Positions 1 through 64,000 of a stretch of DNA of 64,000 nt are shown here, in pieces. Location: contig NZ_CP154262.1 of NCBI RefSeq assembly GCF_039529835.1, positions 3,534,001 through 3,598,000 of the forward strand. The letters run 5' to 3'. The DNA is from Arthrobacter sp. TMP15. GTDB lineage: Bacteria > Actinomycetota > Actinomycetes > Actinomycetales > Micrococcaceae. The notes beneath the pieces were generated by a model. The model was not told the DNA's origin and searched no databases. It saw only the letters and a program-made list of their open reading frames with translations. Made by a program: the position numbers and the translations under genes. Numbering within the stretch: the stretch's first letter is position 1; the number at the start of each line of letters is the position of its first letter.

Positions 1-671
1 ACGCGGTGAAACTCGATGGGGCCACAAGGATGGCCAATGACGGTGAGGTACGCCTCGAGTGGTCTCACCGTCCAGGTTCTGCAGTGGATCTTGACGGCGG
101 AAAACTGGCAGGTTTGCTCTCTGTTTTGAAACCAGCCGGCAGTGGCGGCGTTCTGGCACAAACTGCGGCTTCTTACAACGCACTAGCGCAAAAACTGGCA
201 GGAAGTCTCAACGTTGTCCATCAAAGCGGAGTCACCTCCGAAGGCGCCCCCGGAGGTGACTTTTTTAAAATTACAGCTGGTGTACCGGCCGCTCTAGGCC
301 TTACCGTGGTGCCAACCTCAGCCAAAGAGATAGCCGCTGGAGCCGTCAATATGGGTGGAAAAGATGGGTCAATAGCCGATAAAATCTCACAGCTGGGCAA
401 ACAACCCGACTCCGCTGATGCCTTGTGGTCAGACACTGTGGTTCGTCTTGGCGTTGAGATTCAGGCAGGCCTCCAGCAAGCCACCCTCTCAGATGTCTCC
501 TTGACGAACGCCCTCTCCAACCAGCAGGCAAACGCGTCGGTGGACCTTGACGAGGAGAACGTGAACCTGCTGACGTATCAACGCGCATACCAAGCGGCTG
601 CCCGTGTCATGACAGCCGTCGATGAAGCACTTGACGTTCTCATCAACCAAACCGGAAGGGTGGGTCGTTAA
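1..671 (+). CDS. flgK: Flagellar hook-associated protein FlgK, C-terminal part (5' end outside window)
   Basis: FlgK (HAP1) joins the flagellar hook to the filament. The reading frame is already open at the window edge, so the gene starts upstream and about the last 220 residues are visible. The last 40 residues carry the typical FlgK/FlgE C-terminal helix, with NLLTYQRAYQAAARVM followed by a DEALDVLINQ tail, which packs in the D0 coiled coil of axial proteins. The middle is a variable Ala/Gly/Ser-rich region. The stop codon is separated by one base from the flgL start, so the two are co-transcribed and probably translationally coupled. Assignment rests on the C-terminal motif and on the neighbours flgL and fliW. 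Confidence 0.9.
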   Translation, partial: AVKLDGATRMANDGEVRLEWSHRPGSAVDLDGGKLAGLLSVLKPAGSGGVLAQTAASYNALAQKLAGSLNVVHQSGVTSEGAPGGDFFKITAGVPAALGLTVVPTSAKEIAAGAVNMGGKDGSIADKISQLGKQPDSADALWSDTVVRLGVEIQAGLQQATLSDVSLTNALSNQQANASVDLDEENVNLLTYQRAYQAAARVMTAVDEALDVLINQTGRVGR

Positions 672-672
672 T

Positions 673-1560
673 ATGATCTCGCGTGTCACCATGCAAACCA
701 CCTCAGCAGCCGCGCAGCGCGGAGTCCAAGCCAATGCGGCCAAACTAGCCGAGGCCCAGCTGCGGGCAAACACCCTGCAAAAGAATGTCCGGCTTTCCGA
801 TGATCCTGCAGCGGCCGCTGATTCCATGGCCGTGCGCGCCACACAAACACAGGCAGCCCAGTACGGACGCAATATTGACAGCGGCAATACGTGGATGACT
901 ATGGCCAATGGAGCCCTGGATAGCTCCGTGACTCTGTTGCAGCGCGTGCAGTTCCTGTCCATTCAGGGAGCCAATGGCAGTCTTTCCCAAGAAGGAAAAA
1001 ATGCCATCGCTGCCGAACTGGATTCTCTGCACGAGGAATTGCTAGTCCACGCCAACACTAAAGTTTTGGGTCGGAATATCTTTGCCGGCAACTCTGGTGC
1101 CAACAACGCGTTCGAAGACGGTGCACCACCGACATTCACCGGCGCGGATGGGAGTGTTGTTACCCGGCGCATCAGCGCAGAATCAACGCTTCGGGTTGAT
1201 GCCGACGGGGCAGCCATCTTCGGCACAGGTGCGAGCTCGGTCTTTGGCTTGATTTCAAAACTCTCTGCTGAAGTATTAGCGGGAAGCCCGGCTTCCGCCA
1301 CCATTGATGAAGTCAACGCCGCTCTAAACAACGTCATTGACAAGCGTTCGGAACTGGGTGCCCGCCACGCAGTTCTGCTCCGTGCCAAGGAAACGAATAT
1401 CACTTCCCAGCTCGATCTGGAAACAGATCGGGCCAACATCGAGGACCTTGACCTTGGACAAGCTATTTTGGAGCTAAAAACACAGGAACTTGCCTACCAA
1501 GCCTCCTTAAGCGTCACCTCAAAAGTGCTGCAGACCACGTTGATGGACTTTCTGCGATGA
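673..1560 (+). CDS. flgL: Flagellar hook-associated protein FlgL
   Basis: FlgL (HAP3) is the second hook-filament junction protein. The chosen ATG at 673 begins MISRVTMQTT and lies one base after the flgK stop; an in-frame start upstream at 622 lies inside flgK and gives an N-terminus that does not fit the family. At 295 residues the protein has normal FlgL length. The N-terminal flagellin-like helix (residues about 5-60, ending in a VRLSDDPAAAADSM segment) and the C-terminal helix (about 255-295, IEDLDLGQAILELKTQELAYQASL) are both recognisable and would form the D0/D1 coiled coil. The stop overlaps the fliW start (ATGA), so expression of the two is coupled. Confidence 0.93.
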   Translation: MISRVTMQTTSAAAQRGVQANAAKLAEAQLRANTLQKNVRLSDDPAAAADSMAVRATQTQAAQYGRNIDSGNTWMTMANGALDSSVTLLQRVQFLSIQGANGSLSQEGKNAIAAELDSLHEELLVHANTKVLGRNIFAGNSGANNAFEDGAPPTFTGADGSVVTRRISAESTLRVDADGAAIFGTGASSVFGLISKLSAEVLAGSPASATIDEVNAALNNVIDKRSELGARHAVLLRAKETNITSQLDLETDRANIEDLDLGQAILELKTQELAYQASLSVTSKVLQTTLMDFLR

Positions 1561-1940
1561 GTTCAGAGGTATTGCACCCCCCCGCTAAGCTCCGATTCGT
1601 GGCTTCCCCGCCAGGGCTTGAGCCTGCCGTGGACTTCATGCTGACCGCGATCGAAGGATCCACCGGGCTCTTTTCCCTCGCAACCGAAGGAAGCACGGCG
1701 CGCCTGTTTGTTTTGGACGCCGCTGAGCATCTGCCGCACTACACGCCAAGGCTCGCTACCTCTGAGCTCGAGCGCATCGGCACCGCCACAGCCACAGTGC
1801 TTGTGGTCGTGAACCCGAGCGCCCAAAGCACGGTCAACCTCGCCGCGCCCATACTTGTCAATGAAGTAACCGGTGCCTGTGTTCAGATCATCTTGGACGA
1901 CGCTAAGTGGCCCCTCAGGGCACCTTTGACGCCCGCCTGA
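1557..1940 (+). CDS. fliW: Flagellar assembly factor FliW
   Basis: FliW is a small cytoplasmic protein that binds flagellin and antagonises the translational repressor CsrA, linking flagellin stock to its synthesis. The 127-residue product has the family pattern: a GLFSL segment, then the run FVLDAAEHLPHYTPRLAT, then VLVVVNPSAQSTVNLAAPILVN and a C-terminal QIILDDAKWPLRAPL. Its ATG overlaps the flgL stop. In many bacteria csrA follows fliW; here the gene is followed by about 85 bp of non-coding DNA, a split hairpin and an insertion sequence, so csrA, if present, is elsewhere. Confidence 0.88.
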   Translation: MSSEVLHPPAKLRFVASPPGLEPAVDFMLTAIEGSTGLFSLATEGSTARLFVLDAAEHLPHYTPRLATSELERIGTATATVLVVVNPSAQSTVNLAAPILVNEVTGACVQIILDDAKWPLRAPLTPA

Positions 1941-2064
1941 AACAAACCGAAACAACCTGAATCAACACAGTTCCATACCAAGAAGCCCCCTCGTTGAGGT
2001 TGGAGATGATGACACCCCGGAGGAATGAACTGCTCCCCGAAAGTTGGACTCGATAAATAAGAGT

Positions 2065-2904
2065 CTACGCAGCCAGTGCCTGAGCCCGATATTCCATCGG
2101 ACTCAGGCACTGCAGCGTTAACGAGATGCGGTCGGTGTTATACCAGTGGATATAGTCCCGGAGTTCGGTGGTGAACACTTCTGTGTCAGTGAATTCTTGA
2201 CGATGGAACATCTCTTCCTTGAGGTGACCGAAGAAGTTTTCCATTACCGAGTTATCTAAACAGTTGCCCCTGCGCGACATGGATTGGGCCATCTCGGCGT
2301 CGCTAAGGAGTTTCTGCCAGCTGGAGTTTTGGTACTGGAATCCTTGGTCTGAATGCATCATCGGGGTCTCGCCCGGGGCGAGGGTGCCAATCGCAGCGAT
2401 GAGTGATTCGTTGGTGAAGGAAACGGTCGGGGACTGGGAAACCGAGTAGGAAACGATCGAGCGGTCAAACAGATCTAACACCGGTGAGAGGTAGACCTTG
2501 CGTTCGGCGATTTTGAACTCAGTCACGTCGGTCACCCATTTGGTGTTCGGCGCATCGGTTTCGAATTCTCGTTTGAGTAGGTTCTCGGCGATCTTACCGA
2601 CCTGGCCTTTGTAAGAGGAATATTTGCGACGGGTACGGACTTTGCAGATCAGGTTCTCCTCACGCATCAGCTTCAGCACGGTCTTGCGTGCGATCTGCCA
2701 GCCGTGGCGTCTCAGGACTGCGTGGATGCGCCGGTGGCCGTAGCGGCCCTTAGCTACGGTGAAAGCCTCGTGGATCTGAGCTCGAAGCTCAGCGTGCCGG
2801 TCAGGGGTTTTGAGTGCCGCTTGACGGTGGAAAAATGTGGAACGAGCCAATCCCGCTGCTTGAAGCAACAGGGGCAGGGCATGGGATGCCTTGAGGGAAA
2901 TCAC
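2065..2904 (-). CDS. IS3-family transposase OrfB (DDE integrase core)
   Basis: Catalytic part of the transposase. It has an HTH_21-like N-terminal region (residues about 30-90, with RYGHRRIHAVLRRHG) followed by the rve integrase core. The acidic triad is visible: D in WVTDVTEF, D in MMHSDQGFQY, and E in NSVMENFFGHLKEE, with the usual NxxxD spacing. The C-terminus WYNTDRISLTLQCLSPMEYR is typical. The annotated start is a GTG, but the same frame is open upstream to an A7 run at 2948-2954 inside the end of OrfA, so the natural product is probably an OrfAB fusion. OrfB lies in the +1 frame relative to OrfA. Confidence 0.95.
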   Translation of the reverse strand: MISLKASHALPLLLQAAGLARSTFFHRQAALKTPDRHAELRAQIHEAFTVAKGRYGHRRIHAVLRRHGWQIARKTVLKLMREENLICKVRTRRKYSSYKGQVGKIAENLLKREFETDAPNTKWVTDVTEFKIAERKVYLSPVLDLFDRSIVSYSVSQSPTVSFTNESLIAAIGTLAPGETPMMHSDQGFQYQNSSWQKLLSDAEMAQSMSRRGNCLDNSVMENFFGHLKEEMFHRQEFTDTEVFTTELRDYIHWYNTDRISLTLQCLSPMEYRAQALAA

Positions 2905-2935
2905 GGTGCTGACTTTCAGCGCCGTGGTTGGTTCC

Positions 2936-3406
2936 TCAAGGCCCGTATTTTTTTAGGTAGGCGTTCTCTGCCGCCAGACGTTCGTTCTCGCGGCGTAGCT
3001 TCTCCAGCTCACTGACTTCAACCGATAGGGTCTCAGGCACAAATTTGGGCCGGCCCTTGGCCTTGGGGCGCAGGCCCTCCTGGCCATAGTCCCGATAGGC
3101 GCGGATCCATGATCGCAAGAGGCCTAGAGAACTGAGCTGATGCATCTGGGCAAGGTCCTGCAGCGTCCCCTTACCGTCGAGATATTGGCGAACAACCGCC
3201 AGCTTGAAATCAAAGGAATACGCCTGCTTAGTTGTTTTGTTTTCCAATACTGCTCTACCCCAGATCTTGAAACGACTTCTCAACTCGCAAATAGCCGACA
3301 CGCTGACTCCCAGCCTTGAGGATACCGCGCGATACCCAAACCCTTCCTCAAACAGATCGACGGCAGCTAGCCGCTGCTCGGCTGTCAATGAACTACGTGG
3401 ACGCAT
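2936..3406 (-). CDS. IS3-family transposase OrfA (DNA-binding)
   Basis: A 156-residue DNA-binding subunit with two helix-turn-helix segments (residues about 8-50 around GFGYRAVSSRLGVSVSAI, and about 65-110 around GTLQDLAQMHQLSSLGLLRSW), as in IS150-type OrfA. A C-terminal leucine zipper (about 128-152, VSELEKLRRENERLAAENAYLKK) usually mediates OrfA/OrfAB multimerisation. It binds the inverted repeats and, by itself, is often a regulator of transposition. It ends just after the A7 run where frameshifting to OrfB would occur. Confidence 0.92.
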   Translation of the reverse strand: MRPRSSLTAEQRLAAVDLFEEGFGYRAVSSRLGVSVSAICELRSRFKIWGRAVLENKTTKQAYSFDFKLAVVRQYLDGKGTLQDLAQMHQLSSLGLLRSWIRAYRDYGQEGLRPKAKGRPKFVPETLSVEVSELEKLRRENERLAAENAYLKKYGP

Positions 3407-3527
3407 GAAAAACTCCCCGAAAGTAAGGTACTGAATTATTCAGTCCAACTTTCGGGGAGCAGTTCAGAACGATGGGGTTTCATCACCTCCAACCTCTACG
3501 AGCGAGAACACGGCAGGGACAGCGCCG

Positions 3528-4739
3528 CTAGTCTAGGTAGCCGTTGGGGTTGAGCACGTATTTCGTGGCCGCACCGGCGTCGAACTCGGCATAGCCGCGT
3601 GGGGCATCGGCGAGTGAGATGGCCTGGGCGTTGACGTTCTTGGCAATCTGCACCTTCTCATGCAGGATCGCCATCATCAGCCCCCGGTTGTACTTCATGA
3701 CAGGGCACTGACCGGTGGTGAATGCCAGCGACTTTGCCCAACCGGTTCCCAGGCTCAATGACAATGAACCCTTTTTGGCAGCCTCGTCGGTGCCACCCGG
3801 ATCACCCGTGACATACAGGCCAGGAATGCCCAGAGAACCGCCTGCAGCTGTAATGTCCATAAGCGAGTTCAGCACCGTGGCCGGGGCCTCGCCCGCGCCG
3901 TGGCCGTGGCCTTTGGCCTCGAACCCCACTGCATCTACTGCACAGTCAACTTCTGGCACACCGAGAAGTTGCTCGATCTGCGGCCCGGGGTCCCCCTGAG
4001 AGAGGTCGATGCTCTCGCAGCCGAAGGTTCGCGCCTGAGCCAACCTGTCGGCGTTCATGTCACCTACAATCACCACTGCGGCTCCCAGCAGGTGTGCGCT
4101 CGTGGCCGCGGCGAGGCCAACTGGGCCTGCCCCAGCAATGTAGACAGTGGATCCCACGGTCACCCCGGCCGTGACTGCACCGTGAAACCCTGTGGGAAAA
4201 ATATCCGAAAGCATGGTCAGGTCCATCATCTTTTCCAGAGCCTGATCACGGTCTGGGAACTTCAACAGGTTCCAGTCGGCGTACGGCACCAGCACGTATT
4301 CCGCCTGGCCGCCCACCCAGCCGCCCATGTCAACATAGCCGTAGGCGCTGCCTGGCCTATCCGGGTTTACATTCAGGCAGATGCCCGTCTTGCGCTCCTT
4401 GCAGTTGCGGCAGCGCCCACAGGAAATATTGAAAGGGACTGAGCAGATATCCCCCACCTTGATAAATTCAACGTCCGGACCCGCTTCCACCACTTCACCG
4501 GTGATTTCGTGGCCCAAGACCAGATCCGAAGGGGCTGTGGTGCGTCCTCGCACCATGTGCTGGTCGGAACCGCAAATGTTGGTGGCAACAGTCTTGAGAA
4601 TGACGCCGTGGGGAACCTTGCGCCCCACATTGGCCGAGTTGACTCCCGGTCCGTCTTTGAGTTCGAACGTCGGGTAATCGATATCAATGACTTCAACGAC
4701 GCCGGGGCTCTTGTAGGCAACGGCCTTGTTTCCTGACAT
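3528..4739 (-). CDS. fdhA: Glutathione-independent formaldehyde dehydrogenase (zinc, NAD)
   Basis: A medium-chain zinc dehydrogenase closest in pattern to Pseudomonas putida FdhA, which oxidises or dismutates formaldehyde with tightly bound NAD and no thiol cofactor. At 403 residues it has the length of that subfamily. Visible features: catalytic zinc ligands C56 (NICGSDQH) and H77 (GHEITGE), structural zinc cysteines C107, C110, C113 and C121, and the Rossmann loop GAGPVG at 203-208. The NICGSDQHMVRGR motif and the GWVGGQAEYV segment are characteristic of FdhA. A good ribosome site (AAGGGA) precedes the ATG. It is monocistronic and convergent with fliW. Related aldehyde dismutases are the main alternative. 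Confidence 0.88.
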   Translation of the reverse strand: MSGNKAVAYKSPGVVEVIDIDYPTFELKDGPGVNSANVGRKVPHGVILKTVATNICGSDQHMVRGRTTAPSDLVLGHEITGEVVEAGPDVEFIKVGDICSVPFNISCGRCRNCKERKTGICLNVNPDRPGSAYGYVDMGGWVGGQAEYVLVPYADWNLLKFPDRDQALEKMMDLTMLSDIFPTGFHGAVTAGVTVGSTVYIAGAGPVGLAAATSAHLLGAAVVIVGDMNADRLAQARTFGCESIDLSQGDPGPQIEQLLGVPEVDCAVDAVGFEAKGHGHGAGEAPATVLNSLMDITAAGGSLGIPGLYVTGDPGGTDEAAKKGSLSLSLGTGWAKSLAFTTGQCPVMKYNRGLMMAILHEKVQIAKNVNAQAISLADAPRGYAEFDAGAATKYVLNPNGYLD

Positions 4740-4893
4740 GGTGGTGCATCCCTTCTAGTCAGTTCAGAGAGCATCAGCTGACACTCCCCAGTGCAACGAG
4801 AAAAACCCCACCAACAGGTACTGGCATTTGTTAACCGTCCGAATGGAACACCATCGAGCCATGTGGGGTCGCTGCCAGCCTATGCCTGAGCGA

Positions 4894-5412
4894 TCAAATA
4901 TGTAAGGGCAGATCCTTGATGTAGGCCGCCTGCCCACCGTGTTGGATGCAATCATCGAGAATACTGATGAGCCGCACTCCCAAAGTCACCGGCGGGCTCC
5001 ACTGTTTGTCTACAATCCGCTCCAAGTCAGAATCTGTCAGTGAGCCCACAAATTCCAGACTCTGGGCTTGGACGGCCGTCTGGTAGTCGCGCAACAGGGC
5101 AATAGATTCAATATGAACCGCTGACACCTGCTCACTTGTATGCCCATACCCGGTGTCGCCCGGCTCAAGGTCAAAAGCAAAGCGTGCGGCATAATCTTCA
5201 TCGCTCCAGAGGGATTGCGCCCCAGCTACGTCAGCAATTTGTTCGTCTTGACCACGGCTCAGGTGCCACAGCAGCCACGAAATGGAATTCCCTGTCCCGC
5301 CCGGGCGCCAATTTGCCCGCTCCGGCACCAATCCGTTAAGGACACCTGTGACAATGGTGTCGATCCGGCCAAACGCATCTGTCAATAGTTCAGAAGTTCT
5401 CATGGTCGCCAT
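4894..5412 (-). CDS. DinB-fold (DUF664-like) protein in the lut operon
   Basis: A 172-residue protein of the DinB / mycothiol-dependent enzyme superfamily: four-helix proteins that often bind a metal through three histidines. Visible are an ISWLLWHLSRGQDEQ helix (first His) and a DCIQHGGQAAYIKDL C-terminal helix (last His), which match the metal-binding pattern of the DUF664 branch. The start was set at the ATG at 5412 (MATMRTSEL); a second ATG nine bases on is also possible. It lies 56 bp downstream of lutC on the same strand, so it is probably co-transcribed. A mycothiol S-transferase role is plausible for an actinobacterium but is inference. Confidence 0.72.
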   Translation of the reverse strand: MATMRTSELLTDAFGRIDTIVTGVLNGLVPERANWRPGGTGNSISWLLWHLSRGQDEQIADVAGAQSLWSDEDYAARFAFDLEPGDTGYGHTSEQVSAVHIESIALLRDYQTAVQAQSLEFVGSLTDSDLERIVDKQWSPPVTLGVRLISILDDCIQHGGQAAYIKDLPLHI

Positions 5413-5468
5413 GTTTCCACTGCCAGCCAGTCTTGGGAACCCCAACGGGATACTCACAAAACAGAGCA

Positions 5469-6128
5469 CTACCTCACAATGATGACGTCGAGCGTCCGGG
5501 GCCCGTGCACTCCTTCAACGCGCTCAAGTTCTATATCGCTTGTGGCACTGGGTCCGCTGATCCAAGTCTGCGCCCGGGTAGCTTCCAACCGGGCAATCGC
5601 CTCCGGCAGCACCTCCACGATGTCACAAGCACGCAAGATACAAATGTGCCTATCGGGAACAAGCGAAATGATCCGTCGGCCCTGATTATCGCTAGCGTCA
5701 AGCATGATCGTTCCGGTCTCTGAAACAGCCACGGCAGCAGCAGTCACCACGGCGTCCACAGCATCCAGCTCCGCCACGGTGAGCCGGTTCTCCGGTGAGT
5801 CAACAAGCACAGCCAGCGTCCCGGCGTCGTTCTTCTCTTCCGGGGAAAACTCTGGAGCGAGCCTCGAAAGCCACTCCCGCTCAAGCCCATGCGGCACCAC
5901 AATCGAGGCACTACCGGAGAGTAGTTGTGCAAGCTTGGCCGGCGCATCGGCTGCCGAAGTGAGGAACACGTTGGCCTTGTAATCAACCAGGCGCTCAACA
6001 AGCTGATCCAGGCGTTGCGCATCAGTCATCTCTGAGCTGCGGCGGTACTCCCGTGGCACAACGGGAGTTTTTGGGGCATCACGCAGAGCCGATTTGATCC
6101 GGTTCATGATGTCCTCGCGGGCGCTCAT
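5469..6128 (-). CDS. lutC: L-lactate utilization protein LutC (LUD domain)
   Basis: LutC is the LUD-domain subunit of the LutABC complex, which oxidises L-lactate to pyruvate. The 219-residue length fits. The C-terminal half carries the conserved AAAVAVSETGTIMLDASDNQGRR segment and the VPDRHICILRACDIVE strand of the family. It overlaps lutB by 4 bp (ATGA), so it is translationally coupled within the lutA-lutB-lutC transcript. The N-terminal REDIMNRIKSALRDAP helix is also typical. Confidence 0.93.
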   Translation of the reverse strand: MSAREDIMNRIKSALRDAPKTPVVPREYRRSSEMTDAQRLDQLVERLVDYKANVFLTSAADAPAKLAQLLSGSASIVVPHGLEREWLSRLAPEFSPEEKNDAGTLAVLVDSPENRLTVAELDAVDAVVTAAAVAVSETGTIMLDASDNQGRRIISLVPDRHICILRACDIVEVLPEAIARLEATRAQTWISGPSATSDIELERVEGVHGPRTLDVIIVR

Positions 6129-7645
6129 GCCTGCTCCCCCAACTCGGTTTCAGGTACGACGGCGGCACGGCCCTGATGTTCTTTATCCCACCATTGGCGG
6201 AATGATTGGTTTGGCGGGGCGGGGATATCTCTGCTTTGCGTCCAGCCACTTGCGATTCCGGGGAGTCTCTTGATGATTTTGTCCCGGCCGGCTGCTAGCC
6301 TGCCTAACGGCAGGCCCTTCTCCAGCAGGTTCATATGCGAGCCCTTGGCAAACGCCCACTCTGCGCCCTTCATCATGAGGTCCATTTGAGTGGGAGCCTT
6401 CACCTTGGCGCGTTTTGAGTCCACGTCTTCTCCACGCAGATGGACAAGAATTTCGGGGATGTTAATCTTCACCGGGCAGGCATCAAAGCAGGCGCCGCAC
6501 AATGATGAGGCATACGGCAGTGAACTGTTTTCCTCCGCCTTAATACCTGTCATGAGCGGGGAAAGAATCGCGCCGATGGGACCCGGATAGGTAGAACCGT
6601 AAGCATGACCGCCAGTGCGTTCATAGACGGGGCACACATTCATGCAGGCTGAACAACGGATACAGTTCAGCGCTGTTCGGCCCATTTCATCATCCAATGC
6701 GGCCGTGCGCCCGTTATCCAGCATGACCAGATGGACATTTTGGGGCCCGTCCCCGGGCGTGACGCCTGTCCACAGTGAAGTGTAGGGGTTCATCCGCTCA
6801 CCCGTGGAGGATCTGGGCAACAGTTGCATGAACACCTCAAGGTCAGTCCATGAGGGCAGAAGCTTCTCAATCCCCATGACAGTAATGAGGGTTTCCGGCA
6901 GGGTCAGGCACATTCGTCCGTTGCCCTCAGACTCCACAACCGTCAGTGTGCCAGTGTCTGCAAGACCAAAGTTAGCTCCCGAAATGGCTACTTTGGCGGA
7001 AAGGAACTTCTTACGCAGATGTTTCCGAGCCGCTTCGGCCAGACGGGCCGGATCATCTGTGAGATTGGGATCTACCATGGGCATTTCCCGCAGAAAGATC
7101 TCCCGAACCTGGCTGCGGTTCTTGTGAATGGCAGGAACCAGAATGTGGCTGGGCTTGTCATGATCCAGTTGCACAATGAGTTCGGCAAGGTCAGTTTCGT
7201 ACGCTGCAATGCCTTGCTCTTGTAGGTATTTGTTCAAACCAATTTCCTGGGTGGCCATGGACTTAACCTTCACCACCTCTGTTTCGCCAGTTTCCCTGAT
7301 GAGAGCCGTGACAATTTCATTGGCTTCCTGGGCGTCGCGAGCCCAATGAATGATGCCGCCTCGGGCGGTGAAATTTGCTTCAAACTGCTCCAATAATGCG
7401 GGCAGGTTGGCCATAGTTGCATCCTTGATGGCACTGCCGGCGTTGCGCATGTCTTCCCAATCGGGCAACTCCGCAACAACCTTCAGCCGCTTGTCCCGGA
7501 TGGTGTGGGTTGCATGCCCCAAGTTGGCACGCAATTGGGCATTCCCTAGTTCTCGGTGGGCTGCTTGTGGGAAGGGTTCGCTGGCATGGAGGTTGCCTGT
7601 TCCGTAGACCGGCAACGCCGGCATACCTAAGAAAGTGTTAGTCAT
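6125..7645 (-). CDS. lutB: L-lactate utilization protein LutB (iron-sulfur)
   Basis: Iron-sulfur subunit of the LutABC lactate oxidation complex. The first 300 residues form a LUD-type domain, with the signature ISGANFGLADTGTLTVVESEGNGR. A ferredoxin-like region follows, with two clusters: C328-x2-C331-x2-C334-x3-C338-P, and C383-x2-C386-x3-C390-P. Length 506 is somewhat above the usual 470-480 because of a short N-terminal extension. It overlaps lutA and lutC by 4 bp on either side, giving a tight operon. Confidence 0.95.
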   Translation of the reverse strand: MTNTFLGMPALPVYGTGNLHASEPFPQAAHRELGNAQLRANLGHATHTIRDKRLKVVAELPDWEDMRNAGSAIKDATMANLPALLEQFEANFTARGGIIHWARDAQEANEIVTALIRETGETEVVKVKSMATQEIGLNKYLQEQGIAAYETDLAELIVQLDHDKPSHILVPAIHKNRSQVREIFLREMPMVDPNLTDDPARLAEAARKHLRKKFLSAKVAISGANFGLADTGTLTVVESEGNGRMCLTLPETLITVMGIEKLLPSWTDLEVFMQLLPRSSTGERMNPYTSLWTGVTPGDGPQNVHLVMLDNGRTAALDDEMGRTALNCIRCSACMNVCPVYERTGGHAYGSTYPGPIGAILSPLMTGIKAEENSSLPYASSLCGACFDACPVKINIPEILVHLRGEDVDSKRAKVKAPTQMDLMMKGAEWAFAKGSHMNLLEKGLPLGRLAAGRDKIIKRLPGIASGWTQSRDIPAPPNQSFRQWWDKEHQGRAAVVPETELGEQA

Positions 7646-8439
7646 CTTTTGCTCCCCGCCAATTTCACTTCACCGGTGACTGTAATAGGATTTGCCATGG
7701 TGCTGGCCAGGATCTCGGCAAAATGCAGAGTGCCCACATCGCTCCCCTGCCGGGATAGCCCGCCGCCAATATGCATCAGACAACTCGCGTCACCGCCGGA
7801 ACAAAGTTCCGCTCCTGTTCCGCAAATATTTTCTGCCTTGTCGACGTTCATGGCACTGGAGACATCAGCATTTTTCATGGAGAACGTGCCACCAAAGCCG
7901 CAACACTGATCCGCTTCGGGCAATGCGAGCATTTCAATCCCGCCCACGCTTGCAAGCAAATTTAGTTGCCGGTCTTCTAGGCGTAGCAGCCGCATTCCGT
8001 GACAACTAGGGTGGTAGGTGACCTTATGGGGGAAGTAAGAGCCCAGTTGCTGAGCGGCGTTGGTGATGCCCAGAACGTCGGTCAGCAACTGTGAGAGTTC
8101 ATAGGTTTTGGCACCCACCACCGCGGCACGTGCTTCGAGCTCTGTGTCACCGCAACGGCGGGCCACTAATTCATGCTGGTGCTTCACGCTGGCTACGCAC
8201 GAGCCAGAAGGTGCCACCGCGACGTCGTAATCTTCTGTATCGAAGGCCTGCACATGGTTGGCGACCACGGTATGAGCTTCCTTGAAATAACCCGAGTTAA
8301 CATGCATTTGCCCACAGCAGGCCTGCCCGCGGGGGAAAACCACCTGATGTCCGAGCCGTTCCAAGATGGCGACGGTGGCCTGCGCCGTGCGCGGATACAT
8401 GGCGTCCACGATGCATGTGGCAAAGAGCGCAATTTTCAT
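7642..8439 (-). CDS. lutA: L-lactate utilization protein LutA (CCG domains)
   Basis: LutA has two cysteine-rich CCG domains related to the heterodisulfide reductase B and GlpC families and acts with LutB and LutC in L-lactate oxidation. The two CCG motifs are at residues 41-43 (ACCGQMH) and 179-181 (QCCGFGGTF), with supporting cysteines C81, C146 and C220. The ATG at 8439 was chosen over a GTG nine bases upstream because GGGGA lies just before it as a ribosome site. It is the first gene of the operon, whose promoter must lie in the 93 bp before the deaminase stop or inside that gene. Confidence 0.93.
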   Translation of the reverse strand: MKIALFATCIVDAMYPRTAQATVAILERLGHQVVFPRGQACCGQMHVNSGYFKEAHTVVANHVQAFDTEDYDVAVAPSGSCVASVKHQHELVARRCGDTELEARAAVVGAKTYELSQLLTDVLGITNAAQQLGSYFPHKVTYHPSCHGMRLLRLEDRQLNLLASVGGIEMLALPEADQCCGFGGTFSMKNADVSSAMNVDKAENICGTGAELCSGGDASCLMHIGGGLSRQGSDVGTLHFAEILASTMANPITVTGEVKLAGSKR

Positions 8440-8532
8440 GTTCCCCACTGTAGGACAAATTCGCAGGGATGTGGACTGACCACACCCTAAGTTGTTAAAA
8501 GCCTCGCGAATTTGGGCTTTACGTGGGTCCCG

Positions 8533-9627
8533 TTAGCCTTGCCCGGCGCTCCACTGTGCAAGTTCCGCCAGCAATTCCTCCTTGCGGGTTTTCGTGGCAA
8601 AAGAGGAACGGATGGAGTTTGCCGCCAGTTTCTCCACCTTTTCCACAGTCCAACCAAATTCGGCTACTAGGGCGGCAAAGTTATCCCCCACATGGCCACC
8701 AAAGTAGGCTGGATCATCAGAATTCACACACACGTTCATCCCTGCATCTATCATCTGAGGCAGCGGGTGGGCGGCCAATGTATCAACGGCACGCAGGCGC
8801 ACATTGGACAGCGGACAAACAGTCAAGGGAACCTGCTCCGCGACAAGTCTCTTGACCAGGAATTTATCTTCCACGGCCCTAATGCCATGGTCGATCCGCT
8901 CAATACCGAGCAGATTCAGAGCGTCTTCAACATAGCTTGGAGGCCCTTCTTCCCCGGCGTGAGCCACCAGTCGCAGACCTGCCACAGCAGCCCGCTTATA
9001 GAGCCGAATGAACTTCGACGGCGGATTTCCCACCTCGGCCGAGTCCAGGCCAATACCAATGATGGGCGCTTCCATCTCCAACAGTGCTTCCAAAACCACC
9101 AGCGCCGACTCCTCAGACTCATCCCGCAGGAAGGCCGCAATCAAGGCCGTGCTGATACCAAAGTCAGCCTCGCTGGAAGCTAGGACACCCGCAATACCGT
9201 TAACCGCCGTCGACAATTCCACACCGCGCACCAGATGGGCCTGCGGATCAAACATGATCTCCGCATGGCGCACCCCATGTTCTTGGGCGCGGCGCAGATA
9301 AGCGCGCGTCATATCTGCAAAATCGGCTTCCGTGATGAGCACAGCCATATTGGCGTAATACAGGTTCAGGAATGACTGCAGATCGCTGAAATCATATTGC
9401 TCCCGCAGTAAATCCAGTGTTGGGAATGGCAACGTGATGCCATTGCGGGCTGCCAGCTCCAGGATTAATTCCGGTTCAAGTGTGCCCTCAATGTGCAGGT
9501 GCAGCTCGGCTTTGGGCAACGTTGCAAGGACCCCAAGGTCAACGGAGCCGGCATTAGTGGACACGGCATTAGTGGACCCGGTACTAGTGGACACAGGGGC
9601 AAGGGACGGATCAGGTGCTTGGGTCAT
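8533..9627 (-). CDS. add: Adenine/adenosine deaminase (metal-dependent hydrolase)
   Basis: Purine deaminase of the amidohydrolase fold. Metal and catalytic residues are visible: H43 and H45 (LHLHIEG), H223 and E226 (VAHAGEE), H247 and D304-D305. The SDDPAYFGG sequence around D304 is typical of the adenine deaminase branch (as in fungal Aah1), where adenosine deaminases usually show a TDDP variant, so adenine may be the true substrate. Residues 13-28 are a low-complexity ST-rich leader made by a 15-bp tandem repeat; the real domain begins near residue 30. The next gene upstream ends nine bases before the start. Confidence 0.85.
   Translation of the reverse strand: MTQAPDPSLAPVSTSTGSTNAVSTNAGSVDLGVLATLPKAELHLHIEGTLEPELILELAARNGITLPFPTLDLLREQYDFSDLQSFLNLYYANMAVLITEADFADMTRAYLRRAQEHGVRHAEIMFDPQAHLVRGVELSTAVNGIAGVLASSEADFGISTALIAAFLRDESEESALVVLEALLEMEAPIIGIGLDSAEVGNPPSKFIRLYKRAAVAGLRLVAHAGEEGPPSYVEDALNLLGIERIDHGIRAVEDKFLVKRLVAEQVPLTVCPLSNVRLRAVDTLAAHPLPQMIDAGMNVCVNSDDPAYFGGHVGDNFAALVAEFGWTVEKVEKLAANSIRSSFATKTRKEELLAELAQWSAGQG
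9553..9597. repeat. Three 15-bp tandem repeats in the deaminase N-terminus
   Basis: Three near-identical 15-bp units, each containing CATTAGTGGA or CTAGTGGA, encode the repeated STNA/STGSTN segment of the deaminase leader. The unit length keeps frame, so copy-number change would only alter the length of a probably disordered N-terminus. Confidence 0.7.
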
Positions 9628-9636
9628 GGCGTCAGT

Positions 9637-10743
9637 CTACTTTCGAACGGGACCGACCGTCAGGAAAGGTGAACGCTCGGCCTTGAACAGTTTGGCGATG
9701 AGCTTAGGATCCACGATTTCGGTCCGGATCACCTCGCTCAGGGCCTGCGCCGTGGTGGCCGTCCCAGTCCGCCGTCGAACTTCTTTACGCAACTCATCCA
9801 GTACCGCATCAGAGAGAATCATCTCCAGCAGCACTCCCGGCTCGGTGGCCGCGCGGTGCCGCCACACTTCGTCAATACGGCGCCGCTTCAGCGCCTCCTT
9901 GTGCAACAAGAACATCATTTCGGTTTTTTCTGCCAGAGATGCCGGCCCCAACAGATCCACTTCAAAGGCCATATCAACCACAACCGGTAGGCCGCCTGTG
10001 AGGTGGTAGGCCTGCCACACCGCCCCGTTGGTGAGAACCATCCACTCCACGCCTTCGTTGACCGCATACATCAGGACTTGACGCAGGTGGCGTTCATTGA
10101 GTTTCTGGCTAATCCGCTTGACTTCAATGAAGGCCACCATTTGTTTGTCTATACGGACCCCGTAATCCGCAAAGTCCGCCTTCACCATGTATTCGGTGGT
10201 GAGATCCTTAAATTTGTCATAGTCCAAGCCCTCGCACAGCATGTCAGTGACAACCATTCGGGTGTCACCTTCATTGGCGTCGCGAGCCCGCAACGCTTCA
10301 AGCGGCTTGATGTACCGCTTGATGGCATCGTGGACCTGCTCAATTGCTGCAATCTCCCATTTGGGCATCCGAACTGCGGGTGCAGAGGTTGCTTGCGCTG
10401 GGTGACTCGCCGGCTCATTTGTTACTTGGGCAACTTTGTCTTCAGGCACGACGGCGGGCGGTGCAGTTTCGCTGCAGGCAGGCGTACGTAGCTCATCTGG
10501 CAGGTGCAGATGCGGGTCAGCAACACCAAAAGCCGCTTGTTTGAGCATCCAACTGATGGTGGGTTCCCACAGCTGGATCAAGTCTGCACCCGCCCCGTCG
10601 ATAGCAACTATCTTGGTGCGCGCAATGGATTCCAAATGGTGGCGATCCGGTGCCTGGCCACCGGTGCTGGCGAGCTCTTCGGCCCACCGCATCAGAATAT
10701 CGAGCCTGTTTTGACCTTTAGCGTCAAGCGAAATCTCATTCAT
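9637..10743 (-). CDS. HsdR_N-like (predicted type IV restriction nuclease) protein, solitary
   Basis: A 368-residue protein whose central region (about 135-255) matches the HsdR_N / COG2810 type of PD-(D/E)xK nuclease: a VTDMLCEGLDYD helix, then ADFADYGVRID (D193) and VAFIEVKR (E207, K209), then RQVLMYAVNEGVEWMVLTNGAVWQAYHL. The D and ExK residues form the catalytic pattern. Residues 85-125 are a Pro/Ala-rich linker. No helicase, methylase or specificity subunit is nearby, so it is not part of a complete restriction system here. Whether it cuts DNA or has been reused is unknown. Confidence 0.75.
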   Translation of the reverse strand: MNEISLDAKGQNRLDILMRWAEELASTGGQAPDRHHLESIARTKIVAIDGAGADLIQLWEPTISWMLKQAAFGVADPHLHLPDELRTPACSETAPPAVVPEDKVAQVTNEPASHPAQATSAPAVRMPKWEIAAIEQVHDAIKRYIKPLEALRARDANEGDTRMVVTDMLCEGLDYDKFKDLTTEYMVKADFADYGVRIDKQMVAFIEVKRISQKLNERHLRQVLMYAVNEGVEWMVLTNGAVWQAYHLTGGLPVVVDMAFEVDLLGPASLAEKTEMMFLLHKEALKRRRIDEVWRHRAATEPGVLLEMILSDAVLDELRKEVRRRTGTATTAQALSEVIRTEIVDPKLIAKLFKAERSPFLTVGPVRK

Positions 10744-11004
10744 TACTCAAAACCCCCGTTTCTTTGCAAGCCTAGGGCACTCCTAGGCTCATGAGGACGC
10801 GTAAGGCAGTATGGTGTTGCAACTTCGCAGATCAAAATGGAACTTTCTCCGGCTCCCAACCATTAGGCATATATAAGGTGAATGGAGATAATTGACTTTG
10901 AACGATCCGCGCGTGAGCTGTCGGGCCGCGTGCGGCTGTACCCACTTTGACCACAAATCCCTGGTGCACATCCGACAGGGAGCTTTTGAGGAGATTTTCA
11001 GCGC
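10744..11004. other. Divergent intergenic region before the Ter operon
   Basis: A 261-bp stretch between the HsdR_N-like gene (minus) and terC (plus). It must hold both promoters. An AT-rich patch around 10866-10900 (CATATATAAGG, then ATAATTGACTTTG) is the likeliest promoter area for the Ter operon, but no clear -35/-10 pair could be fixed. GAGGAG at 10988-10993 is the terC ribosome site. Confidence 0.45.
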
Positions 11005-12123
11005 GTGTTCATGAAAACTTTTGGCTGGTCCTTCGGGATCACCGCGGTGGCACTGGTTGTCGCCTACTTCTACGGCGGCTTTCAAGCCCTGATCCTTTGC
11101 GCCATTCTGGGTGTTTTGGAGATCAGTCTCAGTTTTGACAATGCTGTAGTGAACGCGCGAATTCTAGAAAAAATGAACGAGTTCTGGCAGAAAATCTTCC
11201 TCACGGTGGGTATTCTCATCGCCGTTGTTGGCATGCGCGTGGCATTCCCCTTGTTGATTGTGGGCGTCACCGCCAACCTAAACCCGGTGGAAGCCATTAA
11301 ACTCGCCTTGGAAAAGGGCGACATCCACACTGCCGGCAGCTACGCCTACCTGCTCCATGATGCCCACCCCCAGATTGCCGCATTTGGTGGCGTCTTCCTG
11401 CTCATGCTGTTCCTTGATTTCATGTTTGAAGAGCGCGAGATCCACTGGCTGGGGTTCCTGGAAAAGCCACTGGCGGTTATTGGCCGCCTGCACGGCGCCT
11501 CCATGGCAATCGCCCTGCTCATCCTCGTCGCCTCAGCCGTCATGGTCCGCCCGGGCAAAGAAGTGGATGTGCTTATTGCCGGCATCTTGGGCATGATTAC
11601 TTATGTACTCGTAAACGGACTTGGTGACATGTTTGACGTTGACGGGGACGGTGAAACCGATGCCCAAGATACCGACGCAACAGCGGCAAAAATTGCGAAG
11701 AAAGCCAATAAAGGCGTCGGCAAGGCTGTTGGTAAAGCTGCTTTCATGTTGTTCCTGTACTTGGAAGTCATCGACGCATCGTTCTCATTCGACGGCGTTA
11801 TTGGCGCCTTCGCCATCACCTCCGACCCCATCATCATCGCCTTGGGCCTTGGTTTGATCGGCGCTATCTTCGTCCGATCACTGACCGTGTTCCTCGTGCG
11901 TGAAGGCACACTCGATGACTTTGAATACTTAGATCATGGTGCACACTGGGCCATCGGTGCACTCTCCGTCATCCTTCTATTGACCATTAGCTTCGAAGTC
12001 AATGAAGTTATCACCGGAGTTATTGGCCTTGTCTTCATTGGCGCCGCCTTCATATCCTCAATTGTTCGAAACAAACGCGCAGCTGCGGCCGATTCACACA
12101 GGGTGGAACAACTCTCCAGCTAG
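11005..12123 (+). CDS. terC: TerC/DUF475-type integral membrane protein
   Basis: A polytopic membrane protein (about eight or nine hydrophobic segments, 372 residues) of the DUF475 branch of the TerC superfamily. The paired signature motifs are present: SLSFDNAVVN at 41-50 and DASFSFDGVIGAF starting at 257, whose acidic residues lie within membrane segments and are thought to handle metal ions. Between them, near residue 211, a cytoplasmic loop reads DVDGDGETDAQD and resembles an EF-hand calcium loop. The GTG start has a GAGGAG ribosome site 11 bases upstream; an ATG six bases on is less well spaced. First gene of the Ter operon; TerC-type proteins are proposed to anchor TerD proteins at the membrane. 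Confidence 0.88.
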   Translation: MFMKTFGWSFGITAVALVVAYFYGGFQALILCAILGVLEISLSFDNAVVNARILEKMNEFWQKIFLTVGILIAVVGMRVAFPLLIVGVTANLNPVEAIKLALEKGDIHTAGSYAYLLHDAHPQIAAFGGVFLLMLFLDFMFEEREIHWLGFLEKPLAVIGRLHGASMAIALLILVASAVMVRPGKEVDVLIAGILGMITYVLVNGLGDMFDVDGDGETDAQDTDATAAKIAKKANKGVGKAVGKAAFMLFLYLEVIDASFSFDGVIGAFAITSDPIIIALGLGLIGAIFVRSLTVFLVREGTLDDFEYLDHGAHWAIGALSVILLLTISFEVNEVITGVIGLVFIGAAFISSIVRNKRAAAADSHRVEQLSS

Positions 12124-12160
12124 CGCATCCACAATATATTTTTTAAAGGAGCACAACACT

Positions 12161-12754
12161 ATGGGACTTAGTTTGCAAAAGGGCCAAACCCTTTCACTGA
12201 AGAAGAACGACGGCGCTTCCCTCACCCGGGTGCGGATGGGCTTGGGCTGGGATACTGCAGCCCCCGTCAAGCGCGGACTGTTTGGTGGCCTGAAGAAGGC
12301 TCCCGATGTTGATTTAGACGCTTCGGCCATTTTCTTTGACGGCAGCGGCAAGGCCGTTGACACGGTGTTCTTCAACCAGCTGCAGAGTAAAGATGGCTCC
12401 ACTAAGCACACAGGCGACAACCTCACCGGTGAAGGCGACGGCGATGACGAGACCATCTTGGTAGACCTGTCAAAAGTCTCTCCCGCTGTTTCCCAGATTG
12501 TGTTTGTCATTAGCAGCTACAGCCGCCAGACCTTCGACACCATTGAAAACGCGTTCTGCCGCCTTGTGGATGATTCAACGGCCGGCACCCCCGAGGTTGC
12601 CCGGTTCCAGCTGACCGATGCGGGCACCCACACAGCCATGATCATGGCCAAGGTCTCCCGTGAAGACTCAGGCTGGAAGTTCACGGCCATTGGTGAGCGT
12701 GCCAACGGCCGCACGGCAATGGACTTGATCCAGCCGGCAGCCAACGCCCTGTAG
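12161..12754 (+). CDS. TerD-family calcium-binding stress protein (copy 1)
   Basis: TerD-domain protein of 197 residues. The start is the ATG at 12161, preceded by AAAGGAG; an in-frame start at 12002 would overlap terC. The domain's two acidic calcium-binding stretches are intact: VDLDASAIFFD (residues 50-60) and TGEGDGDDE (89-97). A family-typical MGLGWD precedes them at 26-31. It differs from the next two copies by an insertion, KRGLFGGLKKAP (residues 37-48), and by a C-terminus rich in Ala, so it is a distinct paralogue. TerD proteins act in tellurite, phage and oxidative stress responses, and some bind calcium tightly. Confidence 0.93.
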   Translation: MGLSLQKGQTLSLKKNDGASLTRVRMGLGWDTAAPVKRGLFGGLKKAPDVDLDASAIFFDGSGKAVDTVFFNQLQSKDGSTKHTGDNLTGEGDGDDETILVDLSKVSPAVSQIVFVISSYSRQTFDTIENAFCRLVDDSTAGTPEVARFQLTDAGTHTAMIMAKVSREDSGWKFTAIGERANGRTAMDLIQPAANAL

Positions 12755-12835
12755 GGTATCGCCCAACGCATTTGGTTTTATTTATTAGCGCGTCTTAGCA
12801 ATTCACGTCTTCGTTATTAAAGGAGTTCAGTTTCC

Positions 12836-13417
12836 ATGGCATCTTTGACACTATCCAAGGGCGGCAACCTTTCCCTGACCAAGGCAGACCCCGGTCTGCA
12901 GATGGCCATGGTGGGATTAGGCTGGGATCCACGCACCACCAGCGGCGATCAGTTCGATCTGGACGCATCGGCCATTTTGGTCACAAGCAGCGGCAAAGTC
13001 CGCAACAATGACGACTTCATTTTCTACAACCAGTTGGAGTCCAAGGATGGCTCAGTTGTTCACCAGGGTGACAACCGCACAGGTGAAGGCGACGGCGACG
13101 ACGAGCAGGTCCTCATCAACCTGGCAACAGTTTCCCCGGAAATTGAGCGTGTGGTCATTGTAGTTTCCATTGACCAGGCGGAAGCCCGCCACCAGAACTT
13201 TGGCCAGGTCCGCGACGCATACTGCCGCGTCGTCAACCAGAGCAACGAGCAAGAGATTGTTCGCTACGACCTCTCCGAGGATGCGGCATCGGAAACAACT
13301 ATGGTCTTCGCTGAGATTTACCGCAACGGCGCAGAATGGAAGTTCCGCGCAGTTGGTCAAGGCTACGCCAGCGGCCTGCACGGCATTGCAACTGACTACG
13401 GAATTGTTCTGGACTAG
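12836..13417 (+). CDS. terD: TerD-family calcium-binding stress protein (copy 2)
   Basis: A 193-residue canonical TerD protein. It has the N-terminal LTLSKGGNLSLTK, the GLGWDPR motif at 27-33, the acidic FDLDASA at 40-46, and TGEGDGDDEQ at 82-91, plus the C-terminal GYASGLHGIATDYG. The ribosome site AAAGGAG lies just before the ATG. It is very similar to copy 3, so the pair probably arose by tandem duplication. It is separated from copy 1 by 81 bp and from copy 3 by 84 bp containing a strong hairpin. Confidence 0.95.
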   Translation: MASLTLSKGGNLSLTKADPGLQMAMVGLGWDPRTTSGDQFDLDASAILVTSSGKVRNNDDFIFYNQLESKDGSVVHQGDNRTGEGDGDDEQVLINLATVSPEIERVVIVVSIDQAEARHQNFGQVRDAYCRVVNQSNEQEIVRYDLSEDAASETTMVFAEIYRNGAEWKFRAVGQGYASGLHGIATDYGIVLD

Positions 13418-13424
13418 TTCCACT

Positions 13425-13453
13425 GCTGGTGGGCGGCTCAGCCGCCCACCAGC
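13425..13453 (+). terminator. Intercistronic hairpin between terD copies 2 and 3
   Basis: A perfect 13-bp GC-rich stem (13425-13437 with 13441-13453) around a 3-base loop, eight bases after the terD copy 2 stop. There is no T-run after it and the operon clearly continues, so it is more likely an mRNA-stabilising or partial attenuating structure than a full terminator. Confidence 0.7.
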
Positions 13454-13501
13454 CACTGCTTTACCAACCACCGGACATCCACAATGTAAGGACTAGATTT
13501 C

Positions 13502-14083
13502 ATGGCTGGACTCACGCTTGCAAAAGGCAACAACCTTTCTTTGACCAAAACCGATCCGGGCCTGCAGAAAGCACTCGTTGGTTTGGGCTGGGATCCGCGC
13601 ACCACCACAGGTGAGGCTTTTGACCTCGACGCGTCCGCGCTGCTCGTTGGAGCCACGGGCAAGGTCCGCTCAGGTGATGACTTCATCTTCTACAACCAGC
13701 CAGCTGCCAAGGACGGTTCAGTCACCCACCTTGGTGACAACCGTTCGGGCGAAGGTGACGGCGATGACGAGCAGATTCTGATCGACCTCGCCAAGATCGC
13801 CGCAGATGTTGAGCGCGTAGTCATCGTTGTCTCCATTGACCAGGCAGATGTGCGCGGACAGAACTTCGGTCAAGTCCGCGGAGCTTACTGCCGTGTGGTC
13901 AACCAGGGCAGCGAACAAGAAATTGTTCGTTTTGACCTCAGCGAGGATGCTGCGCCGGAAACCTCCATGCTGTTCGCAGAAATTTACCGCAACGGCACCG
14001 AATGGAAGTTCAAAGCAGTGGGCCAGGGTTACGCCTCCGGCCTGGCCGGAATTGTTGCCGACTTCGGTGTCCCGATGGGCTAA
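13502..14083 (+). CDS. terD: TerD-family calcium-binding stress protein (copy 3)
   Basis: A 193-residue TerD protein, close paralogue of copy 2. It starts MAGLTLAKGNNLSLTK and keeps GLGWDPR (27-33), FDLDASA (40-46) and SGEGDGDDEQ (82-91), as well as the C-terminal GYASGLAGIVADFG. All acidic residues expected to bind calcium are present. AAGGAC upstream is a plausible ribosome site. With two canonical and two divergent TerD proteins in one operon, the products may form mixed assemblies. Confidence 0.95.
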   Translation: MAGLTLAKGNNLSLTKTDPGLQKALVGLGWDPRTTTGEAFDLDASALLVGATGKVRSGDDFIFYNQPAAKDGSVTHLGDNRSGEGDGDDEQILIDLAKIAADVERVVIVVSIDQADVRGQNFGQVRGAYCRVVNQGSEQEIVRFDLSEDAAPETSMLFAEIYRNGTEWKFKAVGQGYASGLAGIVADFGVPMG

Positions 14084-14170
14084 TCCCCAGTTCCTCCCAA
14101 GCGGAGCCGCTGACACGTGTCCACTCGGGCCCGAACCTGTGAGCCCACCATCAGTTATTGCGTTGGTGAC

Positions 14171-14208
14171 AGTCCGCCGCCACAGCCTCTTGGGTGTGAC
14201 GGCGGACT
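14171..14208 (+). promoter_or_regulatory. Hairpin in the terD-telA gap
   Basis: A 14-bp stem with one mismatch (14171-14184 with 14195-14208, core GTCCGCCG/CGGCGGAC) lies 53 bases before the telA start, in a 178-bp gap that is the longest in the operon. It may attenuate or process the transcript, or mark where a second promoter drives telA and the distal genes. Confidence 0.5.
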
Positions 14209-14261
14209 TCGCCCGTAAATCACCACCAGCTACCCTTGCTACTGGAAAATTGGATATCACA

Positions 14262-15455
14262 ATGACTTCACCACTAACACCCCCCACTGAATCCGAAACA
14301 GCGCTTGTTTTGAAGGCTCCGGACGCCCCTGACATTGTTGTGGCCGACGAAGCTCCCGGCATGGTTCCCGTTCCTGCGGAACGTCAGAGCGAAATCAACC
14401 GTCAGGCCAAAGAATACATCGCCGAAATAGCGGCCTTTGATGCGCGCAGCCCCGAGTTCACCACCAAAGTAGATGGCATTAGCAAGCTCGCCGGCAATGA
14501 AATGACCAACTCAGCAGGCGCCTCAAGCCGTATGCTGGAGCGCTCGTCAACGTCAGTCTCCGGAGCTAAAAAAAGTGGCAATAGTGCCCAGGCCCAGGTC
14601 GCTGGCACGCTAAACGATCTGCGCTCAACCGTTGAAGACCTGACGCCCAATAACGCCGATCTTAGTGTGGGCCGGAAAATTCTTGGTTTCATCCCTGGCG
14701 GCAACAAGCTGGCAAAATATTTTCAAAAGTACGAGTCAGCGCAGACCCAAATTGATGCCATTATCAAGTCGCTCATGACCGGTCAGGATGAACTCCTGAA
14801 GGACAATGCCTCGCTGGCCGGGGAAAAGGTCAAGCTATGGGAAACCATGCAGAGCTTAAGTGAATACGCAGTGTTCGCCAAGGCCTTGGATGGCGCCTGT
14901 GTTGAAAAAATTGACGCCACGCGCGCTTCAGGCCAGATTGAGCAGGCCCAAAAGCTTGAAGCCGATGTCCTTTTCCCCATTCGTCAGCGCCACCAAGACA
15001 TCCTGACTCAGCTTGCAGTCTCCGTGCAGGGCTACCTGGCCATGGATCTGATCCGCAAGAACAACCTTGAGCTCATCAAGGGCGTTGACAGGGCCCGCAC
15101 CACCACCATTTCTGCGCTTCGCACCGCCGTGATCGTGGCCCAGGCACTGGCCAACCAGAAGATGGTTCTTGATCAGATTGATGCCATCAACACCACCACG
15201 AATAACATGATCCTGAAAACTTCTGAGATGCTCAAGGATCAGACAGTACGTATTCACCAGCAAGCCTCCAGCTCCGGAGTCAGCGTTGAAACGTTGCAGA
15301 AGGCCTTCGACAACGTGTTTGAGACCATGGATGCCATTGATACGTTCCGGGCTTCGGCAGCCAAGAACATGGAAGGAACCGTGAACGCGCTGGAGAGTGG
15401 ATTGGCTAAGGCCAAGCCGTACCTGGAGCGTTCACGCCAGTCTGAACGGGAGTAG
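14262..15455 (+). CDS. telA: TelA-like toxic anion resistance protein
   Basis: A 397-residue soluble, mostly helical protein of the TelA family, found with Ter genes in many bacteria and linked to resistance to tellurite and some toxins and antibiotics. Recognisable segments are LSVGRKILGFIPGGNKLAKYF (residues about 140-160), a long heptad-rich helix region, and RQRHQDILTQLAVSVQGYLAMDLIRKNN, which is diagnostic. The start chosen is the ATG at 14262; the frame is open upstream but only into terD-overlapping sequence. No strong ribosome site is visible. The biochemical activity of TelA is unknown. Confidence 0.92.
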   Translation: MTSPLTPPTESETALVLKAPDAPDIVVADEAPGMVPVPAERQSEINRQAKEYIAEIAAFDARSPEFTTKVDGISKLAGNEMTNSAGASSRMLERSSTSVSGAKKSGNSAQAQVAGTLNDLRSTVEDLTPNNADLSVGRKILGFIPGGNKLAKYFQKYESAQTQIDAIIKSLMTGQDELLKDNASLAGEKVKLWETMQSLSEYAVFAKALDGACVEKIDATRASGQIEQAQKLEADVLFPIRQRHQDILTQLAVSVQGYLAMDLIRKNNLELIKGVDRARTTTISALRTAVIVAQALANQKMVLDQIDAINTTTNNMILKTSEMLKDQTVRIHQQASSSGVSVETLQKAFDNVFETMDAIDTFRASAAKNMEGTVNALESGLAKAKPYLERSRQSERE

Positions 15456-15490
15456 CCTAGAACGTACGACGACGAAGCAAGGGTTATGCA

Positions 15491-16048
15491 ATGATTGGCC
15501 GTTTTGTGGGGGGCATGTTTGGCGGTGGTGCCGCACAGCAGCTTCCTGACCGCCCCGCAGTTGATCCAGTGGCAGAGGAAATCTCCCAGATGGGTGCCGC
15601 TGTAGATACTCTGCGCGCTGCCGTGCGCAGGTCTGGAAGCAAGCTGCCACCATTATTGACGTCCCAGCTACGTCATTTAGGGGATCTCATGCGCGTCACA
15701 GTTGCCGACATCAGTGTGCGGGGCTGTTCTACGGAGCAACGAGTGTTGCTGAACGCAATGATTTGTAGTTATGTTCCCACCCCGTTGCAGGCGTATCTGG
15801 GGCTACCACCCTCACATCACGATGAGGAGTCCCCTGCCACGTTTTTGTTTGCCGAGCAGCTGGCAACCCTTGAACAAACCCTTGCGGATCTGCTCAATCA
15901 GATTCGCATCGGCGCAGTGGAGGAACTCTCCACACACGGACGCTTCCTGGCGGATAAATTCTCCGAGCAGGACGCTGCCTTGCAACTTCACCAACCAGTT
16001 TCAGAAAGAGACCCATTGCGTTTGGAGGGCCAAAGTTGGCAGCATTAG
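15491..16048 (+). CDS. Uncharacterised protein of the Ter operon
   Basis: A 185-residue protein I do not recognise. It starts with a Gly-rich segment (MIGRFVGGMFGGGAAQQ), then is helical and soluble with no membrane segment. Residues about 30-150 look like a helical bundle (VDTLRAAVRRSG, LPPLLTSQLRHLGDLMRVT, FLFAEQLATLEQTLADLLNQI). It begins 36 bp after telA and its end overlaps the start of the divergent TerD gene by 13 bp, so it belongs to the operon. A partner of TelA is a reasonable guess from position alone. Confidence 0.7.
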   Translation: MIGRFVGGMFGGGAAQQLPDRPAVDPVAEEISQMGAAVDTLRAAVRRSGSKLPPLLTSQLRHLGDLMRVTVADISVRGCSTEQRVLLNAMICSYVPTPLQAYLGLPPSHHDEESPATFLFAEQLATLEQTLADLLNQIRIGAVEELSTHGRFLADKFSEQDAALQLHQPVSERDPLRLEGQSWQH

Positions 16049-16587
16049 TGGCGGGGGCGAATGCCGCCCTGACGGCTGAGAATCCCGGTCTTGACCACGT
16101 CTTAGTGGGCATGGGCTGGGACACCATCCCCAGTAACGGACCCCAAGCTGAGTTGGTTCCTTTCGCCCTCATGTGTGGTGCGGATGGCAGGGCCGTTTCC
16201 AACGAGCACTTGGTGTTTTTTAACCAGTTGGTCAGCGCCGATTCCTCAGTCACGTTCATCGGTGATGGGGATCAAGAACAAATTGATGTTGCGCTAAGCC
16301 AGGTACCTGAGGACATTACCAAGATCATTTTCTTGGTCTACGTGGATCCTGAATTTCGTGGGCAAGGCACTTTTGCGGCTGTACGCAGCGCCCATATCCG
16401 GGTTGCAACAGCGGATAACCGTGAGTTGGTGCGCTTCGATCTTTCGGCCGTGAAGCTTGAGACTGTCACGGCCATGATCTTTGGTGAGCTGTACAGGCAC
16501 CGCTCCGACTGGAAGTTTCGGGCACTGGGTCAGGGCTACAGCACAGGGTTGGCTGGAGTGGCCAAGGACTACGGAATCAGGCTGTAG
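16036..16587 (+). CDS. Divergent TerD-like protein lacking part of the acidic sites
   Basis: A 183-residue TerD-domain protein with the family's framework: VGMGWDTIP, HLVFFNQLVSADSSV, KIIFLVYVD, and a C-terminal GQGYSTGLAGVAKDYGIRL. The two calcium motifs have eroded: FDLDASA is replaced by LVPFALMC, and GEGDGDDEQ is shortened to GDGDQEQ. It is therefore unlikely to bind calcium as the canonical copies do. The TTG start has GGAGGG upstream and overlaps the previous gene, suggesting coupled translation. It may be a structural or regulatory partner in TerD assemblies. Confidence 0.82.
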   Translation: MAALVAGANAALTAENPGLDHVLVGMGWDTIPSNGPQAELVPFALMCGADGRAVSNEHLVFFNQLVSADSSVTFIGDGDQEQIDVALSQVPEDITKIIFLVYVDPEFRGQGTFAAVRSAHIRVATADNRELVRFDLSAVKLETVTAMIFGELYRHRSDWKFRALGQGYSTGLAGVAKDYGIRL

Positions 16588-16596
16588 AGCCATCCC

Positions 16597-17397
16597 ATGA
16601 ATGTTTCCTCGAATCCACGTACTGATCTACCCTTTCTGCGCCGCCGGATCAAACCTGGCCGGGGTCAAGCGGACACGCCAGCCACTGCTCAAAGTGCTGC
16701 CTCAAGTCCAGCTGCGTCGTTGTCCTTAGCACCAAGCTCACCCGCTCGGACGCCCTCTGTGCCAGCCCAGCGTTCGGCAGGTTTGAATCTGCGGGCCAAC
16801 GCCCCGTCGTCGTCTACTAGCGCACGCATGCAAAAGCTGGAGGCTCAACGGGAGAAAGCTGGCCGGGAAGACCACGAGGTCCAGTTGCTTTTTAAGGCTC
16901 CTGGAATAGCGGAGGTATTTGAGCTCAATCTCGATGAGCGGGTGCTCCGGCTATCCCCCCTTGAATCCGCGGTTGGCACCATGGTGATCGGTGGCAGCAC
17001 AGCCGTCGCGTGGGAAAGTGTGCGCCATGTGACGGGTGGACAAACAGTTGACGGACACAAAGCCGGCTCTCCCGTTATGACATCTGGTAACCGTGAACTA
17101 GTGGCCTACCAAGGCAGAGATGTCCTAATCACCCTGCGTCATGTACGTGAGCTTCGACGTGCGATCTTCATCAATCGCAGCAGCGCCGCAATGGGCGTCA
17201 GGCTACTGACGGGACAAACCGTGGCACTGCCTCCGGCCGCTGACGGTACCCAGATTGTTCTGCTTGTGCATAGAGTTGGCAATGTGCTGGAGCTACGGGC
17301 GGAGCCCGTTCCGCACGACTGGCCTGACAACACGATTTGGCAGGAATTCGATTTTTCCATGACCCACAAAGCACCAGCCTCTGCCTACGGGCGTTAA
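16597..17397 (+). CDS. Uncharacterised Ter-operon protein with disordered N-terminus
   Basis: A 266-residue protein not assigned to a named family. Residues 1-75 are basic and Ser/Ala/Pro-rich, probably disordered. Residues about 90-255 appear to be a compact beta-rich domain (VQLLFKAPGIAEVFELNLDE, VLITLRHVRELRRAIFINR, IVLLVHRVGNVLELRAEP), with strand rhythm loosely resembling TerD-type domains but without their motifs. It starts nine bases after the divergent TerD stop, so it is in the same transcription unit. It could be a TerA-like accessory protein; this is a guess. Confidence 0.68.
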   Translation: MNVSSNPRTDLPFLRRRIKPGRGQADTPATAQSAASSPAASLSLAPSSPARTPSVPAQRSAGLNLRANAPSSSTSARMQKLEAQREKAGREDHEVQLLFKAPGIAEVFELNLDERVLRLSPLESAVGTMVIGGSTAVAWESVRHVTGGQTVDGHKAGSPVMTSGNRELVAYQGRDVLITLRHVRELRRAIFINRSSAAMGVRLLTGQTVALPPAADGTQIVLLVHRVGNVLELRAEPVPHDWPDNTIWQEFDFSMTHKAPASAYGR

Positions 17398-17407
17398 ACG
17401 TCCCTCC

Positions 17408-17445
17408 CAGCGGGACAGCACAGCGGGACAGCACAGCGGGAAAAA
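17408..17445. repeat. 13-bp tandem repeat upstream of the CitE-like gene
   Basis: Nearly three copies of a 13-bp unit (CAGCGGGACAGCA) lie in the 90-bp gap between the 266-residue protein and the lyase-like gene. The role is unknown; slippage here would change the spacing within the operon leader but no coding frame. Confidence 0.7.
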
Positions 17446-17487
17446 CAGTCGGAAAGTAGTGCCTCAGCCAGCAGTTCGAAAGGACCC

Positions 17488-18681
17488 ATGCGACATTTTC
17501 GTTCCTTGAGCCCCGCTCAAACCGGCGCTCTTTTTTATCGCCTACCCGTTGAGCTGACGGCGCACAGTGCCCCCGAGCTTCTTGCAGTGGGGTTGGGTGG
17601 GACGTTGTACACGCCGGCAAATCGACCGAATCTGGTCAAGGATGTGCTGCGACAGCGCGACTTTGGCTGTGTTTCCATGGTGCTGTGCCTGGAGGATTCA
17701 ATTCCTGACGGTGATGTTCTTAGCGCCGAAGAAGGAGTCATCTCGGCTCTTTCCACCCTGGCCTCCCGCGGCGAAAGCCTGCCGTTACTTTTTGTTCGGG
17801 TCAGAACACCGGAGCAAATGCTCTCGGTGGCGCGCCGGGCAGGTGCTGCAACAGAAGTGTTGACGGGTTTTGTGATTCCGAAGTTTGATAACGAATCTGG
17901 GGTCGCCGCCGCATTCCTGGATGCCCTGCACATCATTCAGGCTGAGTTGGGTCTTGACGGGGACTCACCAGGGGCAGGTGCTCCGCGGCACAGATTACGC
18001 ATTATGCCCATCCTGGAATCTTCGGCCGTCATCCATCTGGAAAGCCGTGCTGCGGCACTAACAAACATTTACACGCTACTGGCCGCCAACCGCAGGGACA
18101 TCTTGTCCGTCCGGATCGGTGCCACTGACATGTCAAGCGCCTTTGGTTTGCGCCGCTCCCGTGACCTCACCATTTACGACGTCAATGTCGTAGCGGGGGT
18201 CATTGGGGACATTGTCAATGTGCTGGGCAGGCCTGACGGTGGCTTTGTTATCTCCGGACCTGTCTGGGAGCACTACTCCAATACCGAGCGGGTGCTGCGT
18301 CCTCAATTGCGGACCACACCCTTCGCCCGGCCAGAGGAGCAGGAACTGCGCCAACGCATCATGACGGCTAACTTGGACACCCTTATCCGCGAGATTGAGC
18401 TGGATTTGGCCAACGGTTTGCTGGGAAAAACCGTCATTCACCCCACCCACGTGGCGTTGGTGCATGCCCTGAGCGTTGTCAGCCATGAGGAATACCTCGA
18501 TGCGCTGGCCATTGCCGACAATGTGAACGGTGGTGCCGCGGCCTCCCCGTACGGCAACAAAATGAATGAAATGAAACCGCATCAGGCTTGGGCGCAACGG
18601 ACTTTGCTGCGTGCGGATGCCTTTGGTGTCTCCGCACCCAACGTCACGTTCGTAGATCTTCTGGAAGCGAGCATGGCATGA
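17488..18681 (+). CDS. HpcH/HpaI-CitE-like C-C lyase of the Ter biosynthetic block
   Basis: A 397-residue TIM-barrel protein of the HpcH/HpaI aldolase and citrate lyase beta superfamily. Characteristic elements: LYTPANRPNLVKDVL near residue 41, MVLCLEDSIPDGD near 70, the metal-binding acid in MPILESSAVI, and the second in SVRIGATDMSSAFG. It is longer than CitE because of an extended C-terminal part. GAAAGGA precedes the ATG. Its stop overlaps the next gene by 4 bp. Similar proteins occur in Ter-linked enzyme clusters in other bacteria, where they are predicted to act on a small carbon unit attached to a nucleoside-like molecule. Confidence 0.85.
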   Translation: MRHFRSLSPAQTGALFYRLPVELTAHSAPELLAVGLGGTLYTPANRPNLVKDVLRQRDFGCVSMVLCLEDSIPDGDVLSAEEGVISALSTLASRGESLPLLFVRVRTPEQMLSVARRAGAATEVLTGFVIPKFDNESGVAAAFLDALHIIQAELGLDGDSPGAGAPRHRLRIMPILESSAVIHLESRAAALTNIYTLLAANRRDILSVRIGATDMSSAFGLRRSRDLTIYDVNVVAGVIGDIVNVLGRPDGGFVISGPVWEHYSNTERVLRPQLRTTPFARPEEQELRQRIMTANLDTLIREIELDLANGLLGKTVIHPTHVALVHALSVVSHEEYLDALAIADNVNGGAAASPYGNKMNEMKPHQAWAQRTLLRADAFGVSAPNVTFVDLLEASMA

Positions 18682-20231
18682 GCATCTCCCAACAGCGTCC
18701 CTGGTCCGGCGATTTCGTTGCAGATCAGCTCGATGTGGCCATCCACAGTGACCCTCAGAGTGCCGTGGCAGTGCAAGATTTGGTCGGTTTGGCCCTCCGC
18801 CGCAATCCCAAGCGCGCCCATCTGCTGGTCTCCGCCGTTTTGGCGAAACACGTGCCCACCGAGCCCGCTTTAGTGATGGCTGCCGGTGAACTGCTGGGTG
18901 CCTTCGTGGCCAGTGAATTAGCGCTCATGCCGGACGACGGCGGCCACCCCCGGACGCTTCCGGCCACCGGAGAGTCCTCCCTCACCACCGCGGCTGCGCA
19001 GTTGAGCGCTGTCCTACAGGGTTCACCAGGGAAGCGGCACTCGGCTATCGCAGCCTTCGCGGAAACGGTGGCCGGGCTGCGAACAGTGGTGACCGACGCC
19101 GTCGTTCTTGGGTATGCCGAAACCGCCACCGGGCTAGGGCGCCTGGTGGCAAACTCATTGGGTGCCTACTATCTTCATTCCACCCGCCACGCCACGCCGT
19201 CAGTTGTTCCTGTGGCGGGTTTTGAGGAAGGGCACTCGCACGCCACCTCGCATGCTTTGGTTCCTACCGATCCGCATTGGTTGGATGGCAATGGGCCGGT
19301 TATTTTGGTGGACGATGAACTCAGCACGGGCTCAACTGTCATTAACACCATTCGTGAGCTGCACGCCTTGGTGCCGCACGCGGTGTACGTTATTGCGGCA
19401 TTGATTGACCTTCGCAGCAGCAGTGATCGTGCGCGTTTTGATGCTCTGGCGACGGAACTGGATTGCAAGATTGCAGTGACGGCGCTGGGGAAGGGCCGGG
19501 TTGAGTTAGCGCCGGATATTCTTCCTAGAGCCGCCGAGCTCATTCAACGGTTGCAACCCCCGGCTTCCGTTAGCCCAGTGCCTGCCGCTAATCCCAAACC
19601 GGCGGGGCGCCTGTCTGTGCTTGAACTTTCCTCGGAAGACCTTACGCCCGTGCGCAGCGACCGTTTTGGCAACATCAGCCCACCCAATGCTGCTGACATT
19701 GACGTCATTGCCAAGGCGCTGTCCCACCTGGTGGGCACGCATAAGTGTCAAGGACCGCTGGTGGTGCTGGGTTGCGAGGAAAACATGTTCCTACCGCTGG
19801 CGGTGGCCAATACGTTGGCGAGTTTGCTGCCAGCTGGGGATGTGAGGTTCTCCACCACCACGCGATCCCCTATTGTTGCGCTCGATCAGTCTGGTTACGC
19901 CATTGCCGGCGCCCTCAGCTTTGCCAGCCATGACCTCACTCATGACGGGCCGGGCATTCGTTTTGCTTACAACCTCAATGGAACCGGCCAGCGCCCAGGT
20001 ACTATTGTGGTCTTTCCCGAGCCGGGGACCAGCCGCGAAGATGTCCTGACGGGTAGCACTACGCCTGATCGCCCCGGTGCCGGACTCCAGCCGCTGGGAC
20101 TTGCCCTGGCGGGGATAGCCGATGACGTCGTTCTCGTTTTGCTGCCGGTCGATACCCCTGTGCGCGGCAACCAACCCGCCAACATTCACAGCAGCATTCC
20201 CAGCAGCATTGATACAGAGGTCACGCCATGA
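18678..20231 (+). CDS. Phosphoribosyltransferase with C-terminal TRSP domain (Ter-associated)
   Basis: A 517-residue two-domain enzyme starting at the ATG overlapping the lyase stop. Residues about 20-290 are a type I phosphoribosyltransferase fold with the PRPP-binding motif VILVDDELSTGST near 208-220. The C-terminal part (about 320-500) contains a literal TTTRSPI at about 393-399, the signature of the TRSP domain found with Ter-linked PRTases. A Pro/Ala linker joins them. It presumably transfers phosphoribose to a base or forms a nucleotide-like intermediate. It overlaps both neighbours by 4 bp. Confidence 0.85.
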   Translation: MSISQQRPWSGDFVADQLDVAIHSDPQSAVAVQDLVGLALRRNPKRAHLLVSAVLAKHVPTEPALVMAAGELLGAFVASELALMPDDGGHPRTLPATGESSLTTAAAQLSAVLQGSPGKRHSAIAAFAETVAGLRTVVTDAVVLGYAETATGLGRLVANSLGAYYLHSTRHATPSVVPVAGFEEGHSHATSHALVPTDPHWLDGNGPVILVDDELSTGSTVINTIRELHALVPHAVYVIAALIDLRSSSDRARFDALATELDCKIAVTALGKGRVELAPDILPRAAELIQRLQPPASVSPVPAANPKPAGRLSVLELSSEDLTPVRSDRFGNISPPNAADIDVIAKALSHLVGTHKCQGPLVVLGCEENMFLPLAVANTLASLLPAGDVRFSTTTRSPIVALDQSGYAIAGALSFASHDLTHDGPGIRFAYNLNGTGQRPGTIVVFPEPGTSREDVLTGSTTPDRPGAGLQPLGLALAGIADDVVLVLLPVDTPVRGNQPANIHSSIPSSIDTEVTP

Positions 20232-21397
20232 GCACTTCTCCCCTTCCCTCCGCTCTCACCGGGCCGGACTTTGGCTCCTATGCGGCGCAGGACGTCTCCT
20301 GGCTGCTCAAGGATTTAAGCCACTTGGCTTTGGAGGCCCCCACAGCTGAGCGCGAGCGCGCCATTCAGTCCGGGGCGGCAAATTACGCCGAATCGCTGCC
20401 GGTGGAATACTCGCCCAGTGCGGAATATCAGGGGCTGTATCAGCAAGCAGTTGAACGCTCGGGTGAGCGGATTGCCACGGCGGTTGGTGTTGTGAGCGAG
20501 CTGGCTCTGGCGGCCCGGAACAACCAGCCGGTTCTGGTCTCCTTGGCGCGCGCAGGCACCCCGATCGGCATTTTGATGCGCCGCTGGGCTTTGCAAACTC
20601 ACGGTGTGGACCTGGCGCATTTCACCATGAGCATTGTTCGCGGAGTTGGTCTGGATAAGACTGCCTTGCATTACCTGGCAGCACATTTTGATCCGGAACG
20701 GATCCTTTTTGTGGACGGCTGGACGGGCAAGGGCGCCATTTCACGCGAGCTAACAGCGGCCCTCGATGACTTTGCCGCTGAAACCGGTATCCGTTTCCCG
20801 GACGATCTGGCCGTGCTTGCCGATCCCGGGCATTGCGTATCAATGTTTGGCACCCGGGAGGACTATCTGATTCCCTCAGCCTGTCTGAACTCCACGGTGT
20901 CCGGGCTGGTCTCGCGCACCGTATTCAACGTGGAACACATTGGCCCGCAGGACTTTCACGGGGCAAAGTTCTACTCAGAGCTTGCCCCCAATGATGTGTC
21001 AAATGACTTCATCACTGCCATCTGTTCCCACTTTGATCGGGTGGGGCCGGAGGTCGAGCGCCAGCTCGCGTCCCACCGCGCTGCTGACCCGGCGCCGAGC
21101 TGGATTGGCTGGGATGCCGTGGAGCAAATCAGCACAAAGTACGGAATCAATAACGTCAATCTCGTCAAGCCCGGCGTTGGCGAAACCACGCGGGTGCTGC
21201 TGCGCCGGGTGCCATGGCGGGTGCTGGTCAATCCGGGCGCCAAGGGCGATATTGCCCACGTTCTGCTCCTGGCCGCCCAACGCGGCACCCCGGTGGAGGA
21301 AGTGCCGGATCTGCCCTATAGTTGCGTTGGTTTGATCCATCCGCAGTTCGATAAAAGCGCTGTGGGCGCGGATGGCAAGGCAGTGCATAACGCATGA
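20228..21397 (+). CDS. PRTase-PELOTA RNA-binding fusion (Ter-associated)
   Basis: A 389-residue protein of the PRTase_1/PELOTA_1 type. Residues about 65-260 hold a divergent phosphoribosyltransferase with VLVSLARAGTPIG (102-114) and a PRPP-loop equivalent ILFVDGWTGKGAI (159-171). The C-terminal 75 residues (VNLVKPGVGETTRVLLRRVPWRVLVNP, then HVLLLAAQRGTPVEEVPDLPYSCVGLIHP) match the PELOTA RNA-binding domain related to ribosomal L7Ae. The fusion suggests an RNA-linked substrate or sensing step. Some databases label relatives as StiP cysteine proteases; the PRTase reading fits the motifs better. Confidence 0.83.
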   Translation: MSTSPLPSALTGPDFGSYAAQDVSWLLKDLSHLALEAPTAERERAIQSGAANYAESLPVEYSPSAEYQGLYQQAVERSGERIATAVGVVSELALAARNNQPVLVSLARAGTPIGILMRRWALQTHGVDLAHFTMSIVRGVGLDKTALHYLAAHFDPERILFVDGWTGKGAISRELTAALDDFAAETGIRFPDDLAVLADPGHCVSMFGTREDYLIPSACLNSTVSGLVSRTVFNVEHIGPQDFHGAKFYSELAPNDVSNDFITAICSHFDRVGPEVERQLASHRAADPAPSWIGWDAVEQISTKYGINNVNLVKPGVGETTRVLLRRVPWRVLVNPGAKGDIAHVLLLAAQRGTPVEEVPDLPYSCVGLIHPQFDKSAVGADGKAVHNA

Positions 21398-22215
21398 GCA
21401 CCTCAACGCTGGTGGCCTGCGACCTCGACAGAACTCTCATCTACTCCAAAAATGCGCTGTGGCTAACGGGGGCTGACAAGGATGCTCCGGCCCTGGTTGT
21501 TGCCGAAGTGTATGAGGGCGCCCCATTGTCCTTCATGACCTGCGCTGCCAAGGAACTCCTGCTCAGTGTGAAAGCTGCCGCCACGTTTGTTCCGGTCACC
21601 ACCCGCACACAGGCCCAGTATGAACGTGTGCAGTTGCCCGGTGCCGTGCCCAACTATGCCATTACCTCCAATGGCGGGGTGCTCTTGCACCGGGGCATCC
21701 CTGATGCGCTTTGGCATGAACAGCTTTCGGCACGGATGGCGGCTGGCTGCGCGCCCGTAGAAACAATTGACGCTTATCTATCCAAACCCGATTTTGCGTC
21801 GTGGATCCTGCGTGTGCGCCGCGCCGAAGACCTCTTTGTCTACGCCATCATTGACCGCGAGGCTATGCCCGATTCCTTCTTGGTAGAACTGATGGCGTTG
21901 TGCGCCGACGCTGGCTGGAGCGTTTCGGTTCAGGGCCGGAAACTTTATTGTGTACCGCTGCCTATTAACAAGACGGACGCGCTGGCAGAGGTTGCCCGCC
22001 GCACCGGTGCCGGCACTGTCATCGCAGCCGGAGATTCTCTGCTGGATCAAGGCATGTTGGAGCACGCCGATCTCGCCTACCGTCCCCTCCACGGTGAATT
22101 GCACGACGCCGGCTACTCCGCCACCCACCTTCGTCTCACCTCCGTGCGCGGCGTTATGGCTGGGGAAGAAATCCTGCGCAGCATCCTGGCTGAACTCCCC
22201 TCCCCACCCCGTTGA
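21394..22215 (+). CDS. HAD-superfamily hydrolase (Ter-associated)
   Basis: A 273-residue HAD phosphatase with all four motifs: nucleophile motif DLDRT (D10, D12), motif II VPVTTRT (about 66-72), the lysine in PINKTDALAEV, and motif IV AAGDSLLDQGM (about 211-221). A C2-type cap lies between. It overlaps the PRTase-PELOTA gene by 4 bp and ends the operon; a long hairpin follows. The likely role is to remove a phosphate from the PRTase product, releasing a nucleoside-like compound; substrate unknown. Confidence 0.87.
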   Translation: MSTSTLVACDLDRTLIYSKNALWLTGADKDAPALVVAEVYEGAPLSFMTCAAKELLLSVKAAATFVPVTTRTQAQYERVQLPGAVPNYAITSNGGVLLHRGIPDALWHEQLSARMAAGCAPVETIDAYLSKPDFASWILRVRRAEDLFVYAIIDREAMPDSFLVELMALCADAGWSVSVQGRKLYCVPLPINKTDALAEVARRTGAGTVIAAGDSLLDQGMLEHADLAYRPLHGELHDAGYSATHLRLTSVRGVMAGEEILRSILAELPSPPR

Positions 22216-22297
22216 GGTTGGAGATAACCCCCTTCCCCGACGCTGAGATTGGAGATAAACACCAACCTCCGGTTGGTGTTTATCTCCAATCTCAGCG
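22211..22297. repeat. Perfect 27-bp palindrome plus partial copy, end of Ter operon
   Basis: Arms 22241-22267 and 22271-22297 form a perfect 27-bp inverted repeat around a 3-base loop. Its core TGAGATTGGAGATAA matches a partial copy TTGAGGTTGGAGATAA immediately upstream (22212-22227) and the palindrome that the insertion sequence split near 2000. There is no T-run. It could end the Ter transcript, but the similarity between loci points to a dispersed palindromic repeat. Confidence 0.9.
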
Positions 22298-22521
22298 GGG
22301 TGGATGTGCGGGGCGGGCGCAAAGCGCGGGGGTGAGGGCGGGGCGCGGAGGTGCGGTACGTGGTGGATGTAACGCGGTAGCGGTGAGGGTCAGGAGCTGC
22401 CAGGGCCACGAAGTGTCAGGGACATCAGGAGCGGCCTTCCTAGAGCTAGTGTCATAGTTTCTTTACCCCTACCGGTATGCTCAAGTCGTACTGATCACTT
22501 TGAGCCTGGGGGCACTGCGTC
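22298..22521. other. GC-rich intergenic region
   Basis: No gene seen. The first 80 bases are strongly G-rich on this strand (GGGGCGGGCGC and similar). The stretch near 22455-22500 should hold the promoter of the following lipoprotein gene; GGGGG about 11 bases before the TTG start may aid ribosome binding. Confidence 0.4.
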
Positions 22522-23646
22522 TTGTCTAAATCCCGTCCTACCCGCACGCTGGGCGCCACCGATTTCATTGTGGGCTCGGCACTAGCCTCCGTCCTTTTCT
22601 TAACAACAGCATGTGGGGGCGCTGCGGCACCCCAGGTGGTTCCGGCGTCGAGCACTCCAACGGTAAGCGCTTTGGCGATTGAAACACCCCAGCCTTCCTC
22701 TTCGGCCAATGATGCAACTCCGCTAGACAGTGACGGCGTCATCGACGCAGGTGATGCTGATCTGGCCTCACACGTGCAGCCACCGTTTGCCACCAAGGCC
22801 TTGGAAGTGCTCAAAACCCTGCCGATCAAGGGGCGGGCTCCAAAGACCGGTTACAGCCGCAGTGAATTTGGGCAGGCGTGGGCTGATGTGGATAGGAATG
22901 GTTGCGATACTCGCAACGACATCTTGAATAGGGACTTGAGTGCCAAAACGTTCAAGCCAGGCACACGCGACTGCCTGGTCCTCACGGGGGTTCTAGCCGA
23001 TCCATACACGGCCAAGACCATCGATTTCATCCGGGGGTCAGCGACAAGCAGTGCTGTTCAGATAGATCATGTTGTTGCCCTGAATGATGCGTGGCAGAAG
23101 GGTGCCCAGCAGCTCACGGTTGCCCAACGTACAGCCTTTGCCAACGATCCTTTGAACTTGTTGGCCGTTGATGGTCCAAGCAACCAGAAGAAGGGCGCCG
23201 GTGACGCGGCCACTTGGTTGCCGCCCAATAAGAGTTTTAGATGTGATTACGTAGCCAGGCAGATCTCGGTCAAGGCGACCTACACTTTATGGGTGACTCA
23301 GGCTGAGCATGATGCCATGGCGCGGGTTCTGGAGGGTTGCGTTGATATTTCAGCGCCAACCAACCAGACTGCCGCCCCGGTTGAACCCGCGGCCGCCGAG
23401 CCAGCTCCGGTGGTCCCGGTGATCCCCGTGGAGGCAGCTATTGTGGCTCCTATTGAAGCCCCCGTTCAGGTGGCTCCGCCAGCAGCGCCCCCGGTCCCCG
23501 CTCCGGCCCCTCCTGTCTCGGCGCCAGAACCTTACTACCAGAACTGTTCAGCGGTCAGAGCAGCAGGAGCGGCGCCAATCCATATTGGCCAGCCGGGTTT
23601 TCAGGCTAAGTTCGATCGCGACGGCGACGGCGTGGGCTGTGAATAA
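22522..23646 (+). CDS. Secreted lipoprotein with HNH/GmrSD-type nuclease and Excalibur domains
   Basis: A 374-residue exported protein. The N-terminus is a lipoprotein signal with lipobox LTTAC (C31). Residues about 100-265 form an HNH nuclease of the DUF1524 type: DVDRNGCDTRNDILNRDL, then IDHVVALNDAWQKGA (D182, H183 catalytic), then ANDPLNLLAVDGPSNQKKGAGDA and WLPPN. A 75-residue Pro/Ala/Val-rich linker follows. The C-terminal Excalibur domain (YYQNCSAVRAAGAAPIHIG, DRDGDGVGCE) has a calcium-binding DxDxDG loop. Such proteins are cell-surface nucleases thought to use extracellular DNA. The TTG start is the best available but not certain. Confidence 0.88.
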   Translation: MSKSRPTRTLGATDFIVGSALASVLFLTTACGGAAAPQVVPASSTPTVSALAIETPQPSSSANDATPLDSDGVIDAGDADLASHVQPPFATKALEVLKTLPIKGRAPKTGYSRSEFGQAWADVDRNGCDTRNDILNRDLSAKTFKPGTRDCLVLTGVLADPYTAKTIDFIRGSATSSAVQIDHVVALNDAWQKGAQQLTVAQRTAFANDPLNLLAVDGPSNQKKGAGDAATWLPPNKSFRCDYVARQISVKATYTLWVTQAEHDAMARVLEGCVDISAPTNQTAAPVEPAAAEPAPVVPVIPVEAAIVAPIEAPVQVAPPAAPPVPAPAPPVSAPEPYYQNCSAVRAAGAAPIHIGQPGFQAKFDRDGDGVGCE

Positions 23647-23721
23647 CGGGCGGCCGGCCCGAAAGTAAAAGAGGAATACTGCGCAGCTGGCAACTACCGG
23701 TGGATTAGCTAAAATTGATAT

Positions 23722-24129
23722 GTGAGCTCTCGCAGCGACAAGCCTCTGGTCCCAGCCGTGTGGCAGCGCCATGACACGGTCATTTTGCCGTTGTGGCGTG
23801 AGCGGCTGTGCCTGGAAATGGGTGAGGTAGCGGCCGCCCGCTACTGTGCAGGGCTGTTTTTCGAGGACAGGCGTAGACCAATCGCCCAGTGGTTTAACCC
23901 GGCACTGAACGCGGCGCTGTTGGTTGGGATTGAGACTTCTGCGGAGTGGCCAGTTCAACGCTTTGGGTTGTTCTACGCCCCGGCGGGCGGTGGAGTGCTC
24001 AAAGTTCATATGACCACCCATGAGTGGTTCACCCGCACACCACAGAAGTCTCCCACTGAAGAAGAAGCCTTTGTGGGCGCCATCATCTCAGCTGAAGCAT
24101 TCCTGCAAGTGGAGATGAACTTTATTTAG
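23722..24129 (+). CDS. Conserved-looking hypothetical protein, 135 residues
   Basis: Not recognised. A soluble protein with no signal peptide or membrane segment; it contains WFNPALNAALLVGIETSAEWPVQRFGLFYAPAGGG and a C-terminal helix. The GTG start has no ribosome site, but a TAAAAT hexamer at 23709-23714 lies seven bases upstream, so the message may be leaderless, which is common in actinobacteria. The gene converges on lysE. Confidence 0.6.
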   Translation: MSSRSDKPLVPAVWQRHDTVILPLWRERLCLEMGEVAAARYCAGLFFEDRRRPIAQWFNPALNAALLVGIETSAEWPVQRFGLFYAPAGGGVLKVHMTTHEWFTRTPQKSPTEEEAFVGAIISAEAFLQVEMNFI

Positions 24130-24139
24130 TTCATGCCGA

Positions 24140-24766
24140 CTAAGCCCCCAGTGCCAACTTCACGCCTAGGAAGAGCATCACGACGGCAACTAACCCATCA
24201 AGTACCCGCCATGCCCCGGGCTTGGCAAAGACGGGTCGCAGCAGCTTAGCGCTGTAGCCCAACGCGCTGAACCAGATGACGCTGCCTAAGGCCGCACCTG
24301 CCCCGAACCACCAGCGCAGGTCGCCATGCTGGTTGGCCAATGTTCCCAGCAATAACACGGTGTCCAGGTACACGTGAGGGTTCAGCCAGGTCAGTGCCGT
24401 CAGCGTGAGCAGCACCGCCTTCCTACTCAGTCGGCCGTGCCCGCTATCTGCTGTCAGCGTGGAGGGTCGGCTGGCGCGTTTGGCCGCTAAAACGCCATAA
24501 AAAAGTAGGAATACGGCCCCTCCCAGCCTGATCACCACTACCACTGCCGGCACCGCCGTGATGAGCGTCCCGATCCCATATATGCCGCCAGCAATCAGCA
24601 CAATATCGCTGAGCATGCAGAACAAAACAACGAGACCAACGTGTTCCTGGCGGATACCTTGGCGCAGGACAAATACGTTTTGCGCTCCGATGGCGATGAT
24701 GAGGGCAAGTCCTGCCCCAAAGCCGGTAGCTATTGTTCCAAAAATGTTTAATGACATCACAAGCAT
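24140..24766 (-). CDS. lysE: LysE/ArgO-type amino-acid exporter
   Basis: A 208-residue membrane protein with about six hydrophobic segments and the LysE/ArgO signature GLALIIAIGAQNVFVLRQGI near the N-terminus plus LTWLNPHVYLDTVLLLG in the middle. The family exports L-lysine and L-arginine. It is divergent from a LysG-type regulator over a 64-bp gap, the classic lysE/lysG layout. Two in-frame ATGs (24766 and 24757) are possible; neither has a clear ribosome site. Confidence 0.92.
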   Translation of the reverse strand: MLVMSLNIFGTIATGFGAGLALIIAIGAQNVFVLRQGIRQEHVGLVVLFCMLSDIVLIAGGIYGIGTLITAVPAVVVVIRLGGAVFLLFYGVLAAKRASRPSTLTADSGHGRLSRKAVLLTLTALTWLNPHVYLDTVLLLGTLANQHGDLRWWFGAGAALGSVIWFSALGYSAKLLRPVFAKPGAWRVLDGLVAVVMLFLGVKLALGA

Positions 24767-24830
24767 TGAAACTACTAGCCTTACATCAGGTGGTACAGCT
24801 AATTATTCTATTGATACCTAAGGAAATCTA

Positions 24831-25718
24831 ATGGTCGCCTTCCAAACCGAACAACTACACACCCTTCTTGCCGTTCTGGAACGCGGCACGTTCGAGGCTG
24901 CAGCGCAGCAGTTGCATGTGAGTGCCTCAGCCATTTCGCAACGCATCAAAGCGATGGAGCAAACTGCCGGGCAAATATTGTTGCAGCGAACCACTCCCAT
25001 TACCGCCACATCGGCAGGGACAGTTGTGCACCGTCTTGCGCGTCAGCTGCGTCAACTCGAAGCTGACGCCAGTGTTGAGTTGGGTTTGCAGAGCACCGAC
25101 CGGGCCTCGATTGCAGTTGTGGTGAATGCTGATTCATTGGCCACATGGTTCATGGACGCGCTTGCAACGTTAGTCCCGGATGGCACCCTGAGCTGTGAAG
25201 TTATCCGAGCTGACGAGCAACATTCCGTGGATCTTCTGCGCTCGGGTGAGGTGATGGCAGCCGTAACCGCCACGGCTGATCCCGTCCAGGGCTGTTCGGT
25301 GCTGCCTCTGGGTGCGATGACATACCGCGCGGTTGCCTCGGCGGCATTCATGAACCAATGGTTTCCGCAAGGATTCTCGACACAGCATTTCGCAGCAGCT
25401 CCAGCCATGCAGTTTGACCGCAATGACACCCTTCAAAGCAACTTTTTTACCGCCATGACGGGCTCCCCGCTCCTTGGCACCCAGCACTTCATTCCGGATA
25501 CCCTTCAGTTTGGGGAAGCCGTCAAACGCGGGCTGGGATGGGGCCTGATACCCGAGTCGCATTGCCGCCTCGATCTTGACGCCGGGGAACTAATAGAATT
25601 ACGTCCTGGCTATATTTCAAGCATTCCGTTGTTCTGGCAACGTTGGAAAATCAAGTCAGCAGCTCTGACGCAGTTGTCAGAGGCAGTGACCCAGGCCGCG
25701 GCCATGGCACTGACGTAG
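24831..25718 (+). CDS. lysG: LysG/ArgP-type LysR regulator
   Basis: A 295-residue LysR-family regulator of the LysG/ArgP/IciA branch. The winged helix-turn-helix lies at residues about 5-62 (FEAAAQQLHVSASAISQRIKAMEQTAGQILLQR); the branch-typical IKAMEQ and the effector domain follow. It probably activates the divergent lysE when lysine or arginine accumulates, binding the 64-bp shared intergenic region. AAGGAAA precedes the ATG. Confidence 0.92.
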   Translation: MVAFQTEQLHTLLAVLERGTFEAAAQQLHVSASAISQRIKAMEQTAGQILLQRTTPITATSAGTVVHRLARQLRQLEADASVELGLQSTDRASIAVVVNADSLATWFMDALATLVPDGTLSCEVIRADEQHSVDLLRSGEVMAAVTATADPVQGCSVLPLGAMTYRAVASAAFMNQWFPQGFSTQHFAAAPAMQFDRNDTLQSNFFTAMTGSPLLGTQHFIPDTLQFGEAVKRGLGWGLIPESHCRLDLDAGELIELRPGYISSIPLFWQRWKIKSAALTQLSEAVTQAAAMALT

Positions 25719-25770
25719 AACGCTACTGTAGATACAAGATCTCCCCAACACCACCCGCTAGGATAAACGC

Positions 25771-27057
25771 ATGAGCACCACCTTCCAACGCCGTAACCAG
25801 ACCGTTCTGGTCATCGGTCAGTTGCTCTCCGGGGTTGGTGTTGCCTCCGGTGTCGCCGTGGGAGGGATCCTGGCGGCTCAACTGGCAGGCACGACGGCGG
25901 CATCAGGCTTTGTACAAACGGCGTCGGCTTTGGGCGCGGGGCTGGTTGCCGTACCGTTGGCCAATCTGGCTGTGCGCTCCGGGCGACGTTGGGCTCTGAG
26001 CACAGGCTTTGCGCTCGGTGCTGTAGGCGCGGCACTGGTCCTACTGGCCGCAAGTCTTGGCCAGTTCTGGCTCATGGCCGCCGGCATGCTGTTTTTCGGA
26101 TCCGCTACGGCAGCTGGCTTGCAGGCTCGTTATGCGGCTGTGGATGGAGCACCTCCGGAAAAAGCCGGACGTGCAATGGCGATCGTCATTTGGGCTACTA
26201 CGGTGGGATCCGTGGCCGGTCCCAACCTCTCCGAGCCCGGCCGTTTGTTCGGCATTTCCCTTGGTTTAGTTCCTTTGTCGGGGCCATTCGTGTTCTCCTT
26301 CGTAGCATTTATCACTGCTGCTCTAGTGATTTCCGTGTTCTTTCTTGCACCCCGTCCGGCGCAGGAAGCTAGTCAGCTGCCATCCGCCAAGTTGGCCAGT
26401 CCTGTGGGTCCGGCCAGTGAAGTTAAGCCCGCCAAGGCGCACGGGGCATGGCGGGCGCTGCGTCTGGCCAGCCACAACCCGCGCGCACTGGCAGCGTTGG
26501 TGGCGGTCACTGGCGGGCACGCCATCATGGTTGGTGTCATGGTGATGACCCCGGTGGCCATGAACGCCCACGGCCATTCGTTGGAGATCATCGGAATCGT
26601 GATCAGCCTGCACATCCTGGGCATGTACGCCGCGAGCCCGGTTTTTGGCGTCCTGGTGGATAAGGTGGGCGCCGTGCCAGTCGTGCTGCTCGGTTGCGGT
26701 ATTTTCTTGGCAGCCATCACCGTTGGCGCCATTTTTTCCGAGCGCAGCGACCCTTTCATGATGTCCCTGGCGCTCACCATGTTGGGGCTGGGCTGGTCGG
26801 CATGCCTGATCGGTGGCTCATCCCTACTGAACCAATCTGCCCCACACGAGCTCCGCGTGCCGCTGCAGGGCGCCAATGACATGATGATGAACTTTGGTGC
26901 CGCCGGAATGGCAGCCATCGCAGGCCCTATCCTGGCCCTGGGCGGCTTCTTTTGGGTCAATATGGCCGCACTCGTAGTGCTGCTACCCATGGTTGTGTTT
27001 GGTTTGCGTGCATTACGTTCGACGCCGGAGCCCGCCTCCGTGGATATCCTAGGCTAG
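25771..27057 (+). CDS. MFS transporter (drug/metabolite exporter type)
   Basis: A 428-residue major facilitator with about 12 hydrophobic segments and a central hydrophilic loop (residues about 195-225, rich in Ala, Pro and Lys). The A-loop equivalent LAVRSGRRWAL lies between segments 2 and 3 and VFGVLVDKVGAVPV in the second half. No specific substrate can be inferred. It follows lysG by 52 bp on the same strand but need not be co-regulated. Confidence 0.85.
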   Translation: MSTTFQRRNQTVLVIGQLLSGVGVASGVAVGGILAAQLAGTTAASGFVQTASALGAGLVAVPLANLAVRSGRRWALSTGFALGAVGAALVLLAASLGQFWLMAAGMLFFGSATAAGLQARYAAVDGAPPEKAGRAMAIVIWATTVGSVAGPNLSEPGRLFGISLGLVPLSGPFVFSFVAFITAALVISVFFLAPRPAQEASQLPSAKLASPVGPASEVKPAKAHGAWRALRLASHNPRALAALVAVTGGHAIMVGVMVMTPVAMNAHGHSLEIIGIVISLHILGMYAASPVFGVLVDKVGAVPVVLLGCGIFLAAITVGAIFSERSDPFMMSLALTMLGLGWSACLIGGSSLLNQSAPHELRVPLQGANDMMMNFGAAGMAAIAGPILALGGFFWVNMAALVVLLPMVVFGLRALRSTPEPASVDILG

Positions 27058-27089
27058 CGTCTCGCCCGGCTTCCGAAGGTCGGCAGCTC

Positions 27090-27149
27090 GGGGGTAGCTA
27101 TTACTTTTTGCACCCGGCAGACGTGGTGCGAAACGTAATAACTACCCCC
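27090..27149. repeat. 25-bp imperfect palindrome between convergent genes
   Basis: Arms 27090-27114 and 27125-27149 are inverted copies with three mismatches in 25, around a 10-base loop; the core is GGGGGTAG-TATTAC. It lies between the convergent MFS and TIGR01777 genes, so it could be a bidirectional terminator. The sequence differs from the TTGAGGTTGGAGAT palindromes, making a second repeat type. Confidence 0.85.
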
Positions 27150-27160
27150 GGGTGTGGAAT

Positions 27161-28648
27161 CTACTTCCCAAGGATGTGACGCAGCGCGGATTCAAGGTCG
27201 TTGTGCCTGAATGTGTAACCACTTTCTTGGATCTTAGCTGCGGATACACGTTGGCTGGCGAGCGCCAGTTCGTTAGCGCCCTGATCCCCCAGTAACAGCC
27301 GCGGCGCCAGTGCGGGCACCTTCAACTTCGAGGGCCGGTGCAACACCGCACCTAAGGTATGCGCAAACTCTCGCGCAGTTACCGGTTGCGGCGCCACACC
27401 ATTGAGCGGCCCGCTGAGCTGCGGAGTCAGCGCCGCGTGGACGAAGATCCCGGCGATGTCATCAATTCCCACCCAGCTCTGCCACTGCTCGCCACCCACG
27501 GGCCCGCCCGCCCCGGCCAGGTACAAGGGCAGCAGCCGTTGCAAAACCCCTCCTGCAGCGGAGAGCACAAGGCCGGTGCGCACATTCGCCACCCGCACAC
27601 CTGCCTTTACCGCCGGGGCGCAGGAGGCTTCCCAGTCTCGGCAAACTCGGGCAAGGAAATCGGTACCGGCCGGGTCGCTTTCTACCAGTGGTCTCGGCGT
27701 TCCATCCTGCGCGGACGCGACACCAGCATGTGGATCGGAGCCGTAGTATCCCACCGCGGATCCGCAAACTAAGGTGCGCTCCACGCCGTCGGACGCTATA
27801 TCCGCCAAAGTCTGCGCCACCAGCGTGGTGCCACGGACCCGACTTTGGTAAATAGCATCCTTAACTTCATCGGTGAATCGGCCCCCTATGGGGTGACCGG
27901 CCAGATGAATCACTACCTGTGCCCGGGCCAGGCCAGCCGAATCAAGCACTCCTGCATCGGGATCCCAGAAAATCTCATCGGAGGATTTCGGCGCACCCCT
28001 GACAAGCTTCACCACCGTGTGCCCACCTCCACCTAGCAAGGCACAGACCTGACGGCCAATCAACCCCGACGCCCCTGACACGGCAATGGTTAGCGGAGCC
28101 GAGGAATAGTTCGCATGAAAAGCCAGATCAGCTAGTAGCGTGCGCTCCCGGAAAGCAAACATGGCCGTGAGCTCGGCATCCATCTTTTTCTGCGCCCAAG
28201 CATTGCGGGCCACGGCGGGCAGCTCGTAATCCACTTCATCCACCATCACGGTGGTACCTGGCTGCGCACCATCAACAAATGAGTGTTTATGCGTCCACGC
28301 AGCCAACGGTCCCTTGTCCATAACATCCGTGAAACTGGTTCCCGGCGTCAGTTCGGTATGCAACGCGTCCCATCGAAGCTCGGGTCGTGTCCACTTCTTT
28401 CCGGCAAGGGAGGCGGGCAACAGTCCGCGCACAGACCCGGCGGCGGTTCCTAACCACATCCCGATATTGCCCGGGGCACCTACTCCGAGAGCCGCTCTGG
28501 AGCCAACGTTAATACCGTCGCTGGGCTCCGCCAAAGTGCTGCCAAAGAACGACGGCGTGAGCCGAACCAGTGCGCCGGGGCGAGTGAACCATTCAAAGAC
28601 GTCGGGGCGCGGGTAAGGGATAGCGGTTTCGTAACGGAACTTGCTCAT
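27161..28648 (-). CDS. TIGR01777-family epimerase with N-terminal SRPBCC domain
   Basis: A 495-residue protein. Residues 1-165 form a SRPBCC (START-like) ligand-binding domain (FRYETAIPYPRPDVFEWFTRPGALVRL). Residues about 185-430 are an atypical short-chain dehydrogenase with Rossmann motif SGASGLIG at 191-198 and VIHLAGHPIGGRF. The C-terminus is a DUF1731 domain (PALAPRLLLGDQGANELALASQRVSAAKIQESGYTFRHNDLESALRH). This fusion is common in actinobacteria; its function is unknown. In other phyla the epimerase part occurs alone (YfcH-like). Confidence 0.92.
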   Translation of the reverse strand: MSKFRYETAIPYPRPDVFEWFTRPGALVRLTPSFFGSTLAEPSDGINVGSRAALGVGAPGNIGMWLGTAAGSVRGLLPASLAGKKWTRPELRWDALHTELTPGTSFTDVMDKGPLAAWTHKHSFVDGAQPGTTVMVDEVDYELPAVARNAWAQKKMDAELTAMFAFRERTLLADLAFHANYSSAPLTIAVSGASGLIGRQVCALLGGGGHTVVKLVRGAPKSSDEIFWDPDAGVLDSAGLARAQVVIHLAGHPIGGRFTDEVKDAIYQSRVRGTTLVAQTLADIASDGVERTLVCGSAVGYYGSDPHAGVASAQDGTPRPLVESDPAGTDFLARVCRDWEASCAPAVKAGVRVANVRTGLVLSAAGGVLQRLLPLYLAGAGGPVGGEQWQSWVGIDDIAGIFVHAALTPQLSGPLNGVAPQPVTAREFAHTLGAVLHRPSKLKVPALAPRLLLGDQGANELALASQRVSAAKIQESGYTFRHNDLESALRHILGK

Positions 28649-28782
28649 AAAGCCTCCTGGGTACGTGGTAGTTCCATCTTGCCCTATGTCACTGTGCGCA
28701 TGCTGGCCGCCACGTTCTCAGAAGTTCCGCAGCTCTTGCTAGATTCAAGGTGCTGCACTGAACCGGCGTGGAAGGCCCTGAC

Positions 28783-31700
28783 ATGTTTTTACTTGACCCC
28801 CCGAACGTTTCCGCCTCTGCCAAGGCTGAATCACTGCTGATCTACTCCGCCTCGGATCTAGTCACAGCCAGTGGATGCCAATACAGGACCTTGCGGATTT
28901 TGGATGAGAAGCTGGGACGGGCAGGCAAGCCTGATTTCGCCAAGGACGCCATGCTTGAGCGTGCAGCCACACTTGGTGATGCCTTTGAACACAAGATCCT
29001 TGCTGAGCTGATCGACAAACACGGTCCATGGCAACCCGCTACGGGCAAGGGGGTGAAGTCCATTGCGCGTGGAGAGATGACGTGGACCAGTTTGGTGGCC
29101 AAGCGGGATGAAACCTTAGAGGCCTTGCGCGCAGGCGCTGATGTGGTCTTTCAGGCAACCTTTTTTGATGGGTCACTGGTGGGCTTCGCCGACTTCTTGA
29201 TCAAGGAGGCTGACGGTTCCTACGCCGTCTGGGATACCAAGCTGGCACGGCATGCAAAAACTAGCGCCCTCCTGCAACTTGCCGCCTACGGGGATCAACT
29301 ACAAAAATACCAAATTCCCGTGGCCCGCCAAGCTAGCTTGGTGCTGGGCAATAGAAAACACAGCAACCACCCCATGCCTGACCTGCTGCCGGTATTCCGA
29401 GAACGCCGGGATCGTTTCCTTGCCTTGACGGCTGCACACCGGGCCCAGCCGCAACCGGTTGCCTGGCGCCAGGACGGAATCTCTCACTGCGGCAGGTGCG
29501 ATTATTGCGCTCAACAGGTACAAGATCACCACGATCTTCTGCTGGTGAACGGAATGAGCAGCTCCCAACGCCGCAAACTCATGGCTGCGGGCATCACCAC
29601 CATTGATGCCCTCGCAGCCATGGCCCACGCACCGGGGGCGCTGGCACGTCTGCGTGATCAGGCCAGGATGCAGCTTGGCCTGGAACCTGCAGATGGGTCA
29701 GCTCTTGCAGGGAAAGGAAATCACACACACAAGGTCAGCTACAAAGTACTCAAAGACAGCGTCAGCAAACTTCCCCAACCCAGCAGTGGGGATATTTTCT
29801 TTGACTTTGAAGGTGATCCGCTGTGGCAGGATCCGGTCACCGAGAAGTGGGGTATCGAGTACCTATTTGGCTCCATCGAGGCCCCTGACCCAGCATCTCC
29901 GGCCGGTACCAAAGAAAAATTTGTCCCGTTTTGGGCGCATTCCCGCACAGAGGAACGCATAGCATTCATGGCATTCCTTGACTACGTGCAGACCCGCCGT
30001 GCAGCCCACCCAGACATGCATGTTTATCATTACGCACCCTATGAAAAGTCGACGCTGCGGAACCTTTCAGTTTTCCACGGTGTGGGTGAGGACATTGTGG
30101 ATGAGTGGCTGCGTGCGGGCCTACTCGTGGACCTGCTGGACACGGTCCGCCAATCGGTGCGGATCTCCGAGTCTTCGTATTCCATTAAAAAACTTGAGCC
30201 ATTTTATATGCCGGCTGCTCGCAGCGGTGAGGTGACAGACGCCGGAGCATCCGTGGTTGCGTACGCAAGTTACTGTGCAGCGCGCGACGACGGATTGGCA
30301 GGTAATACTGCCAGGGCGAAGGAAGCCGGGCAGATTCTTGCCTCCATCTCCGATTACAACGAGTATGACTGTCTTTCCACTCTGCGCCTGCGTGACTGGT
30401 TATTGGCAATAGGAGCCGGGCTCGCAGTACCAGCGTGGTCGGAGGGTAGCGGCAAGCTGGCCGTTCCTGAGATCAAGGAAAGTATCCACGAGTACACTGC
30501 GGCTGAGCTGACGCTGCATGCCTTTATTGAGAATCTGGCCCAAGAGAAGGGTCATGAACAAACTGCTGATGAAAATGCCATCGCCATGGTGGCTGCCGCT
30601 GCCAGCTACCATCGCCGTGAAGACAAGCAGTTTTGGTGGGGCCACTTCGACCGGCTGGAGAAGTCCAGTGATGACTGGGCCCAGGAACGGAACATCTTCT
30701 TGGTGCAGGACGCCCAGGTGCTTGAGGACTGGGAGAAGCCAACACCGCGCGCCAGGACCGAGGTCCGCACGCTCAAACTGACGGGAACGGCCACCGAAGG
30801 CTCGGATTTCCGTTCAGGGACATCCTGGTTTGGCATGTTTGACTCCCCTCTTCCGGACGGGATGGGAGAGGAGCTCCAAGACCCCACCGCTCGGGGCGGG
30901 CTTTTCAACATCACCATTGTGGAGGATACATCGGATCCAGCAACTCCGGAGTTGACCACTTTGTTGGTGCAGGAAAAATCAACCACTAAGGTCTCCTCCT
31001 ACAACCAGCTGCCCATGGCGCTAACACCGAACAAGCCCGTTCCCACGGCCAGCATCCGGGCAGCTTTGGCGGACCTTGCGAACTTAGTGGGCAGCACGCT
31101 GCCCCACCTGCCCAAGCATCCAGGCATTGAGATTCTGCGCAAGTCACCGCCAAGGCTGGCCAGCGGGGGGACCCTGCCATCCGCCGTCGTGCACGGGCGC
31201 GGGGATGAGCCGGGGGATGGGCACGGGGATGAGCACAGGGATGGGCACAACCACCAACAGTATGACTACATCAGCGCCATCACCTTGGCCGTGCTTGATT
31301 TGGATCATTCCTATGTGGCCGTCCAGGGACCGCCCGGAACCGGTAAGACGCATGTTGGTTCTCACGTCATCGCAAACCTCGTGGCAAAAGGTTGGAAAGT
31401 GGGGGTGGTTGGCCAATCACACGCCGTGGTGGAAAACATGCTCCGCGCAGCCATTGAAAAAGCCGGTGTTGATCCCCAGCGGGTGGGCAAGAAGCTTCCA
31501 ACTCCTCACGAGGTCCCGTGGCACATCACCGATGAAAAACAGTTCGGCAAACTCTTAAGCGATGAAGGGGGCGCGCTGATTGGCGGCACGGCATGGACCA
31601 TGACCGGGGCAGGTATTCCTGCTGGTGCACTTGATCTGCTGGTCATTGACGAGGCTGGGCAGTACTCCCTGGCCAACACCCTGGCGGTGGCACAATGCGC

Positions 31701-32469
31701 CCAACGGTTGTTGCTGCTGGGTGATCCACAACAGCTGCCGCAGGTGACACAGGGTTCGCACCCGGCACCTGTGGACGAGTCGGCACTGGGCTGGCTTTCT
31801 GCCTCGCATGCCACCTTGCCGGCGGATATGGGCTACTTTCTGGCTGACTCGTGGCGCATGCACCCCACCCTGTGTGCGGCCGTCTCGGAGCTAAGTTACG
31901 AAGGCATGCTTAAGTCCGCCCCAGCCGCTGAACTGCGCTATTTGGCAGGGAAAGCCCCAGGGGTAGAAACCGTCTTCGTCTCCCAAGCACGTGGCAGCGA
32001 GAGGGACAATGTGCAGTCTTCCCCCGAGGAAGCCGCTGAGGTGGTTGCCCAGGCCAAGGCCCATATTTCTCTCTTATGGACCTCCGACGCCGGCAAAACG
32101 CCCCGTCCGCTCGCACAGGAAGACATCTTGGTGGTGGCTGCCTACAACGCCCAAGTTCACGTGGTGCGCGGGGCTTTGGAGGACGCCGGATTAACAGGAG
32201 TGCGGGTTGGTACAGTGGATAAATTTCAAGGCCAGGAAGCCGCCGTGGTCATTGTGAGCATGGCATGTGCAGACCCCACGGCAGCACCACGCGGCATGGA
32301 GTTTTTGTTGAATCGGAACCGTATTAATGTGGCCGTTTCGCGTGGTCAGTGGCGCGCCGTCATCATTCGGTCACCGCAGCTGAGCAATTTCATGCCCAGC
32401 AAACCTTCCGGCATGGCCGAGCTGGGGGCGTTCATAGGTCTGTGCAACTCTGCTGCTGCCACAGAGTGA
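28783..32469 (+). CDS. TM0106-family RecB-like nuclease / RNase H-like / SF1 helicase fusion
   Basis: A 1228-residue three-part nucleic acid enzyme. Residues 1-260: a RecB/Cas4-like nuclease with four cysteines for an iron-sulfur cluster (C32 and C236-x2-C239-x2-C242) and GFADFLIKEADGSYAVWDTKLARH as core. Residues about 335-560: an RNase H-like (DEDD-type) domain beginning DIFFDFEGDPLW. Residues about 820-1225: a superfamily 1 helicase with Walker A GPPGTGKT (849-856), Walker B LVIDEAG (953-959), GDPQQLPQ, VDKFQGQEA and NVAVSRGQWR. The ATG at 28783 with GGAAGG upstream was preferred to a GTG 15 bases earlier. It probably acts in DNA repair or processing; no partner genes adjoin it. Confidence 0.92.
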   Translation: MFLLDPPNVSASAKAESLLIYSASDLVTASGCQYRTLRILDEKLGRAGKPDFAKDAMLERAATLGDAFEHKILAELIDKHGPWQPATGKGVKSIARGEMTWTSLVAKRDETLEALRAGADVVFQATFFDGSLVGFADFLIKEADGSYAVWDTKLARHAKTSALLQLAAYGDQLQKYQIPVARQASLVLGNRKHSNHPMPDLLPVFRERRDRFLALTAAHRAQPQPVAWRQDGISHCGRCDYCAQQVQDHHDLLLVNGMSSSQRRKLMAAGITTIDALAAMAHAPGALARLRDQARMQLGLEPADGSALAGKGNHTHKVSYKVLKDSVSKLPQPSSGDIFFDFEGDPLWQDPVTEKWGIEYLFGSIEAPDPASPAGTKEKFVPFWAHSRTEERIAFMAFLDYVQTRRAAHPDMHVYHYAPYEKSTLRNLSVFHGVGEDIVDEWLRAGLLVDLLDTVRQSVRISESSYSIKKLEPFYMPAARSGEVTDAGASVVAYASYCAARDDGLAGNTARAKEAGQILASISDYNEYDCLSTLRLRDWLLAIGAGLAVPAWSEGSGKLAVPEIKESIHEYTAAELTLHAFIENLAQEKGHEQTADENAIAMVAAAASYHRREDKQFWWGHFDRLEKSSDDWAQERNIFLVQDAQVLEDWEKPTPRARTEVRTLKLTGTATEGSDFRSGTSWFGMFDSPLPDGMGEELQDPTARGGLFNITIVEDTSDPATPELTTLLVQEKSTTKVSSYNQLPMALTPNKPVPTASIRAALADLANLVGSTLPHLPKHPGIEILRKSPPRLASGGTLPSAVVHGRGDEPGDGHGDEHRDGHNHQQYDYISAITLAVLDLDHSYVAVQGPPGTGKTHVGSHVIANLVAKGWKVGVVGQSHAVVENMLRAAIEKAGVDPQRVGKKLPTPHEVPWHITDEKQFGKLLSDEGGALIGGTAWTMTGAGIPAGALDLLVIDEAGQYSLANTLAVAQCAQRLLLLGDPQQLPQVTQGSHPAPVDESALGWLSASHATLPADMGYFLADSWRMHPTLCAAVSELSYEGMLKSAPAAELRYLAGKAPGVETVFVSQARGSERDNVQSSPEEAAEVVAQAKAHISLLWTSDAGKTPRPLAQEDILVVAAYNAQVHVVRGALEDAGLTGVRVGTVDKFQGQEAAVVIVSMACADPTAAPRGMEFLLNRNRINVAVSRGQWRAVIIRSPQLSNFMPSKPSGMAELGAFIGLCNSAAATE

Positions 32470-32480
32470 GGCTTTGTGGC

Positions 32481-33143
32481 ATGATCACGTACATGTTGCA
32501 TGCACCTTCGGCTCGGGCAAGACACAGACGCCTGCGCATTTTGGGCATGCTCGTGTGCGGGGCATTAGCGGCCACGCTGGCGGGCGTTCTTGGCGCCTGG
32601 TTTTATGCTCCAGCAGTTGGCTGGGCCGTTGCGGCACTGATTTACAACGCTTCGGTGTGGTTCACCATCATTCCCATGGATGCCGAACGCACCGCTACTC
32701 ACGCTGTGGAGGAAGACCCTGGCCGGCAAATCTCGGATCTGCTGATTTTGCTGGCCGCATTGGGCTCACTGGCTGCAGTGGTACTGGTGATGGTGGGCAG
32801 CAAAGACGCAGCAGGAACGGGAAAATTCCTGCTTGCCCTACTGGCCCTGAGCACCACAGCCATGTCCTGGCTCATGGTCCACACGCTGTTTACACTGCGC
32901 TACACCGAAATTTACTATGGCGGGGAGCCCGGTGGAATTCAGTTCAACCAGGACGCGCCGCCACAGTATACGGATATTGCTTACATGGCCTTTAGCGTGG
33001 GCATGACCTACCAAGTCTCGGATACCAACATCACCACACGCACCATGCGCTCAGCGGTGTTGCGCCACAGCCTGCTTGCCTTTGTTTTTGGTACCGGGAT
33101 TCTGGCCACAACCATTAACTTGGTGGTTAGCCTCGTCGCCTAG
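32481..33143 (+). CDS. DUF1345 membrane protein
   Basis: A 220-residue membrane protein with about five hydrophobic segments and the DUF1345 pattern: FTLRYTEIYYGG, then YTDIAYMAFSVGMTYQVSDTNITTRTMRSAVLRHSLLAFVFGTGILATTINL. The function is unknown. The ATG at 32481 is 11 bp after the helicase stop; the upstream open frame overlaps that gene and is not used. Confidence 0.87.
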   Translation: MITYMLHAPSARARHRRLRILGMLVCGALAATLAGVLGAWFYAPAVGWAVAALIYNASVWFTIIPMDAERTATHAVEEDPGRQISDLLILLAALGSLAAVVLVMVGSKDAAGTGKFLLALLALSTTAMSWLMVHTLFTLRYTEIYYGGEPGGIQFNQDAPPQYTDIAYMAFSVGMTYQVSDTNITTRTMRSAVLRHSLLAFVFGTGILATTINLVVSLVA

Positions 33144-33178
33144 TTTGGGCCGGCCGACTTAGGGCAGCTGCCACACTG

Positions 33179-34474
33179 CTAGGAAAGTGCCCCGCCAAAG
33201 AACGCCTGGGTAATCTGCGCCAAGTAGTAAGGATCAGCCGTGCCGCACAGCTCCCGGGCAGAGTGCATTGAAAGCAGCGGCGTTCCTACATCCAAGGTTC
33301 GGATCCCCAAACGCGTGGCTGTCAATGGACCGATCGTGGACCCACACGGGACATTGTTGTTAGAAACAAACTCTTGATACGGAGCACCCGCAATGGCGCA
33401 GAGCGTTGCCCACAGCGCCGCTCCCACACCGTCGGTGGCGTAGCGCTGATTAGCGTTGATCTTTAGCAACGGACCCCCGTTGAGCACTGGAAGGTTCACC
33501 GGGTCGTGCCGCTCCGAGTAGTTCGGGTGGACGGCATGTCCGGCGTCCGCTGAGATGCACAACGAGTTGGCGAAGGCTCGACGGCGTTCACTTTCAGTCG
33601 CGCCCAGTCCATCCGAGACCCGGGTCAAGACATCTTCCAAAATAGGCCCGCAGGCGCCTGAGCGGGAGCCTGAACCAATTTCCTCGTGGTCGAAGGCTGC
33701 AAGGACCGGAATCATTGGCTTGCCACCGTCTTTTGCTGATTCACCGGCTTCTGCCACAGCGATGAGCGCCAGCAGGCTAGCGTGCACTGATGTGAGATTG
33801 TCCATGCGGCCGGCGGCGAAAAATTCATTGTTGGCCCCAAACATCTGACCAGGTTGGGTATCCGCCACCACAATGTCGTAGCCGCCAATGCTCTTAACGT
33901 CCACGCCGGCACGGTCTGCCAGGAGCTTGAGCAGATCTTCTTGCGCCGGGTCACCTTGGCCCCAAACAGGGTTCATATGCTGTTGCTTTTCCAGCTTCAA
34001 CCCATCATTGACACCACGGTCAAGATGGATGGCCAGTTGCGGGAAGCGCAGGAGCGGCCCCGTGGCGACAAGTGTTTCCTTGCCAGCTAAGTCAACTAGA
34101 CGTCCCGCGAATTGCAGTTCGCGATCCAGCCACGAATTGATCAGCGGACCACCGTAAACCTCCACACCTGCCTGGAGCCAACCGAAACGGCCAGTGGTGG
34201 GTTTCGGTTTGAGCTTGAAAGATGGTGAATCCGTGTGGGAGCCCAAAATGTTAAAGCCCGTGGTCTGGTTCGCCGTTTCAGGTACTATCCACGCAATAAT
34301 TGCCCCGTCCCGGATGACAAAACACTTACCATGCACGGGCCATGCCGCGTCTTCTTCGAGTTGACTGAACCCGGCAGCTTTCAGCCGCCGCCCTGCCTCG
34401 CAGGCTGCATGAAAACTCGATGGCGACGCTTCGATGAAGTCTCGCAGGTCCAGGATGTGTGCAACGGAAGTCAT
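33179..34474 (-). CDS. apeB: M18-family aminopeptidase
   Basis: A 431-residue zinc aminopeptidase of the M18 (aspartyl aminopeptidase) family. Diagnostic parts are SHTDSPSFKLKPKP (first zinc His and Asp), FFAAGRMDNLTS (bridging Asp), AFDHEEIGSGSRSGA (catalytic Glu pair), ISADAGHAVHPNY, and SMHSARELCGTAD near the C-terminus (last His). The ATG at 34474 was chosen; a TTG four codons upstream is possible. The enzyme releases N-terminal acidic residues from peptides in the cytoplasm. Monocistronic. Confidence 0.94.
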   Translation of the reverse strand: MTSVAHILDLRDFIEASPSSFHAACEAGRRLKAAGFSQLEEDAAWPVHGKCFVIRDGAIIAWIVPETANQTTGFNILGSHTDSPSFKLKPKPTTGRFGWLQAGVEVYGGPLINSWLDRELQFAGRLVDLAGKETLVATGPLLRFPQLAIHLDRGVNDGLKLEKQQHMNPVWGQGDPAQEDLLKLLADRAGVDVKSIGGYDIVVADTQPGQMFGANNEFFAAGRMDNLTSVHASLLALIAVAEAGESAKDGGKPMIPVLAAFDHEEIGSGSRSGACGPILEDVLTRVSDGLGATESERRRAFANSLCISADAGHAVHPNYSERHDPVNLPVLNGGPLLKINANQRYATDGVGAALWATLCAIAGAPYQEFVSNNNVPCGSTIGPLTATRLGIRTLDVGTPLLSMHSARELCGTADPYYLAQITQAFFGGALS

Positions 34475-34535
34475 ACCTTGATTCAATCATGAACACTCAG
34501 TGGGCGTGGCACCCTCCCATCGAGCCTTAGCAGCG

Positions 34536-35249
34536 TTAGTAATCTGAATTACTGGGGATGACCATGCCGGTTTCGTAGGCGTAAACCACTACCTGAACCC
34601 TGTCCCGCAAATGAAGTTTGGTGAGAATTCTCCGCACGTGTGTCTTAACCGTGGCTTCGGAGAGGAAAAGTTTGTGGGCAATCTCGGCATTGGAAAGCCC
34701 TTGGGCAATGCACTGCGCCACATCAAGTTCTCGCGGGGTGAGTTCTTCAAGAAGCGGGTCAGGATGTGTTGCCGCGCGGGCCCGGCTGCCACGCACAAAA
34801 TTCTCTAAAAGCCGCTGAGTCACCCGTGGCGCCACCACTGCATCTCCGCTGGCTACTAATCGAACAGCTTGTACCAATTCCGCCGGCGCAACGTCCTTGA
34901 GCAGGAACGCACTAGCACCGGCCTGTAAACCAGCAAAGGCATATTCATCCAGGTCGAAGGTGGTCAGGATGATGATCCGTGCTTGTGAAGGGGATGCGCT
35001 GATCTTTTCCGTGGCTTCAATACCATCCATGAGTGGCATGCGAACATCCATCAGCACAACGTCTGGCTCCAGCTTGCTCACGGCAGTTAGAGCCTCTAGC
35101 CCATTGGAGGCTTCACCCACTACTTGGAGATCGCCTTCGCCCTCCAGGATCAGCCGAAATCCCATACGCAGCAGCGGCTGGTCATCCACCAACAGGACCT
35201 TAATGACTTCTGCCCGCTCGGCGCTGCCCTCAACCGCTGTCTCATTCAT
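34536..35249 (-). CDS. NarL/LuxR-type response regulator
   Basis: A 237-residue regulator: receiver domain (about 15-130) with phospho-acceptor D68 in VVLMDVRMPLMDG and acidic pair DD22-23, then a LuxR helix-turn-helix (about 170-230, LTPRELDVAQCIAQGLSNAEIAHKLFLSEATVKTHVRRIL). The start is taken at 35249 because AAGGAG is properly placed before it; an ATG five codons upstream overlaps the kinase stop. Last gene of an operon with an ABC exporter and a histidine kinase, which it probably controls. Confidence 0.92.
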   Translation of the reverse strand: MNETAVEGSAERAEVIKVLLVDDQPLLRMGFRLILEGEGDLQVVGEASNGLEALTAVSKLEPDVVLMDVRMPLMDGIEATEKISASPSQARIIILTTFDLDEYAFAGLQAGASAFLLKDVAPAELVQAVRLVASGDAVVAPRVTQRLLENFVRGSRARAATHPDPLLEELTPRELDVAQCIAQGLSNAEIAHKLFLSEATVKTHVRRILTKLHLRDRVQVVVYAYETGMVIPSNSDY

Positions 35250-35260
35250 TGCTTGCTCCT

Positions 35261-36544
35261 TCATTCCGAACCCTCTGCGGGATGCAGCACGGCGTTAACA
35301 CTCCAGCCGCCGTGCGGGGCCGGTCCGGCGTCGACAGTTCCGGCAAAAATTCCTGCACGTTCCCGCATTCCTACAATGCCACGGCCCGTACCAATCGAGG
35401 TATCTACAGTGCCGCGTCCGTCATCGTAGACCTGAACCAACAATTGCCCATGAATTAGCTTATTTTCAATGCAGACCCGCACCCGTGAGACAGCCGTCCC
35501 GTAACGCAGCACGTTCGTTAGTGATTCCTGGACGATTCGGTAGACGGTCAATGCAAGCGCGGGGTCTTCTGGGACGGGTGGGCCTGTTTGGATGACGGTG
35601 ATGGGCAGACCGGCCTGCCGGAATCCCTCAATCAGGGCACCCATGTCAGTGTGGAGCGGCTGTGGCGAGCGGCTTTCACCAGCATCTTCACGTAAGACTC
35701 CCAACACGCGGCGCATATCAGCCAGTGCCGTGCGGCCGGTCTGTGACAACTGCCCCAGCACTTCGCCCGCCTTTGTTGGATCGCGCTTGACCACCACGGC
35801 GGCCCCATCGGACAGGGCCACCATGACGGTGAGCGAATGAGCCACAACGTCGTGCATTTCCCGTGCGATTCGGTTGCGTTCAGCCACTGAAGCAAGCTGG
35901 GCGTTGCGGATGGCCCATTGGCGCAGTTCAGCGTCATGTTGGCGCCCGCTACGTACCGTGGAGCCAATCCCGGTGGCGATGATGTTGGCCAGCAACATCA
36001 TAATGGTTGAGATAATGGTGGTCTGACTTGCGGTGGGGCCATCAACAACAAGATATTCGCTGGGAAATTGATAGATGAAAAGTGTGTACAAACTCAGCGG
36101 AATAGCCACACCCACTGCCGCAGAGAAACTCAACAATGGCCGGTACTTCACGGCAAGAGCATAAAGGGCGAACCAGAGGCTCACACCAATATTGCTGGCA
36201 TTTGGTATCACCGCGATATTGATAATCTCAAAAACTAGCAGGATCGCCAACACTGTTAGGGGCTTGTCCCGCCGGAACATCAACACGGCGGTACAGGCCA
36301 GCACGATGCTAAAGTGCGCGACTAAATTTGTTTCGTAATCACCACTCCGGACCACCCCGGAACCAGCGGCCAAATAACACAAAACCACCACCACATCCAT
36401 GATGCGAGGGTGGGCGTGAAAGTAACTTCTAATGACGCCACGGCGGCGGTCCGTAAATTCTGCGGCCCGCCGCTCAGCGGAAGGTGAATCGGCGGGGGTC
36501 ACGGCCGTTCGTTCCGCGTCCCCCGCCTGGTCATATGTGCGCAT
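35261..36544 (-). CDS. Sensor histidine kinase (HisKA_3 type)
   Basis: A 427-residue membrane kinase. Residues about 45-200 have several hydrophobic segments. The dimerisation domain contains the phospho-histidine in REMHDVVAHSLTVMVAL, and the ATPase region has VQESLTNVLRYG and DDGRGT, then GTGRGIVGMRERA. This layout matches NarL-partner kinases that sense cell-envelope stress or drugs. It starts 51 bp after the permease gene and ends 12 bp before the chosen regulator start. Confidence 0.93.
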   Translation of the reverse strand: MRTYDQAGDAERTAVTPADSPSAERRAAEFTDRRRGVIRSYFHAHPRIMDVVVVLCYLAAGSGVVRSGDYETNLVAHFSIVLACTAVLMFRRDKPLTVLAILLVFEIINIAVIPNASNIGVSLWFALYALAVKYRPLLSFSAAVGVAIPLSLYTLFIYQFPSEYLVVDGPTASQTTIISTIMMLLANIIATGIGSTVRSGRQHDAELRQWAIRNAQLASVAERNRIAREMHDVVAHSLTVMVALSDGAAVVVKRDPTKAGEVLGQLSQTGRTALADMRRVLGVLREDAGESRSPQPLHTDMGALIEGFRQAGLPITVIQTGPPVPEDPALALTVYRIVQESLTNVLRYGTAVSRVRVCIENKLIHGQLLVQVYDDGRGTVDTSIGTGRGIVGMRERAGIFAGTVDAGPAPHGGWSVNAVLHPAEGSE

Positions 36545-36595
36545 AAGTGTGAGCTTAGGTCCCCAACCGTAGTCAGTGGAAACCTTCAGCAGATC

Positions 36596-37486
36596 TTAGA
36601 CGTCACGAGTCTTGAAGGAAATGATGGCCGGCACCATCAGCAAGGCAATCCAGGCTAGGAAAATCAGGCCACCAGATAGTGGCGTGATGAAAGCTTCCTT
36701 GTCAGTGATCTCCAACATCCGTCCGCCAGCAACGCTGGGCACGTACTGGTTGACGTATTTGAAGAACTCACCAGGTACCAGGCCCAGCAAGCTTGTCCCA
36801 ATCTCCAAAAGGAAGATCAGGACAACCAAAACAATGATGCCTCCTGCCGAGCTCCGAAGCAGGGTGCCCAAAGACAGACCCATCAGTGCTACGCCGGCTA
36901 CGTAGAGCCCACCCATGAGAATTGCATAGATGACGCCTTCTGTACCAAAGGACAGTTCAACGCCGTAGGCACCAAAGATGGGCATGGCCACCAATGTAGT
37001 TACAAGCGCAGCCAACAGAGTCAAGACGTAGGAGATCACAATCAAGACCATGGCCTTGGCAAAGAACGCCGGCAGCCGTTTCGGCACTGCCGTGACGGTG
37101 GAGCGGATCATACCTGTGCCAAACTCCGAGGACATCAACAGCACGGAGAGGGAACCAAGAATCAGGACACCAATTTGCAACCCTCCATTTGGTATCGCGG
37201 CGCCGGTAAAGCCAATCGCCTGCTGTGCCTGTTCCAAGGTCATGGGTTCCGTGGGAGCGCCCGGTATGCCCATGCCCATCCCGCTCTTCATGACCCCTTC
37301 CAAGGTCCATGCCTGGAGCCAAGCTACCAATGTACCTACTCCAACCACTGCAACAAAGGTGAAGAGAAGCAGCAGTCGGGTCGACAATAGCGAACGGAAC
37401 TTTATCCATTCGCTGCGCAGCACACCGGCAAAGGTCAATGAGCCGCCCACTGAGCGGTGGGGTGCGGTAATTGTTGTTGTGCTCAT
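36596..37486 (-). CDS. ABC-2 type exporter permease
   Basis: A 296-residue permease with about six hydrophobic segments. The N-terminus LTFAGVLRSEWIKFRSLLSTRLLLLFTF is typical of ABC-2 permeases. SSEFGTGMIRSTVTAVPKRLPAFFAKA is the conserved segment after membrane segment 2. It begins 2 bp after the ATPase stop and is certainly its partner. The substrate is unknown, possibly an antimicrobial given the linked sensor. Confidence 0.9.
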   Translation of the reverse strand: MSTTTITAPHRSVGGSLTFAGVLRSEWIKFRSLLSTRLLLLFTFVAVVGVGTLVAWLQAWTLEGVMKSGMGMGIPGAPTEPMTLEQAQQAIGFTGAAIPNGGLQIGVLILGSLSVLLMSSEFGTGMIRSTVTAVPKRLPAFFAKAMVLIVISYVLTLLAALVTTLVAMPIFGAYGVELSFGTEGVIYAILMGGLYVAGVALMGLSLGTLLRSSAGGIIVLVVLIFLLEIGTSLLGLVPGEFFKYVNQYVPSVAGGRMLEITDKEAFITPLSGGLIFLAWIALLMVPAIISFKTRDV

Positions 37487-37488
37487 TT

Positions 37489-38466
37489 TTAGAGTCCCTT
37501 CACAGCGGCCGGAACCGGCTCAGTGGCAGAGCCGGAGCCGTTGCCAAGCGAATTATCAGTAAGTTCTTGTGAGTGGTACTCCACCGAGTCCTTGGTGAGG
37601 TCAAAGTATGCTTCCTCCAGGGAGGAAGTCATGGTGGTTAGTTCATACACCAGCACGCGGTTATCCATGGCAATGGTTGCAATCTGGCGGGAGTCCAGCC
37701 CCGAAATTTCCAGGGTCTCATTCTCATTGCACTCGACTTGTACACCGTTGCTTGTCAACAGTTGGCTCAGTCGGGTGACCTCCGAGGTGCGGACCAGCAC
37801 TTTAGCCTGCTGAGTACCGGACAAAATATCGGCAATGGGTGCATCAGCAATGATCCGTCCCCGGCCAATCACGATGAGGTGATCAGCTGTTTGCGCCATT
37901 TCGCTCATCAAATGTGAGGACAGGAATACTGTTTTGCCTTGTCCAGCCAGGTGTTTGGCCAAATTGCGCACCCACAGCACGCCTTCGGGGTCCAGACCAT
38001 TGACCGGTTCGTCAAGGATCAGCGTCTGCGGATCGCCCAGCAATGCGGAGGCTATACCAAGCCGCTGTCCCATACCTAGGGAGAATCCGCCTGCTTTCTT
38101 TTTGGCGACCGAGGTCAGGCCGGTCATGTCAATAACCTCATTGACACGCTTGGTGGGAATGTTGTGTGTTGCCGCCATGGCCAGCAGGTGGTTATAGGCG
38201 CTGCGGGAGGTGTGCACCGCCTTAGCATCCAGCAGGGCACCCACTTGGTGCATCGGATCGCGGTGCGCAACGTATGGCTTGCCGTTGACAGTCACGGTTC
38301 CGGCACTGGGCTTATCCAGCCCAACAACCATACGCATAGTGGTTGATTTACCAGCACCGTTGGGGCCCAGGAAGCCCGTGACCATTCCCGGTTTCACGGT
38401 GAACGTGACACCGCCAACGGCGGTCTTGGCTCCGTACTGCTTAGCCAGGTTGACTGCCTCAATCAT
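37489..38466 (-). CDS. ABC exporter ATP-binding protein
   Basis: A 325-residue ATPase with Walker A GPNGAGKST (about 34-42), signature SLGMGQRLGIA, Walker B LILDEPVNGLDPEG and switch His in LSSHLMSEM. The C-terminal 60 residues form the accessory region common in drug-export ATPases. First gene of the ATPase-permease-kinase-regulator operon; its promoter lies in the following 360-bp gap. Confidence 0.94.
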   Translation of the reverse strand: MIEAVNLAKQYGAKTAVGGVTFTVKPGMVTGFLGPNGAGKSTTMRMVVGLDKPSAGTVTVNGKPYVAHRDPMHQVGALLDAKAVHTSRSAYNHLLAMAATHNIPTKRVNEVIDMTGLTSVAKKKAGGFSLGMGQRLGIASALLGDPQTLILDEPVNGLDPEGVLWVRNLAKHLAGQGKTVFLSSHLMSEMAQTADHLIVIGRGRIIADAPIADILSGTQQAKVLVRTSEVTRLSQLLTSNGVQVECNENETLEISGLDSRQIATIAMDNRVLVYELTTMTSSLEEAYFDLTKDSVEYHSQELTDNSLGNGSGSATEPVPAAVKGL

Positions 38467-38827
38467 GTGGACACCCCTTCGGATGGTTTTACTGGGGGCG
38501 TTGTGGCCCGGTTTACGAATCTATAACCACCGTACGCATTCAATCAGTCAATTTCTTCTACCTCAGGGATGATTCAGGGTGCGTTCAAGGTAGTCACAAT
38601 GGATGATGGCGGTGGTTGCGTTAGGGGCACACGCCAATGTTTGACGCCCCGCCTCCCCGACGCTCGCTCACTTAACGTTGGGTTTAATCCAACGCTCCTT
38701 CAGTAAACGTCGATTATAGGCAAACGTTCGCTCACCGCAACTGAGCGAGCATTCCCCAGGCGAGCTACCGGCGTCGCGCATCCGACGAAGAACTTCACGC
38801 TGGGAACTTCACGCTGGGAACTTCCGG
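38467..38827. other. Intergenic region with repeats, 361 bp
   Basis: No gene seen. It should hold the promoter of the ABC/two-component operon (near 38470-38570) and the end of the MFS transcript. It contains a 9-bp inverted pair GCTCGCTCA / TGAGCGAGC (38662-38670 and 38742-38750), a small hairpin CGTTGG/CCAACG (38676-38694), and two 14-bp tandem units GAACTTCACGCTGG (38790-38803, 38804-38817) with a partial third. Confidence 0.6.
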
Positions 38828-40030
38828 CTAGGAAGGCAACGCACCCTGATGCTCGCTAGCGGGCAGCGGCTTGGCGGCCGGGGCGGTCAGGATAGAGGCC
38901 ACAATGGCAACGGCAATCGCCAGCAGTGCCCAGCGGATGGTGACGCGGTCGCCCAGGAAGCCAAGCAAGGGCGGCCCGGCAAGGAATGCCACATATCCGA
39001 TGGTTGACACAACGGAGACGCGAGCGGCCGCGCGGGCCGGATCATCAGCAGCCGCTGACATGCCCATGGGGAAGCCCATGGCAGCTCCGGCACCCCAGAG
39101 GACAGCGCCGGCGCCGGCCAGCAGCATATTCGGAGCAACAACGAACAAAACGAGTCCGGCCAGTGCCGAGCCCAGACTGCCGTACAAAACACTCACCCGG
39201 CCAAACTTGTCAACAAACTTTCCGCCAAAGAACCTGAACAAGGTCATGGAAGCCACGAATACGGCAAGCATGATGGCTCCACCGGCTTCAGTGGTGCCGA
39301 GGCCATCCACGCTTGCCTTCGCTATCCAGTCATTGGCAGCCCCTTCTGTCAGCGCTGCACCGAGCACTACAAGACCTACCAGCAGCGTACGTTTTTCGCG
39401 CCAAGCACTGCGGCCCTTCAGAGCCGTGGTGGCTTGCGTACGTTTACTACCGCTGGCATGCGTCTCCGGAAGGAAGGATTTCGGCACAAAAACCATGGCA
39501 ACACAGACACCCACAACAATGACCAGCAGGTGCAAGGACATGCTGACGTTCAGCGCTGACAAGCCCGCACCAACAAGAGCGCCCACAAGCGCACCGCCGC
39601 TAAATCCTGCATGAAACTGAGGCATGACTGTGCGACGCAACAGCCGTTCAACATCCGCACCTTCAATGTTCTGGGCTACATCCCACAAGCCAATACCTAT
39701 ACCAAAAAAGAACAGTCCGGCAGCCGTGAATCCAACGGAGTGCTGAGCTAGCGCAACAGCAACGATCAGACCACCAAAAGCAGCTGTGAACCCACCAACA
39801 CGGATGGTATTTGCCGTACCTAACCGGCCTACGACTGTTCCTGCCAACGGCAGTGCAATGACAGATCCGGCAGCAATTGTTAGCAGCAGCAGGCCCATGT
39901 CTCCTGCGGATAATTCCAAAACCCTTGTCACGGCAGGGATTCTTGCGGCCCAGCTGGCAAACACAAAACCGTTAATGGCAAAGATTGAGAAGGTGGCAAT
40001 GGCCGCGGCACGGACCGCACGCTGATTCAT
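38828..40030 (-). CDS. MFS transporter (YbjJ-like)
   Basis: A 400-residue major facilitator with about 12 hydrophobic segments. The pattern FASWAARIPAVTRVLELSAGDMGLLLL at the N-terminus and GIGLWDVAQNIEGADVERLLRRTVMPQFHAGFSGGALVGA in segment 4-5 is typical of the YbjJ/inner membrane MFS group of unknown substrate. It precedes an intergenic gap of about 100 bp and the ABC-F gene, both on the minus strand. Confidence 0.87.
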   Translation of the reverse strand: MNQRAVRAAAIATFSIFAINGFVFASWAARIPAVTRVLELSAGDMGLLLLTIAAGSVIALPLAGTVVGRLGTANTIRVGGFTAAFGGLIVAVALAQHSVGFTAAGLFFFGIGIGLWDVAQNIEGADVERLLRRTVMPQFHAGFSGGALVGALVGAGLSALNVSMSLHLLVIVVGVCVAMVFVPKSFLPETHASGSKRTQATTALKGRSAWREKRTLLVGLVVLGAALTEGAANDWIAKASVDGLGTTEAGGAIMLAVFVASMTLFRFFGGKFVDKFGRVSVLYGSLGSALAGLVLFVVAPNMLLAGAGAVLWGAGAAMGFPMGMSAAADDPARAAARVSVVSTIGYVAFLAGPPLLGFLGDRVTIRWALLAIAVAIVASILTAPAAKPLPASEHQGALPS

Positions 40031-40131
40031 GATGGATTTACTCTTTACACAAGTGTTTTATAAGGCGTTTTGAACCAACTCTAACGCCATGGATTTTTCC
40101 CCGGTCGCAGTGATCGGGGGTGGGTCAGGGT

Positions 40132-41814
40132 CTAGCGGGCTCGATCGACGCGCTTCTCATCCCATACGGGTTCGTCGGATTCGTAGACTTTCCCGTCGGA
40201 ACCAAAAACAAGGAACCTGTCAAAGGAGCGAGCAAACCAGCGGTCGTGCGTGACAGCGAGAACGGTCCCTTCAAAAGAGTCTATGGCCTTCTCCAAAGCC
40301 TCGGCCGAGTGTAGGTCCAAGTTGTCGGTTGGTTCATCCAGTAGCAACAATGTTGCACCGGAGAGCTCCAACAGCAAAATTTGAAACCGGGCCTGCTGTC
40401 CCCCCGATAGCGAATCATATTTCTGCTCCGAGCTTGCCGCCAGACCATAACGGTCCAATGCCCCGGCAGCAGCTTCGCGGCCCAAACCGGAACGATGCTC
40501 ATCGCCGCGGTGCAAAATATCAAGCAAAGTCCGGGTGAGAAGGTCAGGCCGCGCGTGCGTCTGAGCAAAGAAACCCGGGCGGATACGGGCACCAAGTTTC
40601 ACAGATCCTTCGTGGGGCACATGGGCGATTTCGACGTCGGACACTGGCTCATGTTCCTTGTCCGGGTCTGAGCCACCGGCGGCTAGAAGACGCAGAAAGT
40701 GAGATTTTCCCGATCCATTAGAGCCCAGAACGCCGACACGGTCGCCAAACCACACTTCGGTACTGAAAGGTTTCATGAGCCCGGTCAGCTCCAACTTGGT
40801 GGCAATAACAGCTCGCTTGGCTGTCCGGCCACCCTTGAGACGCATTTTTACGTTTTGTTCAATGGGCAACGCTTCCGGCGGCCCCTGCTCCAGAAACTGT
40901 GCAAGGCGCGACTGAGCGGCTTGGTACCTGTTTGCCATGTCAGAGCGGAACGCAGCCTTATTCTTGTACATGTTGACAAGTTCTTTGAGTTTGACGTGCT
41001 CTTCGTCCCAGCGTTTGCGCAATTCTTCAAAGCGGGCATTGCGATCCTCGCGTGCCTTGATGTAGGACTCGAAGCCGCCTCCGTGCGTCCAACTGGAAGC
41101 CCCGTTGATGCCGGGTTCAAGGGTGACAATACGGTCTGCGGCATTGGCCAAAAGTTCGCGATCGTGACTGACGAACAGAACTGACTTCTCCGATGAGCCC
41201 ATTTTTGTCTCAAGCCAGCGTTTCCCCGGTACGTCGAGGTAGTTATCAGGCTCATCAAGAAGCAATACTTCGTCAGGTCCGGCAAATAAAGCCTCTAGAA
41301 CAAGACGCTTTTGCTCGCCGCCACTGAGTGAGGAAGCTTTACGGAACTGTGCAGTGTAGAAATCCATGCCCATTGCCGCCATGGTGACTTCATCCCAGGT
41401 GGTCTCCATTTCGTAGCCACCAGCATCACCCCAGTCAGCGATAGCTTGGGCATACGCCATTTGCCTGGGTTCGTCATCGCGCTCCACCATGGCCAGCTCT
41501 GCGTCATCTACGGCTTTACCGGCTGCGGCGATATTGCTCGCTGCCACGGACAGTAGAAGATCTCGCACAGTGCTCTCATCGCGGACCTGGCCCACGAACT
41601 GACGCATTACGCCCATGGTTCCAGAACGCGACACAGCTCCCTCATCAGCTTTAATGTCTTGGCAGATGATACGTAACAGCGTGGTTTTACCCGTTCCGTT
41701 GGGCCCGATCAACGCCGTTTTGGTGCCGTCGGAGACGCGGAAGTTCACCCCGTTCAGCAGCTGCCGTCCGTCGGAGAGAAAATAGTCAATGTTTGCAACG
41801 TCAATATGTCCCAC
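40132..41814 (-). CDS. ABC-F family ATPase
   Basis: A 560-residue protein with two ATPase domains and no membrane segments: Walker A GPNGTGKTT (about 37-45) and GSNGSGKSH, signatures LSGGEQKR and LSGGQQAR, Walker B LLLDEPDNYLD and LLLDEPTDNLD. The charged linker between (residues about 240-320, EDRNARFEELRKRWDEEHVKLKEL) is the P-site tRNA interaction motif region of ABC-F proteins, which act on ribosomes as translation or antibiotic-protection factors. Subfamily (Uup/EttA-like or resistance type) cannot be set by eye. Confidence 0.92.
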   Translation of the reverse strand: MGHIDVANIDYFLSDGRQLLNGVNFRVSDGTKTALIGPNGTGKTTLLRIICQDIKADEGAVSRSGTMGVMRQFVGQVRDESTVRDLLLSVAASNIAAAGKAVDDAELAMVERDDEPRQMAYAQAIADWGDAGGYEMETTWDEVTMAAMGMDFYTAQFRKASSLSGGEQKRLVLEALFAGPDEVLLLDEPDNYLDVPGKRWLETKMGSSEKSVLFVSHDRELLANAADRIVTLEPGINGASSWTHGGGFESYIKAREDRNARFEELRKRWDEEHVKLKELVNMYKNKAAFRSDMANRYQAAQSRLAQFLEQGPPEALPIEQNVKMRLKGGRTAKRAVIATKLELTGLMKPFSTEVWFGDRVGVLGSNGSGKSHFLRLLAAGGSDPDKEHEPVSDVEIAHVPHEGSVKLGARIRPGFFAQTHARPDLLTRTLLDILHRGDEHRSGLGREAAAGALDRYGLAASSEQKYDSLSGGQQARFQILLLELSGATLLLLDEPTDNLDLHSAEALEKAIDSFEGTVLAVTHDRWFARSFDRFLVFGSDGKVYESDEPVWDEKRVDRAR

Positions 41815-42184
41815 ACCTCAATCCTCCCATCTCCTTGTTCCCACCGACGCCATCGCTCTGGAGCACCCTGCGAGAAGCCCCAGATGGACCGGTCTCAAAG
41901 CACTCAGATCCAAGTTGATACTGCGTCTTAGAACATGGCAGACGATCGGTACCGATTTGTTCTGTGTCCTGTCCGGGTTTTACATGGACTTGGAGCTGCC
42001 CATTTTGAGGACTTCACCGATGCTAGCGAACCGATCCGAAACGGTTCCACACTCATTGATCCGGAAATGATCGGTGCTGCTTTCCATTCGCGTCCAAGGC
42101 GACCCCATTAATGCGCCCAGCCCGCGCAAGTCGAAGGTACTGGAACTGTTGGCACAATGCGGGCACTTCTTTCCAGCGGCGGCA
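41815..42184. other. Intergenic region, 370 bp
   Basis: No convincing gene. It holds the ABC-F promoter (reading leftward from about 41850) and the 3' end of the NlpC/P60 transcript. A short plus-strand frame here (41789-42070) lacks a ribosome site and family features. Confidence 0.4.
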
Positions 42185-43285
42185 CTAGCGCAAAAGAATG
42201 GTGCCAGCTGAAGATCCCGATGATTCAGAAGCTGACGAACTACCTGACGAACTACTGGGTGCTGAGGGTGCAGGCGCCGAAGCTGGGGTTGTGGCAGGTG
42301 TTGTTCCTGGTTGCTTTGGGGTCTCCGATGCTGTTGGAGCCGGCTTCGTGCCGGGTATGGCTGAAGGGCTAGTGCTTGGCGCCGTGCTGACTGCCGGATT
42401 GGGCGTGGACTTGTCCGACGGCGGAGGTGTGGCCGCCGGAGGTGCGGCCGCCGCCGTTGTGGCCGGCTGAGGCGTGGCCGGCGGAGGTGTGGCCGACGCA
42501 GCCTTGATTTTCGCTGCGTCAGACTTCGCCTTTTCATCAGCTGTGGCGAATGCCGGCATGGTGAAGTAGCTCGAAGAGCTGCTGACATCTGCCGGGCTGT
42601 GCATAAAAGTTCCTACGGACGGGTTCAGCGCACTGATCATCCTGCCATTTCCCACGTAGATGCCAATGTGAGACCAGTGGTTGGGACCGTCAGGGTTTTG
42701 CACCACAATATCGCCGGGCTGGGGGTTGTTGGTCGCGACCATGGGTAGCCACTGTTCCGTGCGTGGCAGACTCACTCCGGCTTGTCCATAGGCCCATTGC
42801 ACAAACCCTGAACAATCCCATCCGTTGTCGAAGCTGGTCCCTCCCCAAACGTAGCGATGTCCCAGACCTTGGTATGCCGCGGTCAAAATGTCTTTCCGCA
42901 CTTGAGAGATCAGCTCGGCGGAGATTTCGGGAGTTCGCTCACGCAGAGCATTGACCCCCTGCACAAGGTGGCCCGTGTTGGCGGTAGGATCGGTCAAATC
43001 GAAAATCGGTTTGACGGTAGGCTTTCTCGCCCTAATAATTGCGTCGGCAAAAGAAACTGTTACATCGGATTGTTGGGTGCCGTTGGAATAAAATCCGGCC
43101 AGCGTGGCCACATACGGAGAGGCCTGGGCGCTCTGGCCGCTTTCTTGGCTGAACACAGCTGCAGCAGCATCCGCGGAGGACGTGCCAACATAGCCGGCCG
43201 CCACGAAGCCGCCGGAAGCCAACAGCGTACAAATAATGGACATGCTCAAGTGAAGCTGTCGCGACCTATGTTGCGAAATAGCCAC
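42185..43285 (-). CDS. Secreted NlpC/P60 peptidoglycan hydrolase with low-complexity tail
   Basis: A 366-residue exported protein. The N-terminal signal peptide (residues about 1-40) ends near SSADA. Residues about 130-235 form the NlpC/P60 domain with catalytic C158 (GWDCSGFVQWAYGQAG) and H206 (HWSHIGIYVGNG). The last 110 residues are Ala/Pro/Thr/Ser-rich, likely a wall-spanning tail. It would cleave stem-peptide bonds during growth or division. The domain lies before the low-complexity part, unlike RipA-type proteins where it is C-terminal. Confidence 0.92.
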   Translation of the reverse strand: MAISQHRSRQLHLSMSIICTLLASGGFVAAGYVGTSSADAAAAVFSQESGQSAQASPYVATLAGFYSNGTQQSDVTVSFADAIIRARKPTVKPIFDLTDPTANTGHLVQGVNALRERTPEISAELISQVRKDILTAAYQGLGHRYVWGGTSFDNGWDCSGFVQWAYGQAGVSLPRTEQWLPMVATNNPQPGDIVVQNPDGPNHWSHIGIYVGNGRMISALNPSVGTFMHSPADVSSSSSYFTMPAFATADEKAKSDAAKIKAASATPPPATPQPATTAAAAPPAATPPPSDKSTPNPAVSTAPSTSPSAIPGTKPAPTASETPKQPGTTPATTPASAPAPSAPSSSSGSSSASESSGSSAGTILLR

Positions 43286-43388
43286 CGGCGAGTCCTCCTG
43301 CCCCTTTGCACACGGTACTGACGAGCCTACGCCGCTTTCAAGGAATCTAAAGGAGTTCTCATAGAAAGTTCACTCAGGCAGGCAACTC

Positions 43389-44039
43389 TTACCCGGCACT
43401 GCGGATGATACGCCGCGAAACCGCGGCCGCAATGGCTGCCGTCCGGTTGTCAACACCCAATTTGTCGTAAATGTGCACAAGATGGGTCTTTACTGTCGCT
43501 TCAGAAATGAACAGCGCCTTGGCGATAGCTTTGTTGCCCATCCCCGTGGCCAGCAGTTCAACAAGTTCCACTTCGCGTGCAGACAGTACCGGAGCGGGAT
43601 TGCGGATCCGGCTCATCAGCCTGGCGGCAACCTCCGGTGCCAGGGCAGTTTGCCCGGCAGCAGCCGATTGCACCGCACCACGAATCTGTTCGGGCGGGGC
43701 ATCCTTGAGCATGTAGCCGCTAGCCCCGGCCTCAACGGCTGCCAAAATATCCGCATCAGTGTCATAGGTAGTTAGAATCAGCACAGGCGGTGCGCCGGAT
43801 AACTCCTTGATGGCCTTCGTTGCACTCACCCCGTCCATCCCGCTTCCCATTTGCAGGTCCATGAGCACCACGTCAACAGGTTCACCCAAGGTTTGCAGGC
43901 GCTGCACCTCCTTGATGGCGGCACCACCTTCGGGCGCTTCAGCCACCACAATGAATCCCTCAAATTCGGTCAGCATGGCCCGCAAACCCGCCCGCACCAC
44001 AGGGTGGTCATCTACCAATAAAATCCGGATCTCATTCAT
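43389..44039 (-). CDS. NarL/LuxR-type response regulator
   Basis: A 216-residue regulator with receiver domain (D61 phospho-acceptor in VVLMDLQMGSGMDG; DD10-11) and LuxR helix-turn-helix (LSAREVELVELLATGMGNKAIAKALFISEATVKTHLVHIYDKLGVDNRT). It overlaps the kinase gene by 4 bp. It probably regulates the divergent exporter genes upstream of the kinase. Confidence 0.93.
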   Translation of the reverse strand: MNEIRILLVDDHPVVRAGLRAMLTEFEGFIVVAEAPEGGAAIKEVQRLQTLGEPVDVVLMDLQMGSGMDGVSATKAIKELSGAPPVLILTTYDTDADILAAVEAGASGYMLKDAPPEQIRGAVQSAAAGQTALAPEVAARLMSRIRNPAPVLSAREVELVELLATGMGNKAIAKALFISEATVKTHLVHIYDKLGVDNRTAAIAAAVSRRIIRSAG

Positions 44040-45334
44040 TGAATCTCCCCCTGTGCTGCTTCGGGAACCAGCCGGCCCCCATTCAGCGGCAACCGGATAG
44101 CCACCACTGTGCCCTCTCCCGGGGCTGACTCGATTGCCAACGTCCCCTGCTGCGCCACCACTCGTTCACGCAGGGAACGCAACCCAAAGCCACTCCCATC
44201 CGTACGCCCGGCCACAATGTCGGCGAGCTCTTCCGGGTTGAAGCCAAGTCCGTCGTCGTACACGTCAAGGGTCACTTCGCTGCCCAGAAACGCCAAACTT
44301 ACGACGGCGGACTTGGCTTTAGCGTGCATCCAGACGTTGGCGAGACTCGCCTGAGCGGCACGCAACAGGGTCACTTTGTAGGGCTGCGGTAGCTCCATCG
44401 GCTCACCATCCAACCGGAAACTGCACCGCAACGAGCCCCCACGTGCAGTGGACTCGCCCTGCGTTTTAATGCAGAGCCGGGACAGGCTCTCTGCAAGAGA
44501 GCTCTCAGCAAGGGCCGGGGAAGAAAGGTTACGCACAAAGCTCCTAGCCTCCGCCAAGTTCTCCGCGGCCGTGGCCTGAACCATGGACAAACTCTCGCCG
44601 GTGGATTCCAAATCACCGGAATCCAGGCTGCGCAAGGCTGCACGCGAGACCAAAATAATGGAGGAAAAACCCTGGGCTAAAGTGTCATGGATTTCCCGTG
44701 CCAATCGCGCACGCTCAGCCAGAACACCGGACTCGTGCTGGGTGGCGGCCAGCTGGGCGCGGGTGCGCCGGAGCTCATCCGCCGCTTGACGCTGGTATTC
44801 CCCTTCCCGGTACAGCAATTGGTAGGCCTTGGAAGTGACCACTGCGAAAGCGGCACCAAAGGCCGGCCCCACTATCACTGGCAGGGGAGGGAAAGTGGAT
44901 CCCGTTGAGAGCCACTGCGCAACAATGACTCCACCGGTCATGAGAACCACCGTAGTTAGGGACACCCAGCGCGGCAAGAGATGCAAATGAAGGAAAAACA
45001 TCGGGAAGACAAGCCAGGAGAACTCTACCGAGCCGAGCATAAGTATGGCCCACATGAGCGTGATCAAAGCGAGCCAGAGCACCGCGAAACGTCTCGGATT
45101 GCGGCGCGTTAACCCCGCCGAAAAACGCTTTTCAGCCACAGTCCCGAGTAAATACGTTAACGCAAGAAGGACCGACAGTGCCAGGAACCAGTAGCGCCCG
45201 TGCCTGTGAGTTTGATCCATCAGGAGTCGGACGACGCCCACGCTCAGCAGCACCGCAAAGCCAACGTGCAACGTGACACGCAGAAAGCGAAGGATCGTGC
45301 CACTGGTGACGGGTGGGGCATCCATGGCAGACAT
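44036..45334 (-). CDS. Sensor histidine kinase (HisKA_3 type)
   Basis: A 432-residue kinase with about five or six N-terminal hydrophobic segments (to residue about 170), the phospho-His in REIHDTLAQGFSSIILVSRAAL and an ATPase domain with DDGLGFNPEEL and GSGFGLRSLRERV. The ATG at 45334 (MSAMDAPPV) was chosen; an upstream open frame lacks family-like sequence. Divergent from the FtsX-type permease gene over about 190 bp. Confidence 0.9.
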   Translation of the reverse strand: MSAMDAPPVTSGTILRFLRVTLHVGFAVLLSVGVVRLLMDQTHRHGRYWFLALSVLLALTYLLGTVAEKRFSAGLTRRNPRRFAVLWLALITLMWAILMLGSVEFSWLVFPMFFLHLHLLPRWVSLTTVVLMTGGVIVAQWLSTGSTFPPLPVIVGPAFGAAFAVVTSKAYQLLYREGEYQRQAADELRRTRAQLAATQHESGVLAERARLAREIHDTLAQGFSSIILVSRAALRSLDSGDLESTGESLSMVQATAAENLAEARSFVRNLSSPALAESSLAESLSRLCIKTQGESTARGGSLRCSFRLDGEPMELPQPYKVTLLRAAQASLANVWMHAKAKSAVVSLAFLGSEVTLDVYDDGLGFNPEELADIVAGRTDGSGFGLRSLRERVVAQQGTLAIESAPGEGTVVAIRLPLNGGRLVPEAAQGEIQ

Positions 45335-45523
45335 GTCACCAGCATAGGCGTTGGATTCAAGCAGAGGAATCAACCAAATGGTTGAGTGGGCCCTCCAACT
45401 TTTCATAGGAGGCGGATCAACCAACCCCGCGATGGAACAGCAGCTCTTCCGCGGGAAAGTTGAATTACTGACATATCCACCCGAAAGACAACCAGTTCTT
45501 CCGGCACATGAAAGAAGCTTCCT

Positions 45524-46666
45524 ATGTTCCTCGCGATCCGAGATATCCGCTTTGCCAAGGGACGGTTCGCCCTGATGGGCGCCGTTGTTGCCCTCATCAG
45601 CCTCCTGCTCGTCCTGCTATCGGGCCTGACAGCAGGGCTCGGCAACCAATCCACCTCCGCAATTGCGCAGCTGGGCACCGGCTCAGGCAACTCCTCAAGC
45701 TCAGGCAGCTCAGGCACCAAAGTGAGCCAGATAGTTTTTGGCGCCCCTGCCAAGAACGAAGCAAAGGTTTCCTTCACCGAAAGTCAGGTGACGGCCAAAC
45801 AATCCGATCTCTGGTCTGCGCAGCCCGGCGTGCAATCAGCCGTGCCTTTGGGTATCAGCCAAAGCCGCTTTCAGGGTGCCGGAGACAGTAAGGGAATTGC
45901 CAACGTCGCAGTGTTTGGGGTTGGCGAGCAAGGCAGACAAGCGGGGATCGCGCCGTCGGACATCAGTGATTCAACCGTTGTCATTGGCGAAAGCGTCGCC
46001 AAGGAACTCTCACTCGCCACAGGCGATGCCGTCACTATCGCCGGAACGCAAATGAGCATTGGCAACATTGTGCCCGACCAGTGGTACTCGCATAGTTCAG
46101 TTGTTTGGACAACCCTTTCCACCTGGAAAAAGGTGGCTCATCTTAGCGACCCGGACCAGCTTGCAACAGTTCTCGCTGTGAGCTTCGCACCGGGAGCCAC
46201 CGTTGACACTAACAGCGTCAACGCGACGGCTGGCACCGTCAGCGCCACACGCAGTGGATCGTTCCAAGGTTTGGGCGGCTATAAAAGTGAGAACGGCTCC
46301 CTGCTGATGATGCAGGCATTTTTGTACGGAATTTCAGCCCTTGTCATTGTTGCTTTCCTCACCGTTTGGACTGTCCAACGCACCCGGGACATCGCAGTTC
46401 TCAAGGCGATGGGCGCTTCGGGTGGTTACCTCCTGCGTGATGCTTTGACGCAGGCAGCTCTGGTCCTGCTGGCAGGTGCCGGAGTTGGTGGGCTCATCGG
46501 CGTTGTGGGTGGAATCTTTGCCTCGCAGGTGGCCCCATTCCTGCTCACTCCGGCGACTACTCTGCTGCCTGCACTCGGGATTGTGGCGCTTGGTCTGGGC
46601 GGTTCGGCCCTTGCTGTGCGTAAGGTGACCCGCGTAGACGCCATGATCGCCCTTGGCGGCAACTAA
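45524..46666 (+). CDS. FtsX/MacB-type ABC exporter permease
   Basis: A 380-residue permease with one N-terminal membrane segment (residues about 17-40), a large extracytoplasmic domain (about 45-255) and three C-terminal segments, the FtsX/MacB layout. The conserved VWTVQRTRDIAVLKAMGASGGYLLRDAL segment before the second-last helix is diagnostic. It starts MFLAIRDIRFAKGRF as in HrtB/DevC-like exporters. Followed 47 bp later by its ATPase. Confidence 0.93.
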   Translation: MFLAIRDIRFAKGRFALMGAVVALISLLLVLLSGLTAGLGNQSTSAIAQLGTGSGNSSSSGSSGTKVSQIVFGAPAKNEAKVSFTESQVTAKQSDLWSAQPGVQSAVPLGISQSRFQGAGDSKGIANVAVFGVGEQGRQAGIAPSDISDSTVVIGESVAKELSLATGDAVTIAGTQMSIGNIVPDQWYSHSSVVWTTLSTWKKVAHLSDPDQLATVLAVSFAPGATVDTNSVNATAGTVSATRSGSFQGLGGYKSENGSLLMMQAFLYGISALVIVAFLTVWTVQRTRDIAVLKAMGASGGYLLRDALTQAALVLLAGAGVGGLIGVVGGIFASQVAPFLLTPATTLLPALGIVALGLGGSALAVRKVTRVDAMIALGGN

Positions 46667-46713
46667 GCCCGCCTCCTGTTTCCGCTCCGCTGACAAACAT
46701 TAAGGAACTTCTC

Positions 46714-47418
46714 ATGACTGCACTGAATCTGATCAATGTGACACTGCAATACCCCGATGGCGAGGGTGTTATGACGGCTTTGGATGCCGTAAACCTCTCA
46801 GTGAATCCAGGCCAGTTCATTTCTCTGGTGGGCACCTCTGGTTCGGGAAAGTCAAGCCTGTTGGCTGTGGCCGCGACCCTGATCAAGCCCACTTCCGGGC
46901 TTGTGATGATCGACGGCGTCGACACCAGCGGATTGTCCGAGAAGGAGCTGGCCGCGCTGCGTCGAGACAAGGTGGGCATCATCTTTCAGCAGCCTAACCT
47001 CCTCGCCTCACTGACTGCCGCCGAACAGCTCATCATCACCGACCACCTGCGCGGGAAGTCGCTCAAAGATGCAGGTGTGCGGGCAGCGCAGCTTTTGGAC
47101 ATGGTGGGTCTGGCCGGTTGCGGCCGCAAACGCCCACACCAGCTCTCAGGCGGGCAGCGTCAGCGAGTCAACATTGCCCGGGCGTTGATGGCCCAGCCTA
47201 AAATTCTCCTGGTGGATGAACCAACCGCTGCGCTAGATCACGACCGCAGCGATTCGATAGTCAGGTTGCTGCGCAAAGTTAGTGACGAGTTCAACATTGC
47301 AACTGTCATGGTCACCCATGACACCGAGTTTGTGCCGCTCACCGATGCTGTCGCCACCATGCGCGACGGCGTTCTCACCGCTCCTGTACCCTCCGAGGCA
47401 AGCGTCGGTGCCGTCTAG
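46714..47418 (+). CDS. MacB/LolD-type ABC exporter ATP-binding protein
   Basis: A 234-residue ATPase with Walker A GTSGSGKSS (about 42-50), signature LSGGQRQRVNIARALM, Walker B ILLVDEPTAALDHDRS and H-loop VTHDTEF. It matches LolD/MacB/HrtA-type partners of FtsX-like permeases and forms an exporter with the previous gene. The divergent two-component system is its probable regulator. Confidence 0.95.
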   Translation: MTALNLINVTLQYPDGEGVMTALDAVNLSVNPGQFISLVGTSGSGKSSLLAVAATLIKPTSGLVMIDGVDTSGLSEKELAALRRDKVGIIFQQPNLLASLTAAEQLIITDHLRGKSLKDAGVRAAQLLDMVGLAGCGRKRPHQLSGGQRQRVNIARALMAQPKILLVDEPTAALDHDRSDSIVRLLRKVSDEFNIATVMVTHDTEFVPLTDAVATMRDGVLTAPVPSEASVGAV

Positions 47419-47508
47419 CGTCTGGGGCCGAGGGCAGCGAATGCTCGGCCATGCAATAACATAAGGGAAACGCCCCAATACACCAGCGCGATCGGAGCCA
47501 CCCTCATA

Positions 47509-47892
47509 ATGAAACGCTTTGCAGCCCTTGCCGGCAGCCTCCTCCTTGCTTTGACCATCTCCTCCTGCGGTGCCGCAACAGGACCAGTCGGCACGTGGGG
47601 CGATGGCTACAATACCGACAAGTTGCCGTACCTTGAATTGGCTCTGGGACAGGAACAAGATGACAACAAGGCCGGGTTCCTGTCAGGAAGCGATGGCTGC
47701 AACCGTCTGACAGGCCAGTGGCTGATGGTTGATGGGGAGTTAACTTTCCCGCAGATGGGTAGCACCATGATGGCGTGTCAGGGGATTGACACGTGGTTGT
47801 CCAAGGCAGCCGGCGCAACGCTTGACGGCGACGTTCTCACTGTCAAAGACGCTACAGGGGTCACCTTGGGTACGCTGGAGCGTCGCAACTAG
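47509..47892 (+). CDS. META-domain lipoprotein
   Basis: A 127-residue exported lipoprotein: signal peptide with lipobox-like TISSC (C20), then a META domain recognisable from GTWGDGY, SGSDGCNRLTGQWLMVDGELTFPQMGSTMMAC and the final VKDATGVTLGTLER. META domains occur in heat-shock protein HslJ-like and surface proteins of unknown function. A Rho-independent terminator follows. Confidence 0.88.
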   Translation: MKRFAALAGSLLLALTISSCGAATGPVGTWGDGYNTDKLPYLELALGQEQDDNKAGFLSGSDGCNRLTGQWLMVDGELTFPQMGSTMMACQGIDTWLSKAAGATLDGDVLTVKDATGVTLGTLERRN

Positions 47893-47909
47893 CTCTTGCG
47901 CCGTGCCAG

Positions 47910-47969
47910 ATAGCCCGCAGTAAGGCGCCAGAGACTAGTCTTTGTTCGCTGACTGCGGGCTATTTTTCT
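47910..47969 (+). terminator. Rho-independent terminator after the META-domain gene
   Basis: A perfect 12-bp stem ATAGCCCGCAGT (47910-47921) with ACTGCGGGCTAT (47952-47963), then TTTTCTT. The 30-base loop is long but the T-run directly after the stem fits termination. It lies between the META gene and the convergent oxidoreductase and may serve both. Confidence 0.75.
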
Positions 47970-49423
47970 TAAGACTTAAAACCCAGATCTGGGGTTACCA
48001 GACCGAAGGTGTTCGCCAACGCCGATCTGGCCGCCAACCAGCCCCCCATGCCGTGGACAGCTGGTCCTGGCGGGGTGGCGGCGGACCCCAAATAGAGTCC
48101 AGGCGCCGGTGTTCTCCAGGGGTCTGGCGAAATCACGGGACGTTTGAGTAGCTGACTCAGTGTGACGGCCCCTGAGCTAATGTCACCGCCCACATAGTTT
48201 GCGTTGTAAGCGTCCATATCATGAGCGGTTCTCGTAGCAGTGGCCAGAATGAGATCTCGAAATCCCGGAGCATCCTTTTCAACGGTCTGGATTATGGTTT
48301 CCGTGCAGTCACGCGTTGAGCCCGACGGCACGTGTGTGTACGCCCAAAAAGTATGGTGGCCCGCAGGGGCCCTGCTCGCGTCAAGGACTCCGGGTTGGAC
48401 GGCGAGAACATAAGGACTCTCCGGGTGGCGACCGGCAAGGACTTGGTTTTCAGCGTGCGCTATGGATTCTCGCGAGCCGCCCAAATGCAGGGTGGGTGCC
48501 CCACGCAGATCGGTGGAAGTCCAGGGCACGGGGCCGGATAAGGCAAAATCAACTTTGCATACGCCCGGACCGTATTTGAAAGATTCTAGTTGACGTATAT
48601 ATCGTTCCGGTAATTCGTTATGTGCCATGTGTGCCAGGGCCCTCGGCGTTGTATCGCAAATGACGGCCCGCGCCCCAGTAGCCGCTTTCAATTCCGCCAC
48701 ACTGTCAATGTGCTCAGAGAGATGGATCCGGCCACCATGGGCCAGGAGGTCATCGGTCATGGCCTGCGCTATGGCTCGTGAGCCCCCGCGTGGAACCGGC
48801 CACCCTTGTGCGTGTGCCAACACCCCTAAAAGCAATCCGGCCCCCGAGGTTGCCAAGGAGGGTAAGCGCCCAATTGCATGTGCCCCCACACCTGTGAGCA
48901 TGGCTGGCGCAACGTCTTCTTTGAATCCCAGGTTCCACGCAGGCGTGCCTTGTAACAAAACGCGTAGGCCAAATCTCAGGACGGTTAGTGGATCCCTAGG
49001 GAATCGGATGAGGGAGCCCTGAGTGAAATCAACTACACCCTCAAGCTTGTTCAGCAATGGTTCCATCAGGTTCCGCCACGCGCGGCCATCAGCACCCAAG
49101 CTTTCAACAGTACGGTCCAGGCTGCGATACGCAATGCCAGCCCGTCCGTTCCCGAGAGGATGCCCATAGGAAATATCGGGTACCAACAGTTCAATCCGGC
49201 GGTTCAGTTCAAACGCTTGGAAGAATGGCGAAGCCAACGCCATAGGATGCACTGCAGCGCATACGTCGTGCTGAAAACCAGGTAATGTGAGCTCGGCAGT
49301 TCTTATCCCGCCCCCCAGGGAATCAGCTGCCTCAAAAAGCTCAACCGACAATCCGGCCCGTGCCATCGTGACCGCTGCGGCCAGCCCATTGGGCCCGGAG
49401 CCCACCACTGCAACGTCAGCCAT
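47969..49423 (-). CDS. Phytoene-desaturase-like FAD oxidoreductase
   Basis: A 484-residue NAD(P)/FAD-dependent oxidoreductase of the CrtI/COG1233 type. The dinucleotide-binding motif VVGSGPNGLAAAVTMARAG is at residues about 5-23, and the C-terminal FAD loop reads LYLGSAATPPGPAVHGMGGWLAA. The start is placed at the ATG at 49423, overlapping the upstream membrane gene by 8 bp; the longer frame would intrude into that gene. No carotenoid genes are nearby, so its substrate need not be a carotenoid. Confidence 0.9.
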   Translation of the reverse strand: MADVAVVGSGPNGLAAAVTMARAGLSVELFEAADSLGGGIRTAELTLPGFQHDVCAAVHPMALASPFFQAFELNRRIELLVPDISYGHPLGNGRAGIAYRSLDRTVESLGADGRAWRNLMEPLLNKLEGVVDFTQGSLIRFPRDPLTVLRFGLRVLLQGTPAWNLGFKEDVAPAMLTGVGAHAIGRLPSLATSGAGLLLGVLAHAQGWPVPRGGSRAIAQAMTDDLLAHGGRIHLSEHIDSVAELKAATGARAVICDTTPRALAHMAHNELPERYIRQLESFKYGPGVCKVDFALSGPVPWTSTDLRGAPTLHLGGSRESIAHAENQVLAGRHPESPYVLAVQPGVLDASRAPAGHHTFWAYTHVPSGSTRDCTETIIQTVEKDAPGFRDLILATATRTAHDMDAYNANYVGGDISSGAVTLSQLLKRPVISPDPWRTPAPGLYLGSAATPPGPAVHGMGGWLAARSALANTFGLVTPDLGFKS

Positions 49424-50882
49424 GCTCAACGTTCCCCGTGTCCTGAATTTGATCCTGAATTTGATCCCGAAGAGACACCACGGGGTCATTGGGCGGGCCC
49501 AGCAAAACCCCACCCTGCGGATCATCGACGCCCCCTCGACGCACAACATCATTGCCGAGAACATACATGTCCCGAATTGTCAGGGCAATAAGTGCACAGG
49601 TTGCCGCACCCGCTGCCATTGAAGCCAGCATGAAATACGGAGAATCAATAGCGTGCTGGCTACTGATGTCACCTAAAACCTTGCTGCGGAACAGCATGAG
49701 AGCAATAAAGTGTCCAATGATGGCCGCCTGCCACAGCAGTATGGGTCGCCATCTTGGTAGAGCTAATGCAAGCAGTGGCAACAACCAGATTGCGTGCCAC
49801 GGTTCTGTGCCCTTATTCACCACCATGAATCCTGCGACAGCGACAAAAATTAGTTGGGCAACGCGAGGACGGCGCGGGGCATACAGAGCCAACGCAGCCA
49901 CACCCAAGACCACAATGGCCAGCAGGACCACCGCTAGTGCGTTGCTCGTGCCAATGTCCATTCCTTGCCAGCCCATGCGCTCAGCAACGAGGTTCCAGCC
50001 GCCATAAATTGAGGACTCTGACGGTTCACTTGCCAACCGCTTCTTCAGATACTCAGGAAAACCTGGCGGGTTGATAGCCATGACCGGGGCCAGCAATAAC
50101 AGCCAGGTGACTGCTGTTGCGCCAACCATTTCAAGCATCTCGCTCACGCGTCGAGCCCGGATACCCAGGGCCACGAAGGCCACTAAAACAATAATTGGGT
50201 AGGGTGCGGCCATGGCACCAACTCCCAGGATGGCACCCGCCCATAGCGTCCTGCGCCGGGCAAAAAAGTAGATCGCCAAACTCACCAAAGCAGCAGCCCA
50301 GAAGTCCCAGCTGACATAGGCGGTGAGCATTAGGACGGGGCTGGCGGCGACAATGGCCGCATCCCACATGCGGCGCCGAGCAGTACGCGCCACAATAATG
50401 ACGGTAATGATCCAGACCATTGCAATCAATGCTGCATTCAGGTCAAAAAAGGCGAGCTGCGGTCCGACTCCTTCGCCCGCCGGACCGGTCAGCCAAGCAG
50501 TTGCGCCGGCGATCCAACCAGCCAGCATGGGCTGTTCAAAGGGGGGTCCCGGGGCGAAAAAAGGAAACAGGGTCCCCAGTCTGTGCTCAGTAAAAGAGTT
50601 GGGGAACATGGACCAACACACGGTGGAATACTGATCCGGCGTGGTCCAACCGGTGGTGCGACAATGGGATTTCGTTATGACAGCTATGACGGCAGCCACA
50701 GCTGCCATCACGATCAGGACCCGCTCAACCGTGAAGAATCCGGGCTTTGTAACCCCTGGTGCTGTCCGTCTTCCCAACGGTCCACCAACAACTTCGGTCA
50801 TATTCCGCAACAGAGTATCGCTGCGTGAGGGCACCACAATCTCATGCTTGGCTGATGTTCGTGGACCCTGTGATTCCTGCAT
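49416..50882 (-). CDS. Polytopic membrane protein resembling GT87-type glycosyltransferase
   Basis: A 488-residue protein with about ten hydrophobic segments. It resembles actinobacterial DUF2029/GT-C mannosyltransferases: an acidic loop after the first segment is replaced by PDQYSTVCWSMFPNSF, then YVSWDFWAAALVSLAIYFFARRR, INPPGFPEYLKKRLASEPSESSIYGGWNLV and VVNKGTEPWHAIWLLPLLALALPRW. The C-terminus has a 12-bp direct duplication giving QDQIQD. Translationally coupled to the oxidoreductase. A GT-C role is inference. Confidence 0.75.
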   Translation of the reverse strand: MQESQGPRTSAKHEIVVPSRSDTLLRNMTEVVGGPLGRRTAPGVTKPGFFTVERVLIVMAAVAAVIAVITKSHCRTTGWTTPDQYSTVCWSMFPNSFTEHRLGTLFPFFAPGPPFEQPMLAGWIAGATAWLTGPAGEGVGPQLAFFDLNAALIAMVWIITVIIVARTARRRMWDAAIVAASPVLMLTAYVSWDFWAAALVSLAIYFFARRRTLWAGAILGVGAMAAPYPIIVLVAFVALGIRARRVSEMLEMVGATAVTWLLLLAPVMAINPPGFPEYLKKRLASEPSESSIYGGWNLVAERMGWQGMDIGTSNALAVVLLAIVVLGVAALALYAPRRPRVAQLIFVAVAGFMVVNKGTEPWHAIWLLPLLALALPRWRPILLWQAAIIGHFIALMLFRSKVLGDISSQHAIDSPYFMLASMAAGAATCALIALTIRDMYVLGNDVVRRGGVDDPQGGVLLGPPNDPVVSLRDQIQDQIQDTGNVEHG

Positions 50883-50972
50883 AAATATGAGCCTACCGGG
50901 TCGCAGCTGCCCTCCTTGTTTACTTCAGGGGCAGGCATGAAACGCGCCCTTAGGTTCCGCTCCCAACGGAAG

Positions 50973-51602
50973 CTATAGGCCCCACTGTTCAACGGCAGGG
51001 GTCATTTTGTCCCAACCAAGTGTGCAGACTTTGGCAGTACCCAGAACAAAGTGCCGGCCTTGCCCACCTGGCAAGCCCAACCAGCGGGCCGCCAGGATCC
51101 GCAAGAAGTGTCCATGGGCTACTAACAGAACATTGGCAGGCGCTCCGTCTTCACGCTGAACAGCGCGAGCCCGTTGAACAATTTGGTCAGCGCGTTCGGC
51201 CACCTGAGCCAACGACTCACCGTTTGGCACGCCGTCGTTCCAAATCAGGTACCCGGGGTTCTCCGCGCGAACCAGGGCACTGTTAACGCCTTCATAGTCG
51301 CCGTAGTCCCATTCGACGGCGTTTGGTTCAACTGCTGCTTCGGGGAACCCAGCCAGGGTCGCTGTCAGGTGAGCTCGCTGCAGTGGTGAGGTGAGAACAA
51401 GATCAAAATCGATGCCGGAAAGGGCTCCCTGAGCGGATCGGGCCTGGTCCTCCCCTACTGCCGTCAATGGCATATCCGTCAGGCCTGTGTACTGCCCACT
51501 ACGGGACCATTCGGTCTCACCGTGGCGCAACAGCCACAGTTTGGGGCCGCCAGGGATGGGGGCAGCGGGTACCAAGATATTTTCTACTGAATTCTTACTC
51601 AT
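50973..51602 (-). CDS. Histidine phosphatase family protein
   Basis: A 209-residue phosphoglycerate mutase-like phosphatase. The catalytic motif LLRHGETEW (H27) and the second histidine in LLVAHGHFLRILAARWLGLP are clear, as are R and E residues in SPLQRAHLT and EWDYGDYEG. The family covers many phosphatases; no specific substrate can be read. Stands 42 bp after the tRNA nucleotidyltransferase stop on the same strand. Confidence 0.92.
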   Translation of the reverse strand: MSKNSVENILVPAAPIPGGPKLWLLRHGETEWSRSGQYTGLTDMPLTAVGEDQARSAQGALSGIDFDLVLTSPLQRAHLTATLAGFPEAAVEPNAVEWDYGDYEGVNSALVRAENPGYLIWNDGVPNGESLAQVAERADQIVQRARAVQREDGAPANVLLVAHGHFLRILAARWLGLPGGQGRHFVLGTAKVCTLGWDKMTPAVEQWGL

Positions 51603-51644
51603 GGTGTTTTGGTTCCAATCGACTGTGGTGCCAGGAATTACTGA

Positions 51645-53111
51645 TTAGTCTTCAACGGCGTTGTTAGTTTCTTCGGGGTGCGATTCGGGCTGATCGGCCC
51701 ACCATTTCCGCAATTCTTCGCCAGCCTTCTCAGCTCCCAAGGGCCCGTACTCCATGCGCTGTTCAAGGAGGAAGCTGTAGGCCCGGCCAACCACACGACC
51801 CGGTTTGATGTCCAATAACGCCATGATGGCACTGCCATCAAGATCCGGGCGGATGGAATCAAGTTCCTCCTGCTCGGCCAACACGGCAATGCGAGCTTCA
51901 AGGTCGTCGTAGGCAAAGGCGAGCCGCTCAGCCTTGCGTTGATTGCGAGTAGTGACATCAGAACGCGTCAGCCTGTGCAGTCTTTCGAGCAGGGGTCCAG
52001 CATCCGTTACGTACCGACGCACAGCGGAATCACTCCAACCGGCCTCACCGTACCCGTAAAAACGCATATGCAGCTCAACCAGGCGCGACACTGCCTTGAT
52101 GGAGTCATTATCAAAACGCAGGGCTTTCATGCGCTTTCCGGTCAGCTTGGCGCCAGCCAGGTCATGATGTCTGAAGCTGACCCCGCCGCCGGGTTCAAAA
52201 CGGCGGGTCTTGGGCTTGCCGACGTCGTGCATCAATGCCGCAAACCGCAACACAAAATCGGGTCCGGGAACGGGGCCGTCGGGGCCGCTTTCTAGAGATG
52301 CTGCCTGTTCCAGTACCTGTAGTGAGTGCTGGTAAACGTCCTTGTGGCGGTGATGCTCATCGGTTTCAAGCTTCAGTGCGGGAATTTCAGGCAGCACCAA
52401 ATCCGCCAGTCCCGTCTCAACCAGGATGTCGATGCCCGCCCGGGGCTGGGCCCCGCAAATCAGTTTCACCAACTCATCACGAACTCGTTCAGCGGAAATA
52501 ATACTGATTCGCTCGGCCATTCCCTGCATCGCCGTCAGGACCTCCGGGTGCAAAGCAAAACCCAGCTGCGAAGCGAAACGGGCAGCACGCATCATGCGCA
52601 ACGGGTCGTCGGAAAAGGAGTCCACCGCAGCACCGGGAGTGCGCAGCAAACCACCAGCAAGGTCATTGGCGCCGCCAAAAGGGTCAACCAGCTCCATGTC
52701 CGGCAACCGTAGTGCCATGGCGTTAACGCTAAAGTCGCGACGTTTCAGGTCCTCCACCAGTGAGGTACCAAAGGCAACAACGGGCTTGCGAGAATCAGGG
52801 TCGTAGGCCTCGGCACGGTAGGTGGTGATCTCTATGAGCAGCACCTCCTTGTTCCGGTTGCGTTTACGGAATCCGATGGTGCCAAAGTCCCGGCCCATCT
52901 CCCAGTGCGAATCCGCCCATTTTTTGGCAACCGCAAGGATCTCATCCGGCTTCGCATTGGTTGTGAAGTCCAAATCTGGGGAAGTCCGACCCAGAAAAAG
53001 GTCGCGGACAGGACCCCCAACAAGGGAAAGTTCGAATCCGGCGTCGGCGAATAGCCGGCCCAGCTCTAGAACAACTGGGTCAAATTTTGATGTATCAAGC
53101 ACTAAATCCAT
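51645..53111 (-). CDS. cca: CCA tRNA nucleotidyltransferase
   Basis: A 488-residue class II CCA-adding enzyme that completes or repairs tRNA 3' ends. The nucleotidyltransferase head has GGPVRD (32-37) and catalytic D46 and D48 in SPDLDFTT, followed by RRDFSVNAMAL. RNA-binding helices follow, then an HD domain (FAALMHDVGKPKTRRF, RHHDLAGAKLTGKRMKALRF). The actinobacterial enzyme carries this HD domain. Divergent from the NUDIX/MurJ genes, a conserved arrangement near oriC. Confidence 0.95.
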   Translation of the reverse strand: MDLVLDTSKFDPVVLELGRLFADAGFELSLVGGPVRDLFLGRTSPDLDFTTNAKPDEILAVAKKWADSHWEMGRDFGTIGFRKRNRNKEVLLIEITTYRAEAYDPDSRKPVVAFGTSLVEDLKRRDFSVNAMALRLPDMELVDPFGGANDLAGGLLRTPGAAVDSFSDDPLRMMRAARFASQLGFALHPEVLTAMQGMAERISIISAERVRDELVKLICGAQPRAGIDILVETGLADLVLPEIPALKLETDEHHRHKDVYQHSLQVLEQAASLESGPDGPVPGPDFVLRFAALMHDVGKPKTRRFEPGGGVSFRHHDLAGAKLTGKRMKALRFDNDSIKAVSRLVELHMRFYGYGEAGWSDSAVRRYVTDAGPLLERLHRLTRSDVTTRNQRKAERLAFAYDDLEARIAVLAEQEELDSIRPDLDGSAIMALLDIKPGRVVGRAYSFLLEQRMEYGPLGAEKAGEELRKWWADQPESHPEETNNAVED

Positions 53112-53260
53112 GGTTCCTTAAGGATGCCAGACTTTTCACTGTGCGCGTTTGTCCCCGCCGATGCCATCGCAGGGGCGCCATTGCTGTCTTCAAGAAGCCG
53201 ATCAAAACCACCCGTCTGCCCTGTCATCATCCTTGAGTAAAGATAGCTAGAGTGGACAGC

Positions 53261-53800
53261 ATGGTTCACCCAGTGCCGCGCGCGCCCAAGTCGACCCCGT
53301 TGCCCTCGGCAATGGGTCCTCAGGTTGTGCCCGCAGCACCCACCGCGCCAAGCCAGTTGCCCACGGTAGAGGAAGTCTCCGCCGGCGGCGTGGTTGTTGA
53401 GATGCACGACGGCGTCCCCTGCGTTGCGATCATCGCCCGCATCAATCGCGGCGGCCGGCTTGAGTGGTGCCTACCCAAGGGCCATCCTGAAGGCGATGAA
53501 ACACATGATGAAGCGGCGGTCCGTGAAATCGAGGAAGAAACCGGGATTGCCGGGGAAGTGCTCGCAACTTTAGGCAGCATTGACTATTGGTTCACTGTCA
53601 GTGGGCACCGGGTGCACAAGACTGTCCATCATTTCCTGTTGCGCGCCACTGGTGGTTTCCTCACTATTGAAAATGATCCGGACCATGAGGCCGTTGATGT
53701 GGCTTGGGTTCCTTTGGTGGAATTGGCTAAGAAGCTCTCATTCCCCAATGAACGCCGCATCACAGATATGGCCCGCGACCTGCTGCCGGAATACTTTTAG
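53261..53800 (+). CDS. NUDIX hydrolase
   Basis: A 179-residue NUDIX protein. The NUDIX box GHPEGDETHDEAAVREIEEETGI is complete with the REIEEETG core that binds metal. A Pro/Ala-rich N-terminal part (about 35 residues) precedes the domain. It stands between the CCA-adding enzyme and MurJ, as MutT4-like proteins do in other actinobacteria. The ATG at 53261 was preferred; a GTG three codons earlier is possible. Confidence 0.9.
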   Translation: MVHPVPRAPKSTPLPSAMGPQVVPAAPTAPSQLPTVEEVSAGGVVVEMHDGVPCVAIIARINRGGRLEWCLPKGHPEGDETHDEAAVREIEEETGIAGEVLATLGSIDYWFTVSGHRVHKTVHHFLLRATGGFLTIENDPDHEAVDVAWVPLVELAKKLSFPNERRITDMARDLLPEYF

Positions 53801-53869
53801 AGAAACTCTTGGTGCTGTTGATTTGCGCTGCCAGCAGCCACCAAGACAGCAGTGAGATGATGGGACACA

Positions 53870-55738
53870 ATGTCTAACGATAAACGGGTCCACATCCCGC
53901 CGAAACCTGCAGCAGCCCCGCGTGTGGCTGCACCTCCCGCCACACAGACCCATCCCATCGCCAGCACCACAAGTCTGCGCCAAATACCGCCGGCCGTCCC
54001 CGGTCCAGGTGCAGCCGGTCCAGGTTCGGCCGGTCCAAGTGCAGCCGGATCAGGTGCGGCTGCAGCCGCTGACAAGGCGCCCACTTCCGGTGCACTTGCA
54101 CCCAGTAGTGCCAGATCCAGCGCCACCATGGCTATTGGCACACTGGCATCACGCATTTTGGGCTTTATCAAGGCGATTGTGCTCGGTATAGCCATTGCCA
54201 ATACGGCCATCGGATCGATCTTTGAGGGTTCCAACTACATCCCGAACCTGATCTTCCTACTTCTTGCGGGCGGCGTGTTCAATGCCGTGCTGATTCCACA
54301 GATCGCAAAGGCGAGCAAACAGCCGGACAACGGCGCCGACTTTATCTCGCGGCTGCTGACCCTGGGAATTGTGGGCCTGCTGGCAATCACCGCCATCGTG
54401 ATAGTACTGGTGGCTCCCATCTTTGGCCTTTTCACGTCTTTCAGTGGAGAGAATTTGCAACTTGCCATCACCTTTGGCTTGTTCCTCTTACCTCAAATCT
54501 TCTTCTACGGCCTGTTTTCGCTGTTGGGTCAGGTCCTTAACGCCCATAATGCCTTCAAGGCTTATGCTTGGGCCCCTGTGCTGAACAACGTTGTGGCTAT
54601 CGCGGGGCTACTGGTGTTCGTTGCTGTTTCTGGCAGTGCCGCCTCCACTGCGCATACAGTGGCGAACTGGACTATTGGGCAGACATGGCTCCTGGCCGGA
54701 ACTGCCACATTGGGCATCGCTGTGCAATCTGCCGTGCTGATCATTCCTGTCCAACGCCTCGGCCTCAAATTGCGTCCAAAGTTTGGTTGGCGGGGCACCG
54801 GTCTGGGCGCCACGGCTAAAGTTGCTGGTTGGACCATGGGCACCATGATCATTGGCAACCTCAGTTTCCTCATCATCCTCAGAGTTGCCACGATCCCCCT
54901 TGGTGGCAGCACCGGTGGAAACGCGAGCATACCGGATGTTTTGGTTTTGAACCGCGCCACCGAGTTGTACATCATGCCTCACTCGATCATCGCTTTATCG
55001 ATTGCCACTGTCATGTTCACAGCCATGTCTCATGCGGCTGCCCGGAAGGATTTATCCGGTTTGCGCACTTCATTGGCTGGAGCCTTGAGAACCACGGGTA
55101 TGGCCACTGTTTTTGCCGGTGTTGCACTGGTGGTGCTTTCAGGCCCTATGGGCATGCTCTTCAGTGGTAATTCACAAACTGTGGGTCGTTTCGTGGCAAT
55201 TACGCTGGCAATTCTGGCTATTGGAGCACCGTTCTACAGCATCAATTTTATCCTCAACAGGGTCTTCTACGCACAGGAAGACGCCCGCACACCGTTCTTC
55301 ATCCAATGCATCATGGTTGGGCTGGGACTGACCACTGCTCTACTAGCGAGTCTGTTGCCGCACGAGTGGATTATTTTCGGTCTGGCGGCCAGCTATACCC
55401 TCAGCAACGTAGTGGCCCCGATCGTCAGCCACTTCTTCCTGACGCGAAAGCTTGGCAACTATGGTGGTGGGCTTATTCTGCGAGCACATATGCGCTTCCT
55501 CGTCGCTGCCCTAGCATCCGGAATTGCCGGAGAACTAATGTTGCGTCTCTTTGGCAGTGCCTCTGATGAAGGCTTCATGTGGTCCTCTATAACCGCTTCA
55601 GCGCTTACCTTGGCTATTGTGGGGACGGTCATGGCCGTCATTTACATTGTGATTCTCAAACGCCTGCGCGTGCGTGAAATAGATGCCCTATTGAACCCTC
55701 TGCTTGCGAAAGTGCGGAGTCGCTTGCGGACCAAATAA
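53870..55738 (+). CDS. murJ: Lipid II flippase MurJ
   Basis: A 622-residue membrane protein of the MurJ/MviN family that flips lipid II across the membrane for peptidoglycan synthesis. About 14 hydrophobic segments follow a disordered Pro/Ala-rich N-terminal extension (residues 1-80) with GPGAAGPG/SAGPSAAG repeats. LNRVFYAQEDARTPFF near the third quarter is the family hallmark. In mycobacteria MurJ is fused to a pseudokinase; here that part is a separate next gene. Confidence 0.93.
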   Translation: MSNDKRVHIPPKPAAAPRVAAPPATQTHPIASTTSLRQIPPAVPGPGAAGPGSAGPSAAGSGAAAAADKAPTSGALAPSSARSSATMAIGTLASRILGFIKAIVLGIAIANTAIGSIFEGSNYIPNLIFLLLAGGVFNAVLIPQIAKASKQPDNGADFISRLLTLGIVGLLAITAIVIVLVAPIFGLFTSFSGENLQLAITFGLFLLPQIFFYGLFSLLGQVLNAHNAFKAYAWAPVLNNVVAIAGLLVFVAVSGSAASTAHTVANWTIGQTWLLAGTATLGIAVQSAVLIIPVQRLGLKLRPKFGWRGTGLGATAKVAGWTMGTMIIGNLSFLIILRVATIPLGGSTGGNASIPDVLVLNRATELYIMPHSIIALSIATVMFTAMSHAAARKDLSGLRTSLAGALRTTGMATVFAGVALVVLSGPMGMLFSGNSQTVGRFVAITLAILAIGAPFYSINFILNRVFYAQEDARTPFFIQCIMVGLGLTTALLASLLPHEWIIFGLAASYTLSNVVAPIVSHFFLTRKLGNYGGGLILRAHMRFLVAALASGIAGELMLRLFGSASDEGFMWSSITASALTLAIVGTVMAVIYIVILKRLRVREIDALLNPLLAKVRSRLRTK

Positions 55739-55872
55739 GCTCATTTACAAATGGCTGCTCACGTTCAGCCCGGCAACCATGGAACTTGGCGTGTTTTCCG
55801 ATAGAATCAGTCAATTATGGCTTCGTGCGGACAACACGCACAGGCCACCATGCATGTAATGAGGAGGAATTG

Positions 55873-57273
55873 GTGCCACAACCCGTTGATGTGGGCTCCA
55901 TCCTTGGCGGCCGCTACAAGGTGACCGGCCGTATCTTGGCTTCCGCCGAGAACGACGTCATTTTAGATGGCCTAGACCAGGTATTGAACCGACCAGTCAG
56001 TATACTTGTGTCTGCTGTCGAAAATTCCCAAAATCTAACCCAAAGCGCCCGTGAAGTTGCAACCGGAGTAAGGGTTTCCAAGGTTTCCATTCTGGACATG
56101 GGAGTTCAGGATGAGACAACCTACCTCATTGCGGCGCGCACCTCGCCCACGGACCTCCTTGATCTTGTAGTGCCCACTGATCCAAGCGAAGAGGTCTATC
56201 AGGAGCCGTTCTTCACCGACACTCTTGGCACTGAGATCTTCGGACAGTCTCGCGATGCCGCACCCGCCGGCGGCGCATACGTCTATGAGGACAACTCACC
56301 TGTCACGCCAGGACATCCGCTGCCAAAGGTGACCCGGAAAGCAGCTTCTGCACAAGCTCAGGCTCCGCAACCACAAGCACAGTCGGCTCAAGCACCTGAT
56401 GCAAGCGCCGCCGTCGTTCCTCCCACTGCTGCTCAGCAGCGGCAGTCACCCAATAAAGTAACGCTATGGGACGAGGATGACTACGGTTTCATCAACGAAG
56501 ACCACGAGCAAGATCTCGCGCAGACCCGCCGTCCTGGGACTTTTCCCGCGCAGTTGCGGGACGCCGGCGACGATTACGACGAGAACGAACTATTGGATGA
56601 AGAGGATGACGGTAACGCTCCCCGTACTGGCGGCCGCTGGTTAACAGGGGCAATCGTTGGCGTGCTTCTCATTGGCGCACTTATTTTTGCGGTCCAACAC
56701 ATCGGCACACTCTTTAACGATTCAAGCAACCAGGCGGCCGACACCAGCTCTTCGGCGCCATCGGAGCCAAGTGCGAACGAGAGCAAGCCAGCCGCTCCCG
56801 AGCAGCCCAAAACTGTTGCACCCGTGGTCCAGGGTCTCACCGATATCACAGCGTATGCTCCCGGTGTACAGAACTACGGCGAAACCTATTTCCCGCGCCT
56901 CAAGGATGCCATAGATGGCAATAAGGCCACTTATTGGCCCACTGTGGAGTTTTCCAATGCCAATTTCGCTGGCATGACCGAAGGTGTGAACCTGGTTGTG
57001 GCACTGGCTGCAGAGTCAACCATCAGCTCAGTGACCATTAACCAACTTGCCGGCTCTGGGGGCCAGTTCAACATCCTGACCAACAGCAAGCCCGAACTTG
57101 ACGGCGCGACCAAGATTGGCAGCGGCTCATTTAGCGCGCCGGACTTCACCTTTTCGGCCGCCCCCGGGGTCAAAGCCAAATATGTGATCATCAGTTTCAC
57201 GGAGTTGCCAAAACTCCAGCCCTTTGTCACGTATCCCTATGGTTTGAAAATCACCGAAATAAGCGTCAAATAG
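55873..57273 (+). CDS. MurJ-associated pseudokinase-like membrane protein
   Basis: A 466-residue protein. Residues about 8-105 resemble the degenerate kinase domain linked to actinobacterial MurJ (VGSILGGRYKVTGRILASAENDVILDGLDQVLNRPVSILV, then TYLIAARTSPTDLLDLV) but have no kinase catalytic loop. A long Ala/Gln/Asp-rich linker follows, then one membrane segment (about 256-280), and an extracytoplasmic discoidin-like domain (about 325-466, DAIDGNKATYWPTVEF). The GTG start has GAGGAGG upstream. Likely a scaffold regulating MurJ, as the fused pseudokinase does with FhaA in mycobacteria. Confidence 0.8.
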   Translation: MPQPVDVGSILGGRYKVTGRILASAENDVILDGLDQVLNRPVSILVSAVENSQNLTQSAREVATGVRVSKVSILDMGVQDETTYLIAARTSPTDLLDLVVPTDPSEEVYQEPFFTDTLGTEIFGQSRDAAPAGGAYVYEDNSPVTPGHPLPKVTRKAASAQAQAPQPQAQSAQAPDASAAVVPPTAAQQRQSPNKVTLWDEDDYGFINEDHEQDLAQTRRPGTFPAQLRDAGDDYDENELLDEEDDGNAPRTGGRWLTGAIVGVLLIGALIFAVQHIGTLFNDSSNQAADTSSSAPSEPSANESKPAAPEQPKTVAPVVQGLTDITAYAPGVQNYGETYFPRLKDAIDGNKATYWPTVEFSNANFAGMTEGVNLVVALAAESTISSVTINQLAGSGGQFNILTNSKPELDGATKIGSGSFSAPDFTFSAAPGVKAKYVIISFTELPKLQPFVTYPYGLKITEISVK

Positions 57274-57302
57274 CTTGACCTAGTTCCGCCAGAGTGCGTG
57301 GT

Positions 57303-57328
57303 GGAATAACCGACTTCAATCGTCGGTT
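57303..57328 (+). promoter_or_regulatory. SigR/SigH-type promoter of trxBA
   Basis: GGAATA at 57303-57308 and GTT at 57326-57328, with exactly 18 bases between GGAAT and GTT, match the consensus of disulfide-stress sigma factors SigR (Streptomyces) and SigH (Mycobacterium). An inverted repeat AACCGAC/GTCGGTT lies between the elements. The predicted start near 57335 would leave a leader of about 65 bases before the trxB GTG. Thioredoxin genes are classical targets of these sigma factors. Confidence 0.75.
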
Positions 57329-57398
57329 GTGAATACCGAAGGCATAATTGTTACGCCATTATGCGGTTCAGTCAATGAAGGAAGAGGAACACTCACCC

Positions 57399-58355
57399 GT
57401 GAGCACGCAAGCCACCCCCGCAAGCGACATCCGTGATGTCATCATCGTAGGATCTGGTCCCGCAGGCTACACCGCCGCAATTTACACGGCACGTGCGGAC
57501 CTCAAACCCCTCATGATCGCCGGTTCTGTCACGGCAGGTGGCGAACTCATGAACACCACCGATGTTGAGAACTTTCCCGGTTTCCCTGACGGCATTATGG
57601 GCCCGGAACTGATGGACAATCTGGGACAGCAGGCTGAAAAGTTTGGTACCGAAGTGATGTACGACGACGTCACTTCAGTTCAGCTTGAGGGTGCTGTTAA
57701 GACTGTCACCTTGGCCGACGGCCAAGAGTTCAAGGCTCGGACAGTGATCATTTCCACCGGTTCAGCGTACCGTGAACTGGGAGTGGAGGGCGAGAAGCGC
57801 CTGGTTGGTCATGGCGTAAGCTCGTGCGCCACCTGTGATGGCTTTTTCTTCAAAGGCCACGATATCGCCGTCATTGGCGGTGGTGACTCAGCCATGGAGG
57901 AAGCAATATTCCTGACCAAGTTCGCTGAATCAGTCACGGTCGTTCACCGCCGCGACACACTACGGGCCTCCAAAATCATGGCTGACAGAGCATTGGACCA
58001 CCCGAAGATCAAGTTTATTTGGGATTCCGAAGTTGTTGGCATTGATGGCGACGCCAAGGTCAGCGGCATCCGGTTAAATAACCTAGTGACCGGTGAGAAG
58101 AGCGGACTCGCTGTGACGGGAGTTTTTGTTGCTATCGGCAACGATCCCCGAGTCGATCTCGTCAAAGGCGTTCTCGATCTGGCGGCCACAGGGACCATCG
58201 CAGTTGAGGGCCGCTCATCCAAGACGAGCCTTCCGGGCGTTTTCGCTGCTGGAGATGTCGTTGACCCAACCTACCGTCAGGCCATCACCGCGGCCGGCTC
58301 GGGATGTGTGGCCGCACTGGATGTTGAGCACTTCCTAGCCGATCAGAATTCCTAA
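57399..58355 (+). CDS. trxB: Thioredoxin reductase
   Basis: A 318-residue flavoprotein that reduces thioredoxin with NADPH. The FAD motif [14 protein letters not shown] is at about 15-28, the redox pair CATC at 143-146, the NADPH motif [12 protein letters not shown] follows, and the C-terminal FAD motif reads [16 protein letters not shown]. The GTG at 57399 gives the usual N-terminus, with GGAAGAGG upstream. It stands 16 bp before trxA. Confidence 0.97.
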
Positions 58356-58371
58356 GAGAGAGTAGTTCACC

Positions 58372-58698
58372 ATGAGCAATGCTAAAAGCGCAACAGATGC
58401 AACGTTTACAGATGCAGTCCTGAATTCAGAGAAGCCTGTCATTGTGGACTTCTGGGCAGAATGGTGCGGGCCCTGCCGCAAGCTTGGTCCCATCCTGGAC
58501 GAAATTTCCGTCGAATACGCAGACAAGGTTGAGGTGGTCAAGGTTGATGTAGATGCCAACCCGGCGATCTCGGCAAAGTACGGGATTACGTCAATCCCTG
58601 CCGTGTACCTGTTCAAGGGTGGTGAAGTCCAAAGTACCGTTATCGGCGCTCGGCCGAAGCAGTACTTCGAAAAGGAATTCGCGGACTTCCTCAAGTAG
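58372..58698 (+). CDS. trxA: Thioredoxin
   Basis: A 108-residue thioredoxin with the active site WCGPC (C32, C35) in FWAEWCGPCRKLGP and the cis-proline in TSIPAVYLFKGG. It is reduced by the adjacent TrxB and reduces cytoplasmic disulfides. Last gene of the unit, followed by a strong hairpin. Confidence 0.97.
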   Translation: MSNAKSATDATFTDAVLNSEKPVIVDFWAEWCGPCRKLGPILDEISVEYADKVEVVKVDVDANPAISAKYGITSIPAVYLFKGGEVQSTVIGARPKQYFEKEFADFLK

Positions 58699-58710
58699 TA
58701 AGTTCCTTTT

Positions 58711-58750
58711 ATGTGTGTGGCCCGGACCTTGTCCGGGCCACACACATTTA
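58711..58750 (+). terminator. Strong hairpin after trxA
   Basis: A perfect 16-bp stem (58711-58726 with 58732-58747) around a 5-base loop, rich in GC at its base loop side, 12 bases after the trxA stop. Only TTTA follows, but TTTT precedes the stem. It very likely ends the trxBA transcript. Confidence 0.85.
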
Positions 58751-58863
58751 ACGCACTATAGCCGCTTCTCCCAGATTGATCCTAAGATCAGAATTTGAGT
58801 TCGGCTAACTGCAGAAATCAATCCGTAATCACCGAAATAATCTGCCATTCAGTCTTCTGACCG

Positions 58864-58877
58864 TTTCACGTGAAACG
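58864..58877. other. parS-like chromosome partition site
   Basis: A perfect 14-bp palindrome GTTTCACGTGAAAC, identical to the core of the bacterial parS consensus bound by ParB. Two more perfect copies and one degenerate copy lie within 5 kb downstream, the clustering expected next to oriC. Confidence 0.93.
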
Positions 58878-59015
58878 GATACCTCTTCCAACTACAAAGA
58901 AGTTGGCATCGCCCGTTGATGGAAAATCTCGATTTGAACGGGCAGGGTCGTTGAACTGTCAGTACATATAAACGACGAATATACATGTTGTCTAGTAATA
59001 CTAGAACATTGGGAC

Positions 59016-59021
59016 TATAAT
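59016..59021 (+). promoter_or_regulatory. -10 element for a leaderless DUF222-HNH transcript
   Basis: A consensus TATAAT ends seven bases before the A of the ATG at 59028, so transcription would start at or next to the start codon. No ribosome site exists. The -35 is unclear; TTGTCT at 58988 is spaced too far. Confidence 0.65.
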
Positions 59022-59027
59022 TGTGGT

Positions 59028-61247
59028 ATGGGTAGTTCAGTGAATTTCCCGGCTGGTCGGGATGTTTCCTCCACCACAATGGGTGTGGCGGATTTCATTG
59101 CTGGGCTAGTTCTTCCCGTGATCGGGCCGCTGGCTAATGATATTGCTGCGATGGTGTCACTGCCAGACTTCCCGGGTCCTAACGGTGATCTCAGGACTAC
59201 TGCTTCTGAGGCTGGGGTTGCTGATGGTGTTGTGGTGGGTGGAGCGTTACCGACTTCGCGTTTAGGGTGTGTGCGGGCGTTAATGGATGAGTGCACCGCG
59301 GCTATCGAAGCCCTACGCGTGCATCAAAATCAATGTGCAGCTCTTGCCGCTGTTTTAATGGAGCGTCTTTCTTGTGCTGGCGGCCTTGAAGGGAGCATCC
59401 TTGCCTTTGATGCGTTCCAGCGTGAAGGGTCCATGTCCGGGATCCGTGCTGAGGTAGCCGGGGTTTTACAGATCCCTGAGGGTGTGGCTGGGGAGTTAAT
59501 GACTCATTCGCGCACGCTCGTGCGGGAGTTGCCAGGCACTCTCTCATGCATGAGTACGGGCGCTTTAGGCTGGGACTATGCGGTCATTATTGCCCAGGAA
59601 ACAGCCTTGGTCCGTCAAAGCGGTGTCCCTGCGGCTGCGGTTGACGCTCTAGAGCAGGTCTTACTCGGCAAAGCCGAAGACTGCACGGTCTCTAGCTTCC
59701 GTGAAAAAGCCAGACGGCAACGTGAACGTCTCTATCCTGAAACGATCACTGCCCGCACCAGACGCGCCTTGAGCGATAGGTATTTACGAGTCAATCGTGG
59801 CCACGACGGAATGTCCTGGCTCAGCCTGTATGGCCCAGCACCAACTCTGGAAGGAATCTGGAGTCAATGCACCCTCACTGCTCAAAGCGCCCAAGGCCCC
59901 CATGAAACCCGGACCCTGACCCAACTCCGTGCCGATATTGCAGCGTCCCTGCTACTGAATCAAAGCATGGCCCAAAACCACATCCACAGCCCCGCCCCAC
60001 CCATGCAACCCGATGCGAGCGAAGATAGTGCTGAAATGTCTGAGCATCAGGGAATACCAGGGTGTGATGAAATATCCGGCTGTGTTCAAATATCCGGCTG
60101 TGGTGAGTCGTGGTTTTCAACCCTCGACTCCGAACCGCACAGGGACCAGGAAGACAGGGACCAGGAAGACCTTACAGCTGATGAAGGATCATGGCGGGTA
60201 GATCCTCAGCTAATCCCGGTCTTTGATGATCCGCACTACACCGATCCAGGATTCAAAGACCCTGATATCCGCAATGATCCACAGTGGGACCCCACAGCCC
60301 GACCACCAACCCTTACCCCACCACCAGACCCACCATCCGGCTCACCATCCGGCTCACCATCCGGCTCACCATCTGGCTCATCATCACAGACTACCGATGA
60401 CCATCATCGGGGGCACCGTCGGGGCAATCACAGCGGCGCTGCCGGCGAGGGTAGTGGGGTTGTTATGGAGGAGGTATGGCCGCCGTTGCCGCAGGTGACA
60501 CCGGTGTTACTGATACCTGTGTTGTCGTTGCTGGGCGCTACACAGGATCCTGCGTGGCTTGAAGGGGCTGGTCCTATCAGTATGGAAGTCGCCCGGCGAC
60601 TAACGCAGGGATCGAAGTCCCTGTTACGGGTTCTGGTAGACCCGGTCAGTAACGAGCCCTTAGACGCTGCCCCGCAGCGCTACCGAATCAGTAAAGCGAT
60701 GCGGACTATGCTGGCGATCAGGGATGAATACTGCCAATTTCCGGGTTGTTTAGCCAGAGCAAGTAACTGCCAGATTGACCACATCAAGAAATTTGCTCAC
60801 GGTGGCAGATCTATCTTCAATAACTTAGAGACTCTCTGTCATCACCATCATCTCCTGAAACACTTCAAGGACGATCGGACCCGCAATGGTGCTTGCCGCA
60901 CCGATCAATCACCCCAACGGAAAGCGATGAAACTTCGCGGCTGGACACCCACGAACATACAGGGCCGTATTGCCTGGACCTCACCGAGTGGACGGTACTA
61001 CCCACCCGCCACCCACGAGGACCACGCACCGAGCTACCCGAAATGGTTGAAAAAACACCTCGAGACCGAAGACCGCAACGCCCTAGAGGACCACGAAGAA
61101 GCACGCATCCAGAACATGGACCAAGCAAACCCCTACTCCACACCCCTACCAACACCACCACCAGGAACATATCCCTGCGCCGAAGACGAAGAAACCCTCA
61201 ACGAACAAACACTCAACCACTACCTCGCCCACCACAACACAACCTAA
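59028..61247 (+). CDS. DUF222 / HNH endonuclease domain protein (13E12-like)
   Basis: A 739-residue protein of the actinobacterial 13E12-repeat family. Residues about 80-310 contain the DUF222 helical domain (EALRVHQNQCAALAAVLMERL, VAGELMTHSRTLVRELPGTLSCMSTGALGWDYAVIIAQE). An acidic, repeat-rich hinge follows (about 320-480). The HNH part (about 565-625) reads DEYCQFPGCLARASNCQIDHIKKFAHGGRS, then NNLETLCHHHHLLKHF. This family is abundant and mobile-like in Arthrobacter. Its place between parS sites and trxA suggests an insertion into the origin region. No ribosome site; start fits a leaderless message. Confidence 0.93.
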   Translation: MGSSVNFPAGRDVSSTTMGVADFIAGLVLPVIGPLANDIAAMVSLPDFPGPNGDLRTTASEAGVADGVVVGGALPTSRLGCVRALMDECTAAIEALRVHQNQCAALAAVLMERLSCAGGLEGSILAFDAFQREGSMSGIRAEVAGVLQIPEGVAGELMTHSRTLVRELPGTLSCMSTGALGWDYAVIIAQETALVRQSGVPAAAVDALEQVLLGKAEDCTVSSFREKARRQRERLYPETITARTRRALSDRYLRVNRGHDGMSWLSLYGPAPTLEGIWSQCTLTAQSAQGPHETRTLTQLRADIAASLLLNQSMAQNHIHSPAPPMQPDASEDSAEMSEHQGIPGCDEISGCVQISGCGESWFSTLDSEPHRDQEDRDQEDLTADEGSWRVDPQLIPVFDDPHYTDPGFKDPDIRNDPQWDPTARPPTLTPPPDPPSGSPSGSPSGSPSGSSSQTTDDHHRGHRRGNHSGAAGEGSGVVMEEVWPPLPQVTPVLLIPVLSLLGATQDPAWLEGAGPISMEVARRLTQGSKSLLRVLVDPVSNEPLDAAPQRYRISKAMRTMLAIRDEYCQFPGCLARASNCQIDHIKKFAHGGRSIFNNLETLCHHHHLLKHFKDDRTRNGACRTDQSPQRKAMKLRGWTPTNIQGRIAWTSPSGRYYPPATHEDHAPSYPKWLKKHLETEDRNALEDHEEARIQNMDQANPYSTPLPTPPPGTYPCAEDEETLNEQTLNHYLAHHNTT
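60072..60380. repeat. Tandem repeats in the DUF222-HNH hinge
   Basis: Three separate in-frame repeats: AAATATCCGGCTGTG twice with an 18-bp period from about 60072; a 15-bp unit AGGGACCAGGAAGAC twice (60141-60155, 60156-60170); and the 12-bp unit CCATCCGGCTCA four times (60333-60380, last copy with one change). They encode ISGC, DQED and SGSP-type repeats in the flexible hinge. Confidence 0.85.
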
Positions 61248-62510
61248 ACACGGCCCTCAAAAGCGGTATGTGGCAACTAGTTTCTGGATACGTGGGTCTG
61301 CCTGAGTGTAGGGTTGCTCGTTACCTCGGCTCGGCTAACCGTTGACTCTGGGATTCTTAGAATCTGCGTACCAAGATGCCCGTCATGAGTTCTATGCCTC
61401 GAAGTTGCGCTCCCCAGTATTGGCCAATACTGCAGGTTGAGTGATTTACACGAGGTTTCCTCGAGCGTCTGTGTTCCGCTCAACTCTTGTTTCGGTGAAT
61501 AAGTGGTTGTTATTTTGGCTTATGGGGATGCTGACTCACGGATCGACGAGGCTCAACTAAAGTGCTCGCGAAATGTGGTGGGTGGCTAATTTGAACAATA
61601 TTCGCGAAACCTCTCACGCATGCTCGGGTGCTTTGGTGTCTTGGAGTGATGTTCGGGTTGACGTTGTCTCCGCGCACGTAAATCACGAAGGAGTAGCCGG
61701 AGTGTATTCTCAGGCTTCAAGGACGCTAAGACTGAACTACTTGACCGGTTGATGGTTGAGGGCGGATGGTCTGGTGCGAATGCCCGTCGGGAGCTCAGGC
61801 GTTCCCTCCAGCGCGTCGACCTACCCTTACTGTGGTCCGCAGGCCGAGCCCACCTGCGCATGGCTATTAGACGGTCAAGGACCATCAGCAAGTCTTGGTC
61901 GTTGCCGGGCAGCCGTGCAGGAAGTACCTTGTATCGGTTGTAGGCGCCACGCCGGCCAACATGGAGCCCTTATCTCCGGACTGGTTCTTTCACCAAAGCA
62001 GGGTCCTGTTGCAGCGCTGCCGTGCATGCCCATCTGCGGGGCATGGGCACGGCAACGATCCACTTACCAGGTGGACCACTAACCGGGCGATCAAGAGTAA
62101 AGCCGCTAAATGTAGCGTCGCGGCAATGGATGATATGTAGTAGGAATTTCAGACTCCGATCAAACACTGTCATAGAGATAATGGGTCTGAATTCCTTAGC
62201 AAACCCGTCATTGACTGGTGAATTTCCCATAATATTCGTGTGGCGCGGTCCAAGTCCTAGCAGTCCGACGACAACCGATTTGTTAAGCAAAAAAATTGCG
62301 CCAGCGTAAGTCGCTCTGTGTACAATTCTTGCTACGACACTGATACTGGACTTCGCCTATTCAACGATCTCTGGCTCATGGGGAAGTGTGTAAGAACCTG
62401 TTCCTGCCGACTCAGAGACTCACCGAATGCAACATCCGTGGCAAGAAAGAGCCGGTGCGCAGCGACGAGACCCCCCGCCCAGCGGATCAAGGACACAGGA
62501 TCTCGCTTGA

Positions 62511-62708
62511 CCCACACACCAACACATAGGCGGGCTCTACGCCATCCTCGACCTGGCCGATTTAACGAACCGGATCAACGAGATCCAGCAACGACTCAAT
62601 CCAGCCGCCGAGGCCAAGGCATACTCCCAGGCGCCCCGCATCCTGACCCATTTCGCGAGCACAATAGATGAGGCACGCGGTACTCGTATGTTGACCATGC
62701 TGACATGA
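62511..62708 (+). pseudogene. Possible decayed coding fragment
   Basis: A 65-codon open stretch without a start, reading GLYAILDLADLTNRINEIQQ and then a further helical-looking NPAAEAKAYSQAPRILTHF segment, with codon usage like real genes of the window. It ends with TGA at 62708. No family recognised. It could be the tail of a lost gene carried in by the event that expanded this region. Confidence 0.3.
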
Positions 62709-63374
62709 GGCACCACGGGGTCGTTGCTCCTGCAGAGCCGGGTCGTTTGGAGTCACAACCACGCAGATAACGGTAGCTAATCGATACGATGGTGCAATAA
62801 TCCAGGCCCTCACATATGGCCAGTCAGCCTTTCGAATGCACCAGGCTCTTCTCTCCCTCTACGTGTTCGAGCAACCCAGCACCCAGCACAGATACTTCTC
62901 TTTCTTGGGCGCATAAACCAAGCGCGTCTGAACCGCTAGTGGTTCAGTTCCTGCAGCTGTACGCACGAATGTACAAAATACTGGCTGGTAGCGAGCTTAT
63001 TCTGCTGCTGAACATAGATCATGTGCAACACGTGTCCTCGATTAGTGCAGTGAGCAAACTTGCGGCCGGTTCACCGCGGGCAATCCGGCCTAGCCATACG
63101 CTCCTTGGCTTAATGGTGCAGAGCTGGTGGACGCTGCCATGGGAGCTACCCTGCAGTCGACAAGGCTTTCCCCGTGAACGCTGCAGGACAGGTGTTCCAG
63201 TGCGCAGTAGTAGTGGTCGGCTCTTCCTGGGGTCCTCTACTGCCTGCCTGAATCCGCCCGACTGGCATCTTTCCCGCCTGCCTCAGGACAGAATTCTACA
63301 ACAGTAGAACACCACGGACCATATTGCGGTGGTCCCCAGCCAACAGAAGCCGCCGCCTTCGCGCGTCAGGCTGC

Positions 63375-63388
63375 GTTTCACGTGAAAC
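63375..63388. other. parS-like chromosome partition site
   Basis: A second perfect copy of GTTTCACGTGAAAC in the gene-poor region. Spacing from the first copy is about 4.5 kb, within the range ParB spreads. Confidence 0.93.
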
Positions 63389-63815
63389 CTATTGTGATCT
63401 TTAGAGTGCCGAGATTGTGGGTCTTCCCTGTTCAAGACGATCACCACTCCTCTGATTGGATCGATTTTGGGTGTAGTGAAACGCTCAATTGGTGGTATTT
63501 CAACGGAAACGCTGTCCCTGTCTACTGTGACCTGTCGCCTCAGCGACTTGACGGTACGCGTGATGTACTTGGACCAGGCCATTCCATAGTCGATGGAACC
63601 ACACATATGCGCCGCCAACAGCGGGAGAATGTATGATTGCCCTTGCCTACTGCCCCCTGGATTATTGGCTACTTCTCTCAGTTGACCTCCAACGCTGAGG
63701 GTTGCCGGTAACTCGATTGGGCAGCGGCCCCAGCTATAGGCGCGATTTTTCCGCTCTGTGGCTTTTTATGTAGCTCGCCACGGAAACACGTTCTCTCGAA
63801 TTGCCAGTTCTTCGT

Positions 63816-63829
63816 GTTTCATGCGAAAC
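63816..63829. other. Degenerate parS-like site
   Basis: GTTTCATGCGAAAC differs from the perfect site at two central positions and is no longer fully palindromic. It lies 48 bases before the third perfect copy. It may be a weak ParB site or a decaying one. Confidence 0.45.
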
Positions 63830-63863
63830 GGAGACTCAAAGAACACCTTTAGTGGCCTTGTTC

Positions 63864-63877
63864 GTTTCACGTGAAAC
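63864..63877. other. parS-like chromosome partition site
   Basis: A third perfect copy of GTTTCACGTGAAAC, 489 bp after the second. Together the copies mark the centromere region of the chromosome and place oriC within a few kilobases. Confidence 0.93.
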
Positions 63878-64000
63878 ACTCGACTGAAGCTACCCGCCTA
63901 CGCTCCTATCCGAGCAGTCAAGAGCGGCGATACCCGTCGATTACGTAAGAGCTACCGTAATCTGCGAACCGTTCGGTTAGCAGAGATAAACGGCGAGCGA

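Follow-up and report, generated by a model that had tools for sequence, protein, structure and literature searches.

The window, a stretch of 64,000 nucleotides from Arthrobacter sp. TMP15, contains between positions 11005 and 22215 twelve genes on the + strand, for which order, strand, coordinates and families were confirmed. A preliminary description of this DNA had counted eleven, although its own gene list adds up to twelve; the families it had named were recovered, namely DUF475/TerC, four TerD, TelA, two proteins without a Pfam family, a C-C bond lyase and PRTase_2-TRSP. The array begins with a TerC-type membrane protein (DUF475; 11005-12123, alternative ATG start at 11011; PF04332, E 5.8e-122; PF03741, E 1.3e-15), followed by TerD1 (12161-12754; PF02342, E 4.3e-50), with a start assigned from similarity (ATG codons in its open frame begin at 12002), and by TerD2 (12836-13417; PF02342, E 2.8e-81) and TerD3 (13502-14083; PF02342, E 5.7e-78). 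An acidic loop, GEGDGDDE in TerD1, is kept in these three proteins and is probably calcium-binding. TelA (14262-15455; PF05816, E 2e-87) was assigned an ATG by comparing relatives, its open frame extending further upstream. Next come u185 (15491-16048; 185 aa), TerD4 (16036-16587; PF02342, E 1.3e-51), with a TTG start and a shortened acidic loop, GDGDQE, and u266 (16597-17397), a protein of no known family. A stem-loop seen by eye between TerD3 and TelA was dismissed, with zero conserved columns there in the genus alignment, and terminator prediction (10 predicted vs 12.9 expected by chance) was not informative.

For u185, none of 22 members matched a Pfam family below E 0.02; its relatives adjoin TelA in two Ter clusters that have no StiP (L145, E 1e-16; L144, E 7.6e-9). 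Homology to XpaC (PF10112), prompted by a common YxPT stretch, was rejected at an hhalign probability of 0.7% against five XpaC-family sequences. The structure model of u266 (mean pLDDT 72.3, pTM 0.57) consists of a low-confidence N-terminal part and a predicted beta-rich C-terminal domain. Its assignment as a TerD relative or to a known fold was discarded, the best PDB match being only E 0.045; the window protein has no Pfam match, and one weak match was found among 18 members.

The last four genes encode predicted enzymes: a CitE-like C-C bond lyase (17488-18681; PF15617, E 5.6e-108), a PRTase_2 phosphoribosyltransferase fused to TRSP (18678-20231; PF15609, E 2.3e-61; PF12500, E 1.3e-21) with VDDELSTGST and TRSP motifs, StiP, read here as phosphoribosyltransferase-like and fused to PELOTA_1 (20228-21397; PF11202, E 5.9e-101; PF15608, E 1.2e-34), and a HAD-like phosphatase (21394-22215). 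The matches to PF15617, PF15609-PF12500 and PF11202-PF15608 all lie above the curated Pfam cut-offs, and the GKT-IHP motif, E177 and D214 of the lyase are invariant in three divergent members. The putative phosphatase has DxDxT and GDxxxD motifs but reached no Pfam cut-off (Hydrolase_3, E 0.032; HAD, E 0.048). A search by sequence for solved relatives of StiP, PRTase-TRSP and the lyase gave none at E 1. As had been described, these genes overlap by exactly 4 bp at three junctions, 18678-18681 (if the internal ATG at 18678 is the start), 20228-20231 and 21394-21397. The fixed stoichiometry read from them is unsupported, because such overlaps alone do not imply it; at most they suggest coupled translation. 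Among 101 related loci, in counts biased to 4 bp since the possible start nearest to such an overlap was chosen, the lyase-PRTase junction shows it in 39 (52 gaps, 3 other overlaps, 7 unscored), the PRTase-StiP junction in 20 (8 other or unscored) and the StiP-HAD junction in 61 (38 other overlaps, 2 gaps). In the remaining 73 loci at the PRTase-StiP junction the two form one open frame, which is compatible with an internal start.

Given that two phosphoribosyltransferases had been claimed, the nature of StiP was considered. The TRSP and PELOTA domains agree with that claim; against it, the PELOTA-bearing protein is now named 'cysteine protease StiP' in Pfam. PF11202 was formerly called PRTase_1 there. 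Were StiP a cysteine protease, the block would represent regulated proteolysis with a single phosphoribosyltransferase, and this reading could draw on the Pfam name, on plasmid annotations as 'cysteine protease StiP family protein' and on Cys219 and Cys366, which are invariant among 15 close actinobacterial members. However, six divergent members, five of which are 27-65% identical to the window protein, have no cysteine common to all, yet the PRPP-loop-like FVDGWT and the RAGxPxG motif are invariant among them, so the database name looks doubtful on sequence grounds. The fold evidence is weak: the structure model has medium confidence (pLDDT 73.9), and 14 of the 50 listed Foldseek matches carry PyrR or HGPRT phosphoribosyltransferase names, with weak E-values (0.009 or worse), the PyrR matches having a probability of 0.75-0.96 and a TM by target of 0.42-0.51. 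These are outnumbered by 28 PLP-dependent enzymes, which include all three matches below 0.001 (TM 0.16-0.18, probability <0.5), and no cysteine protease is among the 50. We consider the protease reading quite improbable.

Upstream of terC we identified a conserved bipartite promoter-like element, CCATTAGGnAT-N13-GGAGATAATTG (10860-10894, + strand), which contains TAGGCA-17-GATAAT. Of 23 genus genomes, 17 have it, at a single site each (reversed-pattern control, 0); it is absent where the operon is absent, and is missing from one divergent operon copy (G017). With that copy dropped, 21 of 36 columns are conserved over 16 rows, compared with 5 and 3 for adjacent spacer windows. Neither the region preceding TelA nor that preceding the lyase showed a second conserved block of this kind in the genus alignment. 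An RNA element such as a riboswitch upstream of terC was rejected, as the sole two Rfam matches below E 1 in 8000-26000 lie at 22160-22307, far under cut-offs. Beyond the element, on the - strand, is a divergent HSDR_N_2 nuclease-like gene (9637-10743; PF13588, E 1.4e-5, 25.6 bits vs a cut-off of 25) with ExK and QxxxY motifs; the span given earlier, 11005-22215, was too narrow in omitting both. The gene was matched in 15 of the 17 operon-bearing genus genomes, its own included, and in none of the five operon-less ones. It was also matched in G291, which the genus tree labels operon-bearing by assumption and which was later found to have the element as well. In nine of these 16 genomes the match crosses a stop codon; the gene is probably associated with the operon without being essential to it.

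We examined the distribution of the operon in relatives, a lack of co-occurrence with Ter genes having been named beforehand as refuting. All 22 StiP genomes among 98 relatives also have TerD, vs 2 of the 76 without StiP, and in a phylum sample of 198 both occur in the identical 10 genomes; these counts ignore kinship, the StiP genomes belonging to 4 of 61 and 4 of 148 genera, respectively, and in two genomes (G072, G089) StiP and TerD are on separate short contigs. The pairing of Ter genes and enzymes thus does not appear accidental, and the reading stands. The lyase family is not Ter-specific by itself (93 of 198 genomes at E 0.001, only 9 strong). Micrococcales loci retain most of the gene order. 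The operon occupies one conserved chromosomal site in most of the genus genomes that bear it, and the StiP tree is largely vertical (the genus tree omits G014, its rpoB match being split), and StiP is also found in 2565 of 72,556 plasmid records. TelA is kept at the same site in five genus genomes that have neither TerD nor StiP. In a distant cluster (G224), StiP is accompanied by frames that were identified by eye as PRTase and HAD, and the stretch yielded no lyase; together with the Streptomyces loci described below, this indicates that not all parts are needed.

The absence of ATP-grasp and TerB genes from the operon was confirmed, none of the twelve proteins matching either family at E 1. 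Genome-wide, the ATPgrasp_Ter model gave two matches, one below the cut-off and one at 29.7 vs 29.1 bits covering 61 positions within a 1124-aa frame elsewhere; since it also matches in 14 of 14 control genomes, the model is not specific. A phmmer search with a Ter ATP-grasp query gave no match at E 1 in 101 loci and 8 further phylum stretches, some cut by contig ends, and none was found in a Tsukamurella plasmid cluster (clustering of unannotated frames in related loci was noisy owing to high G+C, and the scan covered some of the clusters). The layout had been called reduced or variant. These 109 loci and stretches, together with the Tsukamurella cluster, instead suggest that the actinobacterial loci examined normally do without an ATP-grasp gene.

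Families, co-occurrence and the single promoter-like block bear out a Ter operon joined to a predicted nucleoside-like biosynthesis block. The new observations are the element, the TelA-only genomes, the common frame of PRTase-TRSP and StiP, and StiP without a family-wide cysteine. We think it somewhat more probable than not that this is a single Ter stress operon of a known biosynthetic type, the best explanation because of the families, co-occurrence, gene order, common frame, operon-only element and intact motifs. Transcription from the element would co-produce a membrane/metal module, made up of TerC, the TerD proteins with their acidic loops, and TelA with u185, and the four-enzyme line. 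The lyase may make or trim an acid; PRTase_2-TRSP would use PRPP to link ribose 5-phosphate to a base-like group, with StiP-PELOTA as a second, RNA-binding phosphoribosyltransferase-like partner; the HAD phosphatase would then remove the phosphate, giving a nucleoside-like signal or protectant to which TerD or the membrane complex might respond. We infer this chemical course, that is all reaction steps, the product and its use, tentatively and at rather less than even confidence. A bolder version is a long shot: the two phosphoribosyltransferase-type proteins would work as a single enzyme that handles RNA, which the PELOTA domain of StiP would present while the paired sites exchange or release a base. 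The stress signal made in this way would diffuse and be sensed by TerD and TelA; a single dedicated promoter would drive the entire circuit, and TelA would be a receptor of older origin that is retained separately.

Two other accounts of the operon were weighed. It could serve metal, oxidative or envelope stress, the product of the enzymes being a metal-binding or protective small molecule and not a signal. Three reports state that Bacillus TerC proteins metalate exported enzymes (PMC10550928), that Klebsiella terC contributes to tellurite and zinc resistance (PMC12054061) and that the Klebsiella ter operon aids envelope stability (PMC9933665), and the acidic loops of TerD1-3 fit such a role. 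Against it, Rfam models such as yybP-ykoY gave no match upstream of terC at E 1. We regard this account as a serious but minority one. An anti-phage function seems less probable still; here the enzymes would produce an alarm nucleotide, the Ter membrane complex would prevent entry or shut the cell, and the effector would be the nuclease-like gene. The latter gene accompanies the operon, and phage ME3 has TerD-like, PRTase, HAD and StiP genes; however, PADLOC models matched none of the ten proteins tested (of thirteen) at E 0.01, the chromosomal site is conserved and StiP inheritance largely vertical, and the putative effector is missing or interrupted in the genomes noted above.

The biosynthetic Ter operon that we favour has several counterparts. 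In Klebsiella, the plasmid ter locus likewise places Ter genes next to a presumed biosynthetic cluster, in two operons on opposite strands in contrast to the single strand and single conserved promoter-like element of the window, and terZ-F alone suffice for tellurite resistance, which counts against the favoured account (PMC8115787). Plasmid pPNAP04 of Polaromonas naphthalenivorans (L130) shares DUF475-TerC, TerDs, PRTase, HAD, StiP and lyase but has ATPgrasp_Ter (E 6.7e-43) and the order ATP-grasp, PRTase, HAD, StiP, lyase, with TelA not annotated in the stretch. Streptomyces loci (e.g., L054) share TerD, TerC, lyase, PRTase, StiP and HAD; they differ in that PRTase and StiP are mostly one frame, a divergent TerD precedes the lyase, and TelA, u185 and u266 were not found within the stretch. 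The window copy is compact, chromosomal and on one strand, without an ATP-grasp step and with one conserved promoter-like element, and the five TelA-only genomes form a natural control; this makes it well suited to studying which product the enzymes form and what induces them. Ter-linked biosynthetic clusters were reportedly predicted by Anantharaman, Iyer and Aravind in 2012. With these the window operon shares TerC, TerD, TelA, C-C_Bond_Lyase, PRTase_2-TRSP, StiP-PELOTA_1 and, judging by its motifs, probably HAD, its TerD genes adjoining the enzyme genes, whereas it lacks ATPgrasp_Ter (frequent in such clusters, and not treated as defining), forms one same-strand array and adds u185 and u266. 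We are nearly certain that it is a member of these clusters, a well-preserved actinobacterial example of Ter membrane and metal-binding proteins travelling with enzymes predicted for a nucleoside-like molecule.

The operon lies on the + strand at window positions 11005-22215, where sequence and family matches place twelve genes, all on one strand; the preliminary description had counted eleven, one too few. In order, the genes encode a DUF475-type TerC, three TerD proteins, TelA, a 185-aa protein without a Pfam family (u185), a fourth TerD, a 266-aa protein also without a family (u266), a C-C bond lyase, a PRTase_2-TRSP phosphoribosyltransferase (PRTase), StiP-PELOTA_1 and a HAD-like phosphatase. 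The enzyme genes had been described as overlapping by 4 bp, and each of the three junctions among the last four genes does so exactly. The widest intergenic gap, ~178 bp when measured from the TelA start chosen at 14262, is located upstream of TelA. Three TerD proteins contain a GEGDGDDE loop, which is GDGDQE in the fourth; GKTVIHP is retained in the lyase, VDDELSTGST in the PRTase, the TRSP motif in its partner domain, and DxDxT and GDxxxD in the HAD-like protein. Directly downstream, a GmrSD_C and Excalibur domain protein (22522-23646) is encoded, which is found near the site in most Arthrobacter genomes examined. Elsewhere in the window, two minus-strand frames at 2065-3406 resemble, by eye, an IS3-type transposase pair.

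The joining of Ter and enzyme genes, proposed in the preliminary description, holds in relatives. Among 98 related genomes, this one included, StiP was detected in 22 and TerD in 24, and all 22 StiP genomes have TerD; TerD without StiP was restricted to G031 and G068, and in G072 and G089 the two genes lie on separate short contigs. In a phylum sample, TerD and StiP occur in an identical ten of 198 genomes, both samples being counted without regard to kinship and each drawing its StiP genomes from four genera. The lyase family is less telling alone, as 93 of the 198 genomes match at E 0.001; strong matches (E 4e-108 or better) occur in nine, all within the ten genomes with TerD and StiP. Within Arthrobacter, both genes are present in 17 of 22 genomes and neither in five. 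With tblastn, StiP also turned up on plasmids (2565 of 72,556 records, the majority from enterobacteria) and in phages (3 of 50,697 records, one phage accounting for two of these).

Gene order was compared across 101 loci, i.e., the best 80 of 593 confirmed relatives (named genomes, mostly Streptomyces) and 21 stretches from relatives, some of them shortened by contig ends. Most sufficiently long Micrococcales loci repeat the window order nearly gene for gene; a 3.3-kb interruption breaks it in L029, and in L052, L053 and L055 two TerD genes precede TelA, with no TerC found. Streptomyces loci share TerD, TerC and the enzymes with the window; however, TelA, u185 and u266 are absent from the stretch. 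A distant Ter cluster (L146, from G224) has TerD and StiP together with PRTase and HAD frames recognized by eye; neither lyase nor ATP-grasp was found in this stretch, and by our reading AIM24-like proteins lie alongside.

Both halves of the operon share a strand and follow a single conserved element. Alignment of the region upstream of terC from the window and 16 further Arthrobacter copies revealed, among the columns listed, a single conserved block besides the ribosome-binding region, at 10860-10894, consisting of CCATTAGGnAT, 13 free bases and GGAGATAATTG. Counted as conserved columns per 36-column window over 16 rows, with the G017 copy left out, the element scored 21, the adjacent spacer 5 and 3, and the ribosome-binding/start region 24. 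For the gaps preceding TelA and the lyase, the best windows that fit wholly inside reached 6 and 8; scores of 10 and 21 there take in the end of the gene upstream. At three or fewer mismatches, the element was found in 17 of 23 genus genomes, at a single site each, and the pattern read backwards as a control in none of the 23. It was missing from the five genomes that lack TerD and StiP and from G017, which carries a divergent copy of the operon. Of the 17 element-bearing genomes, the operon search covered 16, and in each of these the coordinates put the element at the start of the operon; G291 is the 17th. Within the genus, the single-copy element was found only together with the operon. A promoter scan placed TAGGCA-17-GATAAT within the element, with four such sites found versus 3.8 expected by chance. 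The simplest reading of this conservation is that the element would serve this operon specifically, as its promoter or regulator site.

In the five operon-less Arthrobacter genomes (L139 to L143), TelA is always located between an ADA gene and LysE-LysR genes; in four it is on the ADA side of the GmrSD_C gene, and in G010 it lies beyond that gene. None of the remaining operon genes was found in these TelA stretches. Since TelA is kept there, it probably has a role independent of the operon. In L140 and L141, TelA is adjoined by an uncharacterized protein (380-391 aa) whose C terminus is hydrophobic. By gene neighbourhood, u185 goes with TelA; its relatives come after TelA in two Ter clusters of genomes without StiP. 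G031, a genome without StiP, has a Ter cluster (L144) comprising TelA, TerDs, TerC and a relative of u185, in which a PRTase-like frame was recognized by eye at 10566-11501 of that locus. Among the loci examined, those in which u266 was detected are all enzyme-bearing loci of Micrococcales. A tree of the rpoB region from 22 genomes requires three state changes, of which two or more are imposed by branches with good support; thus, on this one-gene tree, the operon was lost or gained repeatedly. Inside the genus, the trees of StiP and of the lyase are both mostly vertical. G017 is divergent; the lyase tree places it among other genera (support 88/87), and the StiP tree does not.

Divergent from terC, a nuclease-like gene (9637-10743) with ExK and QxxxY motifs matches HSDR_N_2 weakly, barely above the cut-off. 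Matches occur in G291 and in 15 of the 17 genus genomes that have the operon, versus none of the five operon-less ones (Fisher one-sided p 8e-4, G291 left out and kinship ignored). By coordinates it adjoins the operon start or the element in 14 of 16 genomes; it is on a separate contig in G008 and ~19 kb off in G020. The match contains a stop codon in nine of the 16, often close to its end, and among these nine is split in two pieces in G001, G002 and G011; the gene is seemingly broken in some genomes. It is an operon associate and not a required part.

PRTase-TRSP was detected in 99 of the 101 loci (which include the best 80 of 593). A single open frame covers it and StiP in 73 of the 101, two of them from the genus, and in 75 at a laxer threshold; this shared frame, which may contain an internal start, is good evidence that the two proteins work together. 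The database name of StiP in Pfam and plasmid records, cysteine protease, would assign it a different activity, and Cys219 and Cys366 are invariant among 15 close members. However, across six members, five of which share 27-65% identity with the window protein, FVDGWT and RAGxPxG are invariant and no cysteine is, and no cysteine protease appears among the 50 Foldseek matches listed for the predicted structure (mean pLDDT 73.9). Fourteen of these 50 bear phosphoribosyltransferase names (PyrR or HGPRT), and for those called PyrR the probability is 0.75-0.96, the TM by target 0.42-0.51 and the E-value 0.009 or worse; 28 are PLP-dependent enzymes, including all three under E 0.001 (TM 0.16-0.18). 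An E. coli survey, in its accessible text, lists PRTase_1 and PELOTA_1 domains and credits a PRTase with a PELOTA end to 2012 work (PMC5571608). We regard StiP as PRTase-like with moderate confidence; therefore, the earlier mention of two phosphoribosyltransferases may well be right.

Based on families and gene order, the reactions would proceed from lyase to PRTase, StiP and phosphatase. A Polaromonas plasmid cluster encodes an ATPgrasp_Ter protein (E 6.7e-43), in contrast to the window operon, which has none and had been considered a reduced or variant layout for lacking both this gene and TerB. The Polaromonas query at E 1 found no relative in open frames of 60 aa or more from the 101 loci and eight further stretches, five of them from operon-less genomes, nor was ATP-grasp seen in a Tsukamurella plasmid cluster. 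The absence is therefore not a loss peculiar to this genome; it is usual in the actinobacterial neighbourhoods examined. An ATP-grasp gene may act from elsewhere in a genome.

In the accessible parts of published reports, Klebsiella terZ-F by itself confers tellurite resistance on E. coli MG1655 and the link between biosynthetic cluster and TerC complex is described as unclear (PMC8115787), and in Bacillus, metalation of exported enzymes is reported for TerC proteins (PMC10550928). Within the accessible open-licence literature, no paper naming the product of Ter enzyme clusters was found. The operon does not by itself answer this open question; the conserved element and the natural deletion set of operon-less genomes are useful and make it easier to test. 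A jumbo-phage survey, as far as its accessible text goes, presents Ter systems as combining the synthesis of a signal with ligand binding and a response at the membrane (PMC7824862). The arrangement found here fits this scheme, and the operon is real and conserved, an ordinary representative of an already known kind.
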